Below, in pieces: positions 1 through 64,000 of a stretch of 64,000 bases of DNA. The DNA lies in assembly GCF_027497215.1 (NCBI RefSeq), contig NZ_CP114904.1, positions 3,246,001 to 3,310,000 of the forward strand. The letters run 5' to 3'. The translations under genes were made by a program, and so were the position numbers. Under the pieces are notes generated by a model. It was not told the origin of the DNA. It made no database searches and was given only the letters and a program-made list of their open reading frames with translations. The DNA is from Micromonospora sp. WMMD812. GTDB taxonomy: Bacteria; Actinomycetota; Actinomycetes; Mycobacteriales; Micromonosporaceae. Numbering within the stretch: the stretch's first letter is position 1; each line of letters opens with the position of its first letter.

Positions 1-664
1 CGTCCCGGCCGAGCAAAAGGGCGCCGACGCCGACCGGGCCGCCGAGCTTGTGCCCGGACACGGTCAGCGCCGCGGCGCCGCTGGCGGCGAAGTCGACCGG
101 CACCTGGCCGACCGCCTGGATCGCGTCGGTGTGGAACGGCACGCCGTACTCGGCGGCGACCGCGGCCAGCTCGCTGACCGGCTGGACCGTGCCGACCTCG
201 TTGTTGGCCCACATCGCGGTGATCACGGCGATCTGGTCGGCGTGCGCCGCCAACTCGGACCGAAGCCGCTGCGGGTCGAGCCGCCCGGCGGCGTCGACCG
301 GAAGCCAGCCCACGTCGGCGCCCTCGTGCGCGACGAGCCAGTCCACCGCGTCCAGCACCGCGTGGTGCTCGACCGCACTGGAGACCACCCGGCGGCGGCC
401 GTCACCGGTGGCCCGCCGGGCCCAGAAGATGCCCTTGACCGCGAGGTTGTCGCTCTCCGTCCCGCCACCGGTGAAGATCACTTCGGAGGGGCGGGCGCCG
501 AGCACCGCGGCGACCCGCTCGCGGGACTCCTCGACCCGGCGCCGGGCACACCGGCCGGCCGCGTGCAGCGACGACGCGTTGCCGACCTCGCGGGCGGTGG
601 CGACGTACGCCTCCAGTGCCTCGTCGAGCATCGGAGTGGTCGCCGCGTGATCCAGGTATGCCAT
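1..664 (-). CDS. Cysteine desulfurase (class V aminotransferase), C-terminus outside window
   Basis: PLP enzyme that takes sulfur from L-cysteine to form an enzyme persulfide for Fe-S cluster or thiolated tRNA synthesis. The protein starts [12 protein letters not shown], the typical NifS/IscS opening. It shows the conserved His region ([12 protein letters not shown]), the Asp-containing segment near [10 protein letters not shown], and the PLP-lysine motif SGHKLGGP. About 221 residues are visible; a full enzyme has about 380-400, so the 3' part, including the active-site cysteine loop, lies left of base 1. The ATG at 662-664 is the natural start because the conserved LDHAATTP follows at once. 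IscS-type versus SufS-type cannot be decided without the C-terminus. Confidence 0.93.
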
Positions 665-943
665 CACCGTCCAGCCTACGGCCGCGCCCCGGCGGCCGGC
701 GGGCGAGGGCACCGGGGCGCGCGGCCGGCCGGACCGTCCTTCCGGCCGGTTCCCGGACGGCCGTCGACGCATCTCCGGCGGGTGTGCGGGTACTGGAAGA
801 TTCGAGCCGTCACATCCGAAAGCGCCGAGACGGTCGCCACCGGGCGGCGCGCGTCAGGCATACTCGGTTGTCGACGTCTCCGCCGAGCGGAACGACACGA
901 ACTGGCTCCTGCGGCGACCGCACGCCCAGGGGCACCGTGACGG

Positions 944-986
944 GCTGATCGGCGGGCCGGCTCAGCTCCCCGGCCCGCCGATCAGC
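944..986. terminator. Perfect 17-bp inverted repeat, probable terminator
   Basis: Arms 944-960 and 970-986 are exact reverse complements (17 bp, starting GCTGATCGG) around a 9-nt loop. It sits between the stop of etfA (1094) and the start of the cysteine desulfurase (664), both on the minus strand. There is no T-run, as in many actinobacterial terminators. Apart from the two hairpins I see no gene in 665-1093. Confidence 0.7.
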
Positions 987-1022
987 TCCCTCGTCCGCGA
1001 CGACGCGCAGCCCCAGATACGA

Positions 1023-1056
1023 CGAGTGGCCATCCGGCGTGCCGGATGGCCACTCG
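1023..1056. terminator. Perfect 16-bp inverted repeat downstream of etfA
   Basis: Arms 1023-1038 and 1041-1056 pair perfectly with only a GT between them. It begins 38 nt after the etfA stop codon on the minus strand, so it is the likely terminator of the etfBA operon. With the hairpin at 944-986 it forms a double terminator. Confidence 0.78.
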
Positions 1057-1093
1057 CGTGTCGGTTCCCGGCGGCACCGCCGCCGGGACCGGA

Positions 1094-2053
1094 TCACTTC
1101 CGCTTGCGGATCTCGTCCGCGGCCTGCGGAACGACCTTGAACAGGTCGCCCACCACGCCGAAGTCGGCCAGCTCGAAGATCGGCGCCTCGGCGTCCTTGT
1201 TCACCGCGACGATGGTCTTGGAGGTCTGCATGCCGGCCCGGTGCTGGATCGCGCCGGAGATGCCGAGCGCGACGTAGAGCTGCGGGGAGACGGTCTTGCC
1301 GGTCTGACCCACCTGGAACTGGTGCGGGTAGAAGCCGGAGTCGACGGCCGCCCGGGACGCGCCGACGGCGCCGCCGAGCAGGTCGGCCATCTCCTCGACC
1401 AGCTTGAAGTTGTCGGCGTTGCCGACGCCGCGGCCGCCGGAGACGACCACCGACGCCTCGGTGAGCTCGGGCCGGGAGCCCTTCTGCTCGGCGACCCGGT
1501 CCACCACCTTGGCCAGCTTGTCGGCGTCGGCCACGGCGACGGTGAGCTGCTCGACCGCCGGGGTGGCGGCGACCGGCGCCGGGTTGACCGAGTTCGGCCG
1601 GACGGTGACCAGCGGCAGGCCGCGGGTGACCTTGCTCTTGACGATGGTGGAGCCGGCGAAGGCGACCTGGGTGGCGGTGCCGTCGGCGGTCAGCGCGACC
1701 ACGTCGGTCAGGATGCCGTTGTCCAGCTTGACCGCCAGCCGGGCGGCGATCTCCTTGCCCTCCTGCGAGGAGGCGAGCAGCACGGCGGCGGGCTCGACCC
1801 GGCGGACCAGCTCGGCCAGCACGGTGGCCTTCGGGGCCACCAGGTAGCCGTCGATCTCCTCGCTCTCCGCGGCGTAGATCTTCTCCGCGCCGTACTCGCC
1901 CAGCTTGCCGCTCAGCGCCTCGGCCGCGCCGGGGCCGCCGAGCACCACGGCGCTGGGCGTGCCCAGCTCGCGGGCGAGGGTGAGCATCTCCAGGGTGACC
2001 TTCTTGACGCCGAACTCGCGGGTGGCTTCGACGACGACGAGAACCTCAGACAT
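1094..2053 (-). CDS. etfA: Electron transfer flavoprotein alpha subunit
   Basis: FAD-binding alpha subunit (FixB/EtfA) of the heterodimeric flavoprotein that collects electrons from acyl-CoA and other dehydrogenases and passes them to ETF:quinone oxidoreductase. The 319-residue protein starts [14 protein letters not shown]. The C-terminal FAD domain is recognisable from [45 protein letters not shown] and the [16 protein letters not shown] segment, ending [19 protein letters not shown]. The ATG at 2053 is preferred to an in-frame start five codons upstream because it matches the family N-terminus. It lies 11 nt after the etfB stop, so the two form one operon and are probably translationally coupled. 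Confidence 0.97.
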
Positions 2054-2064
2054 GTCCAGACCTC

Positions 2065-2844
2065 TCACACGAACTTCTCGGTGGCGAGGAACTCGACCAG
2101 CTTGACGCCGCCCTCGCCCTCGTCGGTGATCTTCTCGCCGCCGGAGCGCGGCGGGCGCTTGGCGTGCTCCACCACGGCGCTGGTCGCGCCGTCGAAGCCG
2201 ACCTCGCTCGGGGCGACGCCGAGGTCACCCAGGGAGAGGGTCTGCACGGGCTTCTTCTTGGCCGCCATGATGCCCTTGAACGACGGGTAGCGCGGCTCGT
2301 TGATGGTGTCCCACACGGAGACCACGGCCGGGGTCGAGGCGGTGACCACCTCGTAGCCCTCCTCGGTCTGCCGCTCGACGGTGAGCGTGCCGCCGTCGAC
2401 GGTGAGCTTGCGGGCGCCGGTCAGCGCCGCCACGCCCAGCCGCTCGGCGATCATGTGCGGCATGACCTGCACCCGGCCGTCGGTCGACTCCGCGCCGCAG
2501 ATGACCAGGTCGGCGTTGAGGGTGCCCAGCGCGGCGGCGAGCACCTTCGAGGTCGCCACGGCGCAGGAGCCGTGCAGCGCGTCGTCCACGACGTGGACGG
2601 CCTTGTCCGGGCCCATGGAGAGCGCCTTGCGGATCGACTCGGTCGCCCGGTCCGGACCCATGGTCAGGATGGTGACCTCGCCGCCGTGCGCCTCCTTGAT
2701 CTTCAACGCCTCTTCGATGGCGTACTCGTCCATCTCGTTGATGACGTTGTTCGCCGAGCCGCGGTCGACGGTGTTGTCGTCACTGCGCAGGTTGCGGTCC
2801 GCGCCCGAATCGGGCACCTGCTTGACGAGTACGACGATGTTCAT
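2065..2844 (-). CDS. etfB: Electron transfer flavoprotein beta subunit
   Basis: AMP-binding beta subunit (FixA/EtfB) partner of EtfA. The 259-residue protein starts MNIVVLVKQVPDSGADRNLR and shows the typical NVINEMDEYAIEEALKIKE segment, the GPDRATESIRKALSMGPDKA motif and the ICGAESTDGRVQVMPHMIAERL nucleotide-binding region. Length and gene order (beta before alpha) are standard for actinobacteria. The upstream region (2845-3044) has a Crp-type palindrome at 3006-3019 and an imperfect repeat TTAAC-N5-GTCAA at 2918-2932, the latter only a weak operator candidate. Confidence 0.97.
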   Translation of the reverse strand: MNIVVLVKQVPDSGADRNLRSDDNTVDRGSANNVINEMDEYAIEEALKIKEAHGGEVTILTMGPDRATESIRKALSMGPDKAVHVVDDALHGSCAVATSKVLAAALGTLNADLVICGAESTDGRVQVMPHMIAERLGVAALTGARKLTVDGGTLTVERQTEEGYEVVTASTPAVVSVWDTINEPRYPSFKGIMAAKKKPVQTLSLGDLGVAPSEVGFDGATSAVVEHAKRPPRSGGEKITDEGEGGVKLVEFLATEKFV

Positions 2845-3005
2845 CGCGCTTCGACGACCCTCCTGTGTGGTGGTGCGATTCGCTCGCCCGGTCTTGGGGC
2901 GCAGCCTGCCGCGTGACTTAACGCTCGGTCAACCACGGGCTGTTGTGCGGTTGCCCACGGACGCCATGTTACCTGCCAGTAGCATCGGCCTTCCGGCCAC
3001 TCAGC

Positions 3006-3019
3006 GTGACACAGGTCAC
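3006..3019. promoter_or_regulatory. Crp-type palindrome upstream of etfB
   Basis: GTGACACAGGTCAC is a perfect inverted repeat with 5-bp arms. It fits the consensus GTG-N6-GNCAC reported for actinobacterial Crp. It lies about 160 bp upstream of the etfB start and 26 bp beyond the stop of the neighbouring gene, so etfBA is the only sensible target. Function is inferred from motif and place only. Confidence 0.4.
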
Positions 3020-3044
3020 CGCTGGACCGGCGCGAGCGGTGGAC

Positions 3045-3452
3045 TCAGGCCGATTCCGCCAGCGCGTCCCTGATCCGCTCGATCATCGCCGCCTCCTCGG
3101 GGGCGACTCCCGCGTGCGCCCGGGCGACCCGGTCGGCGGCGGCGAGCACCACCGACCGGTAGGCCGCCACGTCCGCCGGCGACTTCTCGGCCAGGATCCG
3201 CACCGCGCGACCGAGCGCCGGCAACACCGTCGACTCGATCTCCAACGGCGAGTCCCGAGGCAGCTTCGGCAACGGCCCGGTGGTCAGCGCCTCCTTGACC
3301 ACCCCACTGGAGCCGGCGAACGCCCCGGACGCCGCGGCGCTCTCCCGCAGCACCGACAGCACGCCGGGGTCGGCGTTCGAGACCAGGAAGACCGCCCCGA
3401 ACGCGCCGGTCTTGAGGGTCAGCCGCTCCTCGTCCGTCAATCGCTGCTCCAT
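3045..3452 (-). CDS. Conserved hypothetical actinobacterial protein (135 aa)
   Basis: Starts MEQRLTDEERLTLKTGAFGAVFLVSNADPG and is mostly helical, with no signal peptide or membrane segment. No catalytic motif is visible. The ATG at 3452 is two nt after the stop of the GNAT gene upstream, so it is probably translated by coupling; a GTG six nt further up (overlapping that stop) is possible. High GC at third positions and the coupled position support a real gene. I do not recognise a function. Confidence 0.8.
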   Translation of the reverse strand: MEQRLTDEERLTLKTGAFGAVFLVSNADPGVLSVLRESAAASGAFAGSSGVVKEALTTGPLPKLPRDSPLEIESTVLPALGRAVRILAEKSPADVAAYRSVVLAAADRVARAHAGVAPEEAAMIERIRDALAESA

Positions 3453-3454
3453 GA

Positions 3455-4252
3455 TCACGGAGTGTAGACGTACGGCGTGGTCGTGGTGACCGGGACGAAG
3501 CCGAGCCGCTCCAGAATGGGCCGGCTGTCGTCGGACGCGTCCACCTGCAACAGCGTGCGTCCGCGCTGCTCGGCCAGCCGGGCCCGGTAGCTCACCAACG
3601 CCCGGTAGATCCCCCGGCGCCGCCACTGCGGCAGCGTCGACCCGCCCCACAGGGAGGCGAAACCCGTGGCCGGCAGGTAGCGGATCCAACCCGCGCTGAC
3701 CACCGCCCCCTCCGCCTCGGCCACCACCACGGCGATCGACCGCGGATCGGCCTCGATCTCCCGCTCCAGAACGTCGGCGAGGTGGCTGCGGTCGGCCTGC
3801 CAGACGGCCTCCTCCATCACCACGATCCGGTCCAGGTCCGCGCGGGCGGTCACCTCCCGCAGGCGTACGCCCTCGGGCACCACCGGCAGCGCGGCGGCCA
3901 GCGGCGCGACCGGGCCGATCACGACGGTCTCCCGCTCCTCCGGCACGAACCCGGCGGCCCGCAACCGGTCCGGGAGGTCGGCCGGCTCGTCGTGCCCCGC
4001 GAGCTTCCACTCCACCTGCTCGCCCCGCTGCCGGAACAGCTCGACCTGCCGGGCGATCAGCTCGTCCAGTGCGGCGCCGGTCAGCCCACCCAGGTCCCGG
4101 TAGGTGAGGAAACCACCGCGGCCGAGCCCGAGCACCCGGTGCAACGGCCCGTCCCGCTCGACGGTGACACCGGCCGGAACCGGGTCGGGCAGCTCCGGCC
4201 GCAGCTGGGTGTCGTACGCCATGCGCAGAGTGGTCGCACCAAGATCCGTCAT
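3455..4252 (-). CDS. GNAT-family N-acetyltransferase
   Basis: A 265-residue protein with a C-terminal GNAT domain: VVMEEAVWQAD, VVAEAEGAVVSAGWIRYLP (beta strands), then the acetyl-CoA loop around QWRRRGIYRALVSYRARLAEQRG, and LLQVDASDDSRPILERLGFVPVTTTTPYV at the end. The N-terminal half (about residues 1-125) is a family-specific extension. Substrate unknown. It starts 40 bp from the divergent DUF202 gene, so both promoters share a very short spacer. The start is ATG at 4252; a GTG directly before it is an alternative. Confidence 0.88.
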   Translation of the reverse strand: MTDLGATTLRMAYDTQLRPELPDPVPAGVTVERDGPLHRVLGLGRGGFLTYRDLGGLTGAALDELIARQVELFRQRGEQVEWKLAGHDEPADLPDRLRAAGFVPEERETVVIGPVAPLAAALPVVPEGVRLREVTARADLDRIVVMEEAVWQADRSHLADVLEREIEADPRSIAVVVAEAEGAVVSAGWIRYLPATGFASLWGGSTLPQWRRRGIYRALVSYRARLAEQRGRTLLQVDASDDSRPILERLGFVPVTTTTPYVYTP

Positions 4253-4293
4253 CACTTCAGGCTACGACCGGGCACCACCGGATAATCGGTGAC

Positions 4294-4686
4294 GTGTGGG
4301 AGTCGATCAGGCGCTGGTTCGACCCGCGGGAGCTGCGCTCGGTGGGCAGCACCCCGGACTACCGGTTCTCGCTGGCCAACGAGCGGACCTTCCTGGCCTG
4401 GCTGCGGACCGGCCTGGCGCTGGTCGCGGGCGGGCTGGCCGCCGCCCAGTTCCTGCCCCCGCTGCCGCTGCGGCACCTGCGTGAGGCGATCGCGATCGCG
4501 CTACTCGTGCTCGGCGGCGCAGTCGCCGTACGCGCGGTCGACCACTGGGCCCGGACCGAGCGGGCCATCCGGCTCGGCGAGGAGCTGCCCGCCTCCCGCT
4601 TCCCGGCCGTCCTCGCCCTCGCGGTCGGCCTCGGCGCGCTGCTGCTGGTGGTCGCCGTGCTCGTCCGGGCGATCGGCGGCCAGTGA
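4294..4686 (+). CDS. DUF202 / YidH-family inner membrane protein
   Basis: A 130-residue protein with the DUF202 signature YRFSLANERTFLAWLRTGLALVAGG followed by three hydrophobic helices (about residues 38-55, 70-86 and 105-125). The family has no firmly known biochemical role. The GTG at 4294 is chosen because WESIRRWFDPRE follows at the right distance before the motif. A GATAAT hexamer ends about 7 nt before it, which suggests a leaderless transcript. It overlaps the next DUF202 gene by 4 nt (GTGA). Confidence 0.88.
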   Translation: MWESIRRWFDPRELRSVGSTPDYRFSLANERTFLAWLRTGLALVAGGLAAAQFLPPLPLRHLREAIAIALLVLGGAVAVRAVDHWARTERAIRLGEELPASRFPAVLALAVGLGALLLVVAVLVRAIGGQ

Positions 4687-5045
4687 CCGACGCACCCGGC
4701 CCGCGGGAGTACGCCCGACCGCCAGGAGCAGCGGATCAGGGCCGACCGCCGCGCGATCCCGGGCTGCAACCCGAGCGCACCCGGCTCGCCTGGCGGCGCA
4801 CGGCGCTCTCGGCCACCGTGGTCACCGCGCTGGCCGTCCGGCTGGCGTCGACCGGCGGCGCGCCCGGCGCGGTTCTCACCGGTATCGCGGTGCTCACCTG
4901 GGGCGCGCTGCTGCGGCTCTGCTGGCGGCGGGGCACCGGGACCGGGCCGGCGCCCAGCGGTGGACGGTCCCTGCCGCTGGCCGCCCTGGGCACCGTGCTG
5001 CTGGCACTGCTCGGCGTGTCGCTGGTGCTGCGCGGGCTGTGGTGA
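4683..5045 (+). CDS. Second DUF202-domain membrane protein
   Basis: 120 residues. After a Pro-rich hydrophilic N-terminus comes a shortened DUF202 motif (GLQPERTRLAWRRTALSATV) and then hydrophobic segments at roughly 45-58, 62-78 and 98-116. It overlaps the previous gene by GTGA, and pairs of DUF202 proteins of different length are common in actinobacteria, so they may form a membrane complex. Function unknown. Confidence 0.85.
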   Translation: MTDAPGPREYARPPGAADQGRPPRDPGLQPERTRLAWRRTALSATVVTALAVRLASTGGAPGAVLTGIAVLTWGALLRLCWRRGTGTGPAPSGGRSLPLAALGTVLLALLGVSLVLRGLW

Positions 5046-5072
5046 CCCTGCCGGTTGCGCGATGATGGAGGC

Positions 5073-5543
5073 ATGGTCCGGGTGTACGCACTCCTCTTCG
5101 TGGCGCAGATCGTCCTCGCCGTCTGCGCGCTGATCAGCTGCCTGTCCGCGGAGGAGGGCGAGATCCGCGCCCTGCCCCGGATCGCCTGGGTGCTGATCAT
5201 CCTGTTCTTCCCGCTGGTCGGCTCGATCGCCTGGTTCGTCGCCGGCCGGGAGGCCGCCCCCGGCCGCCCGGCGACCGGCGGGCCCAAGCGGTGGGCGCCG
5301 ACGCGCGAACGCCCTCGCCCGGTCGCCCCGGACGACGACCCGGAGTTCCTCGGCTCCATCGCCGACCGGTCTCGGCAGGAGGACCAGGAGCTCTTCCGGC
5401 GCTGGGAGGAGGACCTGCGCCGCCGTGAGGACGACCTGCGCCGCCGCGACGAGACACCGCCGGAGGGGCCGCGCCCGCGCGGGGAGGCGCTGCGCCCCCG
5501 TGAGGGCGAGCCGCCGCGCGAGGAGGACCGCCCGGAGGTGTAG
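5073..5543 (+). CDS. PLDc_N-domain membrane protein with charged C-terminal tail
   Basis: About 156 residues. The N-terminal ~70 residues hold two hydrophobic helices (YALLFVAQIVLAVCALISC and WVLIILFFPLVGSIAWFVAG) separated by a short loop, the pattern of the phospholipase-D-nuclease N-terminal domain; no phospholipase catalytic HKD motif follows. The tail is highly charged with repeats of the type EDLRRRED/DDLRRRDE and Pro-Arg-Glu runs, probably cytoplasmic and disordered. The ATG at 5073 is preferred; an in-frame TTG at 5055 exists. Role unknown. Confidence 0.82.
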   Translation: MVRVYALLFVAQIVLAVCALISCLSAEEGEIRALPRIAWVLIILFFPLVGSIAWFVAGREAAPGRPATGGPKRWAPTRERPRPVAPDDDPEFLGSIADRSRQEDQELFRRWEEDLRRREDDLRRRDETPPEGPRPRGEALRPREGEPPREEDRPEV

Positions 5544-5584
5544 GTGATCGAGGGCGGGCGCGGCCGGGCCCAGCGGCGCCCGCC

Positions 5585-5617
5585 CCGCGCCGCCGCCGAC
5601 CTGCGGCGACGGCGCGG
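5585..5617. terminator. GC-rich hairpin between convergent genes
   Basis: Arms 5585-5598 and 5604-5617 pair with one mismatch around a 5-nt loop. It lies between the stops of the convergent genes ending at 5543 (+) and 5626 (-), so it can terminate from both sides. Confidence 0.6.
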
Positions 5618-5625
5618 CGGGCGGC

Positions 5626-7248
5626 TCAGGCGAGGTTGGACGAGCGGGGGTACGCGTCGGCCGGGTCGGTGAGCACGTTGACGAGGTACGGGACCCCGGC
5701 GTCGAACGCGCGCTGGAGCGCCGGCCCGAGGTCGGCGGCCTTCGCCACCGTCTCACCGGCGCCGCCGAGCGCGCTCACCACCTGGTCGTAGCGGAGTTCC
5801 GGCTGAAGGTCCGCGGCCACGTCGTAGCCGTACATCGCCCGCATCGGGTGCTTCTCCAACCCCCAGATGCCGTTGTTGCCGACCACGATCACGACCGGCA
5901 GCTTCTGGCGGACCAGCGACTCGACGTCCATGAGCGAGAACCCGGCGGCGCCGTCGCCCATCAGCACGCAGATCTGCCGGTCCGGGTGGCTGACCCGGGC
6001 ACCCATCGCGTAACCCATGCCGGTGCCGAGGCAGCCGTACGGGCCGGGGTCGAGCCAGGTGCCGGGCTGCGCCGGCTCGAGGTAGCGCCCGGCGTACGAG
6101 ACGAAGTCGCCGCCGTCGCCGATGGTGATCGCGTCGCGCGCCAGCACCTTACGCAGCTCGCCGTAGATCCGGGCCGGACGGATGGGGTCGGTCTCCGCGG
6201 CCATCTCCTCGGCGTCCCGCGCCTTGGCGGCGTCCTCGGCGGCGCGCAGGTCGGCGATCCAGCCGCTGTGGTCCGCCCGGTCGCCGGCGTGGTCGGCCAG
6301 CGCGGAGAGGATGAGCCGCAGGTCGCCCGCCGGAGCGGCGGCCGGCTGGACGTGCCCGGCCCGCTGGCTGGGCGCGTCGACGATGTGCACCACCTTGGCG
6401 TCGCCGAAGTCGCCGAAGCTGAGCCGGAAGTCGAGCGGGGTGCCGACCACCACGACCACGTCGGCGCCGGAGAGCGCGGCCCGACGGGCCTTGGCGAAGG
6501 CGAGCGGGTGCTCCGGCGGGAGCGAGCCCCGGCCCATGCCGTTGGTGAAGACCGGCACCTGCAACGCCTCCGCCGCCTCGCGCAGCGCCGCCACCGCGTC
6601 GCCGGCGTAGACGTCCGACCCGGCGATGATGACCGGCCGCTGCGCGGCGGCGATCAGGCCGGCCGCGCGGGCGACCTCCTCCGGGTTCGGCTCGACCGGG
6701 TCGACCCCGGGCGGCGCCGGAACGTCCGCGTCGGAGACGGAGAAGACGGTCTCCAGCGGGAAGTCGAGGAAGACCGGGCCGCGGTGCGGGGTGAGCGCCG
6801 CGGTGAGCGCGGCGGTCACCGCGCGCGGGATGTCGTCGGTGCTGAACACGGTCTCGGCGTGCTTGGTGACCGGCGCGACCAGCGGCAGGTGGTCCATCTC
6901 CTGGAGGCTGCCCGAGCCCCAGCGGAAGGCGGGTGCCCGGCCGCCGAGCACCAGCACCGGGGAGGCGTTGAAGAAGGCGCTGGTCAGGCCCGAGATCCCG
7001 TTGGTCACGCCGGGCCCGGCGGTGAGCACCGCCAGGCCGGGGCGGCGCTGGAGCTTCGCCACCGCCTCCGCCGCGAACACCGCGGACTGCTCGTGCCGCA
7101 CGTCGTAGATCGGAAAGTCGTTCTTGTGGGCGGCGTCGTAGAGCGGGAAGACGTGCCCGCCGGAGAGGGTGAACATCTCCCGTACGCCGTGTGCGCGTAG
7201 TGCCGCGAGTGCCAGTTCGCCGCCGTGGCCCTCGATCCGCTCCGTCAT
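5626..7248 (-). CDS. Thiamine-diphosphate enzyme of the acetolactate synthase / 2-hydroxyacyl-CoA lyase type
   Basis: A 540-residue ThDP enzyme with the three usual domains. The N-terminal pyrimidine-binding domain has LSGGHVFPLYDAAHK, the catalytic Glu in DVRHEQSAVFAAEA and TAGPGVTNGISGL. A central domain covers roughly 190-320. The C-terminal domain has the ThDP motif LMGDGAAGFSLMDVESL ending in NN (VVGNNGIWGLEKHP). Annotation as acetolactate synthase large subunit is likely in databases, but no regulatory subunit gene is adjacent, and the HVFPLYDAA start is closer to the oxalyl-CoA decarboxylase/2-hydroxyacyl-CoA lyase branch, so the substrate is open. A good Shine-Dalgarno (GGGGAG) precedes ATG 7248. 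The 292-bp spacer to 7541 serves both divergent genes. Confidence 0.88.
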   Translation of the reverse strand: MTERIEGHGGELALAALRAHGVREMFTLSGGHVFPLYDAAHKNDFPIYDVRHEQSAVFAAEAVAKLQRRPGLAVLTAGPGVTNGISGLTSAFFNASPVLVLGGRAPAFRWGSGSLQEMDHLPLVAPVTKHAETVFSTDDIPRAVTAALTAALTPHRGPVFLDFPLETVFSVSDADVPAPPGVDPVEPNPEEVARAAGLIAAAQRPVIIAGSDVYAGDAVAALREAAEALQVPVFTNGMGRGSLPPEHPLAFAKARRAALSGADVVVVVGTPLDFRLSFGDFGDAKVVHIVDAPSQRAGHVQPAAAPAGDLRLILSALADHAGDRADHSGWIADLRAAEDAAKARDAEEMAAETDPIRPARIYGELRKVLARDAITIGDGGDFVSYAGRYLEPAQPGTWLDPGPYGCLGTGMGYAMGARVSHPDRQICVLMGDGAAGFSLMDVESLVRQKLPVVIVVGNNGIWGLEKHPMRAMYGYDVAADLQPELRYDQVVSALGGAGETVAKAADLGPALQRAFDAGVPYLVNVLTDPADAYPRSSNLA

Positions 7249-7540
7249 GCTCGCTCCCCTTCTCCGTGGCCGGGGTCACAGGTTACCGACCGGTCACCTG
7301 TCGCACCGACCGTGGCCCCGGCCGCCGGACGCCACCGAGGTCACCCCCGGTGTCCGCACCGCCGGCACGGTCGCGCCCGGCTGTGGGGAGACCTCGACCA
7401 CCGCCACCAGATCGAAGATGATTCCTGACACGAAATTGGCGGCCATTGACCGGGGATCTTGGCACGCACGCGAAGAGCCGGACAATGTCCCGGGACATTC
7501 CTGTTCCGGACAGCTGGCCGGATCCCGACGGAGGCTTCGG

Positions 7541-8563
7541 ATGTGGCATGTGGTGGGTGTGTCCGAACCCGAGGAGCGCGTCTACGAGGCGCTGACCCGT
7601 CGGCGGCAGGCGACCCGGGCCGACCTCGTCGACGACGTCGCGCTCTCCCAGGCGCAGCTGTCCCGCACGCTCGGCCGCCTGGTCGACCGCGGCCTGGCCA
7701 GCCGGCTGCCCGGGCGTCCGACCCGGTACGCGGCCACGCCGCCGGACCAGGTGGCCACCTCGCTGATCGCCGAACGGGAGCGCGACCTGCTCCGCCTGCG
7801 CACGCACGCCGACCACCTGGCCAAGGAGATCCGGCGGCGCGACGGGACGGGCCGGCACCCCGCCGAACTGGTCGAGGTGGTCGAGGGCGCGGCGAACCTG
7901 CGCGCCACGCTCGTCCGACTCCAGCGCGAGGCACAGGTGCAGATCCGTGGCCTGGACCGGGGGCCCTACCTCGACAACCCGGTGACCGGCAACTCCGAGG
8001 AGACCCACCAGCTCGCCGACCGTGGCCTCACCTACCGGGTCATCTACGACCGGTCGGCGCTGGACATTCCGGGGCGGATGGCGGAGATCTGGCGGGGCAT
8101 CCAGAGCGGCGAGCGGGCCCGCGTCGCCAGCGACGTACCGATGAAGCTGGTGCTCTGCGACGACCGTTACGCGCTCGTCCCGGTCATGGCGGACGGCCCC
8201 CTGGCCGACGCCGCGTACCTGGTCCACCCGTCGTCACTGCTCGACGCGTTCAGCGAGCTGTTCGAGGCGCTCTGGGCCCGGGCCGTCGCGATCAACCGGT
8301 CCGACGTCGTGGGCCGCAACGGCACTGCCGACCGCGCCGGCACCGGCGACCGCGCCGCGGAGGACCACCCGGACCGGCTGTCCGACCGGGACATCGAGCT
8401 GATCGGCCTGCTGGCCGGCGGCGCCACCGACGAGCGGATCGCTCGCACGCTGGGCCTGAGCGTCCGGACCGTGCACCGCCAGGTGCACCGGATCATGACG
8501 ATGGTCGGTGCCGAGACCCGTTTCCAGGCCGGCATGGAGGCGGTCCGCCGCGGCTGGGTCTGA
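7541..8563 (+). CDS. Transcriptional regulator: N-terminal TrmB-like wHTH plus C-terminal LuxR HTH
   Basis: 340 residues. Residues about 8-65 form a winged helix (EERVYEALTRRRQATRADLVDDVALSQAQLSRTLGRLVDRGL), then a TrmB-type middle region, and the last ~65 residues are a LuxR/GerE helix-turn-helix (LSDRDIELIGLLAGGATDERIARTLGLSVRTVHRQVHRIM). Two DNA-binding domains at opposite ends are typical of a group of actinobacterial regulators whose ligands are mostly unknown. The ATG at 7541 follows GGAGG with 6-7 nt spacing. It is divergent to the ThDP enzyme, so that gene is a plausible target, but this is inference. Confidence 0.88.
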   Translation: MWHVVGVSEPEERVYEALTRRRQATRADLVDDVALSQAQLSRTLGRLVDRGLASRLPGRPTRYAATPPDQVATSLIAERERDLLRLRTHADHLAKEIRRRDGTGRHPAELVEVVEGAANLRATLVRLQREAQVQIRGLDRGPYLDNPVTGNSEETHQLADRGLTYRVIYDRSALDIPGRMAEIWRGIQSGERARVASDVPMKLVLCDDRYALVPVMADGPLADAAYLVHPSSLLDAFSELFEALWARAVAINRSDVVGRNGTADRAGTGDRAAEDHPDRLSDRDIELIGLLAGGATDERIARTLGLSVRTVHRQVHRIMTMVGAETRFQAGMEAVRRGWV

Positions 8564-8578
8564 CCGGCAGTCGCCCGT

Positions 8579-9352
8579 TCAGCGACCGGTGAAGTTCGGC
8601 TTGCGCTTCTCGACGAACGCCGCCATCCCCTCACGCCGGTCGTCCGTGGCGAAGAGCGCGGCGAACAGCTGGCTCTCCCACGCCAGACCCGAGGACAGGT
8701 CCATGTCCAGGCCGCCGTCGACCGCGAGCTTGGCCGCCCGCAGCGCCTGGCTCGGACCACTGAGGTACGGGCGGACCAGCTCGACCGCGGTCGCGTAGAC
8801 CTCGGCCGCCGGGGCGACCCGGTCGGCCAGGCCGATCCGCAGCGCCTCCTGGGCGTCCACCATCCGGCCGGACATGATGAGGTCCTTGGCACGGGCCGGG
8901 CCGACGAGCCGAGCCAGCCGCTGGGTGCCGCCCGCGCCGGGAATGATGCCCAGCTTGATCTCCGGCTGGCCGAGCTTCGCGTCCTCGGCCACCACCCGCC
9001 AGTCGCACGCGAGGGCCAGCTCGCAGCCGCCGCCGAGGGCGTACCCGGTGATCGCGGCGACCACCGGCTTCGGGATCCGGGCGATCGCGCCGAGCGCGCT
9101 GGACAGGTCGGCGGCCCGCTCCGCCATGTCCACGTAGGACATGTCGGCCATCTCCTTGATGTCCGCGCCCGCGGCGAAGACCTTCTCGCCGCCGTACACG
9201 ATCACGGCGCGGACCTCGGAATCGGCGGTGGCCGCCGTCGCGGCGGTGCGCAGCTCCTCCTGGACCTGAGTGTTGAGCGCGTTCATCGGCGGCCGCTCCA
9301 GCCGGATGGTGCCGATCCCGTCCTTGATCTCCAGCCGCACGAACTCGCTCAC
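8579..9352 (-). CDS. Enoyl-CoA hydratase/isomerase
   Basis: 257-residue crotonase-fold enzyme that hydrates trans-2-enoyl-CoA in fatty acid or related degradation. The oxyanion-hole region [10 protein letters not shown] is present. Both catalytic glutamates of true hydratases are visible: one in [13 protein letters not shown] and one in [19 protein letters not shown]. The C-terminal [11 protein letters not shown] matches housekeeping hydratases. GTG 9352 has a GAGGG about 7 nt upstream and starts the conserved VSEFVRLE. It converges with the regulator gene at 15 bp. Confidence 0.94.
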
Positions 9353-9449
9353 GCTGCCCTCACTTCCTCGTCGAAGTCGCGTGCCAACCTTACGGCCCAC
9401 CTCGTTTGGGTACGTAGTCTGGTAGCAGCCCCGGCCCGGGAGGCCAGCG

Positions 9450-9959
9450 ATGATCACTTACTACGACGACAGATCCGTGCAGGTCACCTCCACCGCCGTC
9501 CGCGTGGACGGCCGGACCGTCCCGCTCGCCGAGATCAGCATGGTCTGGCACCGGCGGGGCAGCCGCTCCTGGCGGGTGCTCGCCGGTCGCGGCGCGATCG
9601 GCGCCGCCATGACCGGCCCGCTGGTGGCGGCGCTCCTCGGGATCGCGCTGGCGGTCTGGCTGGACCGCTCGACCACCGTCACGATCGCCATCGTCGGCGC
9701 GTCCGTGCTGGTCGGGCTCGCGGTCGGCCCGGTCGCCGACTTCCTCTTCGAACACCTCGACCGCTCGTACGCCCGAGGCAGCCGCCAGCTGGAGATCTGG
9801 GCGCGCTGGCGCGGCCAACCGGTGCGGCTGCTGCGTACCGGTGACGCGCTCCGGTTCGGCCAGATCTACCGGGCCCTGCAGCGGGCGATGGAGCAGGGGC
9901 AGCCGGTACGCGCCGGGGCGCGGGCTGCCGGGGCGCCGAGCCGCGGGCGGCGGAGCTAG
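9450..9959 (+). CDS. DUF6232-type membrane protein (copy 1)
   Basis: 169 residues. The hydrophilic N-terminus [19 protein letters not shown] is followed by a PH-like strand region, two hydrophobic helices (about 50-68 and 74-92), then [19 protein letters not shown] and [18 protein letters not shown]. The same layout recurs in the gene at 10853, so the two are paralogs. The family is common in actinomycetes and functionally unknown. GGGAGG precedes the ATG. Its stop overlaps the convergent SnoaL-like gene by 4 bp. Confidence 0.85.
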
Positions 9960-10357
9960 AAACGGATCGGCTCGTCCGGCAGCATGCCGAGGCCGCGCAG
10001 CAGGCCGTAGAGGTCCTGCTCGCCCCAGAACTGCACGATCCTGTCCTGCGCCAGCCGGTACATCTTGCAGGCGCTCTGCACCGCGGTCGCGCCGGTGGCG
10101 TCCCGCCGGTAGGTCTGCGCCATCACGACGGTGACCCGGTCGCCGGCCGGGAAAAGCTCGTGGATCTGCTGGTCGAGCACGGTGAGCCCGGGTGACGCGA
10201 CGGCCCGCTCCACGAAGTGGCGGCCTCGCACGGCCGTGCCGGAGCCGTAAATGAGCACGTCCTCCGCGACCACCGCGCGCAGCTCGGCCAGGTCCTTGGT
10301 GACGAACGTCCGCAGGTACCGACGGACGACCTCGACGTTGCGCTCCTCCCCCGTCAT
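9956..10357 (-). CDS. SnoaL-like / nuclear transport factor 2-fold protein
   Basis: 133 residues with the alpha+beta-barrel pattern of SnoaL/NTF2 proteins: NVEVVRRYLRTFVTKDLAELRAVVAEDVLIYGSG, then GRHFVERAV, and CKMYRLAQDRIVQFWGEQDLYGLLRGLG near the end. Members act as small cyclases, isomerases or binding proteins; the substrate cannot be predicted. It is transcribed opposite to and between the two DUF6232 genes. Confidence 0.84.
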   Translation of the reverse strand: MTGEERNVEVVRRYLRTFVTKDLAELRAVVAEDVLIYGSGTAVRGRHFVERAVASPGLTVLDQQIHELFPAGDRVTVVMAQTYRRDATGATAVQSACKMYRLAQDRIVQFWGEQDLYGLLRGLGMLPDEPIRF

Positions 10358-10852
10358 ACCGCGACGCTATCCGCCCCGACCCCGGGGCCGACGCCCGACC
10401 CGGGGGGCCCCGGAGGAGTCCGCCGGTGTCCTGCGGAGCCTTTGGAGCTGATGACGTAAACGATTCACCGAACCGATCCGCCGGCTGCTGGGCGCCACCA
10501 CACGGGCGCGGGGGTGACGGAGAGGTCCCGGCCCGAGACGCCGTGCGGCGGCCGGCGGCGAGAGCAGGATGGAGGGGCAGGGCACCTACGGCCGCGCGTG
10601 GAGCTTGTCCGGCGGCCGGCGACGCGCGAAGGGGCAGGCACCCGCGGTGGTGCCGGGTTTCCCCGATCCGCCGGGCCGGGCGCCTGCGTGATGTCGTAGA
10701 CGACTCAGCTCTAAAGGACGCGCACCGCCCCACTCCGCCGCCGTCGCCTCGCCGGCTTGCCGAGGAGAGCCGCTGGTGCGGGCGGTCCTCGCTCTCGGCC
10801 CGGCAGGATTCGCGCCCGGCGTGAGGTTGCCGGGGCGTGGTTAGGCTGAGTG
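10358..10852. other. Intergenic region with a repeated 19-bp motif
   Basis: No gene is supported in this 495-bp stretch, although several frames are open because of high GC. It holds two related motifs exactly 240 bp apart: GATGACGTAAACGATTCAC (10450-10468) and GATGTCGTAGACGACTCAG (10690-10708). The second contains a palindrome GTCGT-AG-ACGAC. They could be operators for the flanking genes. Confidence 0.4.
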
Positions 10853-11335
10853 ATGGTGGTCTATTACCGGGACGCCACGGTGCAGGTGACCTCCGACTCG
10901 ATCCGGGCGGGCGGGCACGCCGTGGCGCTCACCGACGTGACGTACGTCTGGCACGCCCGCGGTCGCACGACGCTCGCCGTGCGGGGCCGGGTGCTGGGCC
11001 GGGGCGTCCTGGTCCTGCTGCTGTCGCTGCCGCCCCTGGTGGCGCTGGTCTGCGTCGTCGCCCTGGTCTGGTCGGCGCAGGACCGCGGCGAGTGGAAGCT
11101 CGCGCTGATCATCCTCGCCGGCTGCGCGGTCGGGGCGCTCGCCCTCACCCCGTTCCTGGAGGTGCCGCTGGGCTGGCTGGACCGCTCCTACGAGCGGGGC
11201 AACCGGGTGCACGAGCTCTGGGTGCAGCACCACGGCCGGGAGGAGTTGTTGGTGCGTACGCCGGACGCGCTGCGGTTCGGGCAGATCTACCGGGCCGTGC
11301 AGCGCGCCATGGAGCAGCACCCGGACCGGCGCTGA
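10853..11335 (+). CDS. DUF6232-type membrane protein (copy 2)
   Basis: 160 residues, paralog of the gene at 9450: MVVYYRDATVQVTSDSIRAGG, two hydrophobic helices (about 50-70 and 82-100), then DRSYERGNRVHELWVQHHG and [21 protein letters not shown] 10853 follows the hexamer TAGGCT by only 5 nt, so a leaderless transcript is likely; a GTG one codon upstream is possible. Function unknown. Confidence 0.85.
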   Translation: MVVYYRDATVQVTSDSIRAGGHAVALTDVTYVWHARGRTTLAVRGRVLGRGVLVLLLSLPPLVALVCVVALVWSAQDRGEWKLALIILAGCAVGALALTPFLEVPLGWLDRSYERGNRVHELWVQHHGREELLVRTPDALRFGQIYRAVQRAMEQHPDRR

Positions 11336-11395
11336 CCGGCCGGGCGGGTGGACGCCGGCGGGCGGCACGGGCGCGGGCGACGCACACTGGGTGCC

Positions 11396-12133
11396 ATGGC
11401 GATTCCCCTCCCCCGGCCGTCCACCGTCGTCGGTCTCACCCGGTCCGCCCTCGACCAGGCCCTCGGTTCGGCCGCCTCGTTCGCGGCCGTGCCGGCGCGC
11501 GCGTTCGCGGTGCTGGACGACGTGGAGGCGTTGCTGGCCCGGATCAACGGGGTGGTGGACCGGATCGAGCGGACCCTCGAGCGCACCGACCGGGTGCTGA
11601 CCGACGCCGAGTCGGCGGTCCGCGAGGTGGCGGTGATCAGTGCCGCGGCGACCAGCGCGATCGAGACCGCCACCGAGGTCGCGACCGCCGCCGCGGTGGT
11701 GGTCGGGGAGGCGGAGCAGGTGTCCCGTACGGCCGGCGCGGTGGTGGTCGAGGCGGAGTCGGTGGCCGGGCGGGCCTCGGCCGCGGTGGGCACCGCGGCC
11801 GAGGCGGCAGCGACCGCGGCCGAGCTGCTGGTGGCGTACGAGCCGGCGCTGCGTCGGGCCGCGCCGATGACGACCCGGTTCGTCGAGCAGCTCAGTCACG
11901 AGGAGGTGACCGCGGCGATCCGGCTCATCGACGAGCTGCCGAAGCTGCGGGAGCACCTGACGGCGGACATCCTGCCGATCCTGGCCACCCTCGACCGGGT
12001 CGGCCCGGATTTGCACGATCTGCTGGACGTCACCCGTGACCTCAAGCTCGCCGTCGCCGGCATCCCGGGGCTGGGCATGCTGCGCCGGCGGGGCGAGAAG
12101 CTCGTCGACGAGACCGCCGAGCAGAGCGGTTAG
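11396..12133 (+). CDS. Hypothetical helical/coiled-coil protein
   Basis: 245 residues, almost wholly helical and Ala/Val/Glu-rich, with heptad-like stretches (LARINGVVDRIERTLERTDRVLTDAESAVREV and the long AATSAIETATEVATAAAVVV run). There is no signal peptide and no enzyme motif; the pattern is like phasin or apolipoprotein-like amphipathic proteins that bind membranes or granules. ATG 11396 is preceded by CACACT at leaderless distance. It overlaps the convergent rhodanese stop by 4 bp. Confidence 0.8.
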   Translation: MAIPLPRPSTVVGLTRSALDQALGSAASFAAVPARAFAVLDDVEALLARINGVVDRIERTLERTDRVLTDAESAVREVAVISAAATSAIETATEVATAAAVVVGEAEQVSRTAGAVVVEAESVAGRASAAVGTAAEAAATAAELLVAYEPALRRAAPMTTRFVEQLSHEEVTAAIRLIDELPKLREHLTADILPILATLDRVGPDLHDLLDVTRDLKLAVAGIPGLGMLRRRGEKLVDETAEQSG

Positions 12134-12588
12134 CAGTCGCAGCTGATCGTCGACCGGGGTGCGGTCAGGTCGTCGACCGGGCGTCGGGTCAGACCGGTCC
12201 CGGTCACCACCGGCAGCCCCTCCCGGACCCAGTACTCGTAGCCGCCGAGCATCTCCTTGACCCGGTGGCCGAGCCGGGCGAACTCCAGCGCGGCCCGGGT
12301 GGCGCCGTTGCAGCCGGGCCCCCAGCAGTAGGTGACCACGGCCGAGCCGGCCGGTACCAGCTCGGTGGCGCGGGTGGCTATCTCGGCGGTCGGCAGGTGC
12401 ACGGCGCCCGGCAGGTGCCCCTGCGCCCAGGCGGCGGCGCCCCGGGAGTCGACGACCACCAGGCCGGGCACCCCGGCGGTCAGGTCGGCGTGCACGTCGC
12501 TGACGTCGGTCTCGTAGCTGAGCCGGGCGCGGAAGTGGGCGGCGGCGGACGCGGGGTCGGCCGCCGGTACGGCGAAGGTGTTCGTCAT
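12130..12588 (-). CDS. Rhodanese-domain protein
   Basis: 152 residues with a single rhodanese domain: VPGLVVVDSRGAAAWAQGHLPGAVHLP, then the active-site loop VVTYCWGPGCNGATRAALEFARLGHRV, with the expected catalytic Cys in YCWGPGCNG, and MLGGYEYWVREGLPV. Such proteins transfer sulfur or act as phosphatase-like or regulatory modules. It is divergent from the GlxA/AraC gene (71-bp spacer), which often controls a neighbouring rhodanese or hydrolase gene; that pairing is an inference. Confidence 0.9.
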   Translation of the reverse strand: MTNTFAVPAADPASAAAHFRARLSYETDVSDVHADLTAGVPGLVVVDSRGAAAWAQGHLPGAVHLPTAEIATRATELVPAGSAVVTYCWGPGCNGATRAALEFARLGHRVKEMLGGYEYWVREGLPVVTGTGLTRRPVDDLTAPRSTISCDC

Positions 12589-12659
12589 GGCACCGATCGT
12601 GCGCGGCGGCGTCGGGTGAAACGAGTGGCTGGAAAGACGTCCTGCGCTAACATCCCGCC

Positions 12660-13709
12660 ATGCCCCGCCAGCTCGCTCCGCCCCGTCCGCTGACCGGGCC
12701 CGACAGCCGCCCGCCGGCCGATCGCAGCGTCACGGTGCTGGCGTACGCGGGGATGTCGGTCTTCGAGACCGGGATCGTCACCGAGGTGTTCGGACTGCCC
12801 CGGCCCGAGTTCGACGTCGACTGGTACGACCTGCGGGTCTGCGCGGAGCGGCCCGGCCCGGTGCCGATGGTCGGCGGCGCGAACCTGCACACCCCGTACG
12901 GTCTGGACGTGCTGGCCGCGGCACGGACGGTGATCGTGCCCGGGGTTCCGGACGTCACCGCGGACCCCTCGCCCGCTCTCGTCGCCGCGCTGCGTCGGGC
13001 ACACCGGCGGGGCGCCCGGATCATGTCCATCTGTTCGGGCGCGTTCGCGCTGGCCGGCGCGGGCCTGCTCGACGGGCGCCGGGCCACCACCCACTGGCAG
13101 TACGCGGACCTGCTGGCCCGTCGGTATCCGGCCGTCGACGTGGACCCGGACGTGCTCTACCTCGACGACGGTGACCTGCTCACCAGCGCCGGCAGTGCGG
13201 CGGGGCTGGACCTCTGCGTGCACCTGGTCCGGCGGGACCACGGCGCGGCGATCGCCAACGCGGTCGCCCGGCGGCTGGTGATCCCGCCGCACCGCGACGG
13301 CGGGCAGGCCCAGTACATCGAGGCGCCGGTGCCGGACGATCCGGACGACGACCGGATCGCCGGCAGCATCGCGTGGGCGCTGGCCCACCTCGCCGAGCCG
13401 CTGACCGTGGCGCGGCTGGCCGGGCAGGCGCACATGTCGACCCGCACCTACCTGCGGCACTTCGCCCGGGCCACCGGGACGAGCCCGATCCGCTGGCTGA
13501 TCGACCAGCGGGTGCGGGCCAGCGTGGCGCTGCTGGAGACGACGGACGCGCCGGTCGAGGAGATCGCCGCGACGATGGGCTTCGACACCCCGGTGACCTA
13601 CCGCCATCATTTCGGCCGGGCCATGCGCACGTCGCCGTCGGCGTACCGGCGGGCGTTCCGGACCGGTGGAGGGCCGACGGCGGGCGCGGCGGGTCAGGCC
13701 GGCGTGTAG
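12660..13709 (+). CDS. GlxA-family AraC-type regulator with DJ-1/PfpI domain
   Basis: 349 residues. Residues about 24-210 form a class I amidotransferase-like (DJ-1/PfpI) domain: VTVLAYAGMSVFETGIVTEVFGL, and the nucleophile-elbow region MSICSGAFALAGAGLLDGRRATTHWQ. The C-terminal ~100 residues hold two AraC helix-turn-helices (EPLTVARLAGQAHMSTRTYLRHF and VEEIAATMGFDTPVTYRHHF). The ATG follows TAACAT at 6 nt. It overlaps the convergent ribokinase gene by 16 bp. Confidence 0.92.
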   Translation: MPRQLAPPRPLTGPDSRPPADRSVTVLAYAGMSVFETGIVTEVFGLPRPEFDVDWYDLRVCAERPGPVPMVGGANLHTPYGLDVLAAARTVIVPGVPDVTADPSPALVAALRRAHRRGARIMSICSGAFALAGAGLLDGRRATTHWQYADLLARRYPAVDVDPDVLYLDDGDLLTSAGSAAGLDLCVHLVRRDHGAAIANAVARRLVIPPHRDGGQAQYIEAPVPDDPDDDRIAGSIAWALAHLAEPLTVARLAGQAHMSTRTYLRHFARATGTSPIRWLIDQRVRASVALLETTDAPVEEIAATMGFDTPVTYRHHFGRAMRTSPSAYRRAFRTGGGPTAGAAGQAGV

Positions 13710-14590
13710 AGCGCGTCGATCTCGGGCCGGTGTGGCAGCGCCACCGACGCGCCGAGCCGGCGGGTGCAGGCCGCGCCGGCCGCCGCCGCCCACCGGACCG
13801 CGTCGACCAGGTCCCGCCCCTCGCCCCAGCCGACGGCGAGTGCCGCGGTGAACGCGTCCCCGGCGGCGGTGGAGTCCACCACGTCCACCTTGACCGCGGG
13901 CACGTGCACGGCCGTCCCGTCCCGGTCTCCGTACCAGGCGCCGTCGGCACCGAGGGTGAGCACGGCCCGGGGCGTCAGCTCCAGCAGGGCATGCGGCGCC
14001 TCCCGGCCGCGCCCGGTGAGCGCCTGCGCCTCACGCTCGTTGACCACGAGCAGGTCCACCGCGGCGAGCAGTTCGTCGGGGACCGGGCGGGCCGGCGCGG
14101 CGTTGAGGATGACCCGGGTACCGGCCGCGTGGGCGGCGACCGCGGCCTCGGTCACGGTCTCGACCGGGATCTCCAGCTGGGCGACCAGGACGTCCGCGGC
14201 CCGTACGCTGCCCAGTTCCTCATCGCTGAGGCCGGTCAGCGCGCCGTTGGCGCCCGGGGTCACCAGGATCGCGTTCTCCCCCTCGGCGTTGACCATCACC
14301 AGGGCCACGCCGGAGGTGCCGTAGACCACCCGTAGGTGCCCGGTGTCCACCCCGGCGGCGGCGATGCGGGCCTTCAGGGTGACCCCGAAGGAGTCCGAGC
14401 CGATCGCGCCGAGGAAGGTGCACGCCGCGCCGGCGCGGGCGGCGGCGACGGCCTGGTTGGCGCCCTTGCCGCCGGGCACCATGACGAAGTCGGTGCCGAG
14501 CATGGTCTCCCCCGGCCGGGGCAGCGCGGGCGCCATGGCCACCAGGTCCATGTTCGCGCTGCCCACCACGGTCACCCGGGTCTGCGGCAC
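13694..14590 (-). CDS. rbsK: Ribokinase (PfkB-family carbohydrate kinase)
   Basis: 298 residues. Phosphorylates D-ribose to ribose 5-phosphate with ATP. Visible features are VVGSANMDLVAMAPALPRPGETMLG (first PfkB signature), VPGGKGANQAVAAARAG, the anion-hole/catalytic motif DSTAAGDAFTAALAVG (catalytic Asp in AAGD) and VNEREAQALTG. Length equals the family norm. GTG 14590 follows AGGAG at 6 nt. It lies 40 bp downstream of the ABC ATPase gene on the same strand and probably shares its transcript; no ribose transporter is adjacent. Confidence 0.93.
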   Translation of the reverse strand: MPQTRVTVVGSANMDLVAMAPALPRPGETMLGTDFVMVPGGKGANQAVAAARAGAACTFLGAIGSDSFGVTLKARIAAAGVDTGHLRVVYGTSGVALVMVNAEGENAILVTPGANGALTGLSDEELGSVRAADVLVAQLEIPVETVTEAAVAAHAAGTRVILNAAPARPVPDELLAAVDLLVVNEREAQALTGRGREAPHALLELTPRAVLTLGADGAWYGDRDGTAVHVPAVKVDVVDSTAAGDAFTAALAVGWGEGRDLVDAVRWAAAAGAACTRRLGASVALPHRPEIDALYTPA

Positions 14591-14630
14591 GGGAGTCTCC
14601 TGTCGGGGTCGGCGGGACGCGCGGCGCGCC

Positions 14631-15473
14631 TCAGGCGGCGCGGGCGGTGTACCGGTCGCCCGAGCGCTCGACCACCAGCGGCAGCCCGAAGGTCTTGGAG
14701 AGGTTGTCCCCGGTGAGGGTGTCCCCCAGCAGGCCCTGCGCCACCACGCCGCCCTCGCGCAGCAGCAGGGCGTGGGTGAAGCCCGGCGGGATCTCCTCGA
14801 CGTGGTGGGTGACCAGCACCAGCGCCGGGGCGTCCGGGTCGTACGCCAGCTCGGCGAGCCGGGCGACCAGGTCCTCCCGCCCACCGAGGTCGAGCCCGGC
14901 GGCCGGCTCGTCGAGCAGGAGCAGCTCCGGGTCGGTCATCAGGGCCCGGGCGATCTGCACCCGCTTGCGCTCGCCCTCGGACAGGGTGCCGTACCGGCGG
15001 TCGGCGAGCCCGCCGATGCCGAGCTGCCCGAGCAGCGCGTGGGCCCGGGCCTCGTCGGTGCGGTCGTAGCTCTCCCGCCAGCGGCCGACCACCGACCAGG
15101 CGGCGGTGACCACGACGTCGGCGACCCGCTCGTCGGCGGGGACCCGCTCGGCGAGCGCGGCGGTGGAGAGGCCGATGCGGGTCCGCAGCTCGTTGACGTC
15201 CGTCCGGCCGATCCGCTCGCCGAGCACGTGCGCGGTGCCGATGGTCGGGTGCAGCCGACCCGCGGCGAGGTTGAGCAGCGTCGTCTTGCCGGCGCCGTTC
15301 GGCCCGAGCACCACCCAGCGCTCGTCCAGCTCGACCCGCCAGGTCACGTCGTGCAGCAGCGCGGTGCCGGACCGGCGTACGCCGACGCCGTCGAGGCTGA
15401 CCACCAGATCCGCGTCCACGGGGGTGGCGGCGGGGGCGGCGCCGGAGGCGCCAGGGATCAGGTCACCAGTCAC
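14631..15473 (-). CDS. ABC transporter ATP-binding protein (stand-alone)
   Basis: About 280 residues: Walker A GPNGAGKTTLLNLAAG, Q-loop region TRIGLSTAALAERV, signature LSEGERKRVQIARAL, Walker B LLLLDEPAAGLD and the switch His in VTHHVEEIPPGF. The short loop after the Walker A and this signature resemble the YlmA/ModF-like soluble ATPases often found without permeases. No membrane partner is adjacent. GTG 15473 (VTGDLIPG) is preferred; an ATG four codons upstream is an alternative. Confidence 0.88.
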   Translation of the reverse strand: MTGDLIPGASGAAPAATPVDADLVVSLDGVGVRRSGTALLHDVTWRVELDERWVVLGPNGAGKTTLLNLAAGRLHPTIGTAHVLGERIGRTDVNELRTRIGLSTAALAERVPADERVADVVVTAAWSVVGRWRESYDRTDEARAHALLGQLGIGGLADRRYGTLSEGERKRVQIARALMTDPELLLLDEPAAGLDLGGREDLVARLAELAYDPDAPALVLVTHHVEEIPPGFTHALLLREGGVVAQGLLGDTLTGDNLSKTFGLPLVVERSGDRYTARAA

Positions 15474-15604
15474 CCGCCCATCCAACCACGCAGCGCCGTG
15501 GTGCCCCCCACGGGCGGCACGCCGGCCATAGGGTGAGGCGCCGTGTCGTTGGTCACCACACCCGAAGGACGGTCGATGCCGGGTTCGAGCAGGGAGCCGC
15601 GCGG

Positions 15605-16630
15605 ATGAGCGCGGTCATCGAGATCGAGGGTCTGCGCAAGGCCTTCCACAGCGTGCGGCAGGGCCGCCGGGTCGCTGTCGACGGTTTCGACCTGCTGGTC
15701 GAGGCGGGGCAGGTCCACGGCTTCCTGGGCCCGAACGGCTCGGGCAAGACCACCACCCTGCGTGCCCTGCTGGGGCTGGTCCGCGCCGACGGCGGTCGGA
15801 TGACGGTGCTCGGTGCCCCGTCGCCCGAGCTGCTGCCGCGGGTGGCCGGGCGGGTCGGGGCGATCGTCGAGAGCCCGCAGTTCTTCGGCAACTTCACCGC
15901 GCACCGCACGCTGCGCCTGCTCGCCCTGGCGGGCGGTGTGCCGCTCGGCCGGGTGGACGAGGTGCTGGAGCAGGTGGGCCTGGCCGACCGGGGACACGAG
16001 CGGGTGAAGGGCTATTCGCTCGGCATGAAGCAGCGGCTGGCCGTCGCGTCGGCGCTGCTCAAGGATCCGGAGCTGCTCATCCTCGACGAGCCGGCCAACG
16101 GGCTGGACCCGGCCGGGATCCGGGAGATGCGGGACCTGATGCGGTCGCTGGCCGCGGCTGGGGTCACCGTCCTGGTCTCCAGTCACATCCTCGGCGAGAT
16201 CCAGCTGATCTGCGACCACGTGACGATCATTTCGCGAGGTCGCCGGGTGGCGGCCGGCCGGGTGGACGAGGTGCTGGCCGGCTTCGACCAGCACGAGTTC
16301 TTGGTCCGGGTGGCCGAGCCGGAGCGGGCCGCGGAGCTGTTGCGGGACGCCGGGGTGGCGGTGGCCGAGTACCCCGACCACCTCGTGGTCGGCCAGGTGA
16401 CCGATCCGACCGTGGTCAGCCGGCTGCTCGGCGAGCAGGGGCTCTGGGTGGGCGAGCTGACCCCGCTGCGCCCCGATCTGGAGAGCGTCTTCCTGGAGTT
16501 GACCGCCGACGGCGGCCACCCGGCGCTGCCCCGGCAGGTCGACGGTTCGGCGCCGCACCAGGCGGGGCCGGCCGGCGAAGCGGTGATCGACCTGGACGCC
16601 GGTGTCGGCGGCAGAGGAGGGGACGCGTGA
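15605..16630 (+). CDS. ABC-2 type exporter, ATP-binding subunit
   Basis: 341 residues with Walker A GPNGSGKTTTLRALLG, signature YSLGMKQRLAVASALL, Walker B LLILDEPANGLDP and switch SSHILGEI; the first 220 residues are a DrrA/CcmA-type ATPase. The C-terminal ~110 residues form the family's regulatory domain and an Ala/Gly-rich tail. Its stop overlaps the GTG of the permease gene by 4 nt, so the two form a translationally coupled exporter. Substrate unknown. Confidence 0.92.
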   Translation: MSAVIEIEGLRKAFHSVRQGRRVAVDGFDLLVEAGQVHGFLGPNGSGKTTTLRALLGLVRADGGRMTVLGAPSPELLPRVAGRVGAIVESPQFFGNFTAHRTLRLLALAGGVPLGRVDEVLEQVGLADRGHERVKGYSLGMKQRLAVASALLKDPELLILDEPANGLDPAGIREMRDLMRSLAAAGVTVLVSSHILGEIQLICDHVTIISRGRRVAAGRVDEVLAGFDQHEFLVRVAEPERAAELLRDAGVAVAEYPDHLVVGQVTDPTVVSRLLGEQGLWVGELTPLRPDLESVFLELTADGGHPALPRQVDGSAPHQAGPAGEAVIDLDAGVGGRGGDA

Positions 16631-17640
16631 ACCTGGTCCGTGCCGAGCTGGAACGGTTGAGCGCGCGCCGCTTCGTCCAGCTCATGATCGTGCTGCTGGT
16701 GCTGGCGTTCGGCGTCACCGCGGCGACCACCCTGGCCGGCTCGCACCGGCCGACCTCGTCGGAGCTGATCACCGCCGGCAACCTGGCCGCCCAGGAGCGG
16801 CAGAAGCTGGAGGCGACGTACCAGGACTGCGTGGCCCGGGTGAACGGCAATCTGCAGCCTGGCACGGAGACGAACTACTTCCCGGCCGACTGCAGCGAGG
16901 TCGATCCGGGACGCATGGAGCGGCTGCCGGTGGCGGCGGACTACCTCATCGGGGTGTTCACCTTCGCCAACCAGGCCCGGCCGCTGCTCTACTTCCTGAT
17001 CGCCTTCCTGGTGCTGTTCGGGTTTCTGATCGGGGCGTCCTACATCGGGGCCGACCTCAATTCGGGCGGAGTGGTCAACCTGCTGCTGTGGCGGCCACGG
17101 CGGCTTACCGTGCTCGGCGCGAAGCTGGGCACGCTGCTCGGCGGGGTGCTCGTGCTGTCGCTGCTCGCCTCCGCCCTGTACCTCGCCACGTTCTGGGTGA
17201 TCGGGCAGACCGCCGGGCTGGCGGGTGGGCTGACCGGCACGTTCTGGCGGGAGCTCGGTCAGATCCACGGTCGCGGGATGGTGCTCGTGCTGCTCGCCAC
17301 CGCGACGGGCTTCGCCCTCGCCACGCTGGGGCGGCACACCTCGGCCGCGCTCGGCGCGGCGGCCGCGTACGCGGTGGTCTGGGAGCTCGGCGCGCGGCTG
17401 GTGCTGCAGATCGTCGACGCGGCCCGCCCGGACCAGCTCATGCTGACCAGCTACCTCGGCGCCTGGCTCTCCGGTGAGGCCCATTTCTACGACCCGCGGG
17501 CCTGCATCGGCAGCGGGAACGGCTTCTGCGACGGCTCCTACACGCTGACCTGGGGGCCGGCGCTCGTCGTGCTGCTCGGGTTGACCGCCGCGCTGACCAC
17601 GGCCGCCTTCACCGCCTTCCGCCGCCGGGACCTCATCTGA
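16627..17640 (+). CDS. ABC-2 type exporter, permease subunit
   Basis: 337 residues with about six hydrophobic helices (roughly 17-35, 118-140, 170-195, 215-235, 245-262 and 310-328) and a large extracytoplasmic loop after helix 1 (about 40-110) that holds cysteines (TYQDCVARVNG and FPADCSEVDPG). Another Cys pair lies near the last loop (RACIGSGNGFCDGSY). The GTG at 16627 overlaps the ATPase stop. The extracytoplasmic Cys pairs could form disulfides. Confidence 0.9.
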   Translation: MNLVRAELERLSARRFVQLMIVLLVLAFGVTAATTLAGSHRPTSSELITAGNLAAQERQKLEATYQDCVARVNGNLQPGTETNYFPADCSEVDPGRMERLPVAADYLIGVFTFANQARPLLYFLIAFLVLFGFLIGASYIGADLNSGGVVNLLLWRPRRLTVLGAKLGTLLGGVLVLSLLASALYLATFWVIGQTAGLAGGLTGTFWRELGQIHGRGMVLVLLATATGFALATLGRHTSAALGAAAAYAVVWELGARLVLQIVDAARPDQLMLTSYLGAWLSGEAHFYDPRACIGSGNGFCDGSYTLTWGPALVVLLGLTAALTTAAFTAFRRRDLI

Positions 17641-17655
17641 GCTGCGGCGACGCCC

Positions 17656-17694
17656 GGCCCGGGCGCGAAGGCAACACCTTGCAGCGCCCGGGCC
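17656..17694. terminator. Hairpin after the ABC-2 operon
   Basis: Perfect 11-bp arms GGCCCGGGCGC-type at 17656-17666 and 17684-17694 with a 17-nt loop, 15 nt after the permease stop and before the convergent ROK stop at 17818. Confidence 0.65.
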
Positions 17695-17817
17695 GATGGT
17701 GAAGAATTCCTTCGCATGACGGACCGCGGCGGGACCCGACCGACGCAGGTGGGATCCGCCCGGGCCGGTCGGTGCGGGAGCGCCCGGGACCCCGTCGCCC
17801 GGTCCCCCCGGAACCGG

Positions 17818-18993
17818 TCAGCCCACGGTGGAGCCGAACACCTCGTCGCGGACGGCGTCCAGCGCCGTGCGCAGCGCGCCGCGCAGGATCGGCTCCTCGG
17901 TCAGCCCGGTCGGCACCACCCGCGGCCGGACCAGCGTGATCGCCGCGACCTCGTGCTGCACCCGCTCGGCCAGGGCCAGGCCGCCGGCCTGTCCCACCTC
18001 GCCGGCGAGCACCACCAGCGGCGGGTCGAGCACCACGCAGGTGCTCGCCACCCCGAGCGCCAGCCGGCGGGCCAACTCGTCCAGCATCGCGCCACCGGCC
18101 GCACCGGCCTCGATCGCCGCCGACACGGCCGCGGCGGCGTTGCCCGCGCGGAAGCCGTGCTCGCGGGCCACCGCCCGGACGGCGTCGGCCCCGGCGAGCT
18201 GCTGGAACGCCGGTTTCGCCCGGCGGGAGACGTCGCGCGGGATGGGGGCGCCGGGCACCGGCAGGTAGCCGATCTCGCCGGCCGCGCCGCTGCTGCCGTG
18301 GTGCAACCGCCCGCCGAGCATGATCGCCAGGCCGACGCCGGCGCCGACCCACACCAGGACGAAGTCCTGCACCCCCTGCGCGGCGCCGGACTGCGCCTCG
18401 GCGACCGCGGCGAGGTTCACGTCGTTCTCGAAGACCACCGGGGTGTGCAGGTCCTCGCGCAGCGCCGCGAGGAGACCGCTGTGCCAGCGCGGCAGGTTGA
18501 AGGCGAAGGTGATGTCGCCGGTCCCCGGGTCGACCAGACCCGGCGTGCCGAGCACGATGCGCCGTACGCTCGACAGCTGCGCCTGGGCGCTGCTCGCCGC
18601 CTGGACGACCGCGTTGTGCACCACGCCCACCGGATCGTCGGTGTCCCGGGTGGACTGCTCCACCCGGCCGATCACCGCGCCTGTGATGTCCGCGCAGGCG
18701 GCCACCACCCGGTCCGGGCCGACGTCCACGCCGACGACGTGCGCGCTGCCCGGGCGTACGGCGTAGAGCTGGGCGTTCGGTCCCCGCCCGCCGGCCTGCT
18801 CGCCGACCCGGGTGACGAGACCGCGCTCCTCCAGGCGCTCGACCAGTTGCGAGGCGGTGACCTTGGACAGCCCGGTCAGCTCGCCCAGCCGGGCCCGCGT
18901 CAGCGGCCCGCGCTCGAGCAGGAGTTCGAGCGCCGCACGGTCGTTGAGCGCCCGCAACAGGCGGGGGGTGCCGGGCAGCCGGGTCGCACTCAT
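17818..18993 (-). CDS. ROK-family transcriptional repressor
   Basis: 391 residues. The N-terminal winged helix (about 10-70: RALNDRAALELLLERGPLTRARLGELTGLSKVTASQLVERLEERGLV) is followed by the ROK sugar-kinase-like domain with VVGVDVGPDRVVAACADITG, ENDVNLAAVAEAQSGAAQG and WVGAGVGLAIMLGGRLHHGSSGAAGEIG. The usual ROK zinc motif (GHxxxxxxGxxCxCGxxGCxE) is absent: after GEIGYLPVPG no CxCGxxGC cluster follows, so this member may not bind zinc in the usual way. It faces the GH3 hexosaminidase across an operator-like palindrome, so control of that gene and itself by an amino sugar is likely. Confidence 0.92.
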   Translation of the reverse strand: MSATRLPGTPRLLRALNDRAALELLLERGPLTRARLGELTGLSKVTASQLVERLEERGLVTRVGEQAGGRGPNAQLYAVRPGSAHVVGVDVGPDRVVAACADITGAVIGRVEQSTRDTDDPVGVVHNAVVQAASSAQAQLSSVRRIVLGTPGLVDPGTGDITFAFNLPRWHSGLLAALREDLHTPVVFENDVNLAAVAEAQSGAAQGVQDFVLVWVGAGVGLAIMLGGRLHHGSSGAAGEIGYLPVPGAPIPRDVSRRAKPAFQQLAGADAVRAVAREHGFRAGNAAAAVSAAIEAGAAGGAMLDELARRLALGVASTCVVLDPPLVVLAGEVGQAGGLALAERVQHEVAAITLVRPRVVPTGLTEEPILRGALRTALDAVRDEVFGSTVG

Positions 18994-19009
18994 GCCACGT
19001 CCTCTAGAT

Positions 19010-19026
19010 TTAGTAAACTTTGCTAA
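19010..19026. promoter_or_regulatory. Near-perfect palindrome, probable ROK operator
   Basis: TTAGTAAACTTTGCTAA is a 17-bp inverted repeat around a central C with one mismatched pair. It lies 17 nt before the ROK start (18993) and 147 nt before the GH3 start (19173), in an AT-rich island inside GC-rich DNA. TTAGTAAA-type palindromes are the usual targets of ROK repressors. Confidence 0.65.
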
Positions 19027-19172
19027 CTGTAAACCGACCTGCGAACGGGTAGCCGTAGCGTAGCGGCCACCCGGACCGGGAGTACTCGGACGACCCGGCA
19101 GCGCTCCGCGACCGGGACGGCCGGGACCCGGTACGACATCCGTGCCGTACGGCACCGAAAGGGGAAGAGAAC

Positions 19173-20627
19173 GTGGGGCTCGATCCAGGACTGCGCCGGC
19201 TCGCGCTGGGCACGCTGCTGGCCGCGTACTCCGGGCCGGTCCCGCCGGACTGGGCGGTCGACCTGGTCGCCGACGGCCTCGCCGGGCACACCCTGTTCGG
19301 CACCAACGTGCACGACCCGGCGCAGGTGGCGGCGACCACCGCCACGCTGCGCGAGGGGCGGGCGGACGTGCTGATCGCCATCGACGAGGAGGGCGGCGAC
19401 GTCACCCGCCTGGCCCACGCCACGGGCAGCCCGTACCCCGGCAACGCCGCGCTCGGCGCGATCGGCGACGTGGCACTCACCCGGCGGGTCTACGAGGCGA
19501 TCGGCCTCGAACTCGCCGGACTCGGCATCACCGTGAACCTCGCCCCGACCGTCGACGTGAACACCGCGGACGAAAACCCGGTGATCGGCACGCGCTCGTT
19601 CGGCGCCGACCCGGTCCGGGTGGCCGCACACTCGGCGGCGGCGGTGGCCGGGCTCCAGGCGAGCGGCGTTGCGGCCTGCGCCAAACACTTCCCCGGGCAC
19701 GGCGCGACCGTCGCCGACTCGCACCACGAACTGCCCACCGTGGACGTCCCACTCGACCTCCTGCGCCGGCGGGACCTGCCGCCGTTCGCCGCCGTGGTGG
19801 CCGCCGGCGCCCAAGCCGTGATGACCGCGCACATCCGGGTGCCGGCGCTGACCGGCACCGGCCCGGCCACCTTCAGCCGGGCCGTCCTGGTCGACCTGCT
19901 CCGCACCGAGTACGGCTTCACCGGCGCGGTGATCACGGACGCGCTGGAGATGAAGGGCGCGTCGGTCGCCGCTGGCGGGGTCGGGCCGGCCGCCGTACGG
20001 GCCCTCGCCGCCGGGGCGGACCTGCTCTGCATCGGCGCCAAGGTCGACGCCGGGCTGGTCGAGCACGTCGCCGCCGAGATCGTGGCGGCGCTTGAGGACG
20101 GCCAGCTGGACCGCGCCCGCGTGGAGGAGGCGGCCGGGCGCGCCGCCACGCTCGCCGCCTGGACCCGGGCCGCCACCCGGCCGCCCGCCGGCGGTGGCAC
20201 CGACCTGGGGTACGCGGCAGCGCGCCGCGCGGTGCGGATCGAGGGCGTGCTGACCGAGCTGGACCGACCCCTCGTCGTGCAGCTGCACGCCGCCTCGACC
20301 ATCGCCGAGGGGCGCGTGCCCTGGGGGCTCGGCCCGCACCTGGCCGGTGCCGAGGAGATCCGCGCGGTCGCCGCCGAGACGGATGCGGATACCCTGCGCC
20401 GGTTCGCCGGAGACCGGCCGATCGTCCTGGTCGGCCGGCACCTGCACCGGTTGCCGGGCGGTCCCGAGCTGGTCACCGCGCTGGCCGCCGAGCACCCGGT
20501 GACCGTGGTGGAGATGGGCTGGCCGGCACAGTGGCGACCGGCGGGCGTCCGGGCCTTCGTCACCACGTACGGCGCGAGCCACGCCAACGGTCGCGCCGCG
20601 GCCGAGGCGCTCGGCCTCGCCGGCTGA
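19173..20627 (+). CDS. nagZ: Glycoside hydrolase family 3 beta-N-acetylhexosaminidase (NagZ-like)
   Basis: 484 residues. The GH3 catalytic domain shows IDEEGGDVTRLAH (substrate binding), the signature AACAKHFPGHGATVADSHHELP (His-containing loop KHFPGHG) and the nucleophile Asp in GAVITDALEMKGAS. These retain N-acetyl-beta-glucosaminidase features (NagZ type, peptidoglycan or chito-oligosaccharide turnover). Residues about 340-484 form a C-terminal alpha/beta domain. There is no obvious signal peptide, so it is probably cytoplasmic. GTG 19173 starts VGLDPGLRRLALG. It is divergent to the ROK gene. Confidence 0.92.
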   Translation: MGLDPGLRRLALGTLLAAYSGPVPPDWAVDLVADGLAGHTLFGTNVHDPAQVAATTATLREGRADVLIAIDEEGGDVTRLAHATGSPYPGNAALGAIGDVALTRRVYEAIGLELAGLGITVNLAPTVDVNTADENPVIGTRSFGADPVRVAAHSAAAVAGLQASGVAACAKHFPGHGATVADSHHELPTVDVPLDLLRRRDLPPFAAVVAAGAQAVMTAHIRVPALTGTGPATFSRAVLVDLLRTEYGFTGAVITDALEMKGASVAAGGVGPAAVRALAAGADLLCIGAKVDAGLVEHVAAEIVAALEDGQLDRARVEEAAGRAATLAAWTRAATRPPAGGGTDLGYAAARRAVRIEGVLTELDRPLVVQLHAASTIAEGRVPWGLGPHLAGAEEIRAVAAETDADTLRRFAGDRPIVLVGRHLHRLPGGPELVTALAAEHPVTVVEMGWPAQWRPAGVRAFVTTYGASHANGRAAAEALGLAG

Positions 20628-20706
20628 GACCGGACAACCCGGGCGTCCCGGCCTACCCGGCTCGCGTTCCGGCTTTGGCCGGGCCGAGCTGGGGTAAACG
20701 GGCGGG

Positions 20707-21909
20707 ATGACCGCCGACGACCTCTGGCTCCGGGCCCTGGCCGACCTGACGGCCCGGTCGCACCGGCTGCCGCCGGACGATCTGACGGACGCGGTCAACA
20801 CGGTGCTGCGGCCGCTGGGGGTCGCGGTGACCATCTACCTGGTCGACGTGGAGCAGCGGGACCTGCGACCGCTGCCCCAGCCCGGTCGGCCGGCACCGGA
20901 CCCGCTGCCGATCGACGCCAGCCTCGCCGGCCGCGCGTTCACCCAGGTCGAGATGCACGCCGGCCAGGGGCCACCGCCCCGGCTCTGGGTGCCGCTCGTC
21001 GACGGCACCGACCGGCTGGGGCTGCTGGAGGTCTTTCCACCCGCCGGCCTGGAGCTGACCGACGCGGCGCTTCGCGGCGGCTGCAGGCTGATCGCCGGAC
21101 TGATCGGGCATTTGATGACCAGCAAGAGCGCGTACGGCGACGGCCTGCACCGGGCCCGCCGCAGCCGGCCGATGGGCGTCTCCGCCGAACTGCTCTGGCA
21201 GTTGCTGCCACCACTGACGTTCGCCACCCCGGACGCGACGATCAGCGCGGTGCTGGAGCCCTGCTACGAGGTGGGCGGCGACGCCTTCGACTACAGCCTG
21301 AACGGGAACCGGATCACCCTGGCCATCCTCGACGGGGTGGGCCACGGCCTCCCGGCGGTGCTCACCACCTCGGTCGCGCTGGCGGCGATGCGGGCCGCAC
21401 GACGGTCCGGGGAGAACCTGGCCGGGTTGGGCCGGGCGGTCGACGCGGCGGTCGCCGGGCAGTGGCGCGACGGCCGGTTCGTCACCGCGGTGCTCGCCGA
21501 ATTCGACACGGGCAGCGGCCTGCTGCGCTACGTCAACGCCGGGCATCCGCCGCCGCTGCTGCTGCGCCGTGGTCGGGCGGTGCAGGCGCTGGACGGTGGC
21601 CGGCGGCTCCCACTCGGCCTGGCGGACGACCGGAGCGACGTCGCCCGGACCCGGCTGGAGCCCGGCGACCGACTGCTGCTGCACACCGACGGCGTGACCG
21701 AGGCCCGGGACGCGGCGGGCCGCATGTTCGGCCTGGCCCGACTGGCCGACCTCGCGGAGCGGTACGTCGCCTCCGGCCTGCCCACGCCCGAGACGCTGCG
21801 CCGGCTCAGCCACGCGGTCAGCGGCCACCAGGACGGCCCACTGCGCGACGACGCCACGCTGCTGCTGGTCGAGTGGTCGCCGGAGGCGTCGGCGCGGCTC
21901 GAGCCGTGA
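20707..21909 (+). CDS. PP2C-type (SpoIIE) serine phosphatase with N-terminal GAF-like domain
   Basis: 400 residues. The N-terminal ~150 residues look GAF-like (VAVTIYLVDVEQRDLRPLP ... LWVPLVDGTDRLGLLEVFPP). The SpoIIE domain follows: CYEVGGDAFDYSLNGNRITLAILDGVGHGLPAVL (metal-binding Asp residues), RYVNAGHPPPLLLR, LLLHTDGVTEARDAAG and RDDATLLLVEW. Such phosphatases dephosphorylate anti-sigma-factor antagonists, and a STAS-domain antagonist lies directly downstream on the opposite strand (63 bp between stops), a likely substrate. ATG 20707 follows TAAACG at 6 nt (leaderless type). Confidence 0.92.
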   Translation: MTADDLWLRALADLTARSHRLPPDDLTDAVNTVLRPLGVAVTIYLVDVEQRDLRPLPQPGRPAPDPLPIDASLAGRAFTQVEMHAGQGPPPRLWVPLVDGTDRLGLLEVFPPAGLELTDAALRGGCRLIAGLIGHLMTSKSAYGDGLHRARRSRPMGVSAELLWQLLPPLTFATPDATISAVLEPCYEVGGDAFDYSLNGNRITLAILDGVGHGLPAVLTTSVALAAMRAARRSGENLAGLGRAVDAAVAGQWRDGRFVTAVLAEFDTGSGLLRYVNAGHPPPLLLRRGRAVQALDGGRRLPLGLADDRSDVARTRLEPGDRLLLHTDGVTEARDAAGRMFGLARLADLAERYVASGLPTPETLRRLSHAVSGHQDGPLRDDATLLLVEWSPEASARLEP

Positions 21910-21972
21910 CCGGGCGACCGACGGTACCTCGGCCCGCACGGCGACCGCGACGCGCCGGCCTGCCCACGGCCC

Positions 21973-22329
21973 CTATTCGAGGCCGCGGAAGCCGCGCGCG
22001 GCCGACGGGGGCGGGGCGTCCGCGGAGAGCCCGAGGAGTGCGCCGACCGAGGTGATCCGGAGTACCCGGGCCACCATCGGCCGCGGATCGGCCACCCGGA
22101 AGGTGATGCCACCACGCCGGGCGGTGGCTGCGGCGCTGACGAGGACACGGATCCCGCTCGAGTCGAGGAAGCCGACGCCGGCCAGGTCGACGACGACCTC
22201 GCTCGTGCCCGACCGGCTCAGCGCATCGGCCAGGGCGGCGTCGAGCGCGTCCGCCGTGGCCATGTCGACCTCGCCCACCGGCTGCACGGTCAGCTGCCCC
22301 GGCCCGGTGTCCCACAGGCGCACGTCCAT
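21973..22329 (-). CDS. STAS-domain anti-sigma factor antagonist
   Basis: 118 residues: QLTVQPVGEVDMATADALDAAL, then VVVDLAGVGFLDSSGIRVLVSAA with the phosphorylatable serine in the DSSG motif, and ITFRVADPRPMVARVLRITSV. SpoIIAA/RsbV family. The dephosphorylated form would sequester an anti-sigma kinase; no kinase gene is in the window. ATG 22329 is taken because family members start just before the first strand. The facing SpoIIE gene is a natural partner. Confidence 0.92.
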   Translation of the reverse strand: MDVRLWDTGPGQLTVQPVGEVDMATADALDAALADALSRSGTSEVVVDLAGVGFLDSSGIRVLVSAAATARRGGITFRVADPRPMVARVLRITSVGALLGLSADAPPPSAARGFRGLE

Positions 22330-22706
22330 CGGCCACCTCTCCGGCGCTGAGGGTCCTCGGTGCACCGGCCGACCGCCGACGCCAGCCGACCATACCGGCA
22401 GGTGGCGGCCACCGCAGTGGCCCTACGCGGCCAGCTGGTTCACGACCGCGGCCGAACCCACCTCGCCGACCAGCCCGTATTCCTCGGAGCTCCTCACTCG
22501 ACGGGCGCTCGGCCTCGTCCGCACGCTGCGTCACCGAGACTCACGTTCCGGGTCGCAGCCTCCGCTCCAGGTCAAGTCCACTATTCGACACGCCGGACCG
22601 GGTCGGCGCGTCTTGCCCCGGACCGATTCAATACGTAGCGTGATCAGCACAAGACGCGACCGGCGCATCACCGTCGGTCGCGCGCACGGGGACCTGGGGG
22701 GAGGCT

Positions 22707-22742
22707 GCGGACCGTGGATCCGGCCCGGGATCCACGGTCCGC
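22707..22742. terminator. Perfect 15-bp inverted repeat downstream of the GNAT gene
   Basis: Arms 22707-22721 and 22728-22742 (GCGGACCGTGGATCC and its complement) flank a 6-nt loop, 135 nt beyond the stop of the minus-strand gene at 22878. It is the likely terminator. I see nothing else in the 22330-22877 gap apart from promoter space for the STAS gene. Confidence 0.7.
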
Positions 22743-22877
22743 GCTCTGCGCCCCCACCGCGCCGCCGCCTGATTCCCGCCTCGCGCCGACCCTCGCGCGG
22801 TCGCCACGTGACCCTCGCCGGGTCACGCCGCCGCCGTCCATCGCCCGGTCGCGCACCGCCCGGCACGCGGCCCCGGA

Positions 22878-23540
22878 TCAGGCCGGATACACGCCGAATG
22901 AGCGCCAGCCCCGGTCCGGGAAGCCGGCCGCCTCCGCGACCCGTGCGGACGCCTGGTTGTTCCGGTCGTGCAGGTAGGTCGGCACCGCGCCCTCGTCGAG
23001 AACCCGGCGGGCGGCCTGGGCGACCAGCCGTCGGGCCAGCCCACGACCCCGCGCGGCGGGCACGGTGCCGACGGCCAGTTCGTGGCCGTGCCGGTCGTGC
23101 CGCTTGATGCCAGCCCCGGCCAGGTAGCGGCCGTCGGAACCGTGGACCACCAGCACCTCGCGGTCGAACAGCCGCAGCCACGGAGGCAGCCCCGGCGACG
23201 TGGGCGCGACCCACTCCCCGACGTCCGGCAGCGGCGCGGGGGCCAGGCTCCACCGGAAGGCGCCGTCGTGGGTGGGCCAGTCGGGCAGGCCGACAGCGGC
23301 GGGTAGCGCCGGAATCAGCCGGTCCACCGGGCGGTCGGCGAGCGCGCGTACCGCCGCGGCCCGGTCCGGCGGCACCGAGAGCACCGTGCTGCGCCCGGTG
23401 CCGACGGCGACGGCGGGCCGAAGACGGCCGTCCCAGGCCGGGCGGGCCCGTCGCCCCGTGCCGACCACGTGCAGCCCGGGACCAGCCGGCCACTGCCCCA
23501 ACCACGTCGCCAGGTGCAGGTGGAGCCGCCGGTCGAGCAC
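22878..23540 (-). CDS. GNAT-family N-acetyltransferase
   Basis: 220 residues. The C-terminal GNAT domain shows LVVHGSDGRYLAGAGIK, then the acetyl-CoA motif ELAVGTVPAARGRGLARRLVAQAARRVL and PTYLHDRNNQASARVAEAAGFPDRGWRSFGVYP. The N-terminal half holds a family-specific region rich in Pro/Trp. The GTG at 23540 (LDRRLHLHL) is preceded by GGAGGTGGTGGA. The substrate cannot be inferred. Confidence 0.87.
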   Translation of the reverse strand: MLDRRLHLHLATWLGQWPAGPGLHVVGTGRRARPAWDGRLRPAVAVGTGRSTVLSVPPDRAAAVRALADRPVDRLIPALPAAVGLPDWPTHDGAFRWSLAPAPLPDVGEWVAPTSPGLPPWLRLFDREVLVVHGSDGRYLAGAGIKRHDRHGHELAVGTVPAARGRGLARRLVAQAARRVLDEGAVPTYLHDRNNQASARVAEAAGFPDRGWRSFGVYPA

Positions 23541-23666
23541 TCCACCACCTCCCGCGATCCACCCGTCCCGGTCCGGGCCGCACCGTCCGGCGCGGGCGTC
23601 CGGCCCCGCCGGGCGCCGTCGCCGATCACCGTACGCCGGGCGCGGCGGCCGGGGCGGGCGGATCCG

Positions 23667-23993
23667 TCAGCGCCGGTGGTGGCCGGCGTGCGCGTCCGCG
23701 CCGGAACGTTCCGCCTCCTCGGCGGCGTGCGCGTCCGCGCCGGATCGTGCTGCCTCGCGGGCGGCGTGACCGGCGGGAGTGGGGTGGCCGACGCCGGGCG
23801 CGTCGTGACCCGGCCCGGTCGGGTGACCGGCGGCGGCCGGGTCACCGGCGCCGTGGTGGAACCGGTGGGTCACCGCGTGCCCCCGCCTGCGGGCGATCAG
23901 CGCACGGTTGACCGGGACGGTGACCAGGAAGGCCACCGCCAGCGCGCCGGCCAGCGCGCCCCAGAACAGCGGGTCGGTCAGCCCGGCGCCCAT
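23667..23993 (-). CDS. Short DUF4396-like fragment with His-rich tail
   Basis: 108 residues from ATG 23993. The first ~40 residues (LTDPLFWGALAGALAVAFLVTVPVNRALIARRRGHAVTH) match the last membrane helix of DUF4396 proteins. The usual three or more upstream helices of that family are missing, so this is a truncated gene or a one-helix derivative. The rest is a low-complexity tail with about 12 histidines and a repeated RSGADAHA unit, which could bind metal. Codon bias fits a translated frame. It is either a functional small metal-related membrane protein or a relic. Confidence 0.55.
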   Translation of the reverse strand: MGAGLTDPLFWGALAGALAVAFLVTVPVNRALIARRRGHAVTHRFHHGAGDPAAAGHPTGPGHDAPGVGHPTPAGHAAREAARSGADAHAAEEAERSGADAHAGHHRR

Positions 23994-24164
23994 CGCGCCC
24001 GCGGCGTCACTTCTTCCCGCGTCGCGCGCTTGGCTGCGGCGTCGGGTGGGTATCGGACACCGCACGCCGCAACCGGCGGGAATTCCTTTGCCCGCAGGGG
24101 AACCGGACGCCCAGACATCGCGTCACACCTATTTCCATACATGGACAACTTTCTTTGGGACGGT

Positions 24165-24359
24165 ATGGTCATGCCGAATCAGCCGAATGACCGGTACCAG
24201 CAGGACACCGAGCGACTCTGGCGGGTCCCGGAGGCCGGACGGTTCCCGGCCCAACCGCCGCACCGAGGCGCCCGCTCCGACGACGCCGCCCTGAGCTGGG
24301 CCGAGCTGAACAAGCTTCCGGCCGGCGCCTCCGCCCGGCACGGCCTCAACAGCCGCTGA
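24165..24359 (+). CDS. Small hypothetical protein (64 aa)
   Basis: MVMPNQPNDRYQQDTERLW and onward: hydrophilic, with GC-rich third positions through the whole frame and no motif I recognise. Candidate starts are ATG 24165 and 24171 (and 24141 for a longer form). It precedes the gene at 24463 by about 100 bp. The region before it (24000-24140) is unusually AT-rich around 24120-24160, as promoters are. Confidence 0.45.
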   Translation: MVMPNQPNDRYQQDTERLWRVPEAGRFPAQPPHRGARSDDAALSWAELNKLPAGASARHGLNSR

Positions 24360-24462
24360 CCGCGGGCGACACACCCGGACGGTCCACCAGGGGCGTTCGC
24401 ACACCTGTCGGGTAACGTCTTCTGGTCCGGAATCCCGGCCGACGACAGGAGAAGCTCCCCGC

Positions 24463-24981
24463 ATGGGTAAGAAGACCATCCACGTCTCCGACTTCAGCGG
24501 CACGGTTCTGCAGCCCGACGACGAGGCGGTCCGCGTCGTCGTGCTGGAGCACCCTGACCTGGTGGCTGGGCCCGTGCAACTGGACGCCACCCCTGTGGAG
24601 GTGGAGAGCATCGACGACGCCGCGCTGGACGTGGCGGTGGTCGAGATCCACGACCGGCACGGTGGTGGCGAGCCGCGCCGGGTGGTCCTCACCGCCAGCG
24701 AGTTCGACGCGATGGCCACCGACGTGCCGATGGCGCAACTGCTGCGGACCGCCGAGCGGGTGCGCCCACCCAAGGCCCGCAAGAGCGCGGAGCGGATCGA
24801 CTACGCCACCATCGAGCACGCCGGCAAGCCACACCGGGGCCGCGTCACCGAGGAGGAGGCCCACCTGGTGCGGGAGCGCCTGGACGAGGTCAACAAGCGC
24901 CTCGCCGACGCCGGCCTCCGCCAGGTCGACCCGACCGACCCGGAGCACGCCGCGCGGTACGGCTTCCCGACCGCGTCCTGA
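24463..24981 (+). CDS. Conserved hypothetical protein (172 aa)
   Basis: Starts MGKKTIHVSDFSGTVLQPDDE after a good AGGAG. The middle region (VRVVVLEHPDLVAGPVQLDA ... LDVAVVEIHDRHGGGEPRRVVLTASEFDAMA) is beta-rich. The C-terminus (KSAERIDYATIEHAGKPHRGRVTEEEAHLVRERLDEVNKRLADAG) is basic and helical and could bind nucleic acid. No enzyme motif is visible. It converges with the Clp-N gene with a 9-bp gap. I do not recognise a characterised family. Confidence 0.82.
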   Translation: MGKKTIHVSDFSGTVLQPDDEAVRVVVLEHPDLVAGPVQLDATPVEVESIDDAALDVAVVEIHDRHGGGEPRRVVLTASEFDAMATDVPMAQLLRTAERVRPPKARKSAERIDYATIEHAGKPHRGRVTEEEAHLVRERLDEVNKRLADAGLRQVDPTDPEHAARYGFPTAS

Positions 24982-24990
24982 GCCGCCGGC

Positions 24991-25722
24991 TCAGGCCTGC
25001 TTCCGCACGGCGGCCTCGAGCGCCGCGAGGAGCGCGGTCTCGGCGGCGGCCTTGTCGACGCCGAGACCGGCGAGCACCCCGGTCCCGTCCTCCAACTCCA
25101 GCAGAGCGAGCAGGATGTGCTCGGTGCCGATGTAGTTGTGCCCCAACCGCAGCGCTTCACGGAAGGTCAGCTCCAGCGCCTTGCGGGACTGCGCGTCGTA
25201 CGGGATCAGTTCCGGCACCTCGCCCGACGAGGGCGACCCGAGCACCGCGGTCGCGACCTCGCGCACCCGCTCCAGCGACACGCCCTGCGCGACGATCGCC
25301 TTGGCGGCGAGCGCCTCCGGCTCGCTGAGCAGCCCCAGCACCAGGTGCTCGGGGCGGATCTCGGCGTGCCCGGTGGCCCGTGCCTCGTCCTGCGCTGCCG
25401 TCACCACGTTCCGGGCGCGCGGAGTGAACCGGCTGAACCCCTGCTGCGGGTCCAGCGGCGCCTCGGCGGGTCGGGACACGAAGCGCTTCTGCGCCGCCTG
25501 CTTGGTGACCCCCATGCTGCGGCCGATGTCGGTCCAGGAGGCGCCCGCCCGGCGTGCCTGGTCCACGAAGTGCCCGATCAGGTGGTCCGCCACCTCGCCG
25601 AGGTGATCGGCGACGATGACCGCGTCGGTGAGCTGGTCGAGCGGTTCGCTGTGCGCCGTCTTGATCGCCTGGATCATCTCGTCCAGCCGTACGGGGTTGC
25701 CCACGGGCTCAGGATTCTTCAT
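24991..25722 (-). CDS. HTH regulator fused to a Clp N-terminal (Clp-R) domain
   Basis: 243 residues. Residues about 55-85 hold a helix-turn-helix (RRAGASWTDIGRSMGVTKQAAQKRF). Residues about 95-240 are two Clp-R repeats (RNVVTAAQDEARATGHAEIRPEHLVLGLLSEPEALAAKAIV and RKALELTFREALRLGHNYIGTEHILLALLELEDGTGVLAGLG), the substrate-binding part of ClpA/C/B but without any AAA+ ATPase module. It probably senses protein stress or an adaptor ligand and represses its own promoter: two perfect-arm palindromes lie immediately upstream of the start codon. ATG 25722 is fixed by the promoter geometry (see 25724-25770). Confidence 0.92.
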   Translation of the reverse strand: MKNPEPVGNPVRLDEMIQAIKTAHSEPLDQLTDAVIVADHLGEVADHLIGHFVDQARRAGASWTDIGRSMGVTKQAAQKRFVSRPAEAPLDPQQGFSRFTPRARNVVTAAQDEARATGHAEIRPEHLVLGLLSEPEALAAKAIVAQGVSLERVREVATAVLGSPSSGEVPELIPYDAQSRKALELTFREALRLGHNYIGTEHILLALLELEDGTGVLAGLGVDKAAAETALLAALEAAVRKQA

Positions 25723-25723
25723 G

Positions 25724-25770
25724 CGTCAACCATAGGTTGACGCATTCCACCCGTCAACCATCGGTTGACG
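25724..25770 (-). promoter_or_regulatory. Two operator palindromes overlapping the promoter of the Clp-N regulator
   Basis: Sites CGTCAACCATAGGTTGACG (25724-25742) and CGTCAACCATCGGTTGACG (25752-25770) have 8-bp perfect arms and are 28 bp apart. Read on the minus strand, TTGACG at one arm of the upstream site and TATGGT inside the downstream site are separated by 17 nt, a standard -35/-10 pair. TATGGT ends 6 nt before ATG 25722, so the mRNA would be leaderless. A bound repressor would cover both promoter elements. Confidence 0.8.
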
Positions 25771-25842
25771 AATCGGTGTCGTCGGGTCCACGACGACAGG
25801 CCGGTCCACGGCGGACCGGCCTCTCGTTCGTGTCGGACCCGG

Positions 25843-26232
25843 TCAGGGGCCCTGCGGCACGGGCTCCGCCAAGGCCTGGATCTCCGTGGGCACCTGCGCC
25901 ATCGCCTGCTCGAACTCCTTGTGCCCGACCACCCGGTGCAGGGTCTGCAGGACCGCCCCCGCACCCCGCTCGGCCAGGCTCGGACCCACCCCCGCGCGCT
26001 CGGCCACCCGGCGCACGAACTCGTCGTACGCGAACGACTCCGGCTCCTCCGGCGCGGCGCGGGCCAGCAGCGGGCGGAGTTCGTGGGCCACGTGGGCGGA
26101 CAGGTCGGCCGCCTGGCCGCCGCTGATCCGCTCCGCGAGGGTGCGCAGAGTGGCCTCGGTCAGCGCCTGTGCCGTGTCGTCCGGGACACCCGCCCGGGCG
26201 GCCACCTTGTCGAAGAACTTCAGCTCGGCCAT
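25843..26232 (-). CDS. DUF2267-domain protein
   Basis: 129 residues, all helical: MAELKFFDKVAARAGVPDDTAQALTEATLRTLAERISGGQAADLSAHVAHELRPLL and then a second similar half (EFVRRVAERAGVGPSLAERGAGAVLQTLHRVVGHKEFEQAMAQVP). The internal duplication is typical of DUF2267. The role is unknown; members are often linked to stress responses. ATG 26232 is followed by the family opening. Confidence 0.85.
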   Translation of the reverse strand: MAELKFFDKVAARAGVPDDTAQALTEATLRTLAERISGGQAADLSAHVAHELRPLLARAAPEEPESFAYDEFVRRVAERAGVGPSLAERGAGAVLQTLHRVVGHKEFEQAMAQVPTEIQALAEPVPQGP

Positions 26233-26419
26233 GCCCCGTCCTTCCCGTTCCGGAGAAGCGTGGCTACCCGCGTCCCCGGAGGGCAAACGGCCTCGCCGGC
26301 CCTCCGTGCTGCGTGCGGCGGGGCAGATCGGGTACTCCGCCGCGTTCGCCCACCGGGGCAAGCGTCCAGGTCGAGCGCGCCGGGCAGCCCGCCCGCCGCT
26401 CATCCGAGAAGCAGGAGAC

Positions 26420-27649
26420 ATGAGTAGCGACCGCACCACGCGCGCCGGCACGGCCGCCACGGCCGGCACCGGACGGCGACGCCTCTCGCCCACCCTCTCC
26501 CTGTTCCTGCTCGCCTCGATCCTGGTGTCGTTCCTGGCCTCCTCGGCCGCCCCGACCCCCCTCTACGCGATCTACCAGGCGAACTGGCACTTCTCGCCGA
26601 TCACCACCACGGTCATCTTCGGCATCTACGCGCTCGCGGTGCTGGGCACCCTGTTGACCGTCGGCAAGCTGTCCGACCATGTCGGACGCCGCCCGGTCCT
26701 GCTCGTCGCGATCACCGTCCAGATAGCCTCGCTCGTCGTCTTCATCTTCGCGAACGGCGTACCCGCGCTGCTGACCGCCCGCATCGTGCAGGGGCTCGCC
26801 ACCGGCGCCGCCACGGGCGCCATCGGCGCCGCGATGCTGGACGTCAACCGCGCCCGCGGCACCCTCGCGAATTCCATCGCTCCCGGCATCGGAACCGGCG
26901 GCGGCGCGCTGCTGTCGGCGCTGCTCGTCCAGTTCCTGCCCGCGCCGACCCGGCTGGTGTACGTCGTCCTGCTGGTGATCCTGCTGATCCAGGGGATCGG
27001 GGTGCTGCTGATGCCGGAGACGGTCACCCCGATGCGGGGAGCGCTGCGCAGCCTGCGACCGGAGATCAGCCTGCCCCGCTCCGTACGGGGGCCGGTGCTG
27101 GTGGTCGCCCCGGTGCTCTTCGCCGGCTGGTCGCTGGCCGGCTTCTTCGGCGCGCTCGGCCCGGCCCTCGTGCACGCCCTCGGACCCACCTCGATCGTGT
27201 TCGGCGGGGTGGCGCTCTTCGTCCTCGCCGGCCTGTCGTCCGTCACCGTCCTCGTGCTGCGCAACACGTCCGCCCGAGCCCTGATGCTCACCGGGATCAC
27301 CGCCCTCGTCCTGGGCTCGATCGTCACGATGCTGTCGATCAACACCAAGTCCGTCGCCGGCTTCTTCGTCGGCATCGCGCTCGGGGGCATCGGCTTCGGC
27401 GCCGCCTTCCAGGGCAGCCTCAAGACGGTGATGCCGCTGGTCGAGGCGCACGAGCGCGCCAGCGTGCTCTCCCTGATCTACATCGTCTGCTACATCGGCC
27501 TCGGCCTGCCCGCCGTCATCGCGGGCTACCTCGTGGTGAACGGCGGCGGCCTGCCCCGCACCGCCGACGAGTACACCGTCTTCGTCATCGTCCTGGCCCT
27601 GATCGCCCTGCTCGGGCTGCGCGGGGCCACGAAGAAGTCGCCCGCGTGA
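26420..27649 (+). CDS. Major facilitator superfamily transporter
   Basis: 409 residues with about 12 hydrophobic helices. The first helix ends TPLYAIYQANWHFSP, the loop-2 MFS motif is GKLSDHVGRRPVLLVAI, and a multidrug-type region reads ARIVQGLATGAATGAIGAAMLD. The loop-8 motif is weak. It belongs to the drug-efflux-like branch; the substrate is unknown. GCAGGAG precedes ATG 26420. It converges with the ABC-F gene (15 bp). Confidence 0.9.
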   Translation: MSSDRTTRAGTAATAGTGRRRLSPTLSLFLLASILVSFLASSAAPTPLYAIYQANWHFSPITTTVIFGIYALAVLGTLLTVGKLSDHVGRRPVLLVAITVQIASLVVFIFANGVPALLTARIVQGLATGAATGAIGAAMLDVNRARGTLANSIAPGIGTGGGALLSALLVQFLPAPTRLVYVVLLVILLIQGIGVLLMPETVTPMRGALRSLRPEISLPRSVRGPVLVVAPVLFAGWSLAGFFGALGPALVHALGPTSIVFGGVALFVLAGLSSVTVLVLRNTSARALMLTGITALVLGSIVTMLSINTKSVAGFFVGIALGGIGFGAAFQGSLKTVMPLVEAHERASVLSLIYIVCYIGLGLPAVIAGYLVVNGGGLPRTADEYTVFVIVLALIALLGLRGATKKSPA

Positions 27650-27664
27650 TGTCGCGCCGGCCGC

Positions 27665-29320
27665 TCATTCCCACCGCTCTGCGGCGAGGGCGAGCTGCCG
27701 GCCGGGCCAGCGGGACCGCAGCCGCCGGTCATGGCTGGCGATCACGATCGCGCCCGGACCCACGCCCAGGGCCTCCTCCAGTTCGTCGCAGAGTCGCGGC
27801 GAAAGGTGGTTGGTCGGCTCGTCCAGCAGCAGCAGGTCCGGCGGGTCGGCGACGAGCAGCGCGAGCGCGAGCCGGCGACGCTGGCCGACGGACAGCTCCG
27901 ACACCGGCCGGTCCAGGTCGGTGACCGCGAGCAGTCCGAGCGAGGACAGCGGCACCTCCTCGGCACGGTCCGGGCCGACGGTCGCCGCGAAGATCTCCCG
28001 GGCGGTCCGGTCGGGGCCGTCGAAGACGGTGTCCTGAGCCAGCAGGCCGACGCGCAGCCCAGGCCGCCGCCGGATGGTTCCGACCGCGCGCAGGGTGCCC
28101 GCGAGGAGCGCGAGGAGGGTCGACTTCCCCACCCCGTTCGGCCCGCTCACCAGCACGCGGTCGGTGGCCGTGACGTCGAGGTGCTCGATCCGCAGCCGCC
28201 CCGGCACCGAGGCCCGGCGCACCGCGACCACGACCGCGTCACCGTCGCCGACGGCGAGGACGGGTGCGTGGAAGCGCAGCGGCTCCGGCGGCGCGGCCAC
28301 CTGATCGCGCTCCAGCACCTTCAGCCGGCGGGCGGCGTCACGCACCCGGCGGGAGATCTGGTTCTGCACCCGGCCGGCGGTGTGCCCGTACCCCATCTTC
28401 TCGCTGTCCCGGGGATCACGGCCGTGGGCGACCTGATGCCCGGTCACGGCGGCGGCCAGGCGAAGTTCGGCGAGCTGCTTCTGCTCCTCGTCGTACCGCC
28501 GGCGCCAGCGTTCGGCCTCCGCGCGCCGGGTCGCCAGGTAGGCGGTGTAGCCACCGCCGTAGCGGAGCGGGCCGTCGACCGCCGGGTCCAGGTCGACCAG
28601 GTCGGTGCACACCGCGTCCAGGAACTCCCGGTCGTGCGTGGCCACCACGACCACGCCGGGCAGGCCACGCAACTGCTCCTCGCAGAAGGCCGCCGCCGCG
28701 TCGTCCAGGTGGTTCGTGGGCTCGTCGAGCAGCAGCGCGCCAGGCCGGCGGATGAGCAGCGCGGCCAGCGCCAGGCGGCCCCGCTGCCCGCCGGAGAGCG
28801 TGCCCAGCCTCCGGTGGTGCGGGATCCCGTCGAGACCGAGCCCGGCGAGCACGGTCCGGGCTCGCCGGTCGGCGTCCCAGGCGTCGCGGTCCTGCGCCCG
28901 CTCCAGCGTCTCGCCGTACGCGGCCAGCAACCGCCCGTGCCGTTCGTCGTCCTCTGGCGTACCGGCCAGCGCGGTGCCGATCCGATCCAGTTCGGCCAGG
29001 TCCTCCCGCGCCTCGCGCAGGGCGTCGTCGAGGACCGCGGCGACCGTCGTCGAGGGGGTGTACGGCATCTCCTGGTGCAGGAAACCGAGGTCCGGTGGAC
29101 GCTCGACGGTGCCGGCATCGGGTTCGTCCACACCGGCGAGGACCCGCAGCAGCGTCGTCTTGCCGGTGCCGTTCTCGCCGACGAGCCCGATGCGGTGGCC
29201 GGGCGCGGCGATCAGGGAGATCCCGTCGAGCACCCGGCGGGCGCCCCGGATGCGGACGAGGTCATGGGCGATCAGCGCGGATCGGGACAGGGTGGAACGG
29301 ACGACGCGACCGTCGGACAT
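27665..29320 (-). CDS. ABC-F protein, probable antibiotic-resistance ribosome protection factor
   Basis: 551 residues with two ATPase modules and no membrane segment. Module 1: VGENGTGKTTLLRVLAG, TLSGGQRGRLALAALL, LLLDEPTNHLDD. Module 2: SGPNGVGKSTLLALLAG, ELSVGQRRRLALALLV, LLLLDEPTNHLS. The linker between them (about 255-340) holds an Arg/Lys-rich helical region (WRRRYDEEQKQLAELRLAAAV and EKMGYGHTAGRVQNQISRRVRDAARRL) that in ABC-F factors reaches the peptidyl-transferase centre. This resembles self-resistance proteins of antibiotic producers. ATG 29320 is favoured; an in-frame ATG at 29356 would add a Pro-rich 12-residue leader. The upstream RNA can fold (see 29321-29368). Confidence 0.9.
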   Translation of the reverse strand: MSDGRVVRSTLSRSALIAHDLVRIRGARRVLDGISLIAAPGHRIGLVGENGTGKTTLLRVLAGVDEPDAGTVERPPDLGFLHQEMPYTPSTTVAAVLDDALREAREDLAELDRIGTALAGTPEDDERHGRLLAAYGETLERAQDRDAWDADRRARTVLAGLGLDGIPHHRRLGTLSGGQRGRLALAALLIRRPGALLLDEPTNHLDDAAAAFCEEQLRGLPGVVVVATHDREFLDAVCTDLVDLDPAVDGPLRYGGGYTAYLATRRAEAERWRRRYDEEQKQLAELRLAAAVTGHQVAHGRDPRDSEKMGYGHTAGRVQNQISRRVRDAARRLKVLERDQVAAPPEPLRFHAPVLAVGDGDAVVVAVRRASVPGRLRIEHLDVTATDRVLVSGPNGVGKSTLLALLAGTLRAVGTIRRRPGLRVGLLAQDTVFDGPDRTAREIFAATVGPDRAEEVPLSSLGLLAVTDLDRPVSELSVGQRRRLALALLVADPPDLLLLDEPTNHLSPRLCDELEEALGVGPGAIVIASHDRRLRSRWPGRQLALAAERWE

Positions 29321-29368
29321 GCGGAACCTCGGGAAAGGAGGCCCGGGCGCAGGCATGGCGCGCCCGGG
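29321..29368 (-). promoter_or_regulatory. Structured leader of the ABC-F gene
   Basis: An inverted repeat with 9-bp perfect arms (29342-29350 and 29360-29368, CCCGGGCGC-type) lies just upstream. After it, on the minus strand, CCTC lies 7 nt before GAGG, the only Shine-Dalgarno-like element of ATG 29320, and can pair with it. An in-frame ATG (29356) inside the repeat would start a short Pro-rich peptide. Such leaders are common in ribosome-protection genes; here attenuation is a hypothesis. Confidence 0.4.
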
Positions 29369-29531
29369 TGGGGCCGGGCAGGACGACAGGGGCCGCGGCG
29401 ACGGCGCGATCACACGCCCGTCGGCGGCCGGTCCGGGCACTCACCCGGAGATGTCGTCGTCACCTGCCACGTCTGCTCCCCCAGCTCCGGCGATCTCGCG
29501 CAAGACTAACGCACCGCGCAGAACTCGACCG

Positions 29532-29565
29532 TCAGTTGACCCAGCCGGGCCGGCTGCCGAACTTT
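29532..29565 (-). other. Short stretch resembling the end of a cyclophane RiPP core
   Basis: Read on the minus strand one frame gives GKFGSRPGWVN followed by a stop. The DNA differs at only about 6 of 33 positions from the amcA core segment encoding KFDSRPGWDNW at about 59865-59895. No matching leader peptide or maturase is near. It may be a relic or chance. Confidence 0.25.
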
Positions 29566-29677
29566 CCCGTGTCCAGAGCCGTCGACGATTGATGGAATCG
29601 ACCACGCGGCGGATTTGGCTCTGGGCATGATGGGATGCGTCCGCCCGAGCGGGACCGTCCTGCCAGGGAGGTGCCAG

Positions 29678-30646
29678 GTGGCTGCCGCCCGGATTCCGCC
29701 GCACTTCTTCGGTATCCCCTTCGGCCTCGCTGGCCTGGGTAACACCTGGATCGTGGCCGGACGCGGCGGCGCCGCACCGACGGAGATCGGCAACGCCCTG
29801 CTGGCGCTCGCCGCGCTGATCTGGCTCGCCGTGCTGGTGGCGTACGCGGCGTACACGGTGCCCAGACCGAGAGTCCTCGTCAACGACATGGTGGATCCGG
29901 TCGCCGGTGCGTTCGTCTCGCTCGCCGTCATCACCCCGATGTTGCTCGCCGCGCAGGGCGTCGTTCCGTACGACCTGGGCGTCGGGCGGGTTCTCGTCGA
30001 CGTGTTCGTGGTCCTCACGCTCGCCTTCGGCGGCTGGATAACCGGACAGTGGATCTACGGGCGAATCGACATCAATCAGATTCACCCCGGCTACTTCCTG
30101 CCCACCGTGGCCGGCGGGTTCATCGCCTCGGCCGCCGCGTCCGCCGTCGGGCAGCGCACCCTGGCGGACGTCATGCTCGGGCTCGGGTTCGTCTGCTGGC
30201 TCGTGCTCGGCTCGTTGATCCTGAACCGCCTGTTCATCCGGCCGCCGCTGCCGGCGCCGCTCGTACCGACCCTCGCGATCGAGGTGGCCCCCTCCGCCCT
30301 GGCCGTGCTCGCGCTCCTCGCCCGCAACGGCGGCCGGATCGACATCTGGGTGATGCTGGTCTCCGGATACGGGCTGCTGCTGGTCCTCGCGCAGATCCGC
30401 CTGGTCCCGCTGTACCTGCGGCTCAGCTTCGCCCCGAGCTTCTGGGCGTTCACGTTCCCCTGGTCGGCGGTGGCGACGACCGCCCTGCACTGGATCACCC
30501 GCGGCGGCCCGCCGGGTCACCGCGTCTACACGTACCTCGTGCTGGCGGCCGTCTCGGCGCTTATCGGCGGCATCGCCGGATGGTCGATCGTGGCCGCGGC
30601 GCGCGGGCGGTTCCTTCCACCCCCCGCCGCGCCGGCGGCGCCCTGA
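29678..30646 (+). CDS. TDT-family transporter (TehA/SLAC1-like)
   Basis: 322 residues with about ten hydrophobic helices. It begins VAAARIPPHFFGIPFGLAGLGNTWIVA, the typical TehA/C4-dicarboxylate-transporter opening, and later shows HPGYFLPTVAGGFIASAAASAVGQ and FAPSFWAFTFPWSAVATTALHW, both conserved in the family. Probable role is anion or tellurite-related transport. GTG 29678 is chosen because AGGGAGG precedes it at 6-7 nt; an upstream in-frame ATG would add 21 non-conserved residues. Confidence 0.87.
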   Translation: MAAARIPPHFFGIPFGLAGLGNTWIVAGRGGAAPTEIGNALLALAALIWLAVLVAYAAYTVPRPRVLVNDMVDPVAGAFVSLAVITPMLLAAQGVVPYDLGVGRVLVDVFVVLTLAFGGWITGQWIYGRIDINQIHPGYFLPTVAGGFIASAAASAVGQRTLADVMLGLGFVCWLVLGSLILNRLFIRPPLPAPLVPTLAIEVAPSALAVLALLARNGGRIDIWVMLVSGYGLLLVLAQIRLVPLYLRLSFAPSFWAFTFPWSAVATTALHWITRGGPPGHRVYTYLVLAAVSALIGGIAGWSIVAAARGRFLPPPAAPAAP

Positions 30647-30718
30647 CCGGGCGCCCGCTGCCCGCCCCAGCGGTTGACCACCGACGGGCTCAGTTTCTGT
30701 TCGATACGCGGTTGCGGT

Positions 30719-30770
30719 CACGACGACCACGGCGTTACGCGCTTGTCGCGGCCTAGTAGTGGTCGTCGTG
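30719..30770. terminator. Bidirectional hairpin between convergent genes
   Basis: Perfect 12-bp arms CACGACGACCAC (30719-30730) and its complement (30759-30770) with a 28-nt loop. It stands 73 nt after the TDT stop and before the convergent hydrolase stop (31057). The rest of 30647-31056 shows no gene I can support. Confidence 0.55.
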
Positions 30771-31056
30771 GTCCTGGTCCTCGTCGACCTACCGCCTCGG
30801 TACCGCCGCTGTCGCACCCGTCGTTCTCCGGCTCGGCCGTCAGCTGAGTGCTCCGTCGAGCTGTGCGCCCCGGGACCCCGTGCACCCCGATCGCCACCCA
30901 GTCAGTCACGCAGCCGCCGGCTTCGGCTGGCGGCAGTCGCACCTGCCAGTTGTGAGCGGCACGGTCGACCACAACCAGATCGAGATAGCCGCCAATAACT
31001 GGAAGCTCACTGCCGCGCCCAGGCATGGCTATCTCCACCAGGCCAAGCGCATCCGC

Positions 31057-31899
31057 CTAGGACATAACAGCTCTGGCCGAGTTCCACAGGACGCCGCGGT
31101 TCACCCGGCCCGGGTAGAGGTCGACCATCGCCTCGTAGAGGTCGGTATGGCTGCTCGCATTGTCGGCCGCTGCGAAGAAGTCGTTTATGTAGCGGCGAGT
31201 TCTGTCGATATCTTGCGGGCTGTCGGGGTCGCCGTCGCGTTTGTGGCCGGAGACGACGGCGCTGGGTTGAAGTGCTTCGATGGTGTCGAGGGCGTCGAGC
31301 CACGCCTGCCTGCCGTCACCCTTGGCTTCGGCGAGGTACAGGTGGACGTCTCCATAGACGGCGTCGCCGGCGACGACTAACCCGGTGGCGGGGTCGTGCA
31401 GTGCGCTGGTGCCGTCGGTGTCGGTGTGGCCCAGTTCGATCGCGTGGAGTCGTTCGCCTTCCAGTTCGAGTACGCCGGCGGCCAGTGGCTGGGCGATGAG
31501 GTGTCGGTCGGAGATCTGGTCCGGGAACCGCGGGGTCCAGAACCCGTCGAACCAGCGTGGGCCCCACTGGGCGGCCATGTGGTCGACGACACCGGGCGTG
31601 GCCACAAGGTTGGCGTTGGGAAAGCGGTCGAGGACCGATGGCGCGCCGAAGAAGTGGTCGCCGTGGGCATGTGTGACGAAGATGGTGGTGACGTTCTTGC
31701 CGGTGCTGGTCACCCAGGCGGTCAAGGCGCGCGACTCGTCGATGGTCATAAGCGGGTCGACGAGGATGGCGTCTCGCTCACCGTAAATGAGGGTGGATGC
31801 GGTCGGCGACCACATTCGCCGTGCCTCACCTGGAGGGATGTCGTCGGACACCACCGGCTTCGGCGGCGCCACATGCACGGAATATGTCAGCCCTGCCAT
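31057..31899 (-). CDS. Metallo-beta-lactamase-fold hydrolase
   Basis: 280 residues. The metal motif THAHGDH is at 76-82, followed by ATPGVVDHM, then a later His in IELGHTDTDGTS, the bridging Asp in GLVVAGDAVYGDVHLYLAEA, and the last His in VVSGHKRDGDPDSPQDIDRTRRYI. The set needed for a binuclear Zn site is complete. The length fits lactonase/glyoxalase-II-like enzymes; the substrate is unknown. There is no signal peptide, so it is probably cytoplasmic. Third-position GC is lower than in the genes before 31 kb. Confidence 0.88.
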   Translation of the reverse strand: MAGLTYSVHVAPPKPVVSDDIPPGEARRMWSPTASTLIYGERDAILVDPLMTIDESRALTAWVTSTGKNVTTIFVTHAHGDHFFGAPSVLDRFPNANLVATPGVVDHMAAQWGPRWFDGFWTPRFPDQISDRHLIAQPLAAGVLELEGERLHAIELGHTDTDGTSALHDPATGLVVAGDAVYGDVHLYLAEAKGDGRQAWLDALDTIEALQPSAVVSGHKRDGDPDSPQDIDRTRRYINDFFAAADNASSHTDLYEAMVDLYPGRVNRGVLWNSARAVMS

Positions 31900-32279
31900 C
31901 GCTGCTCCCTTTGGTCTGCTGTTCCGTCGAAGGTGCGATCTTCAACAGGTCGCGCGGCCCTTCGGTGTCCTACTCAGCCCAGTCTCGTCAGATGGCTCCG
32001 CGTCGGGGGACGGTTTGGTCACCGGCTGGACAACTCAAGTTGCGGCCGCTAGGCGGGCCTCCGCGCCCATCGTGTGCGGGCGACCTATCTCGCACGTCGA
32101 GGTTGCCAAGTCACCATGAACCATGGTGTGAGCCACTATGGTCGAATGCGGCCAGTTCGTCGGACTCGCGTCCGGCCGCAGGTGCGCGGCGTCCGAACTG
32201 GGCCGGGAACTGACGACTGCCAAGCTGATCTACGTCGAGGTGACCCGGCAAGCCCAAGCGGTGACCACAGACAAGTTGG

Positions 32280-32370
32280 GTATTGCTGGTCCTCGACGTA
32301 GACGGCACCCTCATCCCGCTCGGAACACCCACGGCGGCTCCGCCGGGCATGTCGCTTGGCCGCCGCGACG
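32280..32370 (+). pseudogene. Relic of the N-terminus of a HAD-like hydrolase
   Basis: The frame reads LLVLDVDGTLIPLGTPTAAPPGMSLGRR and then degenerates. It closely resembles the first 30 residues of the HAD gene at 57912 (LLFLDVDGTLIPFGTPAAAGPGMSHGRP), including the catalytic DVDGT motif. About 90 bp of clear similarity remain. It is a decayed copy of that family. No other gene is visible in 31900-32590. Confidence 0.65.
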
Positions 32371-32593
32371 GCAGCTTGCCGAAGACGCGGCCGAGACCCG
32401 TCAACGTGGCACCCGACTCGCCTCGACCGATGCAGTCGCCGTCTACGGCGCGCTACTGCTGCGCGGTGATAATAAGGCTGGTCTTGGCTGGATTGATGTC
32501 GGCCGAAGTTGTCGTATCCGGGCCCCGTTGTTCGTAGCCAAGGTGAGAGGCCGCCCACGACGGCGCGGTCACGACCACAGGAGATGCCGACCG

Positions 32594-33418
32594 ATGCCGC
32601 ACCCGCTGGCCAAGATCCGCCGCATGTTCGAGCTCGTCGAGCCGATCGCCACCGTCACCTTCGGCGAGGTGCCGAACGAGGCGTTCCTGACGCTCGGCAT
32701 GCGCAATTACTGGGACGGATACTTCGCGGGCCGGGCCGCGCCGCTGGGACTGGTATCGGCCGAGGTGGTACACGCGGTCTTCTACAACTTCGCCGACGGC
32801 GAGGTGGCGCGCCACATCCCGTGGGTCTGGGGGAAGACCACCCCACAGGAGGCGATCGCGGTCCGTGAGCGGGGCAGCGCCACCGCGCTGCGGCAGCTGA
32901 TCGGACAGCTCGCTGAGTCGCCCGCTCTGGTGCGGGCCGCCGACCTGGCCACCCGAGCAGCGGTCAGCGCGCCGACCGAGGGCCGTGTGCTGTACGCCGG
33001 GCTGCGGGCACTTCAGGTGCCCGAGGAGCCGGTGGCCAGGCTCTGGCACGCGGCGACGCTGCTGCGTGAGCACCGCGGGGACGGCCACAACGCCGCCCTC
33101 CTCGCCCACGGCATCGGCGGCACCGAGGCCCACGTCCTCATGGCTCTGTCCCTCGGAATGAGAGCGCAGGAGTTCGGCCGAGTCCACCATCTGCCCACGG
33201 CGCAGCTGGCCGCCGTCGTCGACGGGCTGCGCGGCCGCGGCCTGGTGGACGCCGCTGGCGGGTTCACCGACGCCGGCCGGCAGATCAGGCAGCAGATCGA
33301 GGCCCTCACCGACAAGCTGGCAGCCCCGGCGTACCGCGTGCTCAACGCCGACGAGCTCGACGAGCTGATCGCGGGGCTCGAGCCGATCGCCACCGCATTG
33401 CAGGCCGCCGACGACTGA
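32594..33418 (+). CDS. SCO6745-family protein
   Basis: 274 residues, mainly helical. MPHPLAKIRRMFELVEPIATVTFGEVPNEAFLTLGMRNYWDGYFAGRAAPLGLVSAEVVHAVFYNFADGEVARHIPWVW is typical of the SCO6745 family; the C-terminal part (LPTAQLAAVVDGLRGRGLVDAAGGFTDAGRQIRQQIEALTDKLAAPAY) looks like a MarR-type winged helix. Members are found near secondary-metabolite genes; function is unclear. The start is ATG 32594. Confidence 0.85.
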   Translation: MPHPLAKIRRMFELVEPIATVTFGEVPNEAFLTLGMRNYWDGYFAGRAAPLGLVSAEVVHAVFYNFADGEVARHIPWVWGKTTPQEAIAVRERGSATALRQLIGQLAESPALVRAADLATRAAVSAPTEGRVLYAGLRALQVPEEPVARLWHAATLLREHRGDGHNAALLAHGIGGTEAHVLMALSLGMRAQEFGRVHHLPTAQLAAVVDGLRGRGLVDAAGGFTDAGRQIRQQIEALTDKLAAPAYRVLNADELDELIAGLEPIATALQAADD

Positions 33419-33601
33419 ACCGGTCGCATCAGCCGGACGGTCACGACCCAGCTCGGCCACCGAGATCAGCCGGTTGCTGCGCGACCACTCGCGTGCGGTG
33501 TCCGGTCGCGAGCGCACTGCGGCTATGAGAGTGCACCGCCGACCAGTGAGTGCGAGAGCCACTGTGCGCTCCGTGGCGCCGCCGATGCTAGGTTCGCCGG
33601 C

Positions 33602-34231
33602 ATGACGGTGCAGATCACGGCCGGGCAGTTCCACGCGGCCGACGGTGTCGAGGACTGGCGATGCCTCTACCACGTGGTCTCGGCGTATTTCCGCACCGGC
33701 TCGCTGGCCAAGGGCATAGCGTTCGTCGATGAGGTCGGCCGGCTCGCCGGTGGCCCGGAGCAGCGGTACGTCAACGTCGATCTGCGTCATGTCGGCGTCA
33801 CGGTGTCCCTGCTGTCGCGCGACGTTGCGCTGGCCCGGCGGATCTCGGCTGCTGCCAGGGACCTGGATATCCCCGCCGACCCGACCGCCGTGCAGCTCAT
33901 CAACGTCACCCTCGACGCCCTCGTCGGCGCGGACGTGCTGCCGTTCTGGCGGGCGCTGCTGGATTACCGCCAGATCGATGATGACTATCTAGCCGACCCG
34001 GCGCGCCGGGGTCCGGGCTTCGGGTTGCAGCCAATGGATGCCCGGCGTCCACAACGCAACCGCATGCACCTTGATGTCGCCGTCCCGCATGATCAGGCCG
34101 AGGCCCGCATCGCCGCCGCCTTGGCCGCGGGTGGCCGGCTGGTCTCTGATGCGCACGCACCGAAGTGGTGGGTCTTGGCCGACGCCGAGGGCAACGAGGC
34201 GTGCGTCGCCACTTGGGTCGGCCGAGAATAG
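33602..34231 (+). CDS. Glyoxalase/VOC protein with N-terminal pterin-dehydratase-like domain
   Basis: 209 residues. Residues about 1-95 resemble 4a-hydroxytetrahydrobiopterin dehydratase (FHAADGVEDWRCLYHVVSAYFRTGSLAKGIAFVDEVG ... RYVNVDLRHVGVTVSL). The remainder is one glyoxalase-like half (LPFWRALLDYRQIDDDYLADPARRGPGFGLQPMD ... RNRMHLDVAVPHDQAEARIAAALAAGGRLV). This fusion recurs in actinobacteria and is of unknown substrate. ATG 33602 follows TAGGTT at 7 nt, i.e. leaderless type. Confidence 0.85.
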   Translation: MTVQITAGQFHAADGVEDWRCLYHVVSAYFRTGSLAKGIAFVDEVGRLAGGPEQRYVNVDLRHVGVTVSLLSRDVALARRISAAARDLDIPADPTAVQLINVTLDALVGADVLPFWRALLDYRQIDDDYLADPARRGPGFGLQPMDARRPQRNRMHLDVAVPHDQAEARIAAALAAGGRLVSDAHAPKWWVLADAEGNEACVATWVGRE

Positions 34232-34342
34232 CGGCCTACTCGAAGGTTCTTCACGGCCACAATCGACCGTATCGATGCACGCTCGCCGACGTGGTCCGGC
34301 ACCAACAGACACATTGGCTTGACCGTCGGCCACACTTACGGC

Positions 34343-34830
34343 ATGACGGCGACGATCATGCCAATAGCCTCCGCCCATCCGGCGTTCGATCAGGTAGCTG
34401 CTCTGTTCGACGACTACCGGGCGCACTACGGCCAACCGTCAACCCCAGAGATCACCCGCTCTGGCTGCACGACCAGCTCGCACAACACCGGATCTCCGCC
34501 GCTGCCGCCACCCGAGCTGGTCACGTGTGCGGCTTCATGACGGTCACCATCATGCCGGCATCGCTCATGCTGGGCACCTCATGGTCGATCCGCGAGCTCT
34601 ACGTGGCCCCGCACCATCGCCGTGGCGGTATCGCGAACGCCCTGCTCCAGCACGTCATCCACAACGCCCGTGCCGCCGGCGCGCATCGCGTTTCACTCCA
34701 AACCGAGACCGACAACATCCCCGCTCTGACGCTCTACACCGACATCGGCTTCCGGCCCGTCACCGGTCTGGAACTACTCAACCTCACCTTCGATCCCACC
34801 GGCCAAGATTCAGGAGACCTAGACCGGCCA
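34343..34830 (+). pseudogene. GNAT acetyltransferase gene broken by a frameshift
   Basis: The first frame from ATG 34343 gives MTATIMPIASAHPAFDQVA and FDDYRAHYGQPSTPE. Around 34460 one base appears to be missing, and the family sequence continues in another frame: WLHDQLAQHRISAAAATRAGHVCGF, RELYVAPHHRRGGIANALLQHVIHNARAAGAHRV (acetyl-CoA loop) and NIPALTLYTDIGFRPVTGLELLN. Both halves are otherwise well conserved, so the change is recent or an assembly error. Confidence 0.75.
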
Positions 34831-34935
34831 GTCCACCACCCGGTCTCGATCGAGGACGTACAGGGATGCGGTCGCAGACACCTCGGAGCCCTCCACATCG
34901 CGGTCCGGGACGACAGCATAGTGACGCACGCTCAT
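34819..34935 (-). pseudogene. Possible gene remnant
   Basis: A 38-codon frame starting MSVRHYAVVPDRDVEGSEV with protein-like composition; the sequence before it in the same frame (GGFRIWP) also looks coding until a stop. It is probably the C-terminal remnant of a larger protein I do not recognise. Nothing else is visible up to 35116. Confidence 0.3.
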
Positions 34936-35116
34936 CGGCCAGATCCGGAAGCCACCAGGAACAGCCCTCCGTCACCCAACGTATTCATTGAATCGTTCGC
35001 ATCCCGACGTCGCGAACTCACTAGCGTTGTCGGACGCCGATCATCGCTGTGTACGTCCAGGCGTACCTGGCTCTGCACTGGTGCCTGTACGCCGACATGG
35101 CTGGACCCACCCGACG

Positions 35117-35716
35117 TCACCCTCCGTCACACGTCGTCAACGGGAACGCTGACTCGACGATGGTCGCGGTCCCGGCCACCGGCCTCTGTTCGTGCATCGT
35201 GATCACATCGCCGGGCACCAGACGTCGCCACCGCTGCGGGCTCAGCGGAGCCAAGCGGACCACCGCACTCCCGGCAGGCTGAAGATCCGGCTGCGCCTCG
35301 ACCCAGAGCCGTGCGACGTATAGGTCCGGGTCGCCCGCCGCCGTCACATCGCCGATGTCCCACAGCGGACGGAGTCGCCCGTCGCCGGGAATGGGAACCC
35401 GCCTGCCGCCGGCGACGCCCGGATCGACGAGCTGAAGGTCGGCGCGAACCACCCCGTGAACAACTTCGAAGCGACGCCAGTGGCACCACCGCTCGGTCCG
35501 GGAGAGCCACATCATCCGGGCAGCCTCCGCGAGCAGATCCCAGAAGGCGATCTCGGAGCTATACGCGTCGCCAAGTTCCACGAGGATGTCCAGGGCGCTC
35601 TCCCACTCGTCATGGTCGAGGTACTCGTTCGCGTCGGCCACCGTCGCGCCGGCCCCACCCGTCGCGGCCGCAGACACGTGACCGGCAGCTCGGCGAAGAA
35701 GCTCGGGGACATCCAC
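35117..35716 (-). CDS. Hypothetical protein (about 199 aa)
   Basis: GTG 35716 gives VDVPELLRRAAGHVSAAATGG; a TTG 20 codons upstream is an alternative. The first half is helical (DANEYLDHDEWESALDILVELGDAYSSEIAFWDLLAEAARMMWL), a pattern like small antitoxin/immunity-type or SMI1-like helical proteins. The second half is beta-rich (YVARLWVEAQPDLQPAGSAVVRLAPLSPQRWRRLVPGDVITMHEQRPVAGTATI), similar to a small EF-Tu-like beta barrel. I do not recognise a named family. Confidence 0.7.
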   Translation of the reverse strand: MDVPELLRRAAGHVSAAATGGAGATVADANEYLDHDEWESALDILVELGDAYSSEIAFWDLLAEAARMMWLSRTERWCHWRRFEVVHGVVRADLQLVDPGVAGGRRVPIPGDGRLRPLWDIGDVTAAGDPDLYVARLWVEAQPDLQPAGSAVVRLAPLSPQRWRRLVPGDVITMHEQRPVAGTATIVESAFPLTTCDGG

Positions 35717-35953
35717 GGCATGGATCTTCCCGCATGAATCCCCAGGACGCCGCGCCCGAGAAGGGGCCAGAACCAATCTCGGCCATGGGGAACCCCACGG
35801 ACGGAGCCACGCCTCGGCCAGCGCCCCGGCTGCCGGTCGCGCGCCGCCCCACGGCTTGGGTGGCTTGCGTCCACGATCACGGCACTGCGTTCATGGCTTG
35901 CCGGAACCGTTTCACCGCTCCCGAGCACCCGGGCCATCGGCGGACACACGAAA

Positions 35954-35992
35954 AAGGCCCTGGCTCGGCGTGGAACGCCAGGCCAGGGCCTT
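35954..35992 (-). terminator. Rho-independent terminator of the lost tRNA-Lys gene
   Basis: Arms 35954-35964 and 35982-35992 are perfect 11-bp complements, with a second inner stem (GGCGT/ACGCC, 35967-35979). On the minus strand it is followed by five T residues. It begins 8 nt after the 3' end of the tRNA-Lys fragment at 36000, exactly where a tRNA terminator should be, which shows that the left flank is the native chromosome. Confidence 0.8.
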
Positions 35993-35999
35993 GATCACA

Positions 36000-36043
36000 G
36001 GTGCGCCGCCAGGGACTCGAACCCCGAACCCGCGGATTAAGAG
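36000..36043 (-). other. attL-type site: 3' part of tRNA-Lys(CTT)
   Basis: Read on the minus strand it starts in the anticodon loop (C-T-CTT-A-A), continues through the T-arm (GGTTCGAGTCC) and ends at the acceptor GGCGGCGCACC. The 5' half of the tRNA is absent, so this is not a working tRNA gene. An identical 44-bp copy is at 43784-43827. Such duplicated tRNA 3' ends are the core att sites of tyrosine-recombinase elements. Confidence 0.88.
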
Positions 36044-36129
36044 ACACGGGTGATTCGGCGGCCTCCCCCCTACCACCTCGGATCGGATACGTGTGGGAGG
36101 TCGGCCCCGTGCGATGTCGCGTGCTGTTG

Positions 36130-36149
36130 TTGCTGTCGGCGTTGCTGTC
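36130..36149 (+). repeat. Pair of TTGCTGTC repeats, probable integrase arm sites (left end)
   Basis: TTGCTGTC at 36130-36137 and 36142-36149, 12 nt apart. The same pair with the same spacing and orientation occurs at 43703-43722 inside the other end of the island. This fits arm-type binding sites of the island integrase. Confidence 0.6.
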
Positions 36150-36151
36150 GC

Positions 36152-36577
36152 TTACTCGATGGGGCGGCCCTTCTGGTCTCGCTTCCGCTTGCTGACGTCT
36201 TGAGCTAGGCCCACCGCGCCGAGGGTGAAGACGAAGGCAACCGCAACCAGTCCGAGCAGCCACCATCCACCCTCGCGGATGAACCAGATACCTCCGAAGG
36301 TCGAGGAGGCGATGAGGATGAGGGCGAGCGTGACACCCAAGGGATCCCGCCGACGCTCCTTCGCCGCCTCGATCTCATCGAGCGTTGCAAGGATGTGCCG
36401 TTCAAGCTTCTGCCTCACGGGTCCATCGGGGATCTGGGTCAGAAGTTCGACATCTAGCCTCAGATCGTCCCTTCGTGTCCTCCGGACCTGACGCGAACCC
36501 AGTAGGGGCAACACTGCGGCAAGCGCACCTAGTACGCCAACGATGATTTGCGCGACGAGATCCAAGCTCACGGCCAC
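36152..36577 (-). CDS. Small membrane protein (141 aa), unknown
   Basis: MAVSLDLVAQIIVGVLGALAAVLPLLG is an N-terminal helix. A charged middle (RRTRRDDLRLDVELLTQIPDGPVRQKLERHILATLDEIEAAKERRRDP) follows, then two more hydrophobic segments (LGVTLALILIASSTFGGIWFI and WWLLGLVAVAFVFTLGAVGLA) and a basic tail. Third-position GC is lower than in the core. It is cargo of the tRNA-Lys island; I do not recognise it. Confidence 0.75.
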   Translation of the reverse strand: MAVSLDLVAQIIVGVLGALAAVLPLLGSRQVRRTRRDDLRLDVELLTQIPDGPVRQKLERHILATLDEIEAAKERRRDPLGVTLALILIASSTFGGIWFIREGGWWLLGLVAVAFVFTLGAVGLAQDVSKRKRDQKGRPIE

Positions 36578-36758
36578 GCAGGCTACATCCTCTAGACAAG
36601 GGCCTGGCCGCGTGAGCTAGTCGATGGCCGGCAGGCAACAGGCAACGCGGCGCTCGCTGTTGAAGCGGAGACGGGGACGGCCGACACCGCAACGCAAGGT
36701 CCGGGTTGCGTGGCGGCCAGCGGGGACCGTTCGGGTATTTGTGTCCAGATCTATGGAA

Positions 36759-37613
36759 TTAGCGACAGGCGGGCTCGCCTCCACCTATGTACTTGTTAAG
36801 CTGCGTCCGGTAGCTCTCGGATGCGGTTAGATCGGCAATTAGCCTTGCGTTCTTGTAGTGCCGATGTGCCTCACTACAGGCCCGAGCCCGCCGCTCCAAT
36901 CCTGCCCAAAAGTACTCGCTATACGCTTGACTGTATACGCGATCATCATGGGGAGCGGCTGGGGCTGAATCAACAGCAGACTGCATTGCCTTGCGACCTT
37001 CGTTCAACTTTCCATCGGCAAAGAATGCGCTGCCCTGTATTCGATACAGGGCAGGATGAGTAATTCCGTCCGCCCTTTTCGAACTTCCAATCTCGGCGAT
37101 CTCCCGGCTTTCTGCGTATCTATTGGAAGAATAGAAGGCTTGAGCAACAATTAGGCATTCGTGGGCAGACACCTTGTCGGGGATCGCTCGAATAAGATCT
37201 GCCGCTTGTTGCGCCAACGCAACTCTTTCCCCGTCCAAACCAGCGGTAGCGCGCCTAGCCACCACCTGGCCCTGGTCATTCTTGACATCGCCACCATCGC
37301 CTCTAGACAGGTCGGAGATCCGCTGTATCAGCTGCCCCAATTCCGATCGAGCGTCTTGCGCATCCTGCTCGACACCCTGACGATAGGTAAGGTACGCGGA
37401 GCCTCCAGAAATAATCAGAGCAAGAATCGCAACGACAACGCTCGCCTCTTTGTACCAGGTCCCGCGCCTTTGGCTCTCCTGCTGCAGGTCGGCAATCCTT
37501 GCCTCCACCAAGGACAACCGTTCTTGCAGGGCGGGTGCCAGGGGCGGCGATGCGGACATCGGATCGACGGCCTGCCCCTGACGAGGGACCCAGCGGCGTC
37601 GGCTTCTACTCAC
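36759..37613 (-). CDS. Membrane-anchored protein with TPR-like C-terminal domain
   Basis: 284 residues from GTG 37613, preceded by AGAGGTGA. A basic N-terminus and a short coiled-coil (LQERLSLVEARIADLQQESQRRG) come before one transmembrane helix (EASVVVAILALIISGGSAYL, about 57-77). The remaining ~200 residues are helical with TPR-like spacing (IVAQAFYSSNRYAESREIAEIG and LYRIQGSAFFADGKLNEGRKAMQSAVD). GC is clearly lower than in the core, so it is horizontally acquired. An island cargo gene of unknown role. Confidence 0.8.
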   Translation of the reverse strand: MSRSRRRWVPRQGQAVDPMSASPPLAPALQERLSLVEARIADLQQESQRRGTWYKEASVVVAILALIISGGSAYLTYRQGVEQDAQDARSELGQLIQRISDLSRGDGGDVKNDQGQVVARRATAGLDGERVALAQQAADLIRAIPDKVSAHECLIVAQAFYSSNRYAESREIAEIGSSKRADGITHPALYRIQGSAFFADGKLNEGRKAMQSAVDSAPAAPHDDRVYSQAYSEYFWAGLERRARACSEAHRHYKNARLIADLTASESYRTQLNKYIGGGEPACR

Positions 37614-38338
37614 AAATCACCTCTGTCTTCGGCGACTCTTCGTCACTGTAGGAAAAGGCGTCAAGCCTCGGTAGGTCGACGCGCCATCCCGTCTGCCATC
37701 GACCCGCCTCCTAGGGAGCCGGCCGCCGCCCGGCCCGCCACGTCAAGCGGACCTTGACTGCCCGCACGGACGCTGGCGGGCCGGGCAGTGGCCTGCTCGA
37801 CTTGCCCGGGTCGATGGCAGGCGGGATGGCCTACCGCAACCACCCACGGACCGCGACCGCCGGCGGCGCCCCGGCCATCCTGGAGCCGGAGCGCCCCCGC
37901 CGGAGGCGCAGTAGCCGCAACCCCGCGACCGCCGCCAGCTCGCCGACGCGGGCGGCGTGCGCTCCCCTACGCCGCGCGGGCTCGTGGCCACGCGGCCAGG
38001 CCGGCTGCCGGCCCACCACACCACCGGTCAACGGTCTGTCCGTCTGCGGCGGCCCTTCGGGCTTCCCGCTGTCCGCGCCAGCCGCCGGGCGTCGGGCGTG
38101 ACGGTCGCAGAGCGACAGCGGCAGCGGCCGGCGCGCGCCCTGGCGGCGGCGCGTGCGGCCCGTTGCGGGCCGCCTTGAAGACGTACAGAAACTTTGAACG
38201 GGGATTCGACGGCAGCCGGTGTCCTCCGTCGACTGATGCGCGACACTCGTCTGCCAGCTGATCTGCGACACCCAGTGCGTTGATCACGGCATGAGAGTGC
38301 GCTGTTCGGGTGTTGGCTTTTCGCGCAGAATGTGGCTC
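37614..38338. other. Noncoding-looking 0.7-kb stretch with a strong hairpin
   Basis: Very GC-rich and open in several frames, but no frame shows codon-position bias or a family I recognise. A perfect 8-bp hairpin with a 3-nt loop (38155-38173, GCGGCCCG-TTG-CGGGCCGC) may be a terminator. The region could contain the decayed remains of an element gene. Confidence 0.45.
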
Positions 38339-38896
38339 ATGCTCAACGGTGCGAATATCACAGTCGTTCTTGTGCCGCACTGTGCGTCCGTATCTCGTGA
38401 CGGGTGGGCCGGGAACCACGACGATCGCCCGCTGAGCGGTGCCGGGCGGGAGCAAGCGCAAGCGCTGGCGCGCGCGATCGGCACCGGCATCGAAGCGATC
38501 TACACCAGCCCGGCGTTGCGCTGCCGGCAGACCGTGGAGCCGCTGGTCGCGGCATCCGGGTTGGAGCTCGTCGAGCTACCCGAGCTGTATGAGGCGGAAG
38601 GCTTTCATCAACCTGCCGAGTGGGTCGAGGGGGTGTTCGCGCCGATGGGTGCGGCGGTCGCGGGCGCCTGGACCGCCGGTCGGACGCTCGGCGCCCTCGC
38701 CCGGATGGTCGGTACCCGGGTGGGTGGCAGCGTCGTGGCCTGCTCTCACGGTGACGTCATTCCGGTCCTGCTGTCCTCGCTGGCCGGCGCCTACCGCACG
38801 CCGCTGCCTTCGCTGGCGAACCGCGGCGGTTGGTACGCGTTGCAGTTCGCCGACGGGGGACTCGCTATGGCCAGTCACTCGGTAGGCGATTCCTGA
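38339..38896 (+). CDS. Histidine-phosphatase-fold protein with altered RHG motif
   Basis: About 185 residues. The fold is clear from ALARAIGTGIEAIYTSPALRCRQTVEPLVAASGLELVELPELYE and from the second catalytic His in VVACSHGDVIPVLL. The N-terminal signature, normally R-H-G/A, reads VVLVPHCASVS here, so the phosphate-binding Arg is Pro while the His is kept. Activity may be changed or lost. The second Arg (SPALRCRQT) is present. ATG 38339 or 38330 is possible; neither has a clear Shine-Dalgarno. Confidence 0.8.
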   Translation: MLNGANITVVLVPHCASVSRDGWAGNHDDRPLSGAGREQAQALARAIGTGIEAIYTSPALRCRQTVEPLVAASGLELVELPELYEAEGFHQPAEWVEGVFAPMGAAVAGAWTAGRTLGALARMVGTRVGGSVVACSHGDVIPVLLSSLAGAYRTPLPSLANRGGWYALQFADGGLAMASHSVGDS

Positions 38897-39032
38897 ACGC
38901 GTACTCACATCGATATGACAGGACGTTGCGCCAACTGATCTGCGACGCCTCAGCGCGCTGATCGCGGCCACTCGCGGAAGCATGATGGTGCGCCGGATCG
39001 CGACCTACTCCGTTTGCCCATAGCGTGCTCCC

Positions 39033-39545
39033 GTGAGCGAGGTTCAGAACAGCCGGACCATACGTCTATCCAAGATCAAACGTCCTGGTGGCATCTTCTG
39101 GTTCGATCTCGAGCCGGTCGGTCAGGACCGTGACGGGACCTGGTTGCGAGGCCTGGCTGGTTCGCCATGGGGTGCTCCGCATGACAGTGGCGCTCTTTCG
39201 GTACCCGTCGTGGTCCTGCTCGCGGCGAACCGCCCCTGGGTTGCATGGTGGGTTGGGGACCCTACTGATCGGCGGCTTGAGATCGACGTGTGCCTCCCGC
39301 CGGAGCCGACCGAAGGAGGCTGGCGGTATATCGATCTCGAACTGGACCCAGTGCTCCACGAGCGAGATTCGCGTGTCGAGATCGAGGACTGGGACGAGTA
39401 CGAACAGGCGTGCCGCGACGGCTGGATGAGCGCGGATGACGCCAAGCTCGCACAGTCCACGGCCGAAGATCGGGCCGGGGCACTCCGGCGCCGGGACGAG
39501 CCCTGGCAGGAGCGCAGATGGCAGTTGCTCACTCAACAGCCGTGA
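39033..39545 (+). CDS. DUF402-domain protein
   Basis: 170 residues. The core WWVGDPTDRRLEIDVCLPPEPTEGGWRYIDLELDPVL with VEIEDWDEYEQACRDGWMS matches DUF402, a small beta barrel found in nucleoside-diphosphate phosphatases (Ntdp) and RNase-linked proteins. Acidic metal-ligand residues (EIDV, DLELD, EDWDE) are present. GTG 39033 lies 6 nt after TAGCGT, a leaderless-type start. The product is probably a nucleotide phosphatase, but this is inferred from the domain only. Confidence 0.85.
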   Translation: MSEVQNSRTIRLSKIKRPGGIFWFDLEPVGQDRDGTWLRGLAGSPWGAPHDSGALSVPVVVLLAANRPWVAWWVGDPTDRRLEIDVCLPPEPTEGGWRYIDLELDPVLHERDSRVEIEDWDEYEQACRDGWMSADDAKLAQSTAEDRAGALRRRDEPWQERRWQLLTQQP

Positions 39546-39810
39546 GGACTGAGATGCCGCCCGCTCGCTCATCGGCATGGCCGGGCCTTTGCGTCGCCGA
39601 CCTGTCGCCCCTAGCGTGCTGGATCTGTCGCACATCACCTGGCGGAGCTGCGTTGCACATCAGTTGTCGGATCACATTCGACGGCAGCCGGCTGTGTCCC
39701 GTCACGGGACATGCTTGACAGGGCGCGTCCCACCAGATGCTTGACATGATCGATATTCGGCTTCTTCATCGCGTGATGGTTGCGGGCATCGCGGGCTGGG
39801 GAGGCCGGGA

Positions 39811-40290
39811 TTGGCGCTGGTGGAGTTGTCGATCGTGGAGCAGCGGTATCGCGCGGTCCTCGCCGTGCAGGCCGGAGAACCGGTCGTGGAGGTGGCAGCC
39901 CCGACCGGGGTGTCACGGCAGACGATTCACACGTGGCTGGCCCGCTATGCCGACGTGGGACTCGCGGGTTTGGAGGATCGGTCTCGCCGGCCTCAGGGGT
40001 GTGCTCATCAGGCGTCGCCGGAGGTGGAGGCGTTGGTGTGTGAGCTGCGCCGGCATCATCCGCGGTGGGGTTCCCGCAGGATCGCGTTCGAGTTGGGCCG
40101 GTATGGCTGCCCGGATCCGGTGCCGTCGCGGATGACGGTGTATCGGATTCTGGTCCGTCACGGGCTGATCGAACCGGCGAAACGCCGCCGAGGGCGGAAG
40201 GACTATGTCCGCTGGCAGCGGGGCCCGGCCGATGGAGTTGTGGCAGATGGACATCGTCGGCGGGATCATGCTCGCCGACGGCACCGAGAG
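39811..40290 (+). pseudogene. IS481-family transposase, truncated and frameshifted
   Basis: The first ~130 residues are typical: VELSIVEQRYRAVLAVQAGEPVVEVAAPTGVSRQTIHTWLARYADVGLAGLEDRSRRP (N-terminal HTH) and RRHHPRWGSRRIAFELGRYG. After YVRWQR the frame shifts, the start of the catalytic domain (PMELWQMDIVGGIMLADGTE, with the first catalytic Asp) appears in another frame, and then homology ends at about 40290. The other catalytic residues are missing. What follows (RYDFADEASARSMVDRMMKTS) belongs to something else I do not recognise. Confidence 0.8.
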
Positions 40291-40499
40291 GTCAGGTACG
40301 ACTTCGCGGACGAAGCATCCGCCCGCTCAATGGTTGACCGGATGATGAAGACCTCGGCTGGCACGTGGCGCGACCTCACGGAGGCGGTCCGGCGGCACTC
40401 CAACCGCCTGCGCACGGACTAGGGCTGACAAGGATCGACCGAACACTGGTTCAGGCCAGGTCGGCTAGCACTTCCGGGCTAGCCGATCGAGAGCTGGGC

Positions 40500-41279
40500 G
40501 TGACCCACGGGATCGACGGCAACACCTACCCTGACCCAGTGGTTGCGGCTGAACTTCCGAAGGTCACCGACTGGATGCAGGCGTGGGGAAGCCTGCTGGG
40601 GGTCGGCGTATCTACCCTCGCAGTGATCATTACTGGCCTGCTCCTGCGGCATGAGCTGCGCGCCCGGCGAGAAGACAAAGATGATTTAGATGCCGCGCAG
40701 GCTCGTCTCGTCTACGGCGACATACATGGGCCAGTTGAGGAGAATCGCCGAGTCGTATCGGCAGAACTAGGGGTTACGAACTTCAGCGACGGACCTATAC
40801 ACGATGTATGGGTGACCATCGAGGACAGTCGCGAACAGAATCGGCCGACCTTTTATGCCCGTTCGAATCCGATGCATAAGAGGATAATTGCGCCAAAACG
40901 CGGAGTTTCAGAGCTTCACGTGTTCAGGGGGCCAGTGGACCTGGTGGACCTCACAAGGTTCGCTGAGGTCAAGGTGGTGTTCGTCGACGCTGCGGGTCTT
41001 GGTTGGCGGAGGGTCGGAGATGGGCAGCCCGAGCGGTTGAGGCCGAGGGCCGAACCGGGTATCTCTTTCCGATCCACCCTGTGGAACTACCTCTGGTTCC
41101 TCTCGAGGCCAGCGCGGCGGCTTCGAGTCGGCCTCCAGAGACTGCGTTCCGCCTCCATCTCGAACATGGAAGAAAGAATCGCAAAGCGGCAGGGTCGCGC
41201 ATTCTGGACTGGTGTGAGCCAAACGACAAAGGGAGATATCTCCGCGCCGACGTCTGGTGGTCCGAATCGAAGGCGCTAG
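40500..41279 (+). CDS. Hypothetical protein with one membrane helix
   Basis: 259 residues from GTG 40500. A single transmembrane helix is visible (LLGVGVSTLAVIITGLLL, about 35-53), then a helical linker and a beta-rich domain (RVVSAELGVTNFSDGPIHDVWVTIED ... APKRGVSELHVFRGP). The tail is basic. Codon use is less GC-rich than the core. Similar one-helix proteins are common in defence islands and integrated elements; there is no catalytic motif. Confidence 0.75.
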   Translation: MTHGIDGNTYPDPVVAAELPKVTDWMQAWGSLLGVGVSTLAVIITGLLLRHELRARREDKDDLDAAQARLVYGDIHGPVEENRRVVSAELGVTNFSDGPIHDVWVTIEDSREQNRPTFYARSNPMHKRIIAPKRGVSELHVFRGPVDLVDLTRFAEVKVVFVDAAGLGWRRVGDGQPERLRPRAEPGISFRSTLWNYLWFLSRPARRLRVGLQRLRSASISNMEERIAKRQGRAFWTGVSQTTKGDISAPTSGGPNRRR

Positions 41280-41350
41280 CCGTACCATCGCCTTAGTATG
41301 GCCCTGGCCTTCTGGAGCCGCGTCAAGTTGACCGGCAAGAGGCCGCCTCT

Positions 41351-42247
41351 TCAGCGGTATCGGTACTCCGGATAGCGCGGCCATTGGATGGTCTGGCCTA
41401 GCATACGCAAACCATCCTCCCTCGTGTGGTCGTCGATTACCTTCGCTAGTGCGCTAAGTCTCATCATGTTCTTCGGGCTCGGCAACAACACGTTGTACGC
41501 ATCCAATCCCACCACAATTGATTCCACCGGATCCTTCATCAGCGCCAGTACCCGACGCCCCTTAGGGGCATCGGCATCGCGCGCGATCCGGATTGGCGTC
41601 GTGCAGGTGCCCGGCTTGTCCAAGCAGTCACGCAACTCCGCCATAATCGGGTTGATGATGTAGGGCAGCCCAAAGGCACAGAAGGCCACCAAATAGGCGG
41701 ACCGAATCCACGACAAGTTCGCTCGGGCATCGCTGATCTTTTCCACCCGAACCTTGAAGGTGAGGGGCGGACTCGTCGTCTCGCTGTCCACGAATTCGTT
41801 TAGTTTGGCAATGTGCTGGTCACGAACCAGGGGGTGGTTCTGTTTGTCGACACCTTGAATCCTCAGCGTCCCGTTTTCAAACCATGCGCTCCCCCGCAAC
41901 GGGATTCCGTCGGCGTCCATCACGACGCGGTACCGCTTTGAGGTCGCTTTGGTATCAAGAAACTGGATCAAGTTCTCTCGGTTGGCGGCGTATACGTCGA
42001 GTTGTTCGCCGGCCTTGTTGTTGCAGCTTCGACAGGTCAGCAGGGTGCCTCTGCCACCGACCGAGTCCGCCGGGACGTGCTCGATTGTCAGTTCTCGAGA
42101 GTCAAGTGCGTCGGGACCGAAGGCCCAGCAGCAGCACGGGCAGCAGTACCAGCTCCCGTCTGGCACCTCGACCTGACCTGGACGCAGGTCAGCGAAATCA
42201 CGCAGCGCCGCCGCGCCCTCGTCGAACCAACGCCGACGGACTTTCAT
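41351..42247 (-). CDS. HNH endonuclease-like protein
   Basis: 298 residues from ATG 42247. A cysteine-rich N-terminal region (SWYCCPCCCWAFGPDAL) is followed by LTIEHVPADSVGGRGTLLTCRSCNNKAGEQLD. The IEHV His, the TLLTCRSCNNKAG segment and the two CxxC pairs are what a zinc-braced HNH nuclease shows. The C-terminal 190 residues (RVEKISDARANLSWIRSAYLVAFCAFGLPYI and onward) form an unknown domain, as in HNH-effector defence proteins. It has low GC, is island cargo, and is divergent to the HD gene. Confidence 0.8.
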   Translation of the reverse strand: MKVRRRWFDEGAAALRDFADLRPGQVEVPDGSWYCCPCCCWAFGPDALDSRELTIEHVPADSVGGRGTLLTCRSCNNKAGEQLDVYAANRENLIQFLDTKATSKRYRVVMDADGIPLRGSAWFENGTLRIQGVDKQNHPLVRDQHIAKLNEFVDSETTSPPLTFKVRVEKISDARANLSWIRSAYLVAFCAFGLPYIINPIMAELRDCLDKPGTCTTPIRIARDADAPKGRRVLALMKDPVESIVVGLDAYNVLLPSPKNMMRLSALAKVIDDHTREDGLRMLGQTIQWPRYPEYRYR

Positions 42248-42457
42248 GCTCACGGTCACAGTGTTGATGATCTGCCCTGGCCGAGCCGAGCAGCAACCTC
42301 GACAACCGGCGGAAAGCCGCCGAGCCAACGCCGGCCCCGCGTGAGGCCGATTCGTCCTGATCATGTTGATACTAGGCTTCCAGTCTTCTACAGGCTCCGC
42401 TCACTCGGCATCCGGACGGGTTGGTGTTTGACGGTGACGACTCCGTACGCTGATGGC

Positions 42458-43021
42458 ATGCCCGCCTTCGTCGACGCCGCTCGCGAGATTGCGCGACTGA
42501 AGCTTGAGGTTCCCCTGCCTCGGCGATGGAGCCACGTCAGGGCGGTAGCCGCAAAAGCTCGGAAGGTCAGTCAGGCAATACCACCCGAGGACCGTGACGT
42601 TCTCGTGGCGTCTGCATGGCTGCATGACGTCGGACACAGCCCAGAACTCGTCGATACAGGCTTTCACTCACTCGATGGCGGTCGGTGGTTGAAGGGTCAA
42701 GGGATCGACGAGCGGGTAGCTGCGTTGGTAGCTCACCATTCCTGCGCCTGGTTAGAAGCGGAGGAACGTGGGCTGGGCAAGGCTCTTGCGGAGGAGTTCA
42801 CCCGAGAACAGTCGGCCGTGGCCGACGCTCTTTGCTTCTCAGACATGACTACGGGGCCGGATGGCCAGGACTTTGAGGTACTAGAGCGGCTTGCCGAAAT
42901 ACGCAGCCGCTATGGTCCGGATCATCTCGTGACTCGCTTCATCCTCAAGGCGCAGCCTGAAATGATCACTGCGGTTCGCCGGACTCAAGCGCGTCTGTCC
43001 GCAGCACCTCAACCGATGTAG
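42458..43021 (+). CDS. HD-domain phosphohydrolase
   Basis: 187 residues. The HD set is complete: RRWSHVRAVAAKA (first His), ASAWLHDVGHSPEL (HD pair), VAALVAHHSCAWLEAEERG and ALCFSDMTTGPDG (last Asp). It probably hydrolyses a nucleotide or other phosphate ester. ATG 42458 follows TACGCT at 6 nt. Its end overlaps the convergent NUDIX gene by 13 bp. Confidence 0.88.
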   Translation: MPAFVDAAREIARLKLEVPLPRRWSHVRAVAAKARKVSQAIPPEDRDVLVASAWLHDVGHSPELVDTGFHSLDGGRWLKGQGIDERVAALVAHHSCAWLEAEERGLGKALAEEFTREQSAVADALCFSDMTTGPDGQDFEVLERLAEIRSRYGPDHLVTRFILKAQPEMITAVRRTQARLSAAPQPM

Positions 43022-43485
43022 GGCTTGCTGCGCTCCTCAAGACCATGCTTGATGCGGAGTTGCGTCGAGGGATGGATGTCTAGGTCGCCGATCTGGTCGA
43101 GCGGGACCCACCGCACGTCAGCAGACTCATCGCTCGGCGTCAGCGTGCCGCCACGGGGCGCGGCCCGGAAGCAAAGCGAGAACTGCTGCCGAACCTCACC
43201 GTCTGAGTACTCGACGACGTGGGCAGGGTCGGAGTAGACCCCGACAAGCCCGATGACCCGGACGTCGATGCCGGTCTCTTCCCTGGTCTCGCGGACGGCA
43301 GTCTGGGCGACAGTCTCCCCGATCTCCTGGCCGCCGCCCGGCAGGGACCACAGATCGTTGTCCGTGCGATGGATCAGCAGCACGCGACCGCGGTCGTCTC
43401 GTACGAACACAGAGACAGCCACAACGATGCTGTTGGCCTTCGGTGCGTCCGGGTCGTGGTAGTGCTCGATCAGATGTCCGGCCAA
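43009..43485 (-). CDS. NUDIX hydrolase
   Basis: 158 residues with a complete Nudix box GGGQEIGETVAQTAVRETREETGI and flanking strands (VVAVSVFVRDDRGRVLLIHRTDNDLWSLP). It probably cleaves a nucleoside diphosphate linked to X. The start is unusual: the only good candidate is TTG 43485, and the integrase remnant begins within about 5 bp of it on the other strand. The recombination that cut the integrase may have replaced the original ATG. Confidence 0.87.
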   Translation of the reverse strand: MAGHLIEHYHDPDAPKANSIVVAVSVFVRDDRGRVLLIHRTDNDLWSLPGGGQEIGETVAQTAVRETREETGIDVRVIGLVGVYSDPAHVVEYSDGEVRQQFSLCFRAAPRGGTLTPSDESADVRWVPLDQIGDLDIHPSTQLRIKHGLEERSKPYIG

Positions 43486-43487
43486 TC

Positions 43488-43697
43488 CGCTTTCATGATC
43501 TCCGGCATACCTGCGCGACGCTGCTGCTGGCTGCAGGCGTGTCCCCGAGAGTCGTCATGGACATCCTCGGCCACTCACAGATCGCGGTGACCATGAACAT
43601 CTACGGGCATGTCATGCCAGCCATGCAGCAAGAGGCGGCAGGACACATGGACGCGGCACTCACTGAGCCTGAGACGGGTGATGACGCTGACGAGTGA
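43488..43697 (+). pseudogene. C-terminal remnant of a tyrosine recombinase (integrase)
   Basis: About 70 codons remain: IRFHDLRHTCATLLLAAGVSPRVVMDILGHSQIAVTMNIYGHVMPAMQQEAAG. They hold the catalytic HxLRH box (HDLRHT), the LGH box and the tyrosine (NIYGH). The N-terminal two thirds, including the first catalytic Arg, are gone; the frame upstream is unrelated. The stop lies 87 bp before the att core at 43784, the normal place for the integrase of the island. Confidence 0.85.
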
Positions 43698-43702
43698 CCT
43701 CG

Positions 43703-43722
43703 TTGCTGTCGCCGTTGCTGTC
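43703..43722 (+). repeat. Pair of TTGCTGTC repeats, probable integrase arm sites (right end)
   Basis: TTGCTGTC at 43703-43710 and 43715-43722, same unit, spacing (12 nt) and orientation as at 36130-36149. They lie between the integrase remnant and the att core. Confidence 0.6.
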
Positions 43723-43742
43723 ACTCGCGCCGGAACGACATC

Positions 43743-43773
43743 TGGGCACCCACTCGTAAGGAGTGAATGCCCA
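43743..43773. terminator. Hairpin next to the right att core
   Basis: Arms 43743-43755 and 43761-43773 (TGGGCA-N2-CACTC and complement, two mismatches, 5-nt loop) lie 45 nt after the integrase stop. Either the integrase terminator or part of the att region. Confidence 0.45.
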
Positions 43774-43783
43774 GTTGATTGCT

Positions 43784-43827
43784 GGTGCGCCGCCAGGGAC
43801 TCGAACCCCGAACCCGCGGATTAAGAG
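43784..43827 (-). other. Second att-type site: 3' part of tRNA-Lys(CTT)
   Basis: Identical over 44 bp to 36000-36043, again from the anticodon loop to the acceptor end and without the 5' half. As the left copy keeps the tRNA terminator, an intact tRNA-Lys gene should lie further right, beyond this window, if the array is tandem. 43828-44204 shows no gene I can support. Confidence 0.87.
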
Positions 43828-44204
43828 CCTGATCTCGGTCGAGTCACCCGGTCCAACCGGGTCGCGTGAGTCCACCTGTTCGCGGTCATGGCCCGATTCG
43901 GTCGAGTCGGCGTCCCAGTCAATCCACCGGACCACGGCCCTGTCCACGGCGCCCGAGCACCCACGGAGCGCCCACGGCCGATGGGCGGGCCACCCTTTCC
44001 GCGCCAACTACAGTCACCCGGCTCGCCGAGTGGGCAGGACCGGCCCGCGCCATGGATGCGCCCGAGCAGCCGCCTACCCTCCTCCGCCTCGGTTCACCAC
44101 ACAATCAGAATCTTGACAGTTCTGGATTTTGATCCGCTATCGGGTAGATCCGCCCGACTCTCCGGAGAAGACAGCAATCCACAGCCGGGACTATCGTACG
44201 TACG

Positions 44205-46670
44205 GTGACAGCCACCTTCGGGATGAGCGAGGACGAGACCTGCCGGGCGTTCGTTCTCCCCGCCCTTGAAGCTTCCGGATGGGCAAGCGAGCAGATCCGG
44301 CCGCAATTCCGGATCAACGACGGCCGCCTGACACCGACGCCCAAGCGTCACGCCCAGGATGATCCTGTAATCGCCGACTACGTGTTGGAGTACGTGCCGG
44401 ACGTTGCCGTCGCGGTCGTGGAGGCCAAGCGGTGGCGTATCGACGCCAACGACGGCGTAGAGCAGGCACGCCGGTACGCCGCGAAGCTGGGACTGTCCTT
44501 CGCCTACGCCACCAACGGTCGCCAGATCGTGGAGATCGACTACAGCGGGGCCACCCCGGCCATTCGCGACATCGACCGCTTCCCGTCCCCAGGAGAGCTG
44601 TGGGCCCGATACGTCACCGACCTGCAGGCAGACTCCGACGTCGGACGGGAACTACTGAAGTCGCCCTACGACCACACACTGCGGAACTCCGACAACACTG
44701 CAAAACGTCCGCGCTACTACCAGCGGGTGGCGGTGGCCCGTACGCTCGCGGCGGTCGCCCGCGGCCAGAAGCGGATCCTGCTCGTGCTGGCCACCGGGAC
44801 AGGAAAGACCATGGTGGCGCTCCAGACGGTCGCCAAGCTACAGCGATCACACTGGATCGATGGGCGAAAGCCGAGGGTCCTGTACCTATCGGACCGCTCA
44901 ATGCTCGTCGACGACCCGAAGGACAGATACTTCCTGCCGGTCTTCGGCCCAGACGACGTACACAAGATCAGTGGCGAACCGGTCCAGGGCCGGAAGATCT
45001 ACTTCGCCCTGTACCAGGCGCTGGAGAAGGGTGACGAGGAGGAACTGTTCCGGCGCTACGACGCGGACTACTTCGACCTCGTGATCGTGGACGAGTGCCA
45101 CCGGGGCAGCGCCCGAGACAACTCACAATGGCGCCGGGTGTTGGAGCACTTCGCCCAGGCGACGCAGATCGGCATGACGGCCACCCCAATCAGTAGGAAG
45201 GACGCCGACAACCTCGGCTACTTCGGCGATCCCGTCTACACCTACTCGCTGGCCGACGGCATCGAGGACGGCTATCTCGCGCCCTACCGAGTGCGGCGGG
45301 TCCGACTCAACGTGGACATGGAGGGATACCAAACCGTGCCGGGACAGCGGGACCAGTACGGCAACGAGATCCCCGAAGGGATCTACGGTCCGAAGGACTT
45401 TGAGCGCGTGATGGTCATCCTGGAACGCACGGAGACCGCGGCGCAGTACGTGATCGACTACCTGCGCTCGACCGCAGAAGACGGCAAGCATGGCAAGACC
45501 ATCGTGTTCTGCGAGAACAACGACCACGCCGCGCGGATGCGTAAGGACCTGTTCAACGCCGCCTCGGCAGAGGTGCGCTCGCGTCACGACTACGTCGTCC
45601 GTATCACCGACGCCGATGGGCCGCACGGACGGGCGTTGCTTGACGAGTTCCGCAAGGACGACTCCGACGAACCGGTGATCGCTGTGACGTCCAAGCTTCT
45701 CAACACGGGCATCGATCTACCGGCCGTGCGCAACATCGTGCTGTTCCGCCGTATCGGCTCGATGCCAGAGTTCAAGCAGACCATCGGGCGTGGCACCCGC
45801 CTGTGCCCGGAGATCGGCAAGGGCTCCTTCGACATCATCGACTTCGTCGAAGCCACCCGGCTCTTCAACGACCCAGGGTTCGACGGACCGCCGCTACGAG
45901 TCGTTCGAGATACGGCCGATGAGCAGGGACGCCTGGTGGACAGTGTGCCGGAGGCGCCGGACGGCGGTGAGGTCGATCCAGAGACTGTGGCCGAGCCGGA
46001 GGCGGAGTATGTACAGGCGGAGGGCGGCACCTTCGACGCCTCACGGCCAGACGGGGTGGTGGACGACCCGGACGTGGTGGACCGCATCCGGTCCGGTGGC
46101 AGGCGCTATGTGGTAAGCGGCGTACAGGTGTACAAGTGGGGCGAGCGGCGCTACCAACTGGACACGGACGGCCGGACGATGAGACTGGTGACGATCCAGC
46201 AGTGGGTTCACGATCGCGTCCTGGAACTCGACCTGGCACCGGACAAACTGCGCTCTCGCTGGGCTGCCGCCAGGAGCCGGCGAGAAATCATGGCGATTCT
46301 TCGAAAAGCCGACGTCGAGGCCGAGGAGTTGCCTGCGGAGTTCGGCAGCCCGGACGTCGACCCGATCGATCTGTTGCTCAACGTCGCCTGGGGACTGCCC
46401 CTGGTCAGCCGCGAGGAGCGGCTGTACCGGTTCTTGCACGAGCACCAAGAGTTTTTGGACTCCTTCCAGCCACAGGCCCGGCAGGTGCTGGACGAGATGT
46501 TGCTTAAGTTCGCCGAGTACGGCTCGCCGCAGCTCAAGCCAGAGACCCTTGCGGTCCGGCCCTTCACCGACCTGGGATCGGTGGTGGAACTCGCGAACCG
46601 GTTCGGCGGCGCGCAACCTCTGCACGAGGCTATCGACGACTTGAGCAGGCGCCTCCTAGAGGCATCCTAA
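44205..46670 (+). CDS. hsdR: Type I restriction enzyme, R subunit
   Basis: 821 residues. The N-terminal nuclease domain has the PD-(D/E)xK pattern PDVAVAVVEAKRW (Asp ~66, EAK 73-75). The SF2 helicase follows: Walker A ATGTGKT at 196-202, DECH at 296-299, MTATP, and motif VI region QTIGRGTRLCPE. The C-terminal ~200 residues bind the M/S complex. It cleaves unmodified DNA after ATP-driven translocation. GTG 44205 is used; an in-frame ATG at 44223 is an alternative. The gene is intact. The matching hsdM and hsdS follow after an inserted abiE pair. Confidence 0.95.
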   Translation: MTATFGMSEDETCRAFVLPALEASGWASEQIRPQFRINDGRLTPTPKRHAQDDPVIADYVLEYVPDVAVAVVEAKRWRIDANDGVEQARRYAAKLGLSFAYATNGRQIVEIDYSGATPAIRDIDRFPSPGELWARYVTDLQADSDVGRELLKSPYDHTLRNSDNTAKRPRYYQRVAVARTLAAVARGQKRILLVLATGTGKTMVALQTVAKLQRSHWIDGRKPRVLYLSDRSMLVDDPKDRYFLPVFGPDDVHKISGEPVQGRKIYFALYQALEKGDEEELFRRYDADYFDLVIVDECHRGSARDNSQWRRVLEHFAQATQIGMTATPISRKDADNLGYFGDPVYTYSLADGIEDGYLAPYRVRRVRLNVDMEGYQTVPGQRDQYGNEIPEGIYGPKDFERVMVILERTETAAQYVIDYLRSTAEDGKHGKTIVFCENNDHAARMRKDLFNAASAEVRSRHDYVVRITDADGPHGRALLDEFRKDDSDEPVIAVTSKLLNTGIDLPAVRNIVLFRRIGSMPEFKQTIGRGTRLCPEIGKGSFDIIDFVEATRLFNDPGFDGPPLRVVRDTADEQGRLVDSVPEAPDGGEVDPETVAEPEAEYVQAEGGTFDASRPDGVVDDPDVVDRIRSGGRRYVVSGVQVYKWGERRYQLDTDGRTMRLVTIQQWVHDRVLELDLAPDKLRSRWAAARSRREIMAILRKADVEAEELPAEFGSPDVDPIDLLLNVAWGLPLVSREERLYRFLHEHQEFLDSFQPQARQVLDEMLLKFAEYGSPQLKPETLAVRPFTDLGSVVELANRFGGAQPLHEAIDDLSRRLLEAS

Positions 46671-46698
46671 TAATCAGTTTTAGCATCGGGCGACACGC

Positions 46699-46737
46699 CA
46701 GCACGAAACTAAAGTTTTCTTTTAGGATTTCGTGCTG
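46699..46737. promoter_or_regulatory. Large palindrome before abiEi
   Basis: Outer arms CAGCACGAAA (46699-46708) and TTTCGTGCTG (46728-46737) pair perfectly; inner CTAAA/TTTAG (46709-46713 and 46721-46725) adds a stem. It starts 28 nt after the hsdR stop and ends 13 nt before the abiEi GTG. AbiEi antitoxins bind inverted repeats in their own promoter, so this is a likely operator and possibly also the hsdR terminator. Confidence 0.65.
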
Positions 46738-46750
46738 CTATGGTAACTGT

Positions 46751-47350
46751 GTGCTCCACGACCGTACCGACACGCGAGCCGCCCTCTGGCGCGTCGCGAG
46801 CGGACAGCGCGGCTACTTCACCGCCAGACAGGCGCTGGAGGCAGGATATTCGTACCAGGCGCAGCGCCACCACGCGCAGCGAGGCAACTGGACCCTCGTC
46901 GACCGGGGCATCTATCGCTTTCGAGAGTTCAGCACATTGCCGGGCGGCGCGGACGACCATCTGGTGCGTTGGGCGCTGTGGAGCAGGGGCCGGGCGACTG
47001 TCTCGCACACCACCGCGTTGTCCGTCCATGACCTGGGAACGGCCAACCCGTCCGAAATACACCTCACCGTGCCGCCCGGATTCCGGCAGAAGGACAGCGC
47101 CGTGATCCTCCACCGGGCCGACCTCGCCGCCGACGAAGTCGAAGAACGTGAGGGCTACCGGGTCACCACACCCGTCCGCGCGATCGCCGAGTGCGCAGCC
47201 ACGGGTGTGGATCAGGACGTACTGGACTCCGCCGTTGCCGAGGCACTTCAACAAGGGCTGACTACCCGTCGGCGTCTCCTTGACGCCGCCCAGCGTCTCG
47301 GTGCCCGATCCGAACTCGGTATCGAGCGGGCGCTGCGGGAGATGCCATGA
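46751..47350 (+). CDS. abiEi: Type IV toxin-antitoxin AbiEi antitoxin-like protein
   Basis: 199 residues. The N-terminal winged helix (SGQRGYFTARQALEAGYSYQAQRHHAQRGNWTLVDRGIYRFREF) and the following domain (YRVTTPVRAIAECAATGVDQDVLDSAVAEALQQGLTTRRRLLDAAQRLG) match AbiEi_4-type antitoxins, which repress the operon and counteract AbiEii without direct binding. GTG 46751. Its stop overlaps the AbiEii start (ATGA). A large palindrome lies directly upstream. Confidence 0.88.
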   Translation: MLHDRTDTRAALWRVASGQRGYFTARQALEAGYSYQAQRHHAQRGNWTLVDRGIYRFREFSTLPGGADDHLVRWALWSRGRATVSHTTALSVHDLGTANPSEIHLTVPPGFRQKDSAVILHRADLAADEVEEREGYRVTTPVRAIAECAATGVDQDVLDSAVAEALQQGLTTRRRLLDAAQRLGARSELGIERALREMP

Positions 47351-48245
47351 CCGAAAGGTACCGGAGTGCGAGCGCGCTGCGCCGGGCCCTCGAGACGCGA
47401 CTCAGCCAGGAGGCAACCGACACCGGCACCGATCTGGCACGGCGACGCCGCCTCGTCGTCTTCGACCGCGTCGCCGCCCGTCTCTCGGCCGACCCTACCG
47501 GCGGCTGGATACTCAAAGGCGGTGCCGCTCTGGAGTTCCGCCTTCTCAGCAAGGCCCGCGCCACCAAAGACATGGACCTCGCCGCCTGCCCGGACGGCGG
47601 TCCAGGGCTAGACGGCCGGGAGGTACGAGACCTCCTCATCGACGCGCTCGCGCTCGATGAGGATGGTGATGGATTCCTCTTCCAGGTGTCTCCGCCCACT
47701 CCGTTGACGGCGGACACCGCCGGCCGCAGCGGCTGGCGCTTCTCCATCGAGAGTCGGCTAGCGGGGCGGACCTTTGCCACCGTACGCATCGACGTCGTTA
47801 TGCGTAGTGAGGAAATCTCTCGCCTCGAGCGGCTCTCCTTGCCCAACATGCTGGCATTCGCCGGAACGCCGCACAGGGAAATCCAAGCCGTGGACCGCCG
47901 CCAACACTTCGCGGAGAAGATCCACGCATTCACCCGAGACTACGGAGGCCGCCCCAACACCCGCGTCAAGGACCTCGTGGACCTGGTCCTGCTCATCGAG
48001 AGCGGATTGGCAGCGGACGCGGCCGTGGCGTCAACGCCGTACGGCACGTCTTCGCGGTACGGGCGACGCACCCGGTCCCGGACACGCTTCCCGACCCGCC
48101 TCCGGCCTGGGCGGACACCTACCCCGACATGGCCGAGGGCCTGACCGAAACCTCACCCCGGCTCGAAGCCGCGCTGGAACTCGCGCGCGGCTTCTGGGCC
48201 GCAGCACTCGCCAACGGCAACGCCGACCCGGAACAGAAAGATTAA
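47347..48245 (+). pseudogene. abiEii: AbiEii-like nucleotidyltransferase toxin with a frameshift near the C-terminus
   Basis: The N-terminal ~225 residues are intact: GGWILKGGAALEFRLLSKARATKDMDLAA holds the nucleotidyltransferase motif (KGG, DxD), and EKIHAFTRDYGGRPNTRVKDLVDLVLL the second conserved region. At about 48000-48030 one base is missing, and the proper C-terminus (VNAVRHVFAVRATHPVPDTL ... LELARGFWAAAL) continues in another frame to a stop at 48245, 2 nt before hsdM. The catalytic core is untouched, so a shortened toxin might still act. It could also be an assembly error. Confidence 0.8.
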
Positions 48246-48246
48246 G

Positions 48247-49737
48247 ATGGCATCCGCGAAGACGGGCACCACATCGCGAGCGCGGCTCGCGTCCATCATC
48301 AAGTCGGCCCGCGACACCATGCGCAAGGACGCCGGCCTCAACGGCGACCTCGACCGGCTCCCCCAACTATCCTGGCTGCTGTTCCTCAAGGCGTTCGACC
48401 AGCGTGTCGAGCAGGTGGGGCCGATGCTGAACCCCGACTACCGGCCCACCATCGAAAAGCCGTACCGCTGGCCGGACTGGGCGCCAGACCGCGACTTCAG
48501 CGGCGCCGAGTTGAAGACATTCGTCGACGGGGAACTGATCCCCTACCTCGCCGGGCTCAAGAACAGCGCCGGCAACGCCGATGATCCGCGCAACGTCCTG
48601 TCGACCATCTTCCAGGACGTCATTAACCGGATGCAGTCGGGAACTCTGCTGCGGGACCTGGTGAATCTGGTAGATCAGATCCACTTTGACTCGTCGGACG
48701 ACATCCACACCATGTCATTCGTATACGAGTCGATTCTCAAGGAGATGCGCGACGCGGCCGGCGACTCCGGCGAGTTCTACACCCCCCGCCCCGTGAACCG
48801 CTTCATGGTGCAACAGTCTTTCCTCAAACTGGGCGAGTCGATCCTAGACCCGGCCTGCGGCACGGGGGGCTTCCTGGTGCAGGCATACGAGGAACTTCGA
48901 CTACTGGTCGAGACAGACACCCAACGCAGGCAACTACAGGCAAATCTGCGAGGCATCGAGAAGAAGCCGCTGCCGTACCTGCTGGCCAGCATGAACATGC
49001 TGCTGCATGGCATCGAAGCACCGCGCCTCATTCGGGACAACGCGCTACTGCGGATGCGCGATGCAACGGCGGCGGACAGGGTCGATATGGTGCTGACCAA
49101 TCCGCCGTTCGGCGGTGAGGAGGAACGCTCGGTCGTCCAAAAGTTCCCGAAGGGCTACCAGACCCAGGAGACGTCGTGGCTATTCCTCCACGCGATCCTA
49201 GATCAATTGAAGCGAGACGGCCGCTGCGCAATAGTCCTACCGAATGGCAGCCTCTCTGCCGCCGGCGATAACAGCATCGGCGCCCGTATCAAGAAGAAGC
49301 TGATGAAGGAGTGCAACCTGCACACCATCGTTCGGCTACCGCAGGGCGTCTTCGCACCATACACCCTGATCCCATCGAACTTGCTGTTCTTCGAGAAGGG
49401 GACACCAACACAGGAGGTCTGGTTTTACGAAATCTCGCCACCGGACGGCCGACGCGGCTACACCAAGACCAAACCAATGCGGTTCGAGGAGTTCGAACCC
49501 TGTGTCCAATGGTGGGGTGGCGAAGAACGCCGAGGACGCGAGGAGGGACCCCACGCGTGGAAAATCTCCGCAGACGACGTCGAGAGGGCTGGCTACAATC
49601 TCGACTTGACTAATCCCCACGAGGAAGTTGCCTTGGCCCATCGCCCGCCAGACGAACTCCTGTCGGAGCTGGTTAAGACAGAGAACGAGATTCTCAGCCT
49701 ACTCGAAGAGGTCAAGAATAAGCTGAGGGATAGTTAA
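48247..49737 (+). CDS. hsdM: Type I restriction-modification, M subunit (N6-adenine methyltransferase)
   Basis: 496 residues. The helical N-terminal domain (to ~150) is followed by the SAM-binding motif I DPACGTGGF (201-209) and the catalytic motif IV NPPF (285-288). The C-terminal coiled coil (DELLSELVKTENEILSLLEEVKNKL) contacts HsdS. It is required for both methylation and restriction. It begins 2 nt after the AbiEii stop and shares TAATG with hsdS. Confidence 0.95.
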   Translation: MASAKTGTTSRARLASIIKSARDTMRKDAGLNGDLDRLPQLSWLLFLKAFDQRVEQVGPMLNPDYRPTIEKPYRWPDWAPDRDFSGAELKTFVDGELIPYLAGLKNSAGNADDPRNVLSTIFQDVINRMQSGTLLRDLVNLVDQIHFDSSDDIHTMSFVYESILKEMRDAAGDSGEFYTPRPVNRFMVQQSFLKLGESILDPACGTGGFLVQAYEELRLLVETDTQRRQLQANLRGIEKKPLPYLLASMNMLLHGIEAPRLIRDNALLRMRDATAADRVDMVLTNPPFGGEEERSVVQKFPKGYQTQETSWLFLHAILDQLKRDGRCAIVLPNGSLSAAGDNSIGARIKKKLMKECNLHTIVRLPQGVFAPYTLIPSNLLFFEKGTPTQEVWFYEISPPDGRRGYTKTKPMRFEEFEPCVQWWGGEERRGREEGPHAWKISADDVERAGYNLDLTNPHEEVALAHRPPDELLSELVKTENEILSLLEEVKNKLRDS

Positions 49738-50879
49738 TGCGAGAGATTGTCATGCGCCCACTCGGAACCGGATTAACCCTCTCACTAGACCAGGTCTCAG
49801 TGTCAGAGTGCAATGAATACAAGATTGCCGGCGTGCGAGGGTTCGGCAAGGGCGCTTTTGCTCGCGAAACGATCCGCGGGGATGAGACTTCCTATCGATT
49901 CTTGAATCGCCTACATTCTGGAAACATTATCCTGAGCAGACTAAAGGCATTCGAGGGCGCGATCGCACTTGTGCCCGATGAACTAGATGGCTTCTACGCC
50001 TCGGTCGAATTCCCAACCTTCGAGGTTAACGAAGATGCCGCAGATATTCGCTACATGAAGCACCTCTGCACTTGGCCGAAGTTTTGGCAGAAGCTCCAAG
50101 TAGAGTCGAAGGGAATTGGGGCCCGGAGGGAGCGCGTTAGCGCACAAAGCTTTCTCGCAATCGATGTCCCGCTACCCGACCTTAGGGAACAGCGCCGCAT
50201 CGCCGCGAAGCTCGACACGACAATACCATGCCTTACCCGGATTAACGCCTTACGCGAACGCTCCGTCGAAATCGTCGAGCAGTACGCAGACGCACTGCTG
50301 CGTCCTATAGAAGAGTGCGCCCCGCTCTCGGCCGCGCTGCATCCAAGCAGTGACTTTGTGGAGGTCCACCCTGATGGGATCTATCAAACCGCAGGGATCC
50401 TGAATCGCGGACGAGGCCTCTTCCGTCGCCCGGCAATCTCCGGTAGAGAAACCAAGTACACGCGATACAACCGTCTTCACACAGGACAGTTTGTCTACAG
50501 CAAGCTTTTCGGCTGGGAGGGTTCACTTGCGGTTGTGCCGTCCGACTTTGAAGGTGTCTACGTATCACACGAGTTCCCGACATTCAACATTGATCCCTCT
50601 GCCGCCGACGTAGAGTACATGGGCCATCTGGCTCGATGGCCCGGCCTGCATGATGCTTTGAGAGATAAGGGCACGGGAATGGGTTCCAGGCGGCAACGGG
50701 TCAATGTCGACCGGCTTTTGGCGACGGAGATACCACTCCCTCCCCTCCCTCAGCAACGACGTATCGCGCGGCAGCTCACCATGGTCCGGCGAGCGGTTGA
50801 GCTCGGTACCGAGCAGACCGCCCATCTAACCGCTCTACGTACCGCATCACTTAACGCGGCCTTCGCGGGAAATCTGTAG
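49737..50879 (+). CDS. hsdS: Type I restriction-modification, S (specificity) subunit
   Basis: 380 residues with two target-recognition domains (about 5-150 and 205-345), each followed by a conserved coiled-coil (LPDLREQRRIAAKLDTTIPCL and LPPLPQQRRIARQLTMVRRAVEL). The two domains are clearly related to each other (both contain a pattern like Y.R.NRLH.G..I.S.L, then EFPTF and a WP pair), so each half-site may be read by a similar fold. Codon use is AT-richer than the neighbours, as usual for hsdS. ATG 49737 overlaps the hsdM stop; an in-frame ATG five codons later is possible. Confidence 0.93.
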   Translation: MREIVMRPLGTGLTLSLDQVSVSECNEYKIAGVRGFGKGAFARETIRGDETSYRFLNRLHSGNIILSRLKAFEGAIALVPDELDGFYASVEFPTFEVNEDAADIRYMKHLCTWPKFWQKLQVESKGIGARRERVSAQSFLAIDVPLPDLREQRRIAAKLDTTIPCLTRINALRERSVEIVEQYADALLRPIEECAPLSAALHPSSDFVEVHPDGIYQTAGILNRGRGLFRRPAISGRETKYTRYNRLHTGQFVYSKLFGWEGSLAVVPSDFEGVYVSHEFPTFNIDPSAADVEYMGHLARWPGLHDALRDKGTGMGSRRQRVNVDRLLATEIPLPPLPQQRRIARQLTMVRRAVELGTEQTAHLTALRTASLNAAFAGNL

Positions 50880-50898
50880 CTCGATCGGAGCTGAACTG

Positions 50899-51579
50899 TC
50901 AGCCGTGCTCCACCCGACGCCAATCCTGGTCCGTGACAACCAGATGATCCAGGAACTTGAGTCCGACCGCCTCCGCCCCTGCTGCCAGGCGGGCTGTGGC
51001 TTGGCGGTCGGACTCGCTGGGGTCCACCCGCCCGGTCGGGTGGTTGTGGCTTACCCCGAACGCCGTGCCTCCGGTCGCTAGCACCAACGCCAGAACGTCT
51101 CGGACCGGAAGAGGGAGCGATCGGCCGCGCCTTCGCTGAACACCGCCGTCCGCAGCACGTGCCGACGCTGTTCGCAGACGACGACCACCACCCGTTCGTG
51201 TCGCAGTCCCGCAAGCAGTGGTCGGCTTCAGCGACCAGATCCGCGGAGCCACGGATTCGTGGCCGGCCCGACAGCTCCGCCGGTCGCACCCGACGACTGA
51301 GCTGGAACGCCGCTGCTACTCGGGCAGCCTTCGCTGGGCCGATGCCTGCCAAACCCGCCGGGATCTCGTGCGGGTCGGCCCGCGATAGCTCGTACAGTCC
51401 GCCGTGCCGGGCGATGAGCTGGCTGGCAAGCTCCACGGCGTCGCAGCCATCGGTACCGGAGCCCAGCAGCAGTGCCACAGTTCCCGATCGGACAGGGTCT
51501 CGGAGCCTCGGTTGAGGAGTCGTTCCCGTGGCCGGTCGTCAACCGGGACATCGGCGATGGGCATGGCGTGTTTCCTCAA
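50899..51579 (-). pseudogene. radC: RadC/JAB-domain (UPF0758) gene with several frameshifts
   Basis: Fragments of one RadC protein lie in successive frames: MPIADVPVDDRPRERLLNRG (about 51470-51560), then ALLLGSGTDGCDAVELASQLIARHGGLYELS (from ~51470), then RHERVVVVVCEQRRHVLRTAVFSEGAADRSLF (about 51110-51200), and VRDVLALVLATGGTAFGVSHNHPTGRVDPSESD to the stop. The JAMM metal motif HNHPTG-x5-SESD is still readable. At least three frame changes are needed, so this copy is most likely dead. The start overlaps the DUF262 stop (ATGA). Confidence 0.8.
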
Positions 51580-53294
51580 TCCACCGAGTCGAGGTCGATC
51601 GGTTCATCGGTTAGGGGATCCACATCAAGGTCCGAATCAATGATTTCGTCTCCTACCAGCGGCTCGGCACTGCTGGTGGCGACGTTCGTCGGCTCCGTCG
51701 CCAACCCGATGAGCTGCAACAGCCGCCGGTGTAGCGTCTCGGACCTCACGCGCAGAAACGTGTCGTAGTCGTCCCGTAGTGCCGCCTGGTACGCCTCCTC
51801 GTTCACCAGACAAGTCCGCAGCCGCTGCCGGAGCGCCCCTTCTCCCTCGATGTCAGCCAGATCCCGCAGGTATCGCGACGGCGGGCGGTCGGACACCCAG
51901 ATGTTGCTGTTCGATGTCAGCATGACCAGGTTGCCGCAGACGTTGGCCCGAGCGCCGCTGACTCCGCGTGCTCGCAGGAAGGCCCGGGGAAAGAAGTGGT
52001 GGAACTCCTTGTCATTCTGCCAGGACAGTGCCCTGCCCACGTCGATCCGCTGCCCCGTGAGCAGGTCTAATGGATCTGCGTACGCAAGGATTAAGGCGAG
52101 CAGCTTGCTTGGAGCGTTCCGCTTGGAGAACGCGCTGTGCCGCCACAGGGCGCTGCGGGGCAGCGCCGCAACCGTGTCGACCTCACCGGTTTCTCCCCGG
52201 GCGAACGCGGCTATCGCCTGCGCGTCCTGTGTCATCTGGGCCTCGCTCCAGCCCTTGAAGTACTCGCCGCTGGCGGTCAGCCAGAACCAGCGGCGCAACG
52301 CGTCATACTGCGCGGATGAGGGCTTCGGCAGCTGCCGGAACACCTCTACAAGCACTGCGAACTGGTTGTAATAGGGCAGCGCATCGGCATGCGGAGTGCG
52401 AATCTGAGTACTGAGGAAATCCACCGCTCGCTCAGCCGCCTTCCCCGCTGCCTTTACAGCCTCCCGGAGACGCGGCTTATCCAGCTCCCGCAGGCGGTTG
52501 ATGTCCTGCCTGGAGAACCCGAAGCCGGCTGCGACCGCGATCGTGCGAAGCATGGTCATGGTGTCCACGCGACCGTAATGCTTCGCGTCTAGGACCTGAA
52601 GTAGCGACTCGATTTCGTCCTTGAGATCAAAGTCCGGGCTCCAAGTACTCGCCCGTGCCACATCGACGATGTTCATCGTAGTGCCGGTGCTGTTGATCCG
52701 AACGAAGACCCGCGCCGACTCCTCTGCCGACATGTGGTCCAACGTGACTACGGGGACCAGATAGTTGGCGAACTGCTCGTACAGTCCCGTGGCACGTTCT
52801 CGCAGGTCGGCGGAAAGCTCGGCGACCTGCCCGAAGAGAAGACTCGCCGAGCTCACCGCCCGCATGGGCACGAGATGCGCTGCCATCGCCGTATCCGGAG
52901 TGCGATGGAAGAACCGCTCCTTCTGCAGGTCATAGATGATGTCCCAAGGACCCGTGCCTCCATGCAGAGCACCGAGCACGCTCGCCAGCCTCTGCTGGCC
53001 GTCCAGAATGTATCTCACCGCTCGGCCCGGCCGCGGAGGTTCTACAGCGAGGCCAGCGACAGTGTGCTCGCTCGCGAGCTGCTCGGTGGTTTCCCACAGC
53101 AGTAGGCTGCCAATGGGATAGTTGCGCAGGACCGAGTCGAGGAGTTCGAGGACCTGGTGTGGTCCCCACACGAACGCCCGCTGGTACTTCGGCAGCACGA
53201 TCTCGCCCGTCAGCACGCGGTCTGCGAGCCGAATCATCGGCACAATGGTCGGTTCTGGACCCGCCGGCTGTCGCCGTCGGCCTGCTGCGGTCAC
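51576..53294 (-). CDS. DUF262 (GmrSD-like) defence protein
   Basis: 572 residues. The N-terminal DUF262 has VLPKYQRAFVWGPHQVLELLDSVL and the DGQQR motif (YILDGQQRLASVLGAL), a ParB/Srx-like nucleotide-hydrolysing site. A helical middle follows, and near residue 450 an HNH-like KEFHHFFPRAFLRARG occurs, similar to the DUF1524 nuclease region of GmrSD type IV restriction enzymes. It is intact and next to a type I RM locus. The partner radC overlaps its stop but is broken. DUF262 proteins are known anti-phage factors; the target here is unknown. Confidence 0.85.
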   Translation of the reverse strand: MTAAGRRRQPAGPEPTIVPMIRLADRVLTGEIVLPKYQRAFVWGPHQVLELLDSVLRNYPIGSLLLWETTEQLASEHTVAGLAVEPPRPGRAVRYILDGQQRLASVLGALHGGTGPWDIIYDLQKERFFHRTPDTAMAAHLVPMRAVSSASLLFGQVAELSADLRERATGLYEQFANYLVPVVTLDHMSAEESARVFVRINSTGTTMNIVDVARASTWSPDFDLKDEIESLLQVLDAKHYGRVDTMTMLRTIAVAAGFGFSRQDINRLRELDKPRLREAVKAAGKAAERAVDFLSTQIRTPHADALPYYNQFAVLVEVFRQLPKPSSAQYDALRRWFWLTASGEYFKGWSEAQMTQDAQAIAAFARGETGEVDTVAALPRSALWRHSAFSKRNAPSKLLALILAYADPLDLLTGQRIDVGRALSWQNDKEFHHFFPRAFLRARGVSGARANVCGNLVMLTSNSNIWVSDRPPSRYLRDLADIEGEGALRQRLRTCLVNEEAYQAALRDDYDTFLRVRSETLHRRLLQLIGLATEPTNVATSSAEPLVGDEIIDSDLDVDPLTDEPIDLDSVD

Positions 53295-53385
53295 TGGCCA
53301 TGCCCCCTGTGCTGTCGCCGGAGGAGTGATCTGCGAATCCTACCGAGAGGCACCGACACGCCACCGCGTCGTACGGGATCGGTGG

Positions 53386-54854
53386 TCACGCCCCTTTGGA
53401 GTCGCGTCGTCGGGGTACGACCGATGCGGTGGCTTCGGCGGCAGCGTGTGAGAGTTCGGGGAGGACCTCGCCGTAGAACTTGGCGGTGAAGTGTGGGCTG
53501 GAGTGTCGGAGCCGGCTGGAGATGACCTTCATTTGGACGCCGGCGGCGAGGCCCATGGTGGCGGCGCCGTGGCGGAGGTCGTGGAGCCGGATGGGTGGTA
53601 GCCCGGCTTGCGTGGCGAGGTGGTGGAAGTGGTCGGTGACGTCGGCAGGGTGGAGCCGCCCACCGGTGGGTGTGGTGAACACGAGCCCGGTGGTGGTCCA
53701 AGCGGCACCGGCGGCGAGGCGTTCGCGGTGTTGCCGGGTGCGGTGGGCGCGCAGCACCGCGACGGTTTCGGCGTCGAGAGCGACCGCGGCCTCACTATCG
53801 GTGGTTTTGGGGGTGTCGATGGCGGTGGCCCAGCCGTGTTGGACGAGTTGCCAGCGGACGGTGAGGGTGTGAGCGTCGAGGTCGAGGTCGTCCCAGTGCA
53901 GACCGCAGGCCTCGCCTCGGCGCAGGCCGGTGAAGGTGATGAGGTGGTAGAGGGCGTAGAGCCGGTCGTTGGCGTCGTGGGTGTGGTCGAGGAATCTGCC
54001 GGTGTGCTCGGGGGTCCAGATCATGACGGGGCTGGGGGTCTTGCCGGTGTCGCGCCAGGTGCGGATGCGTTGGTCGGTCCAGATGGTGGGCTTGGGTGGT
54101 CGGGCGGTGGGTAGTTCGACCATGAGGGCGGGGTTGGTGTCGATGTAGCGGTGGCGGCGCATCGCGTCGTTGAGGGCCTTGCGCAGGGTGGCGTAGATGA
54201 CGTGCAGGGTTCTGGGGCCGGCGATCCGCTGGTTCTTGACCTGGTCGCGTTTAGTGGGGTCGCGACTGGCGCGCAGGGTGGCGATGGTGGTGTTGCGTTC
54301 GGCGATGGCGTCGTACATGGCGTCGATGTGGCCGGGGCGGAGCCGGTCGATCCGCAGATGCCCGAGGTGCGGGATGAGGTACAGCCGGATGTGCCCTTCG
54401 TAGGAGCGCAGGGTGCCGGTCTTGATGTTTTGCGTCCGGCGAGCCAGTCGGTCAGGTACGCCTGCATAGTGGGCAGTTCGGTCGGGGTGATGTCCAGGTG
54501 CAGCGCCCGCCGAACCTGCTCCGGGGTGGGGATGGGCGCGCCGGTCTTGACGGCGGTTTCGATCAGGTCACCGGTCTTGACGGTGGTGTGCGGGTCGGTG
54601 GGGTCGGGGACGGCGAGCGCGGCCCGGATGCGGTCCAGGACGGCGTCGGCGTCGGCTTGGGTGGCGTAGGGGCCGTGGCGGAGCGGGCGGCGGGTGCCGC
54701 CGGCGCGGGCGGGTACTTCGATTTGCCAGTGCCAGTGGCCGTGGGTGCGGGACCAGCCGCCGCCGGGCCGGCGAAGCTGGGGACAGGAGCGTCCCAGTCG
54801 CCGGCCCGTGACGCTGCCGCGGCAGCCGCACCGTTTGAAGGTGGATCCCTTCAC
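53386..54854 (-). pseudogene. int: Tyrosine recombinase (integrase) interrupted by one frameshift
   Basis: The N-terminal part from ATG 54854 (MKGSTFKRCGCRG, then HWQIEVPARAGGTRRPL and the SAM-like LPTMQAYLTDWLAGRK) is in one frame. At about 54430, in an A-run, the frame changes and continues NIKTGTLRSYEGHIRLYLIPHLGHLRI through the catalytic domain: TGLRRGEACGLHWDDLDL (first Arg), HDLRHGAATMGLAAG, RLRHSS and the tyrosine in KFYGEVLPEL. All catalytic residues exist; a single missing A would explain the break. No tRNA-like att core is visible after its stop (53295-53385). Confidence 0.8.
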
Positions 54855-55261
54855 TCATCGTCTCCTGGATGCTCCGTATGGTGCCGCCAGCGGTGCCGGG
54901 TGGAATCCGCTGGTGGCGGGGTCACCGCATCCACGCTCACCTTTGCGCCGGCATCAAGTCGTCGGTGGTCGTCGGTCGAAGCGGGGTCCCCGACCAGCAG
55001 GAGCTGAAGAAGGCCGGCAACCGGGACGATGATGCGGCTGCCGGCCCGAATCAGCGGTACGGGGAACTGGTCGGTGGCGGCGAGCCGGTACGCCTGGGAT
55101 CGGCTGATCCCGAGCACGGAGGCGGTGGTGGCGAGGGTGGTGGTGACGCCGAGGGCACGGATGCGCTCGATCGTCCACACCTCCCCGACGCCGGGCGCGG
55201 TGGTGTTGCTGTCGGTCGTGGTGCGGGTTGTCTGGTCAGCGTGATTCGTGGGGCTGTTCAT
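54851..55261 (-). CDS. xis: Excisionase / MerR-like helix-turn-helix DNA-binding protein
   Basis: 136 residues from ATG 55261. After a Thr/Asn-rich N-terminus the HTH reads TTLATTASVLGISRSQAYRLAATDQFPVPLIRAGSRIIVPVAGLLQLL, the standard excisionase-family DNA-binding domain. The tail is His/Asp-rich. It overlaps the integrase start by 4 nt, the usual xis-int order in actinomycete integrative elements. Confidence 0.85.
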   Translation of the reverse strand: MNSPTNHADQTTRTTTDSNTTAPGVGEVWTIERIRALGVTTTLATTASVLGISRSQAYRLAATDQFPVPLIRAGSRIIVPVAGLLQLLLVGDPASTDDHRRLDAGAKVSVDAVTPPPADSTRHRWRHHTEHPGDDE

Positions 55262-56155
55262 GATCAGGGTTCTCCTGGTTCTGAGATGGATGGCTGTGCG
55301 GTAGGTGCGGGGTAGCCCTGTCGGGGTCGACCGGCGCGGGGGTGGCTGCTCCGCCACCGTTGCGCCGCTTCGGTGACAGAGGCGGTGGCGCCGGGTTGGT
55401 CGGCACGGCCGGGCTCGCGATCAGCTCAGGCGGTGCCGACGACTCGACCTTGAGGGTCTTAAGGAGTTCGGATACTCGGGTGTTGGACACGGTGTGACCG
55501 GCAGCGCGCAGGGCTTCGGCGAGTGCAGCCCGGGTCAGTGCCTGCCCGTCCGCCGCGAGCCGGTCCCGGACCTCGCGCGCCGCCGGCAGCAGCTCGGCCA
55601 CATCGCCGGACGGCTGCGCGGACCGTCCCCGGTCCGCTCGCTGCCAGTTCCGTCCGCCATGTCGGCGACGAGCATCCGGTGAGCGGACGGTCCGGGTCCG
55701 GACCGCCGCTCCCCCGCCGTGACAGCGGACCGGGTCGCCTCGTCCAGTCCGCTGTCCGGAACAGTCCGCCCGGCCTCATCCCGTCGGCCGTCCCCAACCG
55801 CCCAGGCGGTGTTGGCGGGCGTGGCGGTGCTGGTCCGACCGAGGGCGATCTTGACCATGACAAGGAACCCGAGCGCGGGTACCGCGGCGGCGACCCAGCC
55901 GACGATCGAGGGTTCGGCCTCGACGACCTGCGCCGCCAGGGACAGGGTGACCGCGCACGCCAGCACCGTGGCCGGGAAGACGGTGGAGGTGTGGGCGCGT
56001 TTGCGGCGGCGCAGTTCCAAACCGGAGGCGATGGACATCAGCTCCAGGACGATCGCGTCGGCCCAGGCCAGCCAGCCGGGTTGGCCGTGCGCGGCGGCCA
56101 CGTTGTGCACGTGGGTGAAACTGGCCGCCCCCGCCGCGCCGCCGATGGCCAGCAT
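55236..56155 (-). pseudogene. DUF2637 (Spd-like) membrane/DNA-binding protein with a frameshift
   Basis: The first part (MLAIGGAAGAASFTHVHNVAAAHGQPGWLAWADAIVLELMSIASGLELRRRKR, then ATVLACAVTLSLAAQVVEAEPSIVGWVAAAVPALGFLVMVKIALG) is the four-helix DUF2637 domain of plasmid-spread proteins. At about 55610 the frame changes, and the C-terminal winged helix follows (AELLPAAREVRDRLAADGQALTRAALAEALRAAGHTVSNTRVSELLKTLK) to the stop at 55236. Upstream of ATG 56155 the frame (TSPRGNRVEGAVQVVI) also looks coding but has no good start, so the N-terminus may be damaged too. Confidence 0.72.
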
Positions 56156-56536
56156 GATGACAACCTGAACGGCGCCCTCGACGCGATTGCCGCGCGGACT
56201 GGTGTCCGAGTCAGGGATCGATGCTGTCGTGGCCCATCACCTCCCCGACCCCGGACAGGGGTTCCGGTCCGTCCGTCAGTCGCAGGAGGCGGGACCGGAT
56301 GGCGGACCGACCCGGCGTCGGACAACAGTCGGGACGGGGACCGGACACCGGTCGCGGACCGCCCAACGCGGACGCCAGACCGAGAACTGGTCCGGCGCTG
56401 TGGGAGCGGACGACTGGTGCTCTCACGGATCTGTCAGCGCCGACCGCGCTGCTCACGACAGATTCGTGACAGACGCCGGCCGTTGCTGTCCGCTCCGCAG
56501 CGGAGGTACTGTCCACGGCCGTTGTGCCGTCGCCGA
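56156..56536. other. Spacer between the DUF2637 and replication-relaxation genes
   Basis: About 380 bp. Its first ~50 bp probably encode the lost N-terminus of the DUF2637 protein. The rest shows no frame with coding bias. It could hold the replication origin of the element, but I see no iterons. Confidence 0.35.
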
Positions 56537-57424
56537 TCACGCGGCCTCACCCGCCCGGCTGGAGACGTCAACGGCATACCCGGCCAGATCGGCCAGCCGC
56601 AGCCGCTGCCCTTCCCGGCCGGCCATGGCCCACACCGCCTCTGCCGGGCCGAGGCCCGCCGTCGCGGCGTGGTCGCGGGCCCCGGTAGCGACCGGCACCG
56701 CCAGCGGCACGTCAGCCAGCACGCGGCGTAGGTTGCGCTCGCGGGCGGCCGAGTGCAGCCAGAACAGCACCGGCCACGCCCGCTCGATCGTGCCGAACAG
56801 CTCCTGATAGCCGTCCACCTTGCCGGCCAGGATCGACAACTGCTCGGCGCCGGTGTCGTACTCGACGAAGAACGGCACCTCGACATCGTTCTCGATCCAC
56901 CGGCCGTAGCCGTCCGGGCGGACACGCGGCTGATACGCCCGCACCAGCCCCGGATCCTGCCGCCGGGTGAACGTCCCGGCGCGCTGGCACACCGCCTCCG
57001 GCAGCCACTCCACCAGGCCGGTGCCCGGATGGGTGCGGGCGTGCCCGGCCAGGTCGGTGAAGAAGCCGTTCACTCCGAGGCGGTGGGTGAGGCTGCGGGT
57101 CGAGGTCCAGCGCCGCCGCTCCACCCGGGCGTGTTCCCGCCGCGGCGGGCGTTCGTCGCGACTCGCGGCGACGACTTCGGCGCCGAGCTGGTCGATGACG
57201 TAGTGGTACGGGTACGAGCCGCCGTCGGCCCGCTGCGGTCGGAACCGGGCCACCAACCGCAACCGGTACAGGGTCCGCAACCGCCGCTGGCAGAAATCCA
57301 ACGACGGGAACAGGGTGTTCGCGAGCTGGAACGACGTCAATACGCCGTGGTCGTACAACCAGCCCAGCAGCACACGGTCACGGCCGGTCAGCTGGGACTG
57401 GACCCGAAGGACCGGATCATCCAC
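56537..57424 (-). CDS. Replication-relaxation family protein
   Basis: 295 residues. The N-terminal winged helix (VQSQLTGRDRVLLGWLYDHGVLTSFQLANTLFPSLDFCQRRLRTLYRLRLVARF) is followed by LGVNGFFTDLAGHARTHPGTGLVEWLPE, PDGYGRWIENDVEVPFFVEYDTGAEQLSILAGKVDGYQELFG and WPVLFWLHSAARERNLRRVL. This is the family of plasmid replication-relaxation proteins found in actinomycete plasmids and AICEs. It is intact. It supports an integrated plasmid-like element with int and xis downstream. Confidence 0.88.
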   Translation of the reverse strand: MDDPVLRVQSQLTGRDRVLLGWLYDHGVLTSFQLANTLFPSLDFCQRRLRTLYRLRLVARFRPQRADGGSYPYHYVIDQLGAEVVAASRDERPPRREHARVERRRWTSTRSLTHRLGVNGFFTDLAGHARTHPGTGLVEWLPEAVCQRAGTFTRRQDPGLVRAYQPRVRPDGYGRWIENDVEVPFFVEYDTGAEQLSILAGKVDGYQELFGTIERAWPVLFWLHSAARERNLRRVLADVPLAVPVATGARDHAATAGLGPAEAVWAMAGREGQRLRLADLAGYAVDVSSRAGEAA

Positions 57425-57911
57425 CGGCTACCACCTCCTTCCCAGGTAGGGGATGCCGGCCCCAGGGGGAGAGACCCGAGACCAGGCAGGGTCTGTCGCA
57501 GGACAAGCCGACGGCGCTGACAGACGCGCTGACCTGCGGTGTGAGAGGAAACAGGGGGTCGGTTCGGGGGTCCGGCTGAAGACTGACGTCAACGCTGACG
57601 CCAAGCCCGATCCCCGAACGGGGATCAAGCCGAACTCCTCACTGCCAATGTCTTCGGCAGTAGGTGAAGGTGTCGACGAAACCACGAGAACTCCTTGGTT
57701 GAACCTGTGGGATGTGATGTTGGTGGCGTGGTCGGGTGACCACAGCGCCGCCGGAGCGGAAAGGATCCGGTAAGAGATGCATCCCGGCGCCGCCCCTGCC
57801 TTGGTCGCCGTCAGCGGCGCACGCTTGCCCGGCCCCGTGAGCATCGGCGAGACGAATAGTTTGGAAAGGCGCGGAGGTCCGGTGGCGGCGCGAGGGTTAG
57901 CCGCTGGGGTC
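57425..57911. other. Intergenic region, probable right boundary of the plasmid-like module
   Basis: No supported gene in about 490 bp. A 7-bp perfect hairpin with a GAAC loop (57609-57626) is present. Third-position bias is absent in the open frames. Transfer (FtsK/TraB-type) genes that normally stand here are missing. Confidence 0.4.
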
Positions 57912-58423
57912 ATGTCCGCCCCTGCGCCGCGTCCGTTGCTGTTCCTTGATGTGGACGGCACCCTCATCCCGTTCGGCACACCCGCGGCGGCTGGGCCGGG
58001 CATGTCACATGGCCGCCCCGTGGCACCGGCTCTACCGGCCGATGCCCATCCCCTGCTGCACAAGGTCGATCCGGGACACGGCCGCCGGCTGGAGGTTCTG
58101 CCGTGTGATCTGGTGTGGGCGACGACCTGGATGAGCGACGCGAGCGATGTGCTCGCGCCGCTGCTGGGGTTGCCGCCTCTGCCCGTCGTGGACTGGCCCG
58201 ACTCTGACGAGGTGGGGCCCTGCACTGGAAGACCCGTGGGCTGGTCGAGTGGGCGCAGGGACGGCCCTTCGTCTGGGTCGACGACGAGATCTCCCACGTC
58301 GATCAGCAGTGGGTGTCGGCTCATCACCCAAGTCCGGCCCTGCTGCATCGGGTCGATTCCCGTCGCGGGTTGACCGAGCACGACTTCACTGTCATCGCGA
58401 GCTGGCTCAGGTGGGCGCGGTAG
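57912..58423 (+). pseudogene. HAD-like hydrolase gene with one frameshift
   Basis: From ATG 57912: LLFLDVDGTLIPFGTPAAAG (motif I DVDGT), HKVDPGHGRRLEVLPCDLVWATTWMSDASDVLAPLLGLPPLPVVDWPDSDE. At about 58211-58219, in a G-run, one base is missing. The other frame continues LHWKTRGLVEWAQGRPFVWVDDEISHVDQQWVSAHH (motif IV, VDDE) and HDFTVIASWLRWAR to a stop at 58423. Both halves are well conserved, so the lesion is recent or an assembly error. A short relic of the same family is at 32280. Confidence 0.8.
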
Positions 58424-58537
58424 GGCGAGCTGCACGCCGTCGCAGTCGCCGTGCTTGGCGGGCTGTCTGACCACTCGGGACCGACGTTGGGAGACGGTGC
58501 GCCCGGAACGGCGACACCGGTAGCCGGCTGAGCTGCA

Positions 58538-59107
58538 CTACGGGGGCGGAACGTTCGGTACAAGGTCGTCGTCGCGTCCGGTCTGGGGTAGCCCAGCGGC
58601 AGTCGCGATGGCCTCGACGGCGTCGACCAGGGTGATGGTCTCCGGTAGGACGAGTTCGTCGGGCCAGCCCAGGACGTCATGGGCGGTGTACCAGCCGCTC
58701 ATGTGCTCGGCGGTGAACTCACTGACCTGCGGGCGCGTGAGGTGCCGGCACAGGGTCTCGGCCAGGGACACGTCGAGATAGCAGAGCAGCGACCGGCCGC
58801 GGTGGCCGTCCCGCAGGGAGGTCAGCATGTTGCGGTATCGGCTGGTGTGCATGATGCCCTCCAACACCACGTGGTAGCCGTGGTCCAGCGCGAACCGAAC
58901 GGTCTCCCCGATCAATGCCGGTGCCGCGCCGCCGGGCTTGTCCCGCTCCCGCAGCACGATGCGGCGCAGGTAGTCCTGCTCGACCAGGGCACAGCCCCGG
59001 CCGTGCCGGCGCCGCAGCTCCCGGGCGATGCTGCTCTTTCCCGAGCCGGAGTTGCCCCGGATGCAGACGAGGATCGTGTTCGGGCTGCCGGTGGGTTCAG
59101 CGAGCAC
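58538..59107 (-). CDS. P-loop kinase / AAA-type ATPase
   Basis: 189 residues. Walker A GNSGSGKSS at 18-26, then ELRRRHGRGCALVEQDYLRRIVLRERDKPG, VLEGIMHTSRYRNML and SLLCYLDVSLAETLCRHLTRP. The layout is that of small zeta-toxin/uridine-kinase-like kinases. GTG 59107 follows the pentapeptide-repeat gene with a 15-bp gap, so it is the last gene of the RiPP operon. A role in phosphorylation of the peptide or in self-resistance is possible but not shown. Confidence 0.85.
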   Translation of the reverse strand: MLAEPTGSPNTILVCIRGNSGSGKSSIARELRRRHGRGCALVEQDYLRRIVLRERDKPGGAAPALIGETVRFALDHGYHVVLEGIMHTSRYRNMLTSLRDGHRGRSLLCYLDVSLAETLCRHLTRPQVSEFTAEHMSGWYTAHDVLGWPDELVLPETITLVDAVEAIATAAGLPQTGRDDDLVPNVPPP

Positions 59108-59122
59108 GATGCCTCCTCGGCT

Positions 59123-59785
59123 TCAGTCGTTGCGGACGGTGAGGTCGAGGGCGGCGACGGTCAGCTGGGTGAGGTCAGGAAGTTGGTCCTCGCCGAGGGT
59201 GACGCCGCGCAGGTTGTCCAGCGGCGTCTTGAGGCCCTGGAGGCGGCTGCCCCGCAGGTCGGCGCCGTCGAGGTGGCAGGAGTCCAGTTCCAGGCCGGCA
59301 AGGTCACACGACCGCAGCGCGATACGCGGTAGTCGGCAGGAAGACCACGCGCCGTTGGTGAGAGTGCAGTCGGTGAACGCGACCGAGCCGGCCGCGGTGA
59401 CGCGGTGGAGGGTGGCGTAGTCGAAGCGGCAGCTGTCGAACAGGACGTCCTTGAGGCGTACGTCGGTGAGTCTGGTGCCGGTGAACCGGGAGCCGGTGAT
59501 CGCGCATCGTTCGATGGTGATGCCGGTCAGGGTCGCTCCGGAGAAGTCGGTGCGGGTGAAGTCGCAGCCGTAGAGGCTGCCCGCCTCCCAGGTGCTCTCG
59601 CTCAGGTCCACGCCGGTGATCAGACTGCTGCGGATGCTGACATCCTCAAGGTGCAAGTTGTGCCACGCTGCGCCATTGACGAGCGCCTCGGTGAGGCCGT
59701 CGGCGAGGTTCGTCGTGGTGTCGAGGTCTTCCGGTTCGAGGTCCGGCAGCAGGATCTTCACGTCGCCGATTGTGGTGGTGCGCAT
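59123..59785 (-). CDS. Pentapeptide-repeat protein
   Basis: 220 residues. From about residue 45 the sequence repeats five-residue units of the A(D/N)Lxx type: SLITGVDLSESTWEAGSLYGCDFTRTDFSGATLTGITIE, CRFDYATLHRV, CDLAGLELDSCHLDGADLRGSRLQGL. These fold as a right-handed quadrilateral beta helix, in some families a DNA mimic that protects gyrase from toxins. It lies 61 bp after the RiPP precursor gene in the same direction. An immunity function is plausible but unproven. Confidence 0.88.
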   Translation of the reverse strand: MRTTTIGDVKILLPDLEPEDLDTTTNLADGLTEALVNGAAWHNLHLEDVSIRSSLITGVDLSESTWEAGSLYGCDFTRTDFSGATLTGITIERCAITGSRFTGTRLTDVRLKDVLFDSCRFDYATLHRVTAAGSVAFTDCTLTNGAWSSCRLPRIALRSCDLAGLELDSCHLDGADLRGSRLQGLKTPLDNLRGVTLGEDQLPDLTQLTVAALDLTVRND

Positions 59786-59846
59786 ATGTCCTCAACCTGT
59801 GCGGGCGCGGGGTGGGCACGCCACCCCGGGCGTCCCGTGGTGGGGG

Positions 59847-60029
59847 CTACTTCTTCTTGTTCCAGTTGTCCCAGCCGGGCCGACTGTCGAATTTACTCTT
59901 GTTGTCCCAGGTGGGGCGGTTGTCGAACTTCGCCGCGTCGATCGACGCTACCGACCGCTCGGGGTCGACGCCGAGGCGAGCGAGTTGCTCGGGTGCGGCG
60001 TTGACGAGGACCGCGAGAGCGTTGGTCAT
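59847..60029 (-). CDS. amcA: RiPP precursor peptide with multiple cyclophane motifs (AmcA type)
   Basis: 60 residues. Leader: MTNALAVLVNAAPEQLARLG followed by VDPERSVASIDAAK. Core from F35: F35-D-N, W41-D-N, F47-D-S and W53-D-N, with aromatic residues exactly six apart, then W56-N-K and a Lys tail. The two 12-residue units (FDNRPTWDNKSK and FDSRPGWDNWNK) are tandem copies. Such aromatic-x-x motifs (Asp-Asn, Asp-Ser or Asn-Lys after the ring) are what SPASM maturases crosslink to three-residue cyclophanes. The ATG (60029) overlaps the maturase stop (ATGA), and its AAGGAGGAG ribosome site is encoded by the last maturase codons, so translation is coupled. Confidence 0.92.
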   Translation of the reverse strand: MTNALAVLVNAAPEQLARLGVDPERSVASIDAAKFDNRPTWDNKSKFDSRPGWDNWNKKK

Positions 60030-61162
60030 GGTGCTCCTCCTTGAGGGGTGAGGTGGTCCGCGGCGGCGCGGACGAGGGCCTGTCGGGTGGTCCGGCAGTA
60101 GGTCGTCTCTCGGGCGGTGAACGTCGCGTGCTCGAAGTAGCGGTTGCCGGCCTGGGCGCCACGGCAGAAGTCGTAGAAGGCGCACTGGTCGGCGCAGTCG
60201 TTGAGGGCCGTGACGAACTCGGCGACGTAGCCTAGATCGCCAGCGCGGGCGAGCATGGCGGTGATGGGCTGATGGAGGACGTTGCCGGCGATGAAGTCGC
60301 CGTATCGCGGCTCGGTGATGCCGAGCAGCTCCGGTGACAGCAGCACCACCTGCCCATCCCAAGAGACCGTCGGGATCGGCTCGTACGGGGCGTGGTCGAC
60401 GTATCCGGCGCGGGTGGTGGCGAGGTAGTCGGCCAGCCGGTCCACGTCGCGGATCCGCAGCGGGTTGCCGCCGACGCGCCGTGCGATGAGGTGCTTCCAG
60501 AAGCGGTACGCGGCGTCCTCCGACACCGGTGCCCGGTCGGCGCCCTCCTGCTCTTCGATGTTGAAGCCCACCGACTCGCAGCCGGGTAGGCCGGTGAAGA
60601 AGTCGACGAGGGCTTCCGCGTGGTCGATGGTTTCCGGGGTGACCACACAGATCACCGAGTACCTCAGCCCTGCGTCGGCCAGGGTCTGCATGCCGCGCAG
60701 GGTCCGGGCGTCCGTCGGCTTGCCGGCCCGGTCGAGGCGGTTCCGGTTCAACGCGCCCGGTCCGTCGATGCTGACTCCGACCTCGTACCCATAGGCGGTG
60801 AGCAGCTCGCACCACTGTCGGTTGATCAGCGTCGCGTTCGTCTGGATCTCGTGACGCACCATGCCCACGCGCCGGAGCTCCTCGAACGGGGCCAGCAGCT
60901 CCCGGAACAGCCTTATCGGTGTGGCGGTGGGTTCGCCACCGTGCCACACGACACTCACGTGATGACCGCTGTTCTGCTGGACGATCGACTTCGCGCAGGC
61001 CTGCGCGACCGCGCCGCTCATCAGGCGGAAGGATCTTCGGTCGGGCAGGTAGCAGTAGGTGCAGTCGAGGTTGCAGAAGCTCGTCGGCTGCACGACCAGG
61101 GTGTGGAAGCTGCCGGCGATCGCCGGCTGGCCGGTGGCGTTGATGACGCCGATGCCGTTCAC
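60026..61162 (-). CDS. amcB: Radical SAM/SPASM cyclophane-forming peptide maturase (AmcB type)
   Basis: 378 residues. The radical SAM cluster motif CNLDCTYC (Cys 30, 34, 37) is in QPTSFCNLDCTYCYLP, followed by VVWHGGEPTATP (SAM binding), HEIQTNATLINRQWCELL and VGVSIDGPGALNRNRLDRAGK. The C-terminal SPASM domain has a Cys cluster (NDCADQCAFYDFCRG and a later YCRTTRQ) for auxiliary Fe-S clusters. It probably couples the beta carbon of Asp/Asn to the ring of Trp/Phe in the precursor. GTG 61162 overlaps the stop of the upstream gene. Gene order maturase-precursor is inverted compared with most RiPP clusters. Confidence 0.93.
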   Translation of the reverse strand: MNGIGVINATGQPAIAGSFHTLVVQPTSFCNLDCTYCYLPDRRSFRLMSGAVAQACAKSIVQQNSGHHVSVVWHGGEPTATPIRLFRELLAPFEELRRVGMVRHEIQTNATLINRQWCELLTAYGYEVGVSIDGPGALNRNRLDRAGKPTDARTLRGMQTLADAGLRYSVICVVTPETIDHAEALVDFFTGLPGCESVGFNIEEQEGADRAPVSEDAAYRFWKHLIARRVGGNPLRIRDVDRLADYLATTRAGYVDHAPYEPIPTVSWDGQVVLLSPELLGITEPRYGDFIAGNVLHQPITAMLARAGDLGYVAEFVTALNDCADQCAFYDFCRGAQAGNRYFEHATFTARETTYCRTTRQALVRAAADHLTPQGGAP

Positions 61163-61506
61163 GAGGAGGCCTCCTCAATGCTGGCCGCCCCGGTGGTGCT
61201 GACGCGGTAGGCGTGGGTGTGGCGGGCCGGCCAGCCGAGGAACCGGTCGAACATGTCGGCGGCGCTGCCCGTGACGCTCGGGTTGAGCCGGTGCAGGTCG
61301 TCGATCGCGTCGTGCAGGCAGCTGGCCAGGTAGAGGAACAGGCTCACCGGCACTTCTCGGTACTCGGCCAGGAGCGCGAGCTTCGCCGCGCCGCAGGGCC
61401 ACGGCTGCCCGCACCGGCGGCACAGCCACAGCGGGCGCATCGGCAGATGCTCCACCTCGGCTGGCGCGAGCCGGTTGACCGCGAGACGGCGCTGTTGCCC
61501 AGTCAT
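61159..61506 (-). CDS. Small Cys-motif protein of the RiPP operon
   Basis: 115 residues from ATG 61506. LWLCRRCGQPWPCGAAKLALLAEYREVPVSLFLYLASCLHDAI shows CxxC-x5-C, a possible zinc or Fe-S site. The rest is helical (AADMFDRFLGWPARHTHAYRV). Homologs accompany maturase genes of this kind, which suggests a role as accessory or recognition protein, but function is not known. It overlaps the maturase start (GTGA) and the 54-residue gene upstream (ATGA). Confidence 0.82.
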   Translation of the reverse strand: MTGQQRRLAVNRLAPAEVEHLPMRPLWLCRRCGQPWPCGAAKLALLAEYREVPVSLFLYLASCLHDAIDDLHRLNPSVTGSAADMFDRFLGWPARHTHAYRVSTTGAASIEEASS

Positions 61507-61667
61507 CGGCGACCGCCCTCGCGGGTCTGCTGCGCGAACAGCCGACGCCACACGAAGGTGAGCAGCGGCGGATCAGCGGGCCACACCTGCCCCGCCGAGG
61601 CCATCCACCTGCTCTCGGGGTGCCGGGACTGGCCGGACATGGCGTTACGCGAGACGTACAACGTCAT
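61503..61667 (-). CDS. 54-residue protein, first gene of the RiPP operon
   Basis: ATG 61667 gives MTLYVSRNAMSGQSRHPESR, then WMASAGQVWPADPPLLTFVW and RRLFAQQTREGGRR; a GTG at 61679 in the same frame is possible. The stop overlaps the next start (ATGA). GC at third positions is high throughout. No motif is recognised. A Trp/Arg-rich short protein at the head of the operon could be a regulator, a second peptide, or a maturation partner. It is too short for default gene callers. Confidence 0.65.
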   Translation of the reverse strand: MTLYVSRNAMSGQSRHPESRWMASAGQVWPADPPLLTFVWRRLFAQQTREGGRR

Positions 61668-62037
61668 GCCGTCACCCACGCCAGGGACGATGAGCGGCGG
61701 GCTCGTCGGGGGAATGGCGAGCCCGCCGCCGCATCACGGCGGCTGGGAGCAGACCGCCGATCACCCACCCGCGCAGCCCTCGTGGCGGTACGCAGGCGGG
61801 GAAGGCGCCGAGACAGTTCGCTCCCGGACGGGCCGAGCCAGCGGCCCAAGCCGTGGTGTGGTGCGCCGCTCATCGATCCCTCCATCTGCAGCTCCCTGTC
61901 AGTCATCCCTGACACCGGCATCGACACGCGCCGGTGATCCGGGGTGAACTGAACGTAGGGGCGGTCCGTCCGGAGGACCGGGAAAATCCGTACCGGGTCC
62001 GGCGGCCTTCAGCGGGCAGGGTGATGGTGTGCGAGGG
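61668..62037. promoter_or_regulatory. Divergent promoter region of the RiPP operon and its XRE regulator
   Basis: 370 bp between divergent genes. A palindrome CGGTCC-N7-GGACCG (61962-61980) lies 58 nt before the regulator start and is a candidate operator. I see no convincing -10/-35 set for the operon. One minus-strand frame (61664-61927) ends ATGA-coupled to the first gene, but its Arg/Ser composition looks out of frame, so I do not call it. Confidence 0.4.
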
Positions 62038-63264
62038 ATGACGGACGACATGACGATCGGCCAGCGCGTCGCCTTCTACCGGCGTCGGCGAGGGCTTTCC
62101 CAGGAGGTGCTCGCCGGTCTGGTCGGGAAGACGCAGGAGTGGTTACGCAAGGTCGAGACGAACCGGGCCGACCTGGACCGGCTGTCGGTCATCCGCGCGA
62201 TCGCCAAGGCCCTCGACGTGTCCCTCGGCGACCTGATCGGTGCACCTAGCCTGTTCGAGTGGTCGGACGACTCCGGGCGCGAGACGATCCCGGCCTTGCG
62301 GGCCGCGCTTCACGACTATCGTCACCTCGCGCCAGCGCTGGCCAGCACGGGGGACGTCGAGGCTCCCGCCCTGCACGAAATCGAGAACGACGTCGCCGAG
62401 ATCTGGACCGCCTACCAGCACTCGAGATACGGCACCCTCGCCCGCCGGCTGCCCTACCTCATCCACGACTGCCTCACCGCCACGGAGGCGTACGACGGAG
62501 ACGACGGCCAGCGCGCGCACGCGATGACCGCTTACGCCCACCAGCTCGCCGCGTTGTTCCTCACCAAGCTCGGCGAAGGTGACCTCGCGTGGACCGCCGC
62601 CAGCCGAGGTCTGGCCGCCGCCAACGCCAGCCACGACCACGTCGTCATCGGCTCACTCAGCCGCTCCGCCGCGCACTCGCTGGTCTCCATCGGTGAGTAC
62701 GCCCAAGCCCGTGGCCTCGCCGCCACAGCGGCGCAGTTCCTGGAACCACGGCTCGCCAAACCCACTCCGCAGCTGCTGTCGGTATACGGCAGCCTGCACC
62801 TCGTCTGCGCGCTGGCCGCCGCCCGGGACGACAATCGTGCCTCCGCCGACACTCACATCACGGAGGCCGATGCGGCTGCACAGCGGCTCGGTACCGATGG
62901 CAACCATGTGTGGACCGCGTTCGGGCCGACCAACGTGTCGATCCACAAGACGACCGTGGCGATGGAACTCGGCGACGTGCAACGCGCCATCGCCATCGGC
63001 GCCCCACTCGACACCAGCACCGTGCCCGTCGAGCGGCAGGTTCGGCACGCCATCGAAACCGCACGAGCCCTTGCCCGGTGGAACCGCATCGACGACGCGC
63101 TCAACGCGCTCCTGGACGCCGAGGTCATCGGCCCCGACCAGGTGCGTTACCACCAGCTCTCCCGCGACCTCGTCCGGGACATCCTCACCCGCCCCCGGCC
63201 ACCCCGACTGGCCGTCGAACTCAGCGACCGCATGGGCGTCCGGTCAGGAGGGCCACGCTGGTAG
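62038..63264 (+). CDS. XRE-family regulator with TPR-like C-terminal domain
   Basis: 408 residues from ATG 62038. The HTH is at about 5-60 (MTIGQRVAFYRRRRGLSQEVLAGLVGKTQEWLRKVETNRADLDRLSVIRAIAKALDVSLGDLIG). The rest is a TPR-type superhelix (YAHQLAALFLTKLGEGDLAWTAASRGLAAANASHD and ETARALARWNRIDDALNALLDAEV). Such one-component regulators often sense a peptide or small signal. It is divergent from the RiPP operon, so it is the likely pathway regulator. Confidence 0.9.
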   Translation: MTDDMTIGQRVAFYRRRRGLSQEVLAGLVGKTQEWLRKVETNRADLDRLSVIRAIAKALDVSLGDLIGAPSLFEWSDDSGRETIPALRAALHDYRHLAPALASTGDVEAPALHEIENDVAEIWTAYQHSRYGTLARRLPYLIHDCLTATEAYDGDDGQRAHAMTAYAHQLAALFLTKLGEGDLAWTAASRGLAAANASHDHVVIGSLSRSAAHSLVSIGEYAQARGLAATAAQFLEPRLAKPTPQLLSVYGSLHLVCALAAARDDNRASADTHITEADAAAQRLGTDGNHVWTAFGPTNVSIHKTTVAMELGDVQRAIAIGAPLDTSTVPVERQVRHAIETARALARWNRIDDALNALLDAEVIGPDQVRYHQLSRDLVRDILTRPRPPRLAVELSDRMGVRSGGPRW

Positions 63265-63270
63265 CTCGGC

Positions 63271-63945
63271 TCAGATCAGCCGGCTCGTGTAGCCAGCCGC
63301 CACCAGGCGCTCAAAGGCCGCCAATACCTCGTCCGGCATCTCCTGCGGAATCGCGAACCCACGCTCCGCGTACACCTCGATCCGTTGCGTGTCGCCCACC
63401 AGCATGTCCACCACCCGCCGCGGGTCGCCAATGCTGCTCACGTAGTCATCCAGTTCGAGTGGGTTCGACGCGCACACCACATCGACCTCCGGCCACATCA
63501 GCCGGCACGTGGCGTAGGCCCGACGCTGCTGGTAGGGCCGCGACATGATCAGCACCGACTGCACCGGCATCCGGTGTTCGGTCAGGAGCTGACGCGAGTA
63601 CTCCAGGTTCTGGGCGGTGTTCGTGGCACGCGGCTCCACGAGAATCGCTTCCGCGGGTACGCCCTGCTCGACGGCGTACTCGCGGTAGTGCACTGCTTCT
63701 CCACGCGGGAACCGCTCGACGGTCGTCGGGGCGTTCGCGCCGGTGAACACGATCCTGGGGAACAGGCCCTGGTGAAACAAGCGCGTCGCGATAACAGCCA
63801 CCCCGAGGTCATGACTGCCCAACCCGATCCCCACGTCGCATGGGCGCAACTCGTGATGCATGTCGTGGTAGCGCCAGAGCGTCTCCACGTCCGTCCGGAT
63901 AGCGTCGGGAATCGCCTCGGCATGTGCCGCTGCATGCCGGTTCAT
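63271..63945 (-). CDS. YdcF/DUF218-family protein (ElyC/SanA-like)
   Basis: 224 residues. DVGIGLGSHDLGVAVIATRLFHQGLFPRIVFTGANAPTT, then EGVPAEAILVEPRATNTAQNLEYSRQLL and VLIMSRPYQQRRAYATCRLMWPEVDVVCAS follow the DUF218 pattern, with the conserved E-P-x-A-x-N-T region. There is no membrane anchor, so it is a soluble member, unlike ElyC. It converges with the XRE gene (6 bp). Start ATG 63945, or GTG 63951. Substrate unknown. 63946-64000 contains no further gene I can see. Confidence 0.87.
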   Translation of the reverse strand: MNRHAAAHAEAIPDAIRTDVETLWRYHDMHHELRPCDVGIGLGSHDLGVAVIATRLFHQGLFPRIVFTGANAPTTVERFPRGEAVHYREYAVEQGVPAEAILVEPRATNTAQNLEYSRQLLTEHRMPVQSVLIMSRPYQQRRAYATCRLMWPEVDVVCASNPLELDDYVSSIGDPRRVVDMLVGDTQRIEVYAERGFAIPQEMPDEVLAAFERLVAAGYTSRLI

Positions 63946-64000
63946 CAGCACCTACCAGTCCGGTTCGCGCTGGGCTCCCTCATGCCGCCAGCGTAGGGGT

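What the first reader, a model, noticed from the sequence alone, without database searches (positions are those of the whole stretch)
58538..62037. Multi-cyclophane RiPP operon with six coupled genes
Directly visible: a 60-residue precursor with aromatic residues F35, W41, F47, W53 six apart, each in an aromatic-Asp-Asn/Ser motif, plus W56-N57-K58. Two 12-residue units are tandem copies. A radical SAM/SPASM enzyme (CX3CX2C) overlaps it. Established: SPASM maturases of the XYE/GRR/Amc kind form three-residue Trp/Phe cyclophanes. Inference: up to five crosslinks, i.e. five adjacent rings. The operon composition (54-aa protein, Cys protein, pentapeptide repeat, kinase) goes beyond the minimal maturase-precursor pair.
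Basis: partly seen in the sequence, partly recalled or inferred. Interest (0 to 1): 0.88.

Follow-up and report, generated by a model that had tools for sequence, protein, structure and literature searches.

The report
Cyclophane peptide operon with Qnr-like guardian
A soil actinomycete carries genes for a small peptide that an enzyme probably stitches into several rigid rings, nearly always paired with a DNA-shaped protein resembling those that shield DNA gyrase from poisons, which suggests the peptide attacks gyrase.

Summary
The precursor (59850-60029, -) and maturase (60029-61162, -) belong to the known AmcA/AmcB multi-cyclophane RiPP family; both pass curated NCBIfam cut-offs. Five aromatic-X-acceptor sites are invariant or nearly so in 40 precursors, while the middle residue varies at two of them. 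Ring number cannot be tested here.

Best reading: a cyclophane peptide with microcin-B17-like logic, the repeat protein protecting topoisomerase. Toxicity and target are inferred. The 54-aa and Cys proteins look like a separate regulator cassette; NCBIfam's AmcA label on the 54-aa protein is doubtful. A 2025 paper says triceptide bioactivities are not yet elucidated.

The parts
58538..59107 (-). P-loop kinase of the PRK06762 group (189 aa); facultative partner: a match at 15 of the 27 orphan repeat-gene loci (two of these damaged), and absent or truncated at several complete loci
   Evidence: NF005252 333.6 bits, cut-off 258; AAA_33; presence
59123..59785 (-). Pentapeptide-repeat protein (220 aa), proposed self-protection (immunity) protein of topoisomerase-protector type
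59847..60029 (-). AmcA precursor (60 aa); core F35-D-N37, W41-D-N43, F47-D-S49, W53-D-N55, W56-N-K58
   Evidence: NF041721 65.5 bits, cut-off 40; positions; conservation in 40 sequences
60026..61162 (-). AmcB radical SAM cyclophane-forming maturase (378 aa), CX3CX2C at C30-C37, four further invariant Cys at 323-356
   Evidence: NF041718 553.2 bits, cut-off 425; PF04055; Cys columns in 26 proteins
61159..61506 (-). 115-aa Cys protein, part of an XRE-linked cassette; not specific to amc
   Evidence: No family hit; found with the 54-aa gene in loci without amc
61503..61667 (-). 54-aa protein; NCBIfam calls it AmcA (NF041725), but it lies near a window-type AmcB in only 22 of 62 places and has no repeated Phe/Trp-x-Asn/Ser motif (only one Tyr-x-Ser and one Trp-x-Arg)
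   Evidence: NF041725 92.8 bits, cut-off 40; sequence
62029..63264 (+). Divergent XRE (HTH_31) regulator, 411 aa, weak to NsdA-family TPR-like regulators; probable controller of the operon (inferred)
   Evidence: PF13560; NF053720 44.6 bits, below cut-off 75

Best explanation
The locus is an accessory AMC-type triceptide operon. AmcB, a radical SAM enzyme, links each aromatic residue of the AmcA core to the beta-carbon of the residue two places on (F35-N37, W41-N43, F47-S49, W53-N55 and possibly W56-K58). After leader removal by a host protease this gives a rigid, cationic, multi-ring peptide that harms cells. The pentapeptide-repeat protein downstream is the dedicated self-protection protein: a negatively charged, DNA-shaped, Qnr-type rod that acts on DNA gyrase or topoisomerase IV and displaces or excludes the peptide, as McbG does for microcin B17. 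Lineages often lose the peptide genes but keep the protector, because neighbours still make the peptide. Shown by calls: family membership, site conservation, linkage, repeated loss of amcA/amcB with retention and purifying selection of the repeat gene, and its predicted fold. Inferred: ring number, processing, toxicity, gyrase as target, the protector's action.
Confidence: 0.52

Rival explanations
1. The peptide is toxic and the repeat protein is its immunity protein, but the target is not a topoisomerase; the repeat rod binds the peptide itself or shields another nucleic-acid enzyme.
For: Linkage, debris and selection evidence says immunity but not which target. The core is cationic (+3) and the rod acidic (-13), so direct capture is conceivable.
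Against: The best natural structural and profile matches are gyrase inhibitors and protectors; the three repeat proteins of antibiotic clusters that I read about (McbG, AlbG, speirobactin's) go with gyrase poisons.
Confidence: 0.17
2. An addiction (toxin-antitoxin-like) module of a mobile element: the cyclophane peptide stays inside the cell and poisons gyrase on loss of the element, the repeat protein being the antidote.
For: No exporter- or protease-like gene among the six. Integrase, DUF2637 and Replic_Relax genes lie just downstream, and the same Replic_Relax family recurs near other amc or repeat loci. Orphan antidotes are known in such systems (recalled).
Against: A stable beta-solenoid is not an obviously labile antidote; several complete loci with the conserved XRE and DUF218 flank (such as L003, L010, L015) show no Replic_Relax match in the stretch held; other mobile genes were not searched for there.
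Confidence: 0.13
3. The peptide is a signal or structural metabolite with no toxicity, and the repeat protein is a partner or regulator with a separate function kept for its own sake.
For: An XRE regulator sits beside many loci. The core-type AMC peptide of the same genome has a core identical in the eight loci read, and an AmcB over the cut-off is in 258 of 300 relatives, which looks like housekeeping.
Against: No repeat gene was found beside the core type; the accessory type is patchy and repeatedly lost, unlike a housekeeping signal.
Confidence: 0.13
4. Both the 60-aa and the 54-aa proteins are substrates (two precursors), as NCBIfam's labels say.
For: NF041725 'phane_AmcA_5' 92.8 bits over a cut-off of 40; the 54-aa gene is in the operon; it has one Tyr-x-Ser and one Trp-x-Arg.
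Against: 22 of 62 homologs are near a window-type AmcB; six amc-free 54-aa loci read in 12-kb stretches show no AmcB-like match; tblastn did not find it at the AMC loci L026-L033 of other genera; it has no repeated Phe/Trp-x-Asn/Ser motif.
Confidence: 0.05

Closest known systems
AmcA/AmcB, multiple cyclophane-containing RiPP (NCBIfam NF041721 / NF041718)
   Same: Precursor and maturase pass both curated cut-offs; many named relatives bear that name in NCBI.
   Different: The operon adds a pentapeptide-repeat gene that was not found at the own genome's other AMC locus or at seven further core-type loci.
Triceptides of XncB, OscB and MscB (XYE, GRR, FXS)
   Same: Aromatic residue at i and Asn, Asp, Ser or Arg at i+2 (passages of PMC11002830).
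   Different: Maturase is below the cut-offs of GrrM (250.6 vs 310), FxsB (71.7 vs 370) and XyeB (67 vs 450 bits).
Microcin B17 with McbG immunity
   Same: Peptide made on ribosomes and modified, with a pentapeptide-repeat immunity protein in the operon (passages of PMC10886550 and PMC7897471).
   Different: Azole rings there, predicted carbon-carbon cyclophanes here; export machinery there, none recognised here; gyrase is the established target there only.
Albicidin/AlbG and speirobactin with its repeat protein
   Same: Repeat protein as self-resistance gene for a gyrase poison (passages).
   Different: Those compounds are made without ribosomes: a nonribosomal peptide (speirobactin) and a hybrid polyketide-peptide (albicidin).
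EfsQnr, MfpA, QnrB1
   Different: About 21% identity to EfsQnr; curated Qnr and MfpA cut-offs not met.

Membership tests
AMC multi-cyclophane RiPP (AmcA/AmcB) | Maturase over NF041718 cut-off | tested here: met
   553.2 bits, cut-off 425
AMC multi-cyclophane RiPP (AmcA/AmcB) | Precursor over an AmcA model cut-off | tested here: met
   NF041721 65.5 bits, cut-off 40
AMC multi-cyclophane RiPP (AmcA/AmcB) | Radical SAM CX3CX2C and C-terminal Cys for an auxiliary cluster | tested here: met
   C30/34/37 and C323/327/333/356 invariant in 26 of 26; that the last four hold a cluster is inferred
AMC multi-cyclophane RiPP (AmcA/AmcB) | Several three-residue crosslinks in the product | not testable with these tools
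   Sites conserved; needs mass spectrometry and NMR
Topoisomerase-protecting pentapeptide-repeat proteins (Qnr, MfpA, AlbG, McbG) | Right-handed quadrilateral beta-solenoid of pentapeptide repeats | tested here: met
Topoisomerase-protecting pentapeptide-repeat proteins (Qnr, MfpA, AlbG, McbG) | C-terminal helix used for head-to-head dimers | tested here: inconclusive
   Helix 199-212 predicted; dimer not modelled
Topoisomerase-protecting pentapeptide-repeat proteins (Qnr, MfpA, AlbG, McbG) | Acidic, DNA-like surface | tested here: inconclusive
   Net charge -13; 48 homologs median -12; surface not computed
Qnr or MfpA proper (NCBIfam equivalogs) | Score over curated cut-off | tested here: not met
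   Qnr 39.5 vs 240, MfpA 35.8 vs 360 bits
Topoisomerase-protecting pentapeptide-repeat proteins (Qnr, MfpA, AlbG, McbG) | Binding to gyrase and protection from a poison | not testable with these tools
   Needs biochemistry
Self-immunity gene | Linked to the toxin genes, not missing from intact toxin loci, often kept after toxin loss | tested here: met
   Beside 34 of 36 AmcB and 42 of 42 AmcA matches (some of these remnants); 27 of 51 full-length copies without AmcB. The two exceptions are a partial AmcB (G150) and a 46%-identical AmcB (G295). Genomic pattern only; that the peptide is a toxin was not tested

The most novel reading that the evidence does not exclude
Accessory AMC triceptides are gyrase (or topoisomerase IV) poisons with a dedicated Qnr-type pentapeptide-repeat immunity protein. 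This would be a first target for this class of triceptides, and the orphan copies a natural reservoir of selected topoisomerase protectors in actinomycetes.
Probability: 0.42. Interest if true: 0.85.

Novelty: new variant of a known kind. Interest (0 to 1): 0.6.

Why it matters
A 2025 paper states that the bioactivities of triceptides have not yet been elucidated (PMC12257519, passage). The near-constant partner found here gives this branch a concrete, cheap test: does modified AmcA poison gyrase, and does the repeat protein relieve it? If so, it adds a new chemical class of gyrase-directed peptide and explains patchy, selected Qnr-like genes in these actinomycetes as leftover immunity. No held paper contains both 'pentapeptide repeat' and 'cyclophane'. 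The listings, with related terms, showed no title or abstract start making the link. Subscription papers on triceptides were not readable here, so an earlier mention cannot be excluded.

Tried and rejected
Rejected: the 54-aa protein as a second precursor, despite its NCBIfam label (22 of 62 places near a window-type AmcB). Rejected: kinase, Cys protein and 54-aa protein as core parts; tblastn did not find them at the more distant AMC loci L026-L033. Considered: plasmid spread. AmcB found only relatives of 30-33% identity annotated GrrM in plasmids (6 records), and the repeat protein only relatives of 22-31% (7 records). ARAGORN found no tRNA in the window, so no tRNA attachment site could be proposed. 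Literature: one search showed 0 occurrences of 'AmcB' in the 30 papers it listed (of 235), and one search listed 21 papers on triceptide terms, of which PMC11002830 and PMC12257519 were opened for passages. The primary triceptide papers (Nguyen 2020, Sugiyama 2022, Phan 2022) were seen only as references. (orphan immunity) was seen as a listing only.

Limits: the 300 genomes are one family, drawn evenly from a larger group; that it is Micromonosporaceae is inferred from the organism names. The listing was capped, so core-type counts are not given beyond its tally. The coupled group is 21 of the 24 copies with AmcB nearby; the three beside a damaged AmcB (G147, G065, G286) were left out. dN/dS medians use the 20 coupled and 26 orphan copies with nearest-neighbour dS over 0.05; single values run from 0.15 to 0.51. 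Orphans were found by searching with the repeat gene, so the fair comparison is the two-way one. 16 further repeat-protein matches under 60% identity also have no window-type AmcB nearby and may be other repeat proteins. In one search shuffled labels needed 15.9 changes on average, and 47 of 500 shuffles were as low as the real 13, so orphan status is scattered rather than clustered. With the single sequence instead of the profile, MfpA of M. smegmatis, not EfsQnr, is the top PDB match.
Full report
WHAT IS THERE. Six genes on the minus strand, 58538-61667, run from a 54-aa protein through a Cys protein, a radical SAM enzyme, a 60-aa precursor and a pentapeptide-repeat protein to a P-loop kinase. 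The first three junctions overlap by four bases; the last two gaps are 61 and 15 bases. A divergent XRE regulator starts at 62029. The precursor's aromatic residues are F35, W41, F47, W53 and W56. Its two 12-mers agree at 8 of 12 positions, and none of 200,000 shuffles of the core gave four F/W-x-N/S sites six apart; five aromatic-x-[NSDRK] sites of any spacing are not rare in shuffles (14,286 of 200,000).

WHAT IT IS. NCBIfam names both core genes: AmcA (NF041721, 65.5 bits, cut-off 40) and AmcB (NF041718, 553.2 bits, cut-off 425). Of 54 homologs of the precursor in a protein search, many of the named ones are called 'multiple cyclophane-containing RiPP AmcA' by NCBI. In an alignment of 40 precursors (the window's and 39 homologs of at least 59 aa), F35, N37, W41, N43, F47 and W53 are 40 of 40, and S49, N55, W56 and K58 are 39 of 40. 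The middle residues of the second and fifth motif vary (D42: 25 of 40; N57: 35 of 40). That fits crosslinks between i and i+2. Known enzymes of the wider class join Trp or Phe to Asn, Asp, Arg or Ser in that geometry (passages of PMC11002830); a Lys acceptor is known from darobactin (abstract start of PMC9055067, listing). Five rings per peptide is therefore a sound but untested inference. More distant precursors keep the plan with other letters: Streptomyces and Kitasatospora loci read WGNQPTWDN... or FDNRPTWDN..., several ending in WNKKK-like tails.

TWO KINDS OF AMC LOCUS IN ONE FAMILY. In 300 genomes of the family, 258 have an AmcB over the cut-off (its listing is capped). The window's own genome has a second copy at C1:4466304-4467371 (515 bits, locus L110). 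It and seven more such loci read here are 39-42% identical to the window's enzyme. Their precursors all end in AWNHFENIPTFYNWNNRPR. I call this the core type. No repeat gene was found beside it (0 of 8 loci: L102, L104-L110; 1.5 kb on each side for seven, 18 kb in all for L110). The window's type is rarer: 36 of 300 at E <= 1e-90.

THE PENTAPEPTIDE-REPEAT GENE IS THE CONSTANT PARTNER. Among 46 AmcB loci from named genomes, 34 have a match to it: Micromonospora and relatives (L001-L023, L038, L046), Virgisporangium, Catellatospora, Streptomyces, Streptantibioticus and Kitasatospora, down to about 49% AmcB identity. The 12 without it are seven distant AmcB relatives of other phyla (L034-L037, L040, L042, L043), a 29% relative in Streptomyces canus (L045) and the broken or partial loci L025, L039, L041, L044. 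In the 300-genome draw it lies within 1.5 kb of 34 of 36 window-type AmcB and within 1 kb of 42 of 42 AmcA matches in 41 genomes, some of these matches being remnants. The two exceptions are G150, whose AmcB match covers residues 3-306 only, and G295, whose AmcB is 46% identical. The kinase, Cys protein and 54-aa protein are not constant.

ORPHAN COPIES. The converse does not hold. Of 51 full-length repeat genes with at least 60% identity, 27 have no window-type AmcB within 1.5 kb. Eleven of these 27 carry remnants of amcA or amcB just upstream, of different extent: G185 keeps AmcB 1-45 and AmcA 36-60; G253 keeps pieces of AmcB 300-377 and a stop-containing AmcA; G245 keeps AmcA 21-60; G213 AmcA 49-60; G162 AmcA 38-60; G281 AmcA 34-60; G181 AmcA 3-60; G259 AmcB 1-69; G298 AmcB 339-377 and a frameshifted AmcA; G175 AmcA 13-60; G138 (C22) AmcB 359-376 with a whole AmcA. 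Two more, G264 and one of the G276 copies, are weak. The repeat gene in all 27 is an open frame without internal stops. Nearest-neighbour dN/dS has a median of 0.254 in orphans (26 with dS over 0.05) and 0.275 in coupled copies (20). On a maximum-likelihood tree of 48 copies the two states need 13 changes, at least 8 forced by well-supported branches. The repeat gene does decay in places: 8 matches of at least 60% identity are fragments, and at G153 only residues 189-219 remain. In this draw the precursor was never seen without the repeat gene, while the repeat gene is often without the maturase; that two-way asymmetry is what immunity genes show. The window's own genome has an orphan copy at C1:1785710-1786369 besides the coupled one.

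MOST LIKELY MECHANISM. AmcB installs several strained rings in AmcA; a host protease frees the core; the peptide poisons a type II topoisomerase; the repeat protein spares the maker. Lineages that drop production keep the shield because neighbours still produce. Ring number, processing, export and target are inferred. The lack of a recognised exporter keeps an addiction-module reading alive.

CORRECTIONS TO THE FINDING AND TO A DATABASE LABEL. NCBIfam calls the 54-aa protein AmcA (NF041725). It has one Tyr-x-Ser and one Trp-x-Arg but no repeated Phe/Trp-x-Asn/Ser motif, was not found by tblastn at the AMC loci L026-L033, and lies within 2 kb of a window-type AmcB in only 22 of 62 places. Six amc-free places read in 12-kb stretches (L114-L119) show it with the Cys protein and no AmcB-like match, in two of them (L116, L119) with a relative of the XRE regulator nearby. 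It is more likely part of a regulator cassette; that it is a substrate is not excluded.

SETTING. Downstream of the operon lie a Replic_Relax gene (56537-57424), a DUF2637 gene and a tyrosine integrase (53386-54318), then a GmrSD gene and a type I restriction set with an AbiEii-type gene. A Replic_Relax relative recurs near other amc or repeat loci, so mobile elements probably carry the module; no attachment site was found.

NOVELTY. The AMC chemistry is known. The pairing with a selected, often orphaned Qnr-like protector was not found in held papers, but the subscription papers on triceptides could not be read. I therefore call it a new variant of a known kind.

Noticed in passing
L110:7278-8411 (-) and just downstream (own genome C1:4466304-4467371): A second, core-type AMC locus. 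Its precursor end AWNHFENIPTFYNWNNRPR is identical in the eight core-type loci read, and an AmcB over the cut-off is in 258 of 300 family genomes. It sits beside genes that look like purM and purF (recognised by eye, no family search). This suggests a housekeeping role.
   Followed up: partly
window 61503-61667: NCBIfam NF041725 labels this 54-aa protein AmcA, probably wrongly; 40 of 62 homologous places have no window-type AmcB within 2 kb.
   Followed up: yes
L112:5711-6370 (-) (own genome C1:1785710-1786369): Orphan repeat gene with kinase, Replic_Relax, 54-aa and Cys genes but no amcA or amcB match.
   Followed up: yes
window 44205-53294: Defence-type genes next to the operon: type I restriction set, AbiEii-type nucleotidyltransferase, GmrSD endonuclease.
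   Followed up: partly
window 53386-57424: Tyrosine integrase, DUF2637 and Replic_Relax genes, as in actinomycete integrative elements (recalled); no tRNA in the window.
   Followed up: partly
window 57918-58370: Open frame with a weak HAD-domain match (PF18143, below cut-off), perhaps a degraded gene.
   Followed up: no
L120 (G153): A locus where AmcB (first 16 residues) and the repeat gene (residues 189-219) are both reduced to remnants while XRE, DUF218, 54-aa and Cys genes stay.
   Followed up: no
window 59786-59846: The gap between amcA and the repeat gene holds a GC-rich possible inverted repeat (by eye), perhaps an expression control.
   Followed up: no
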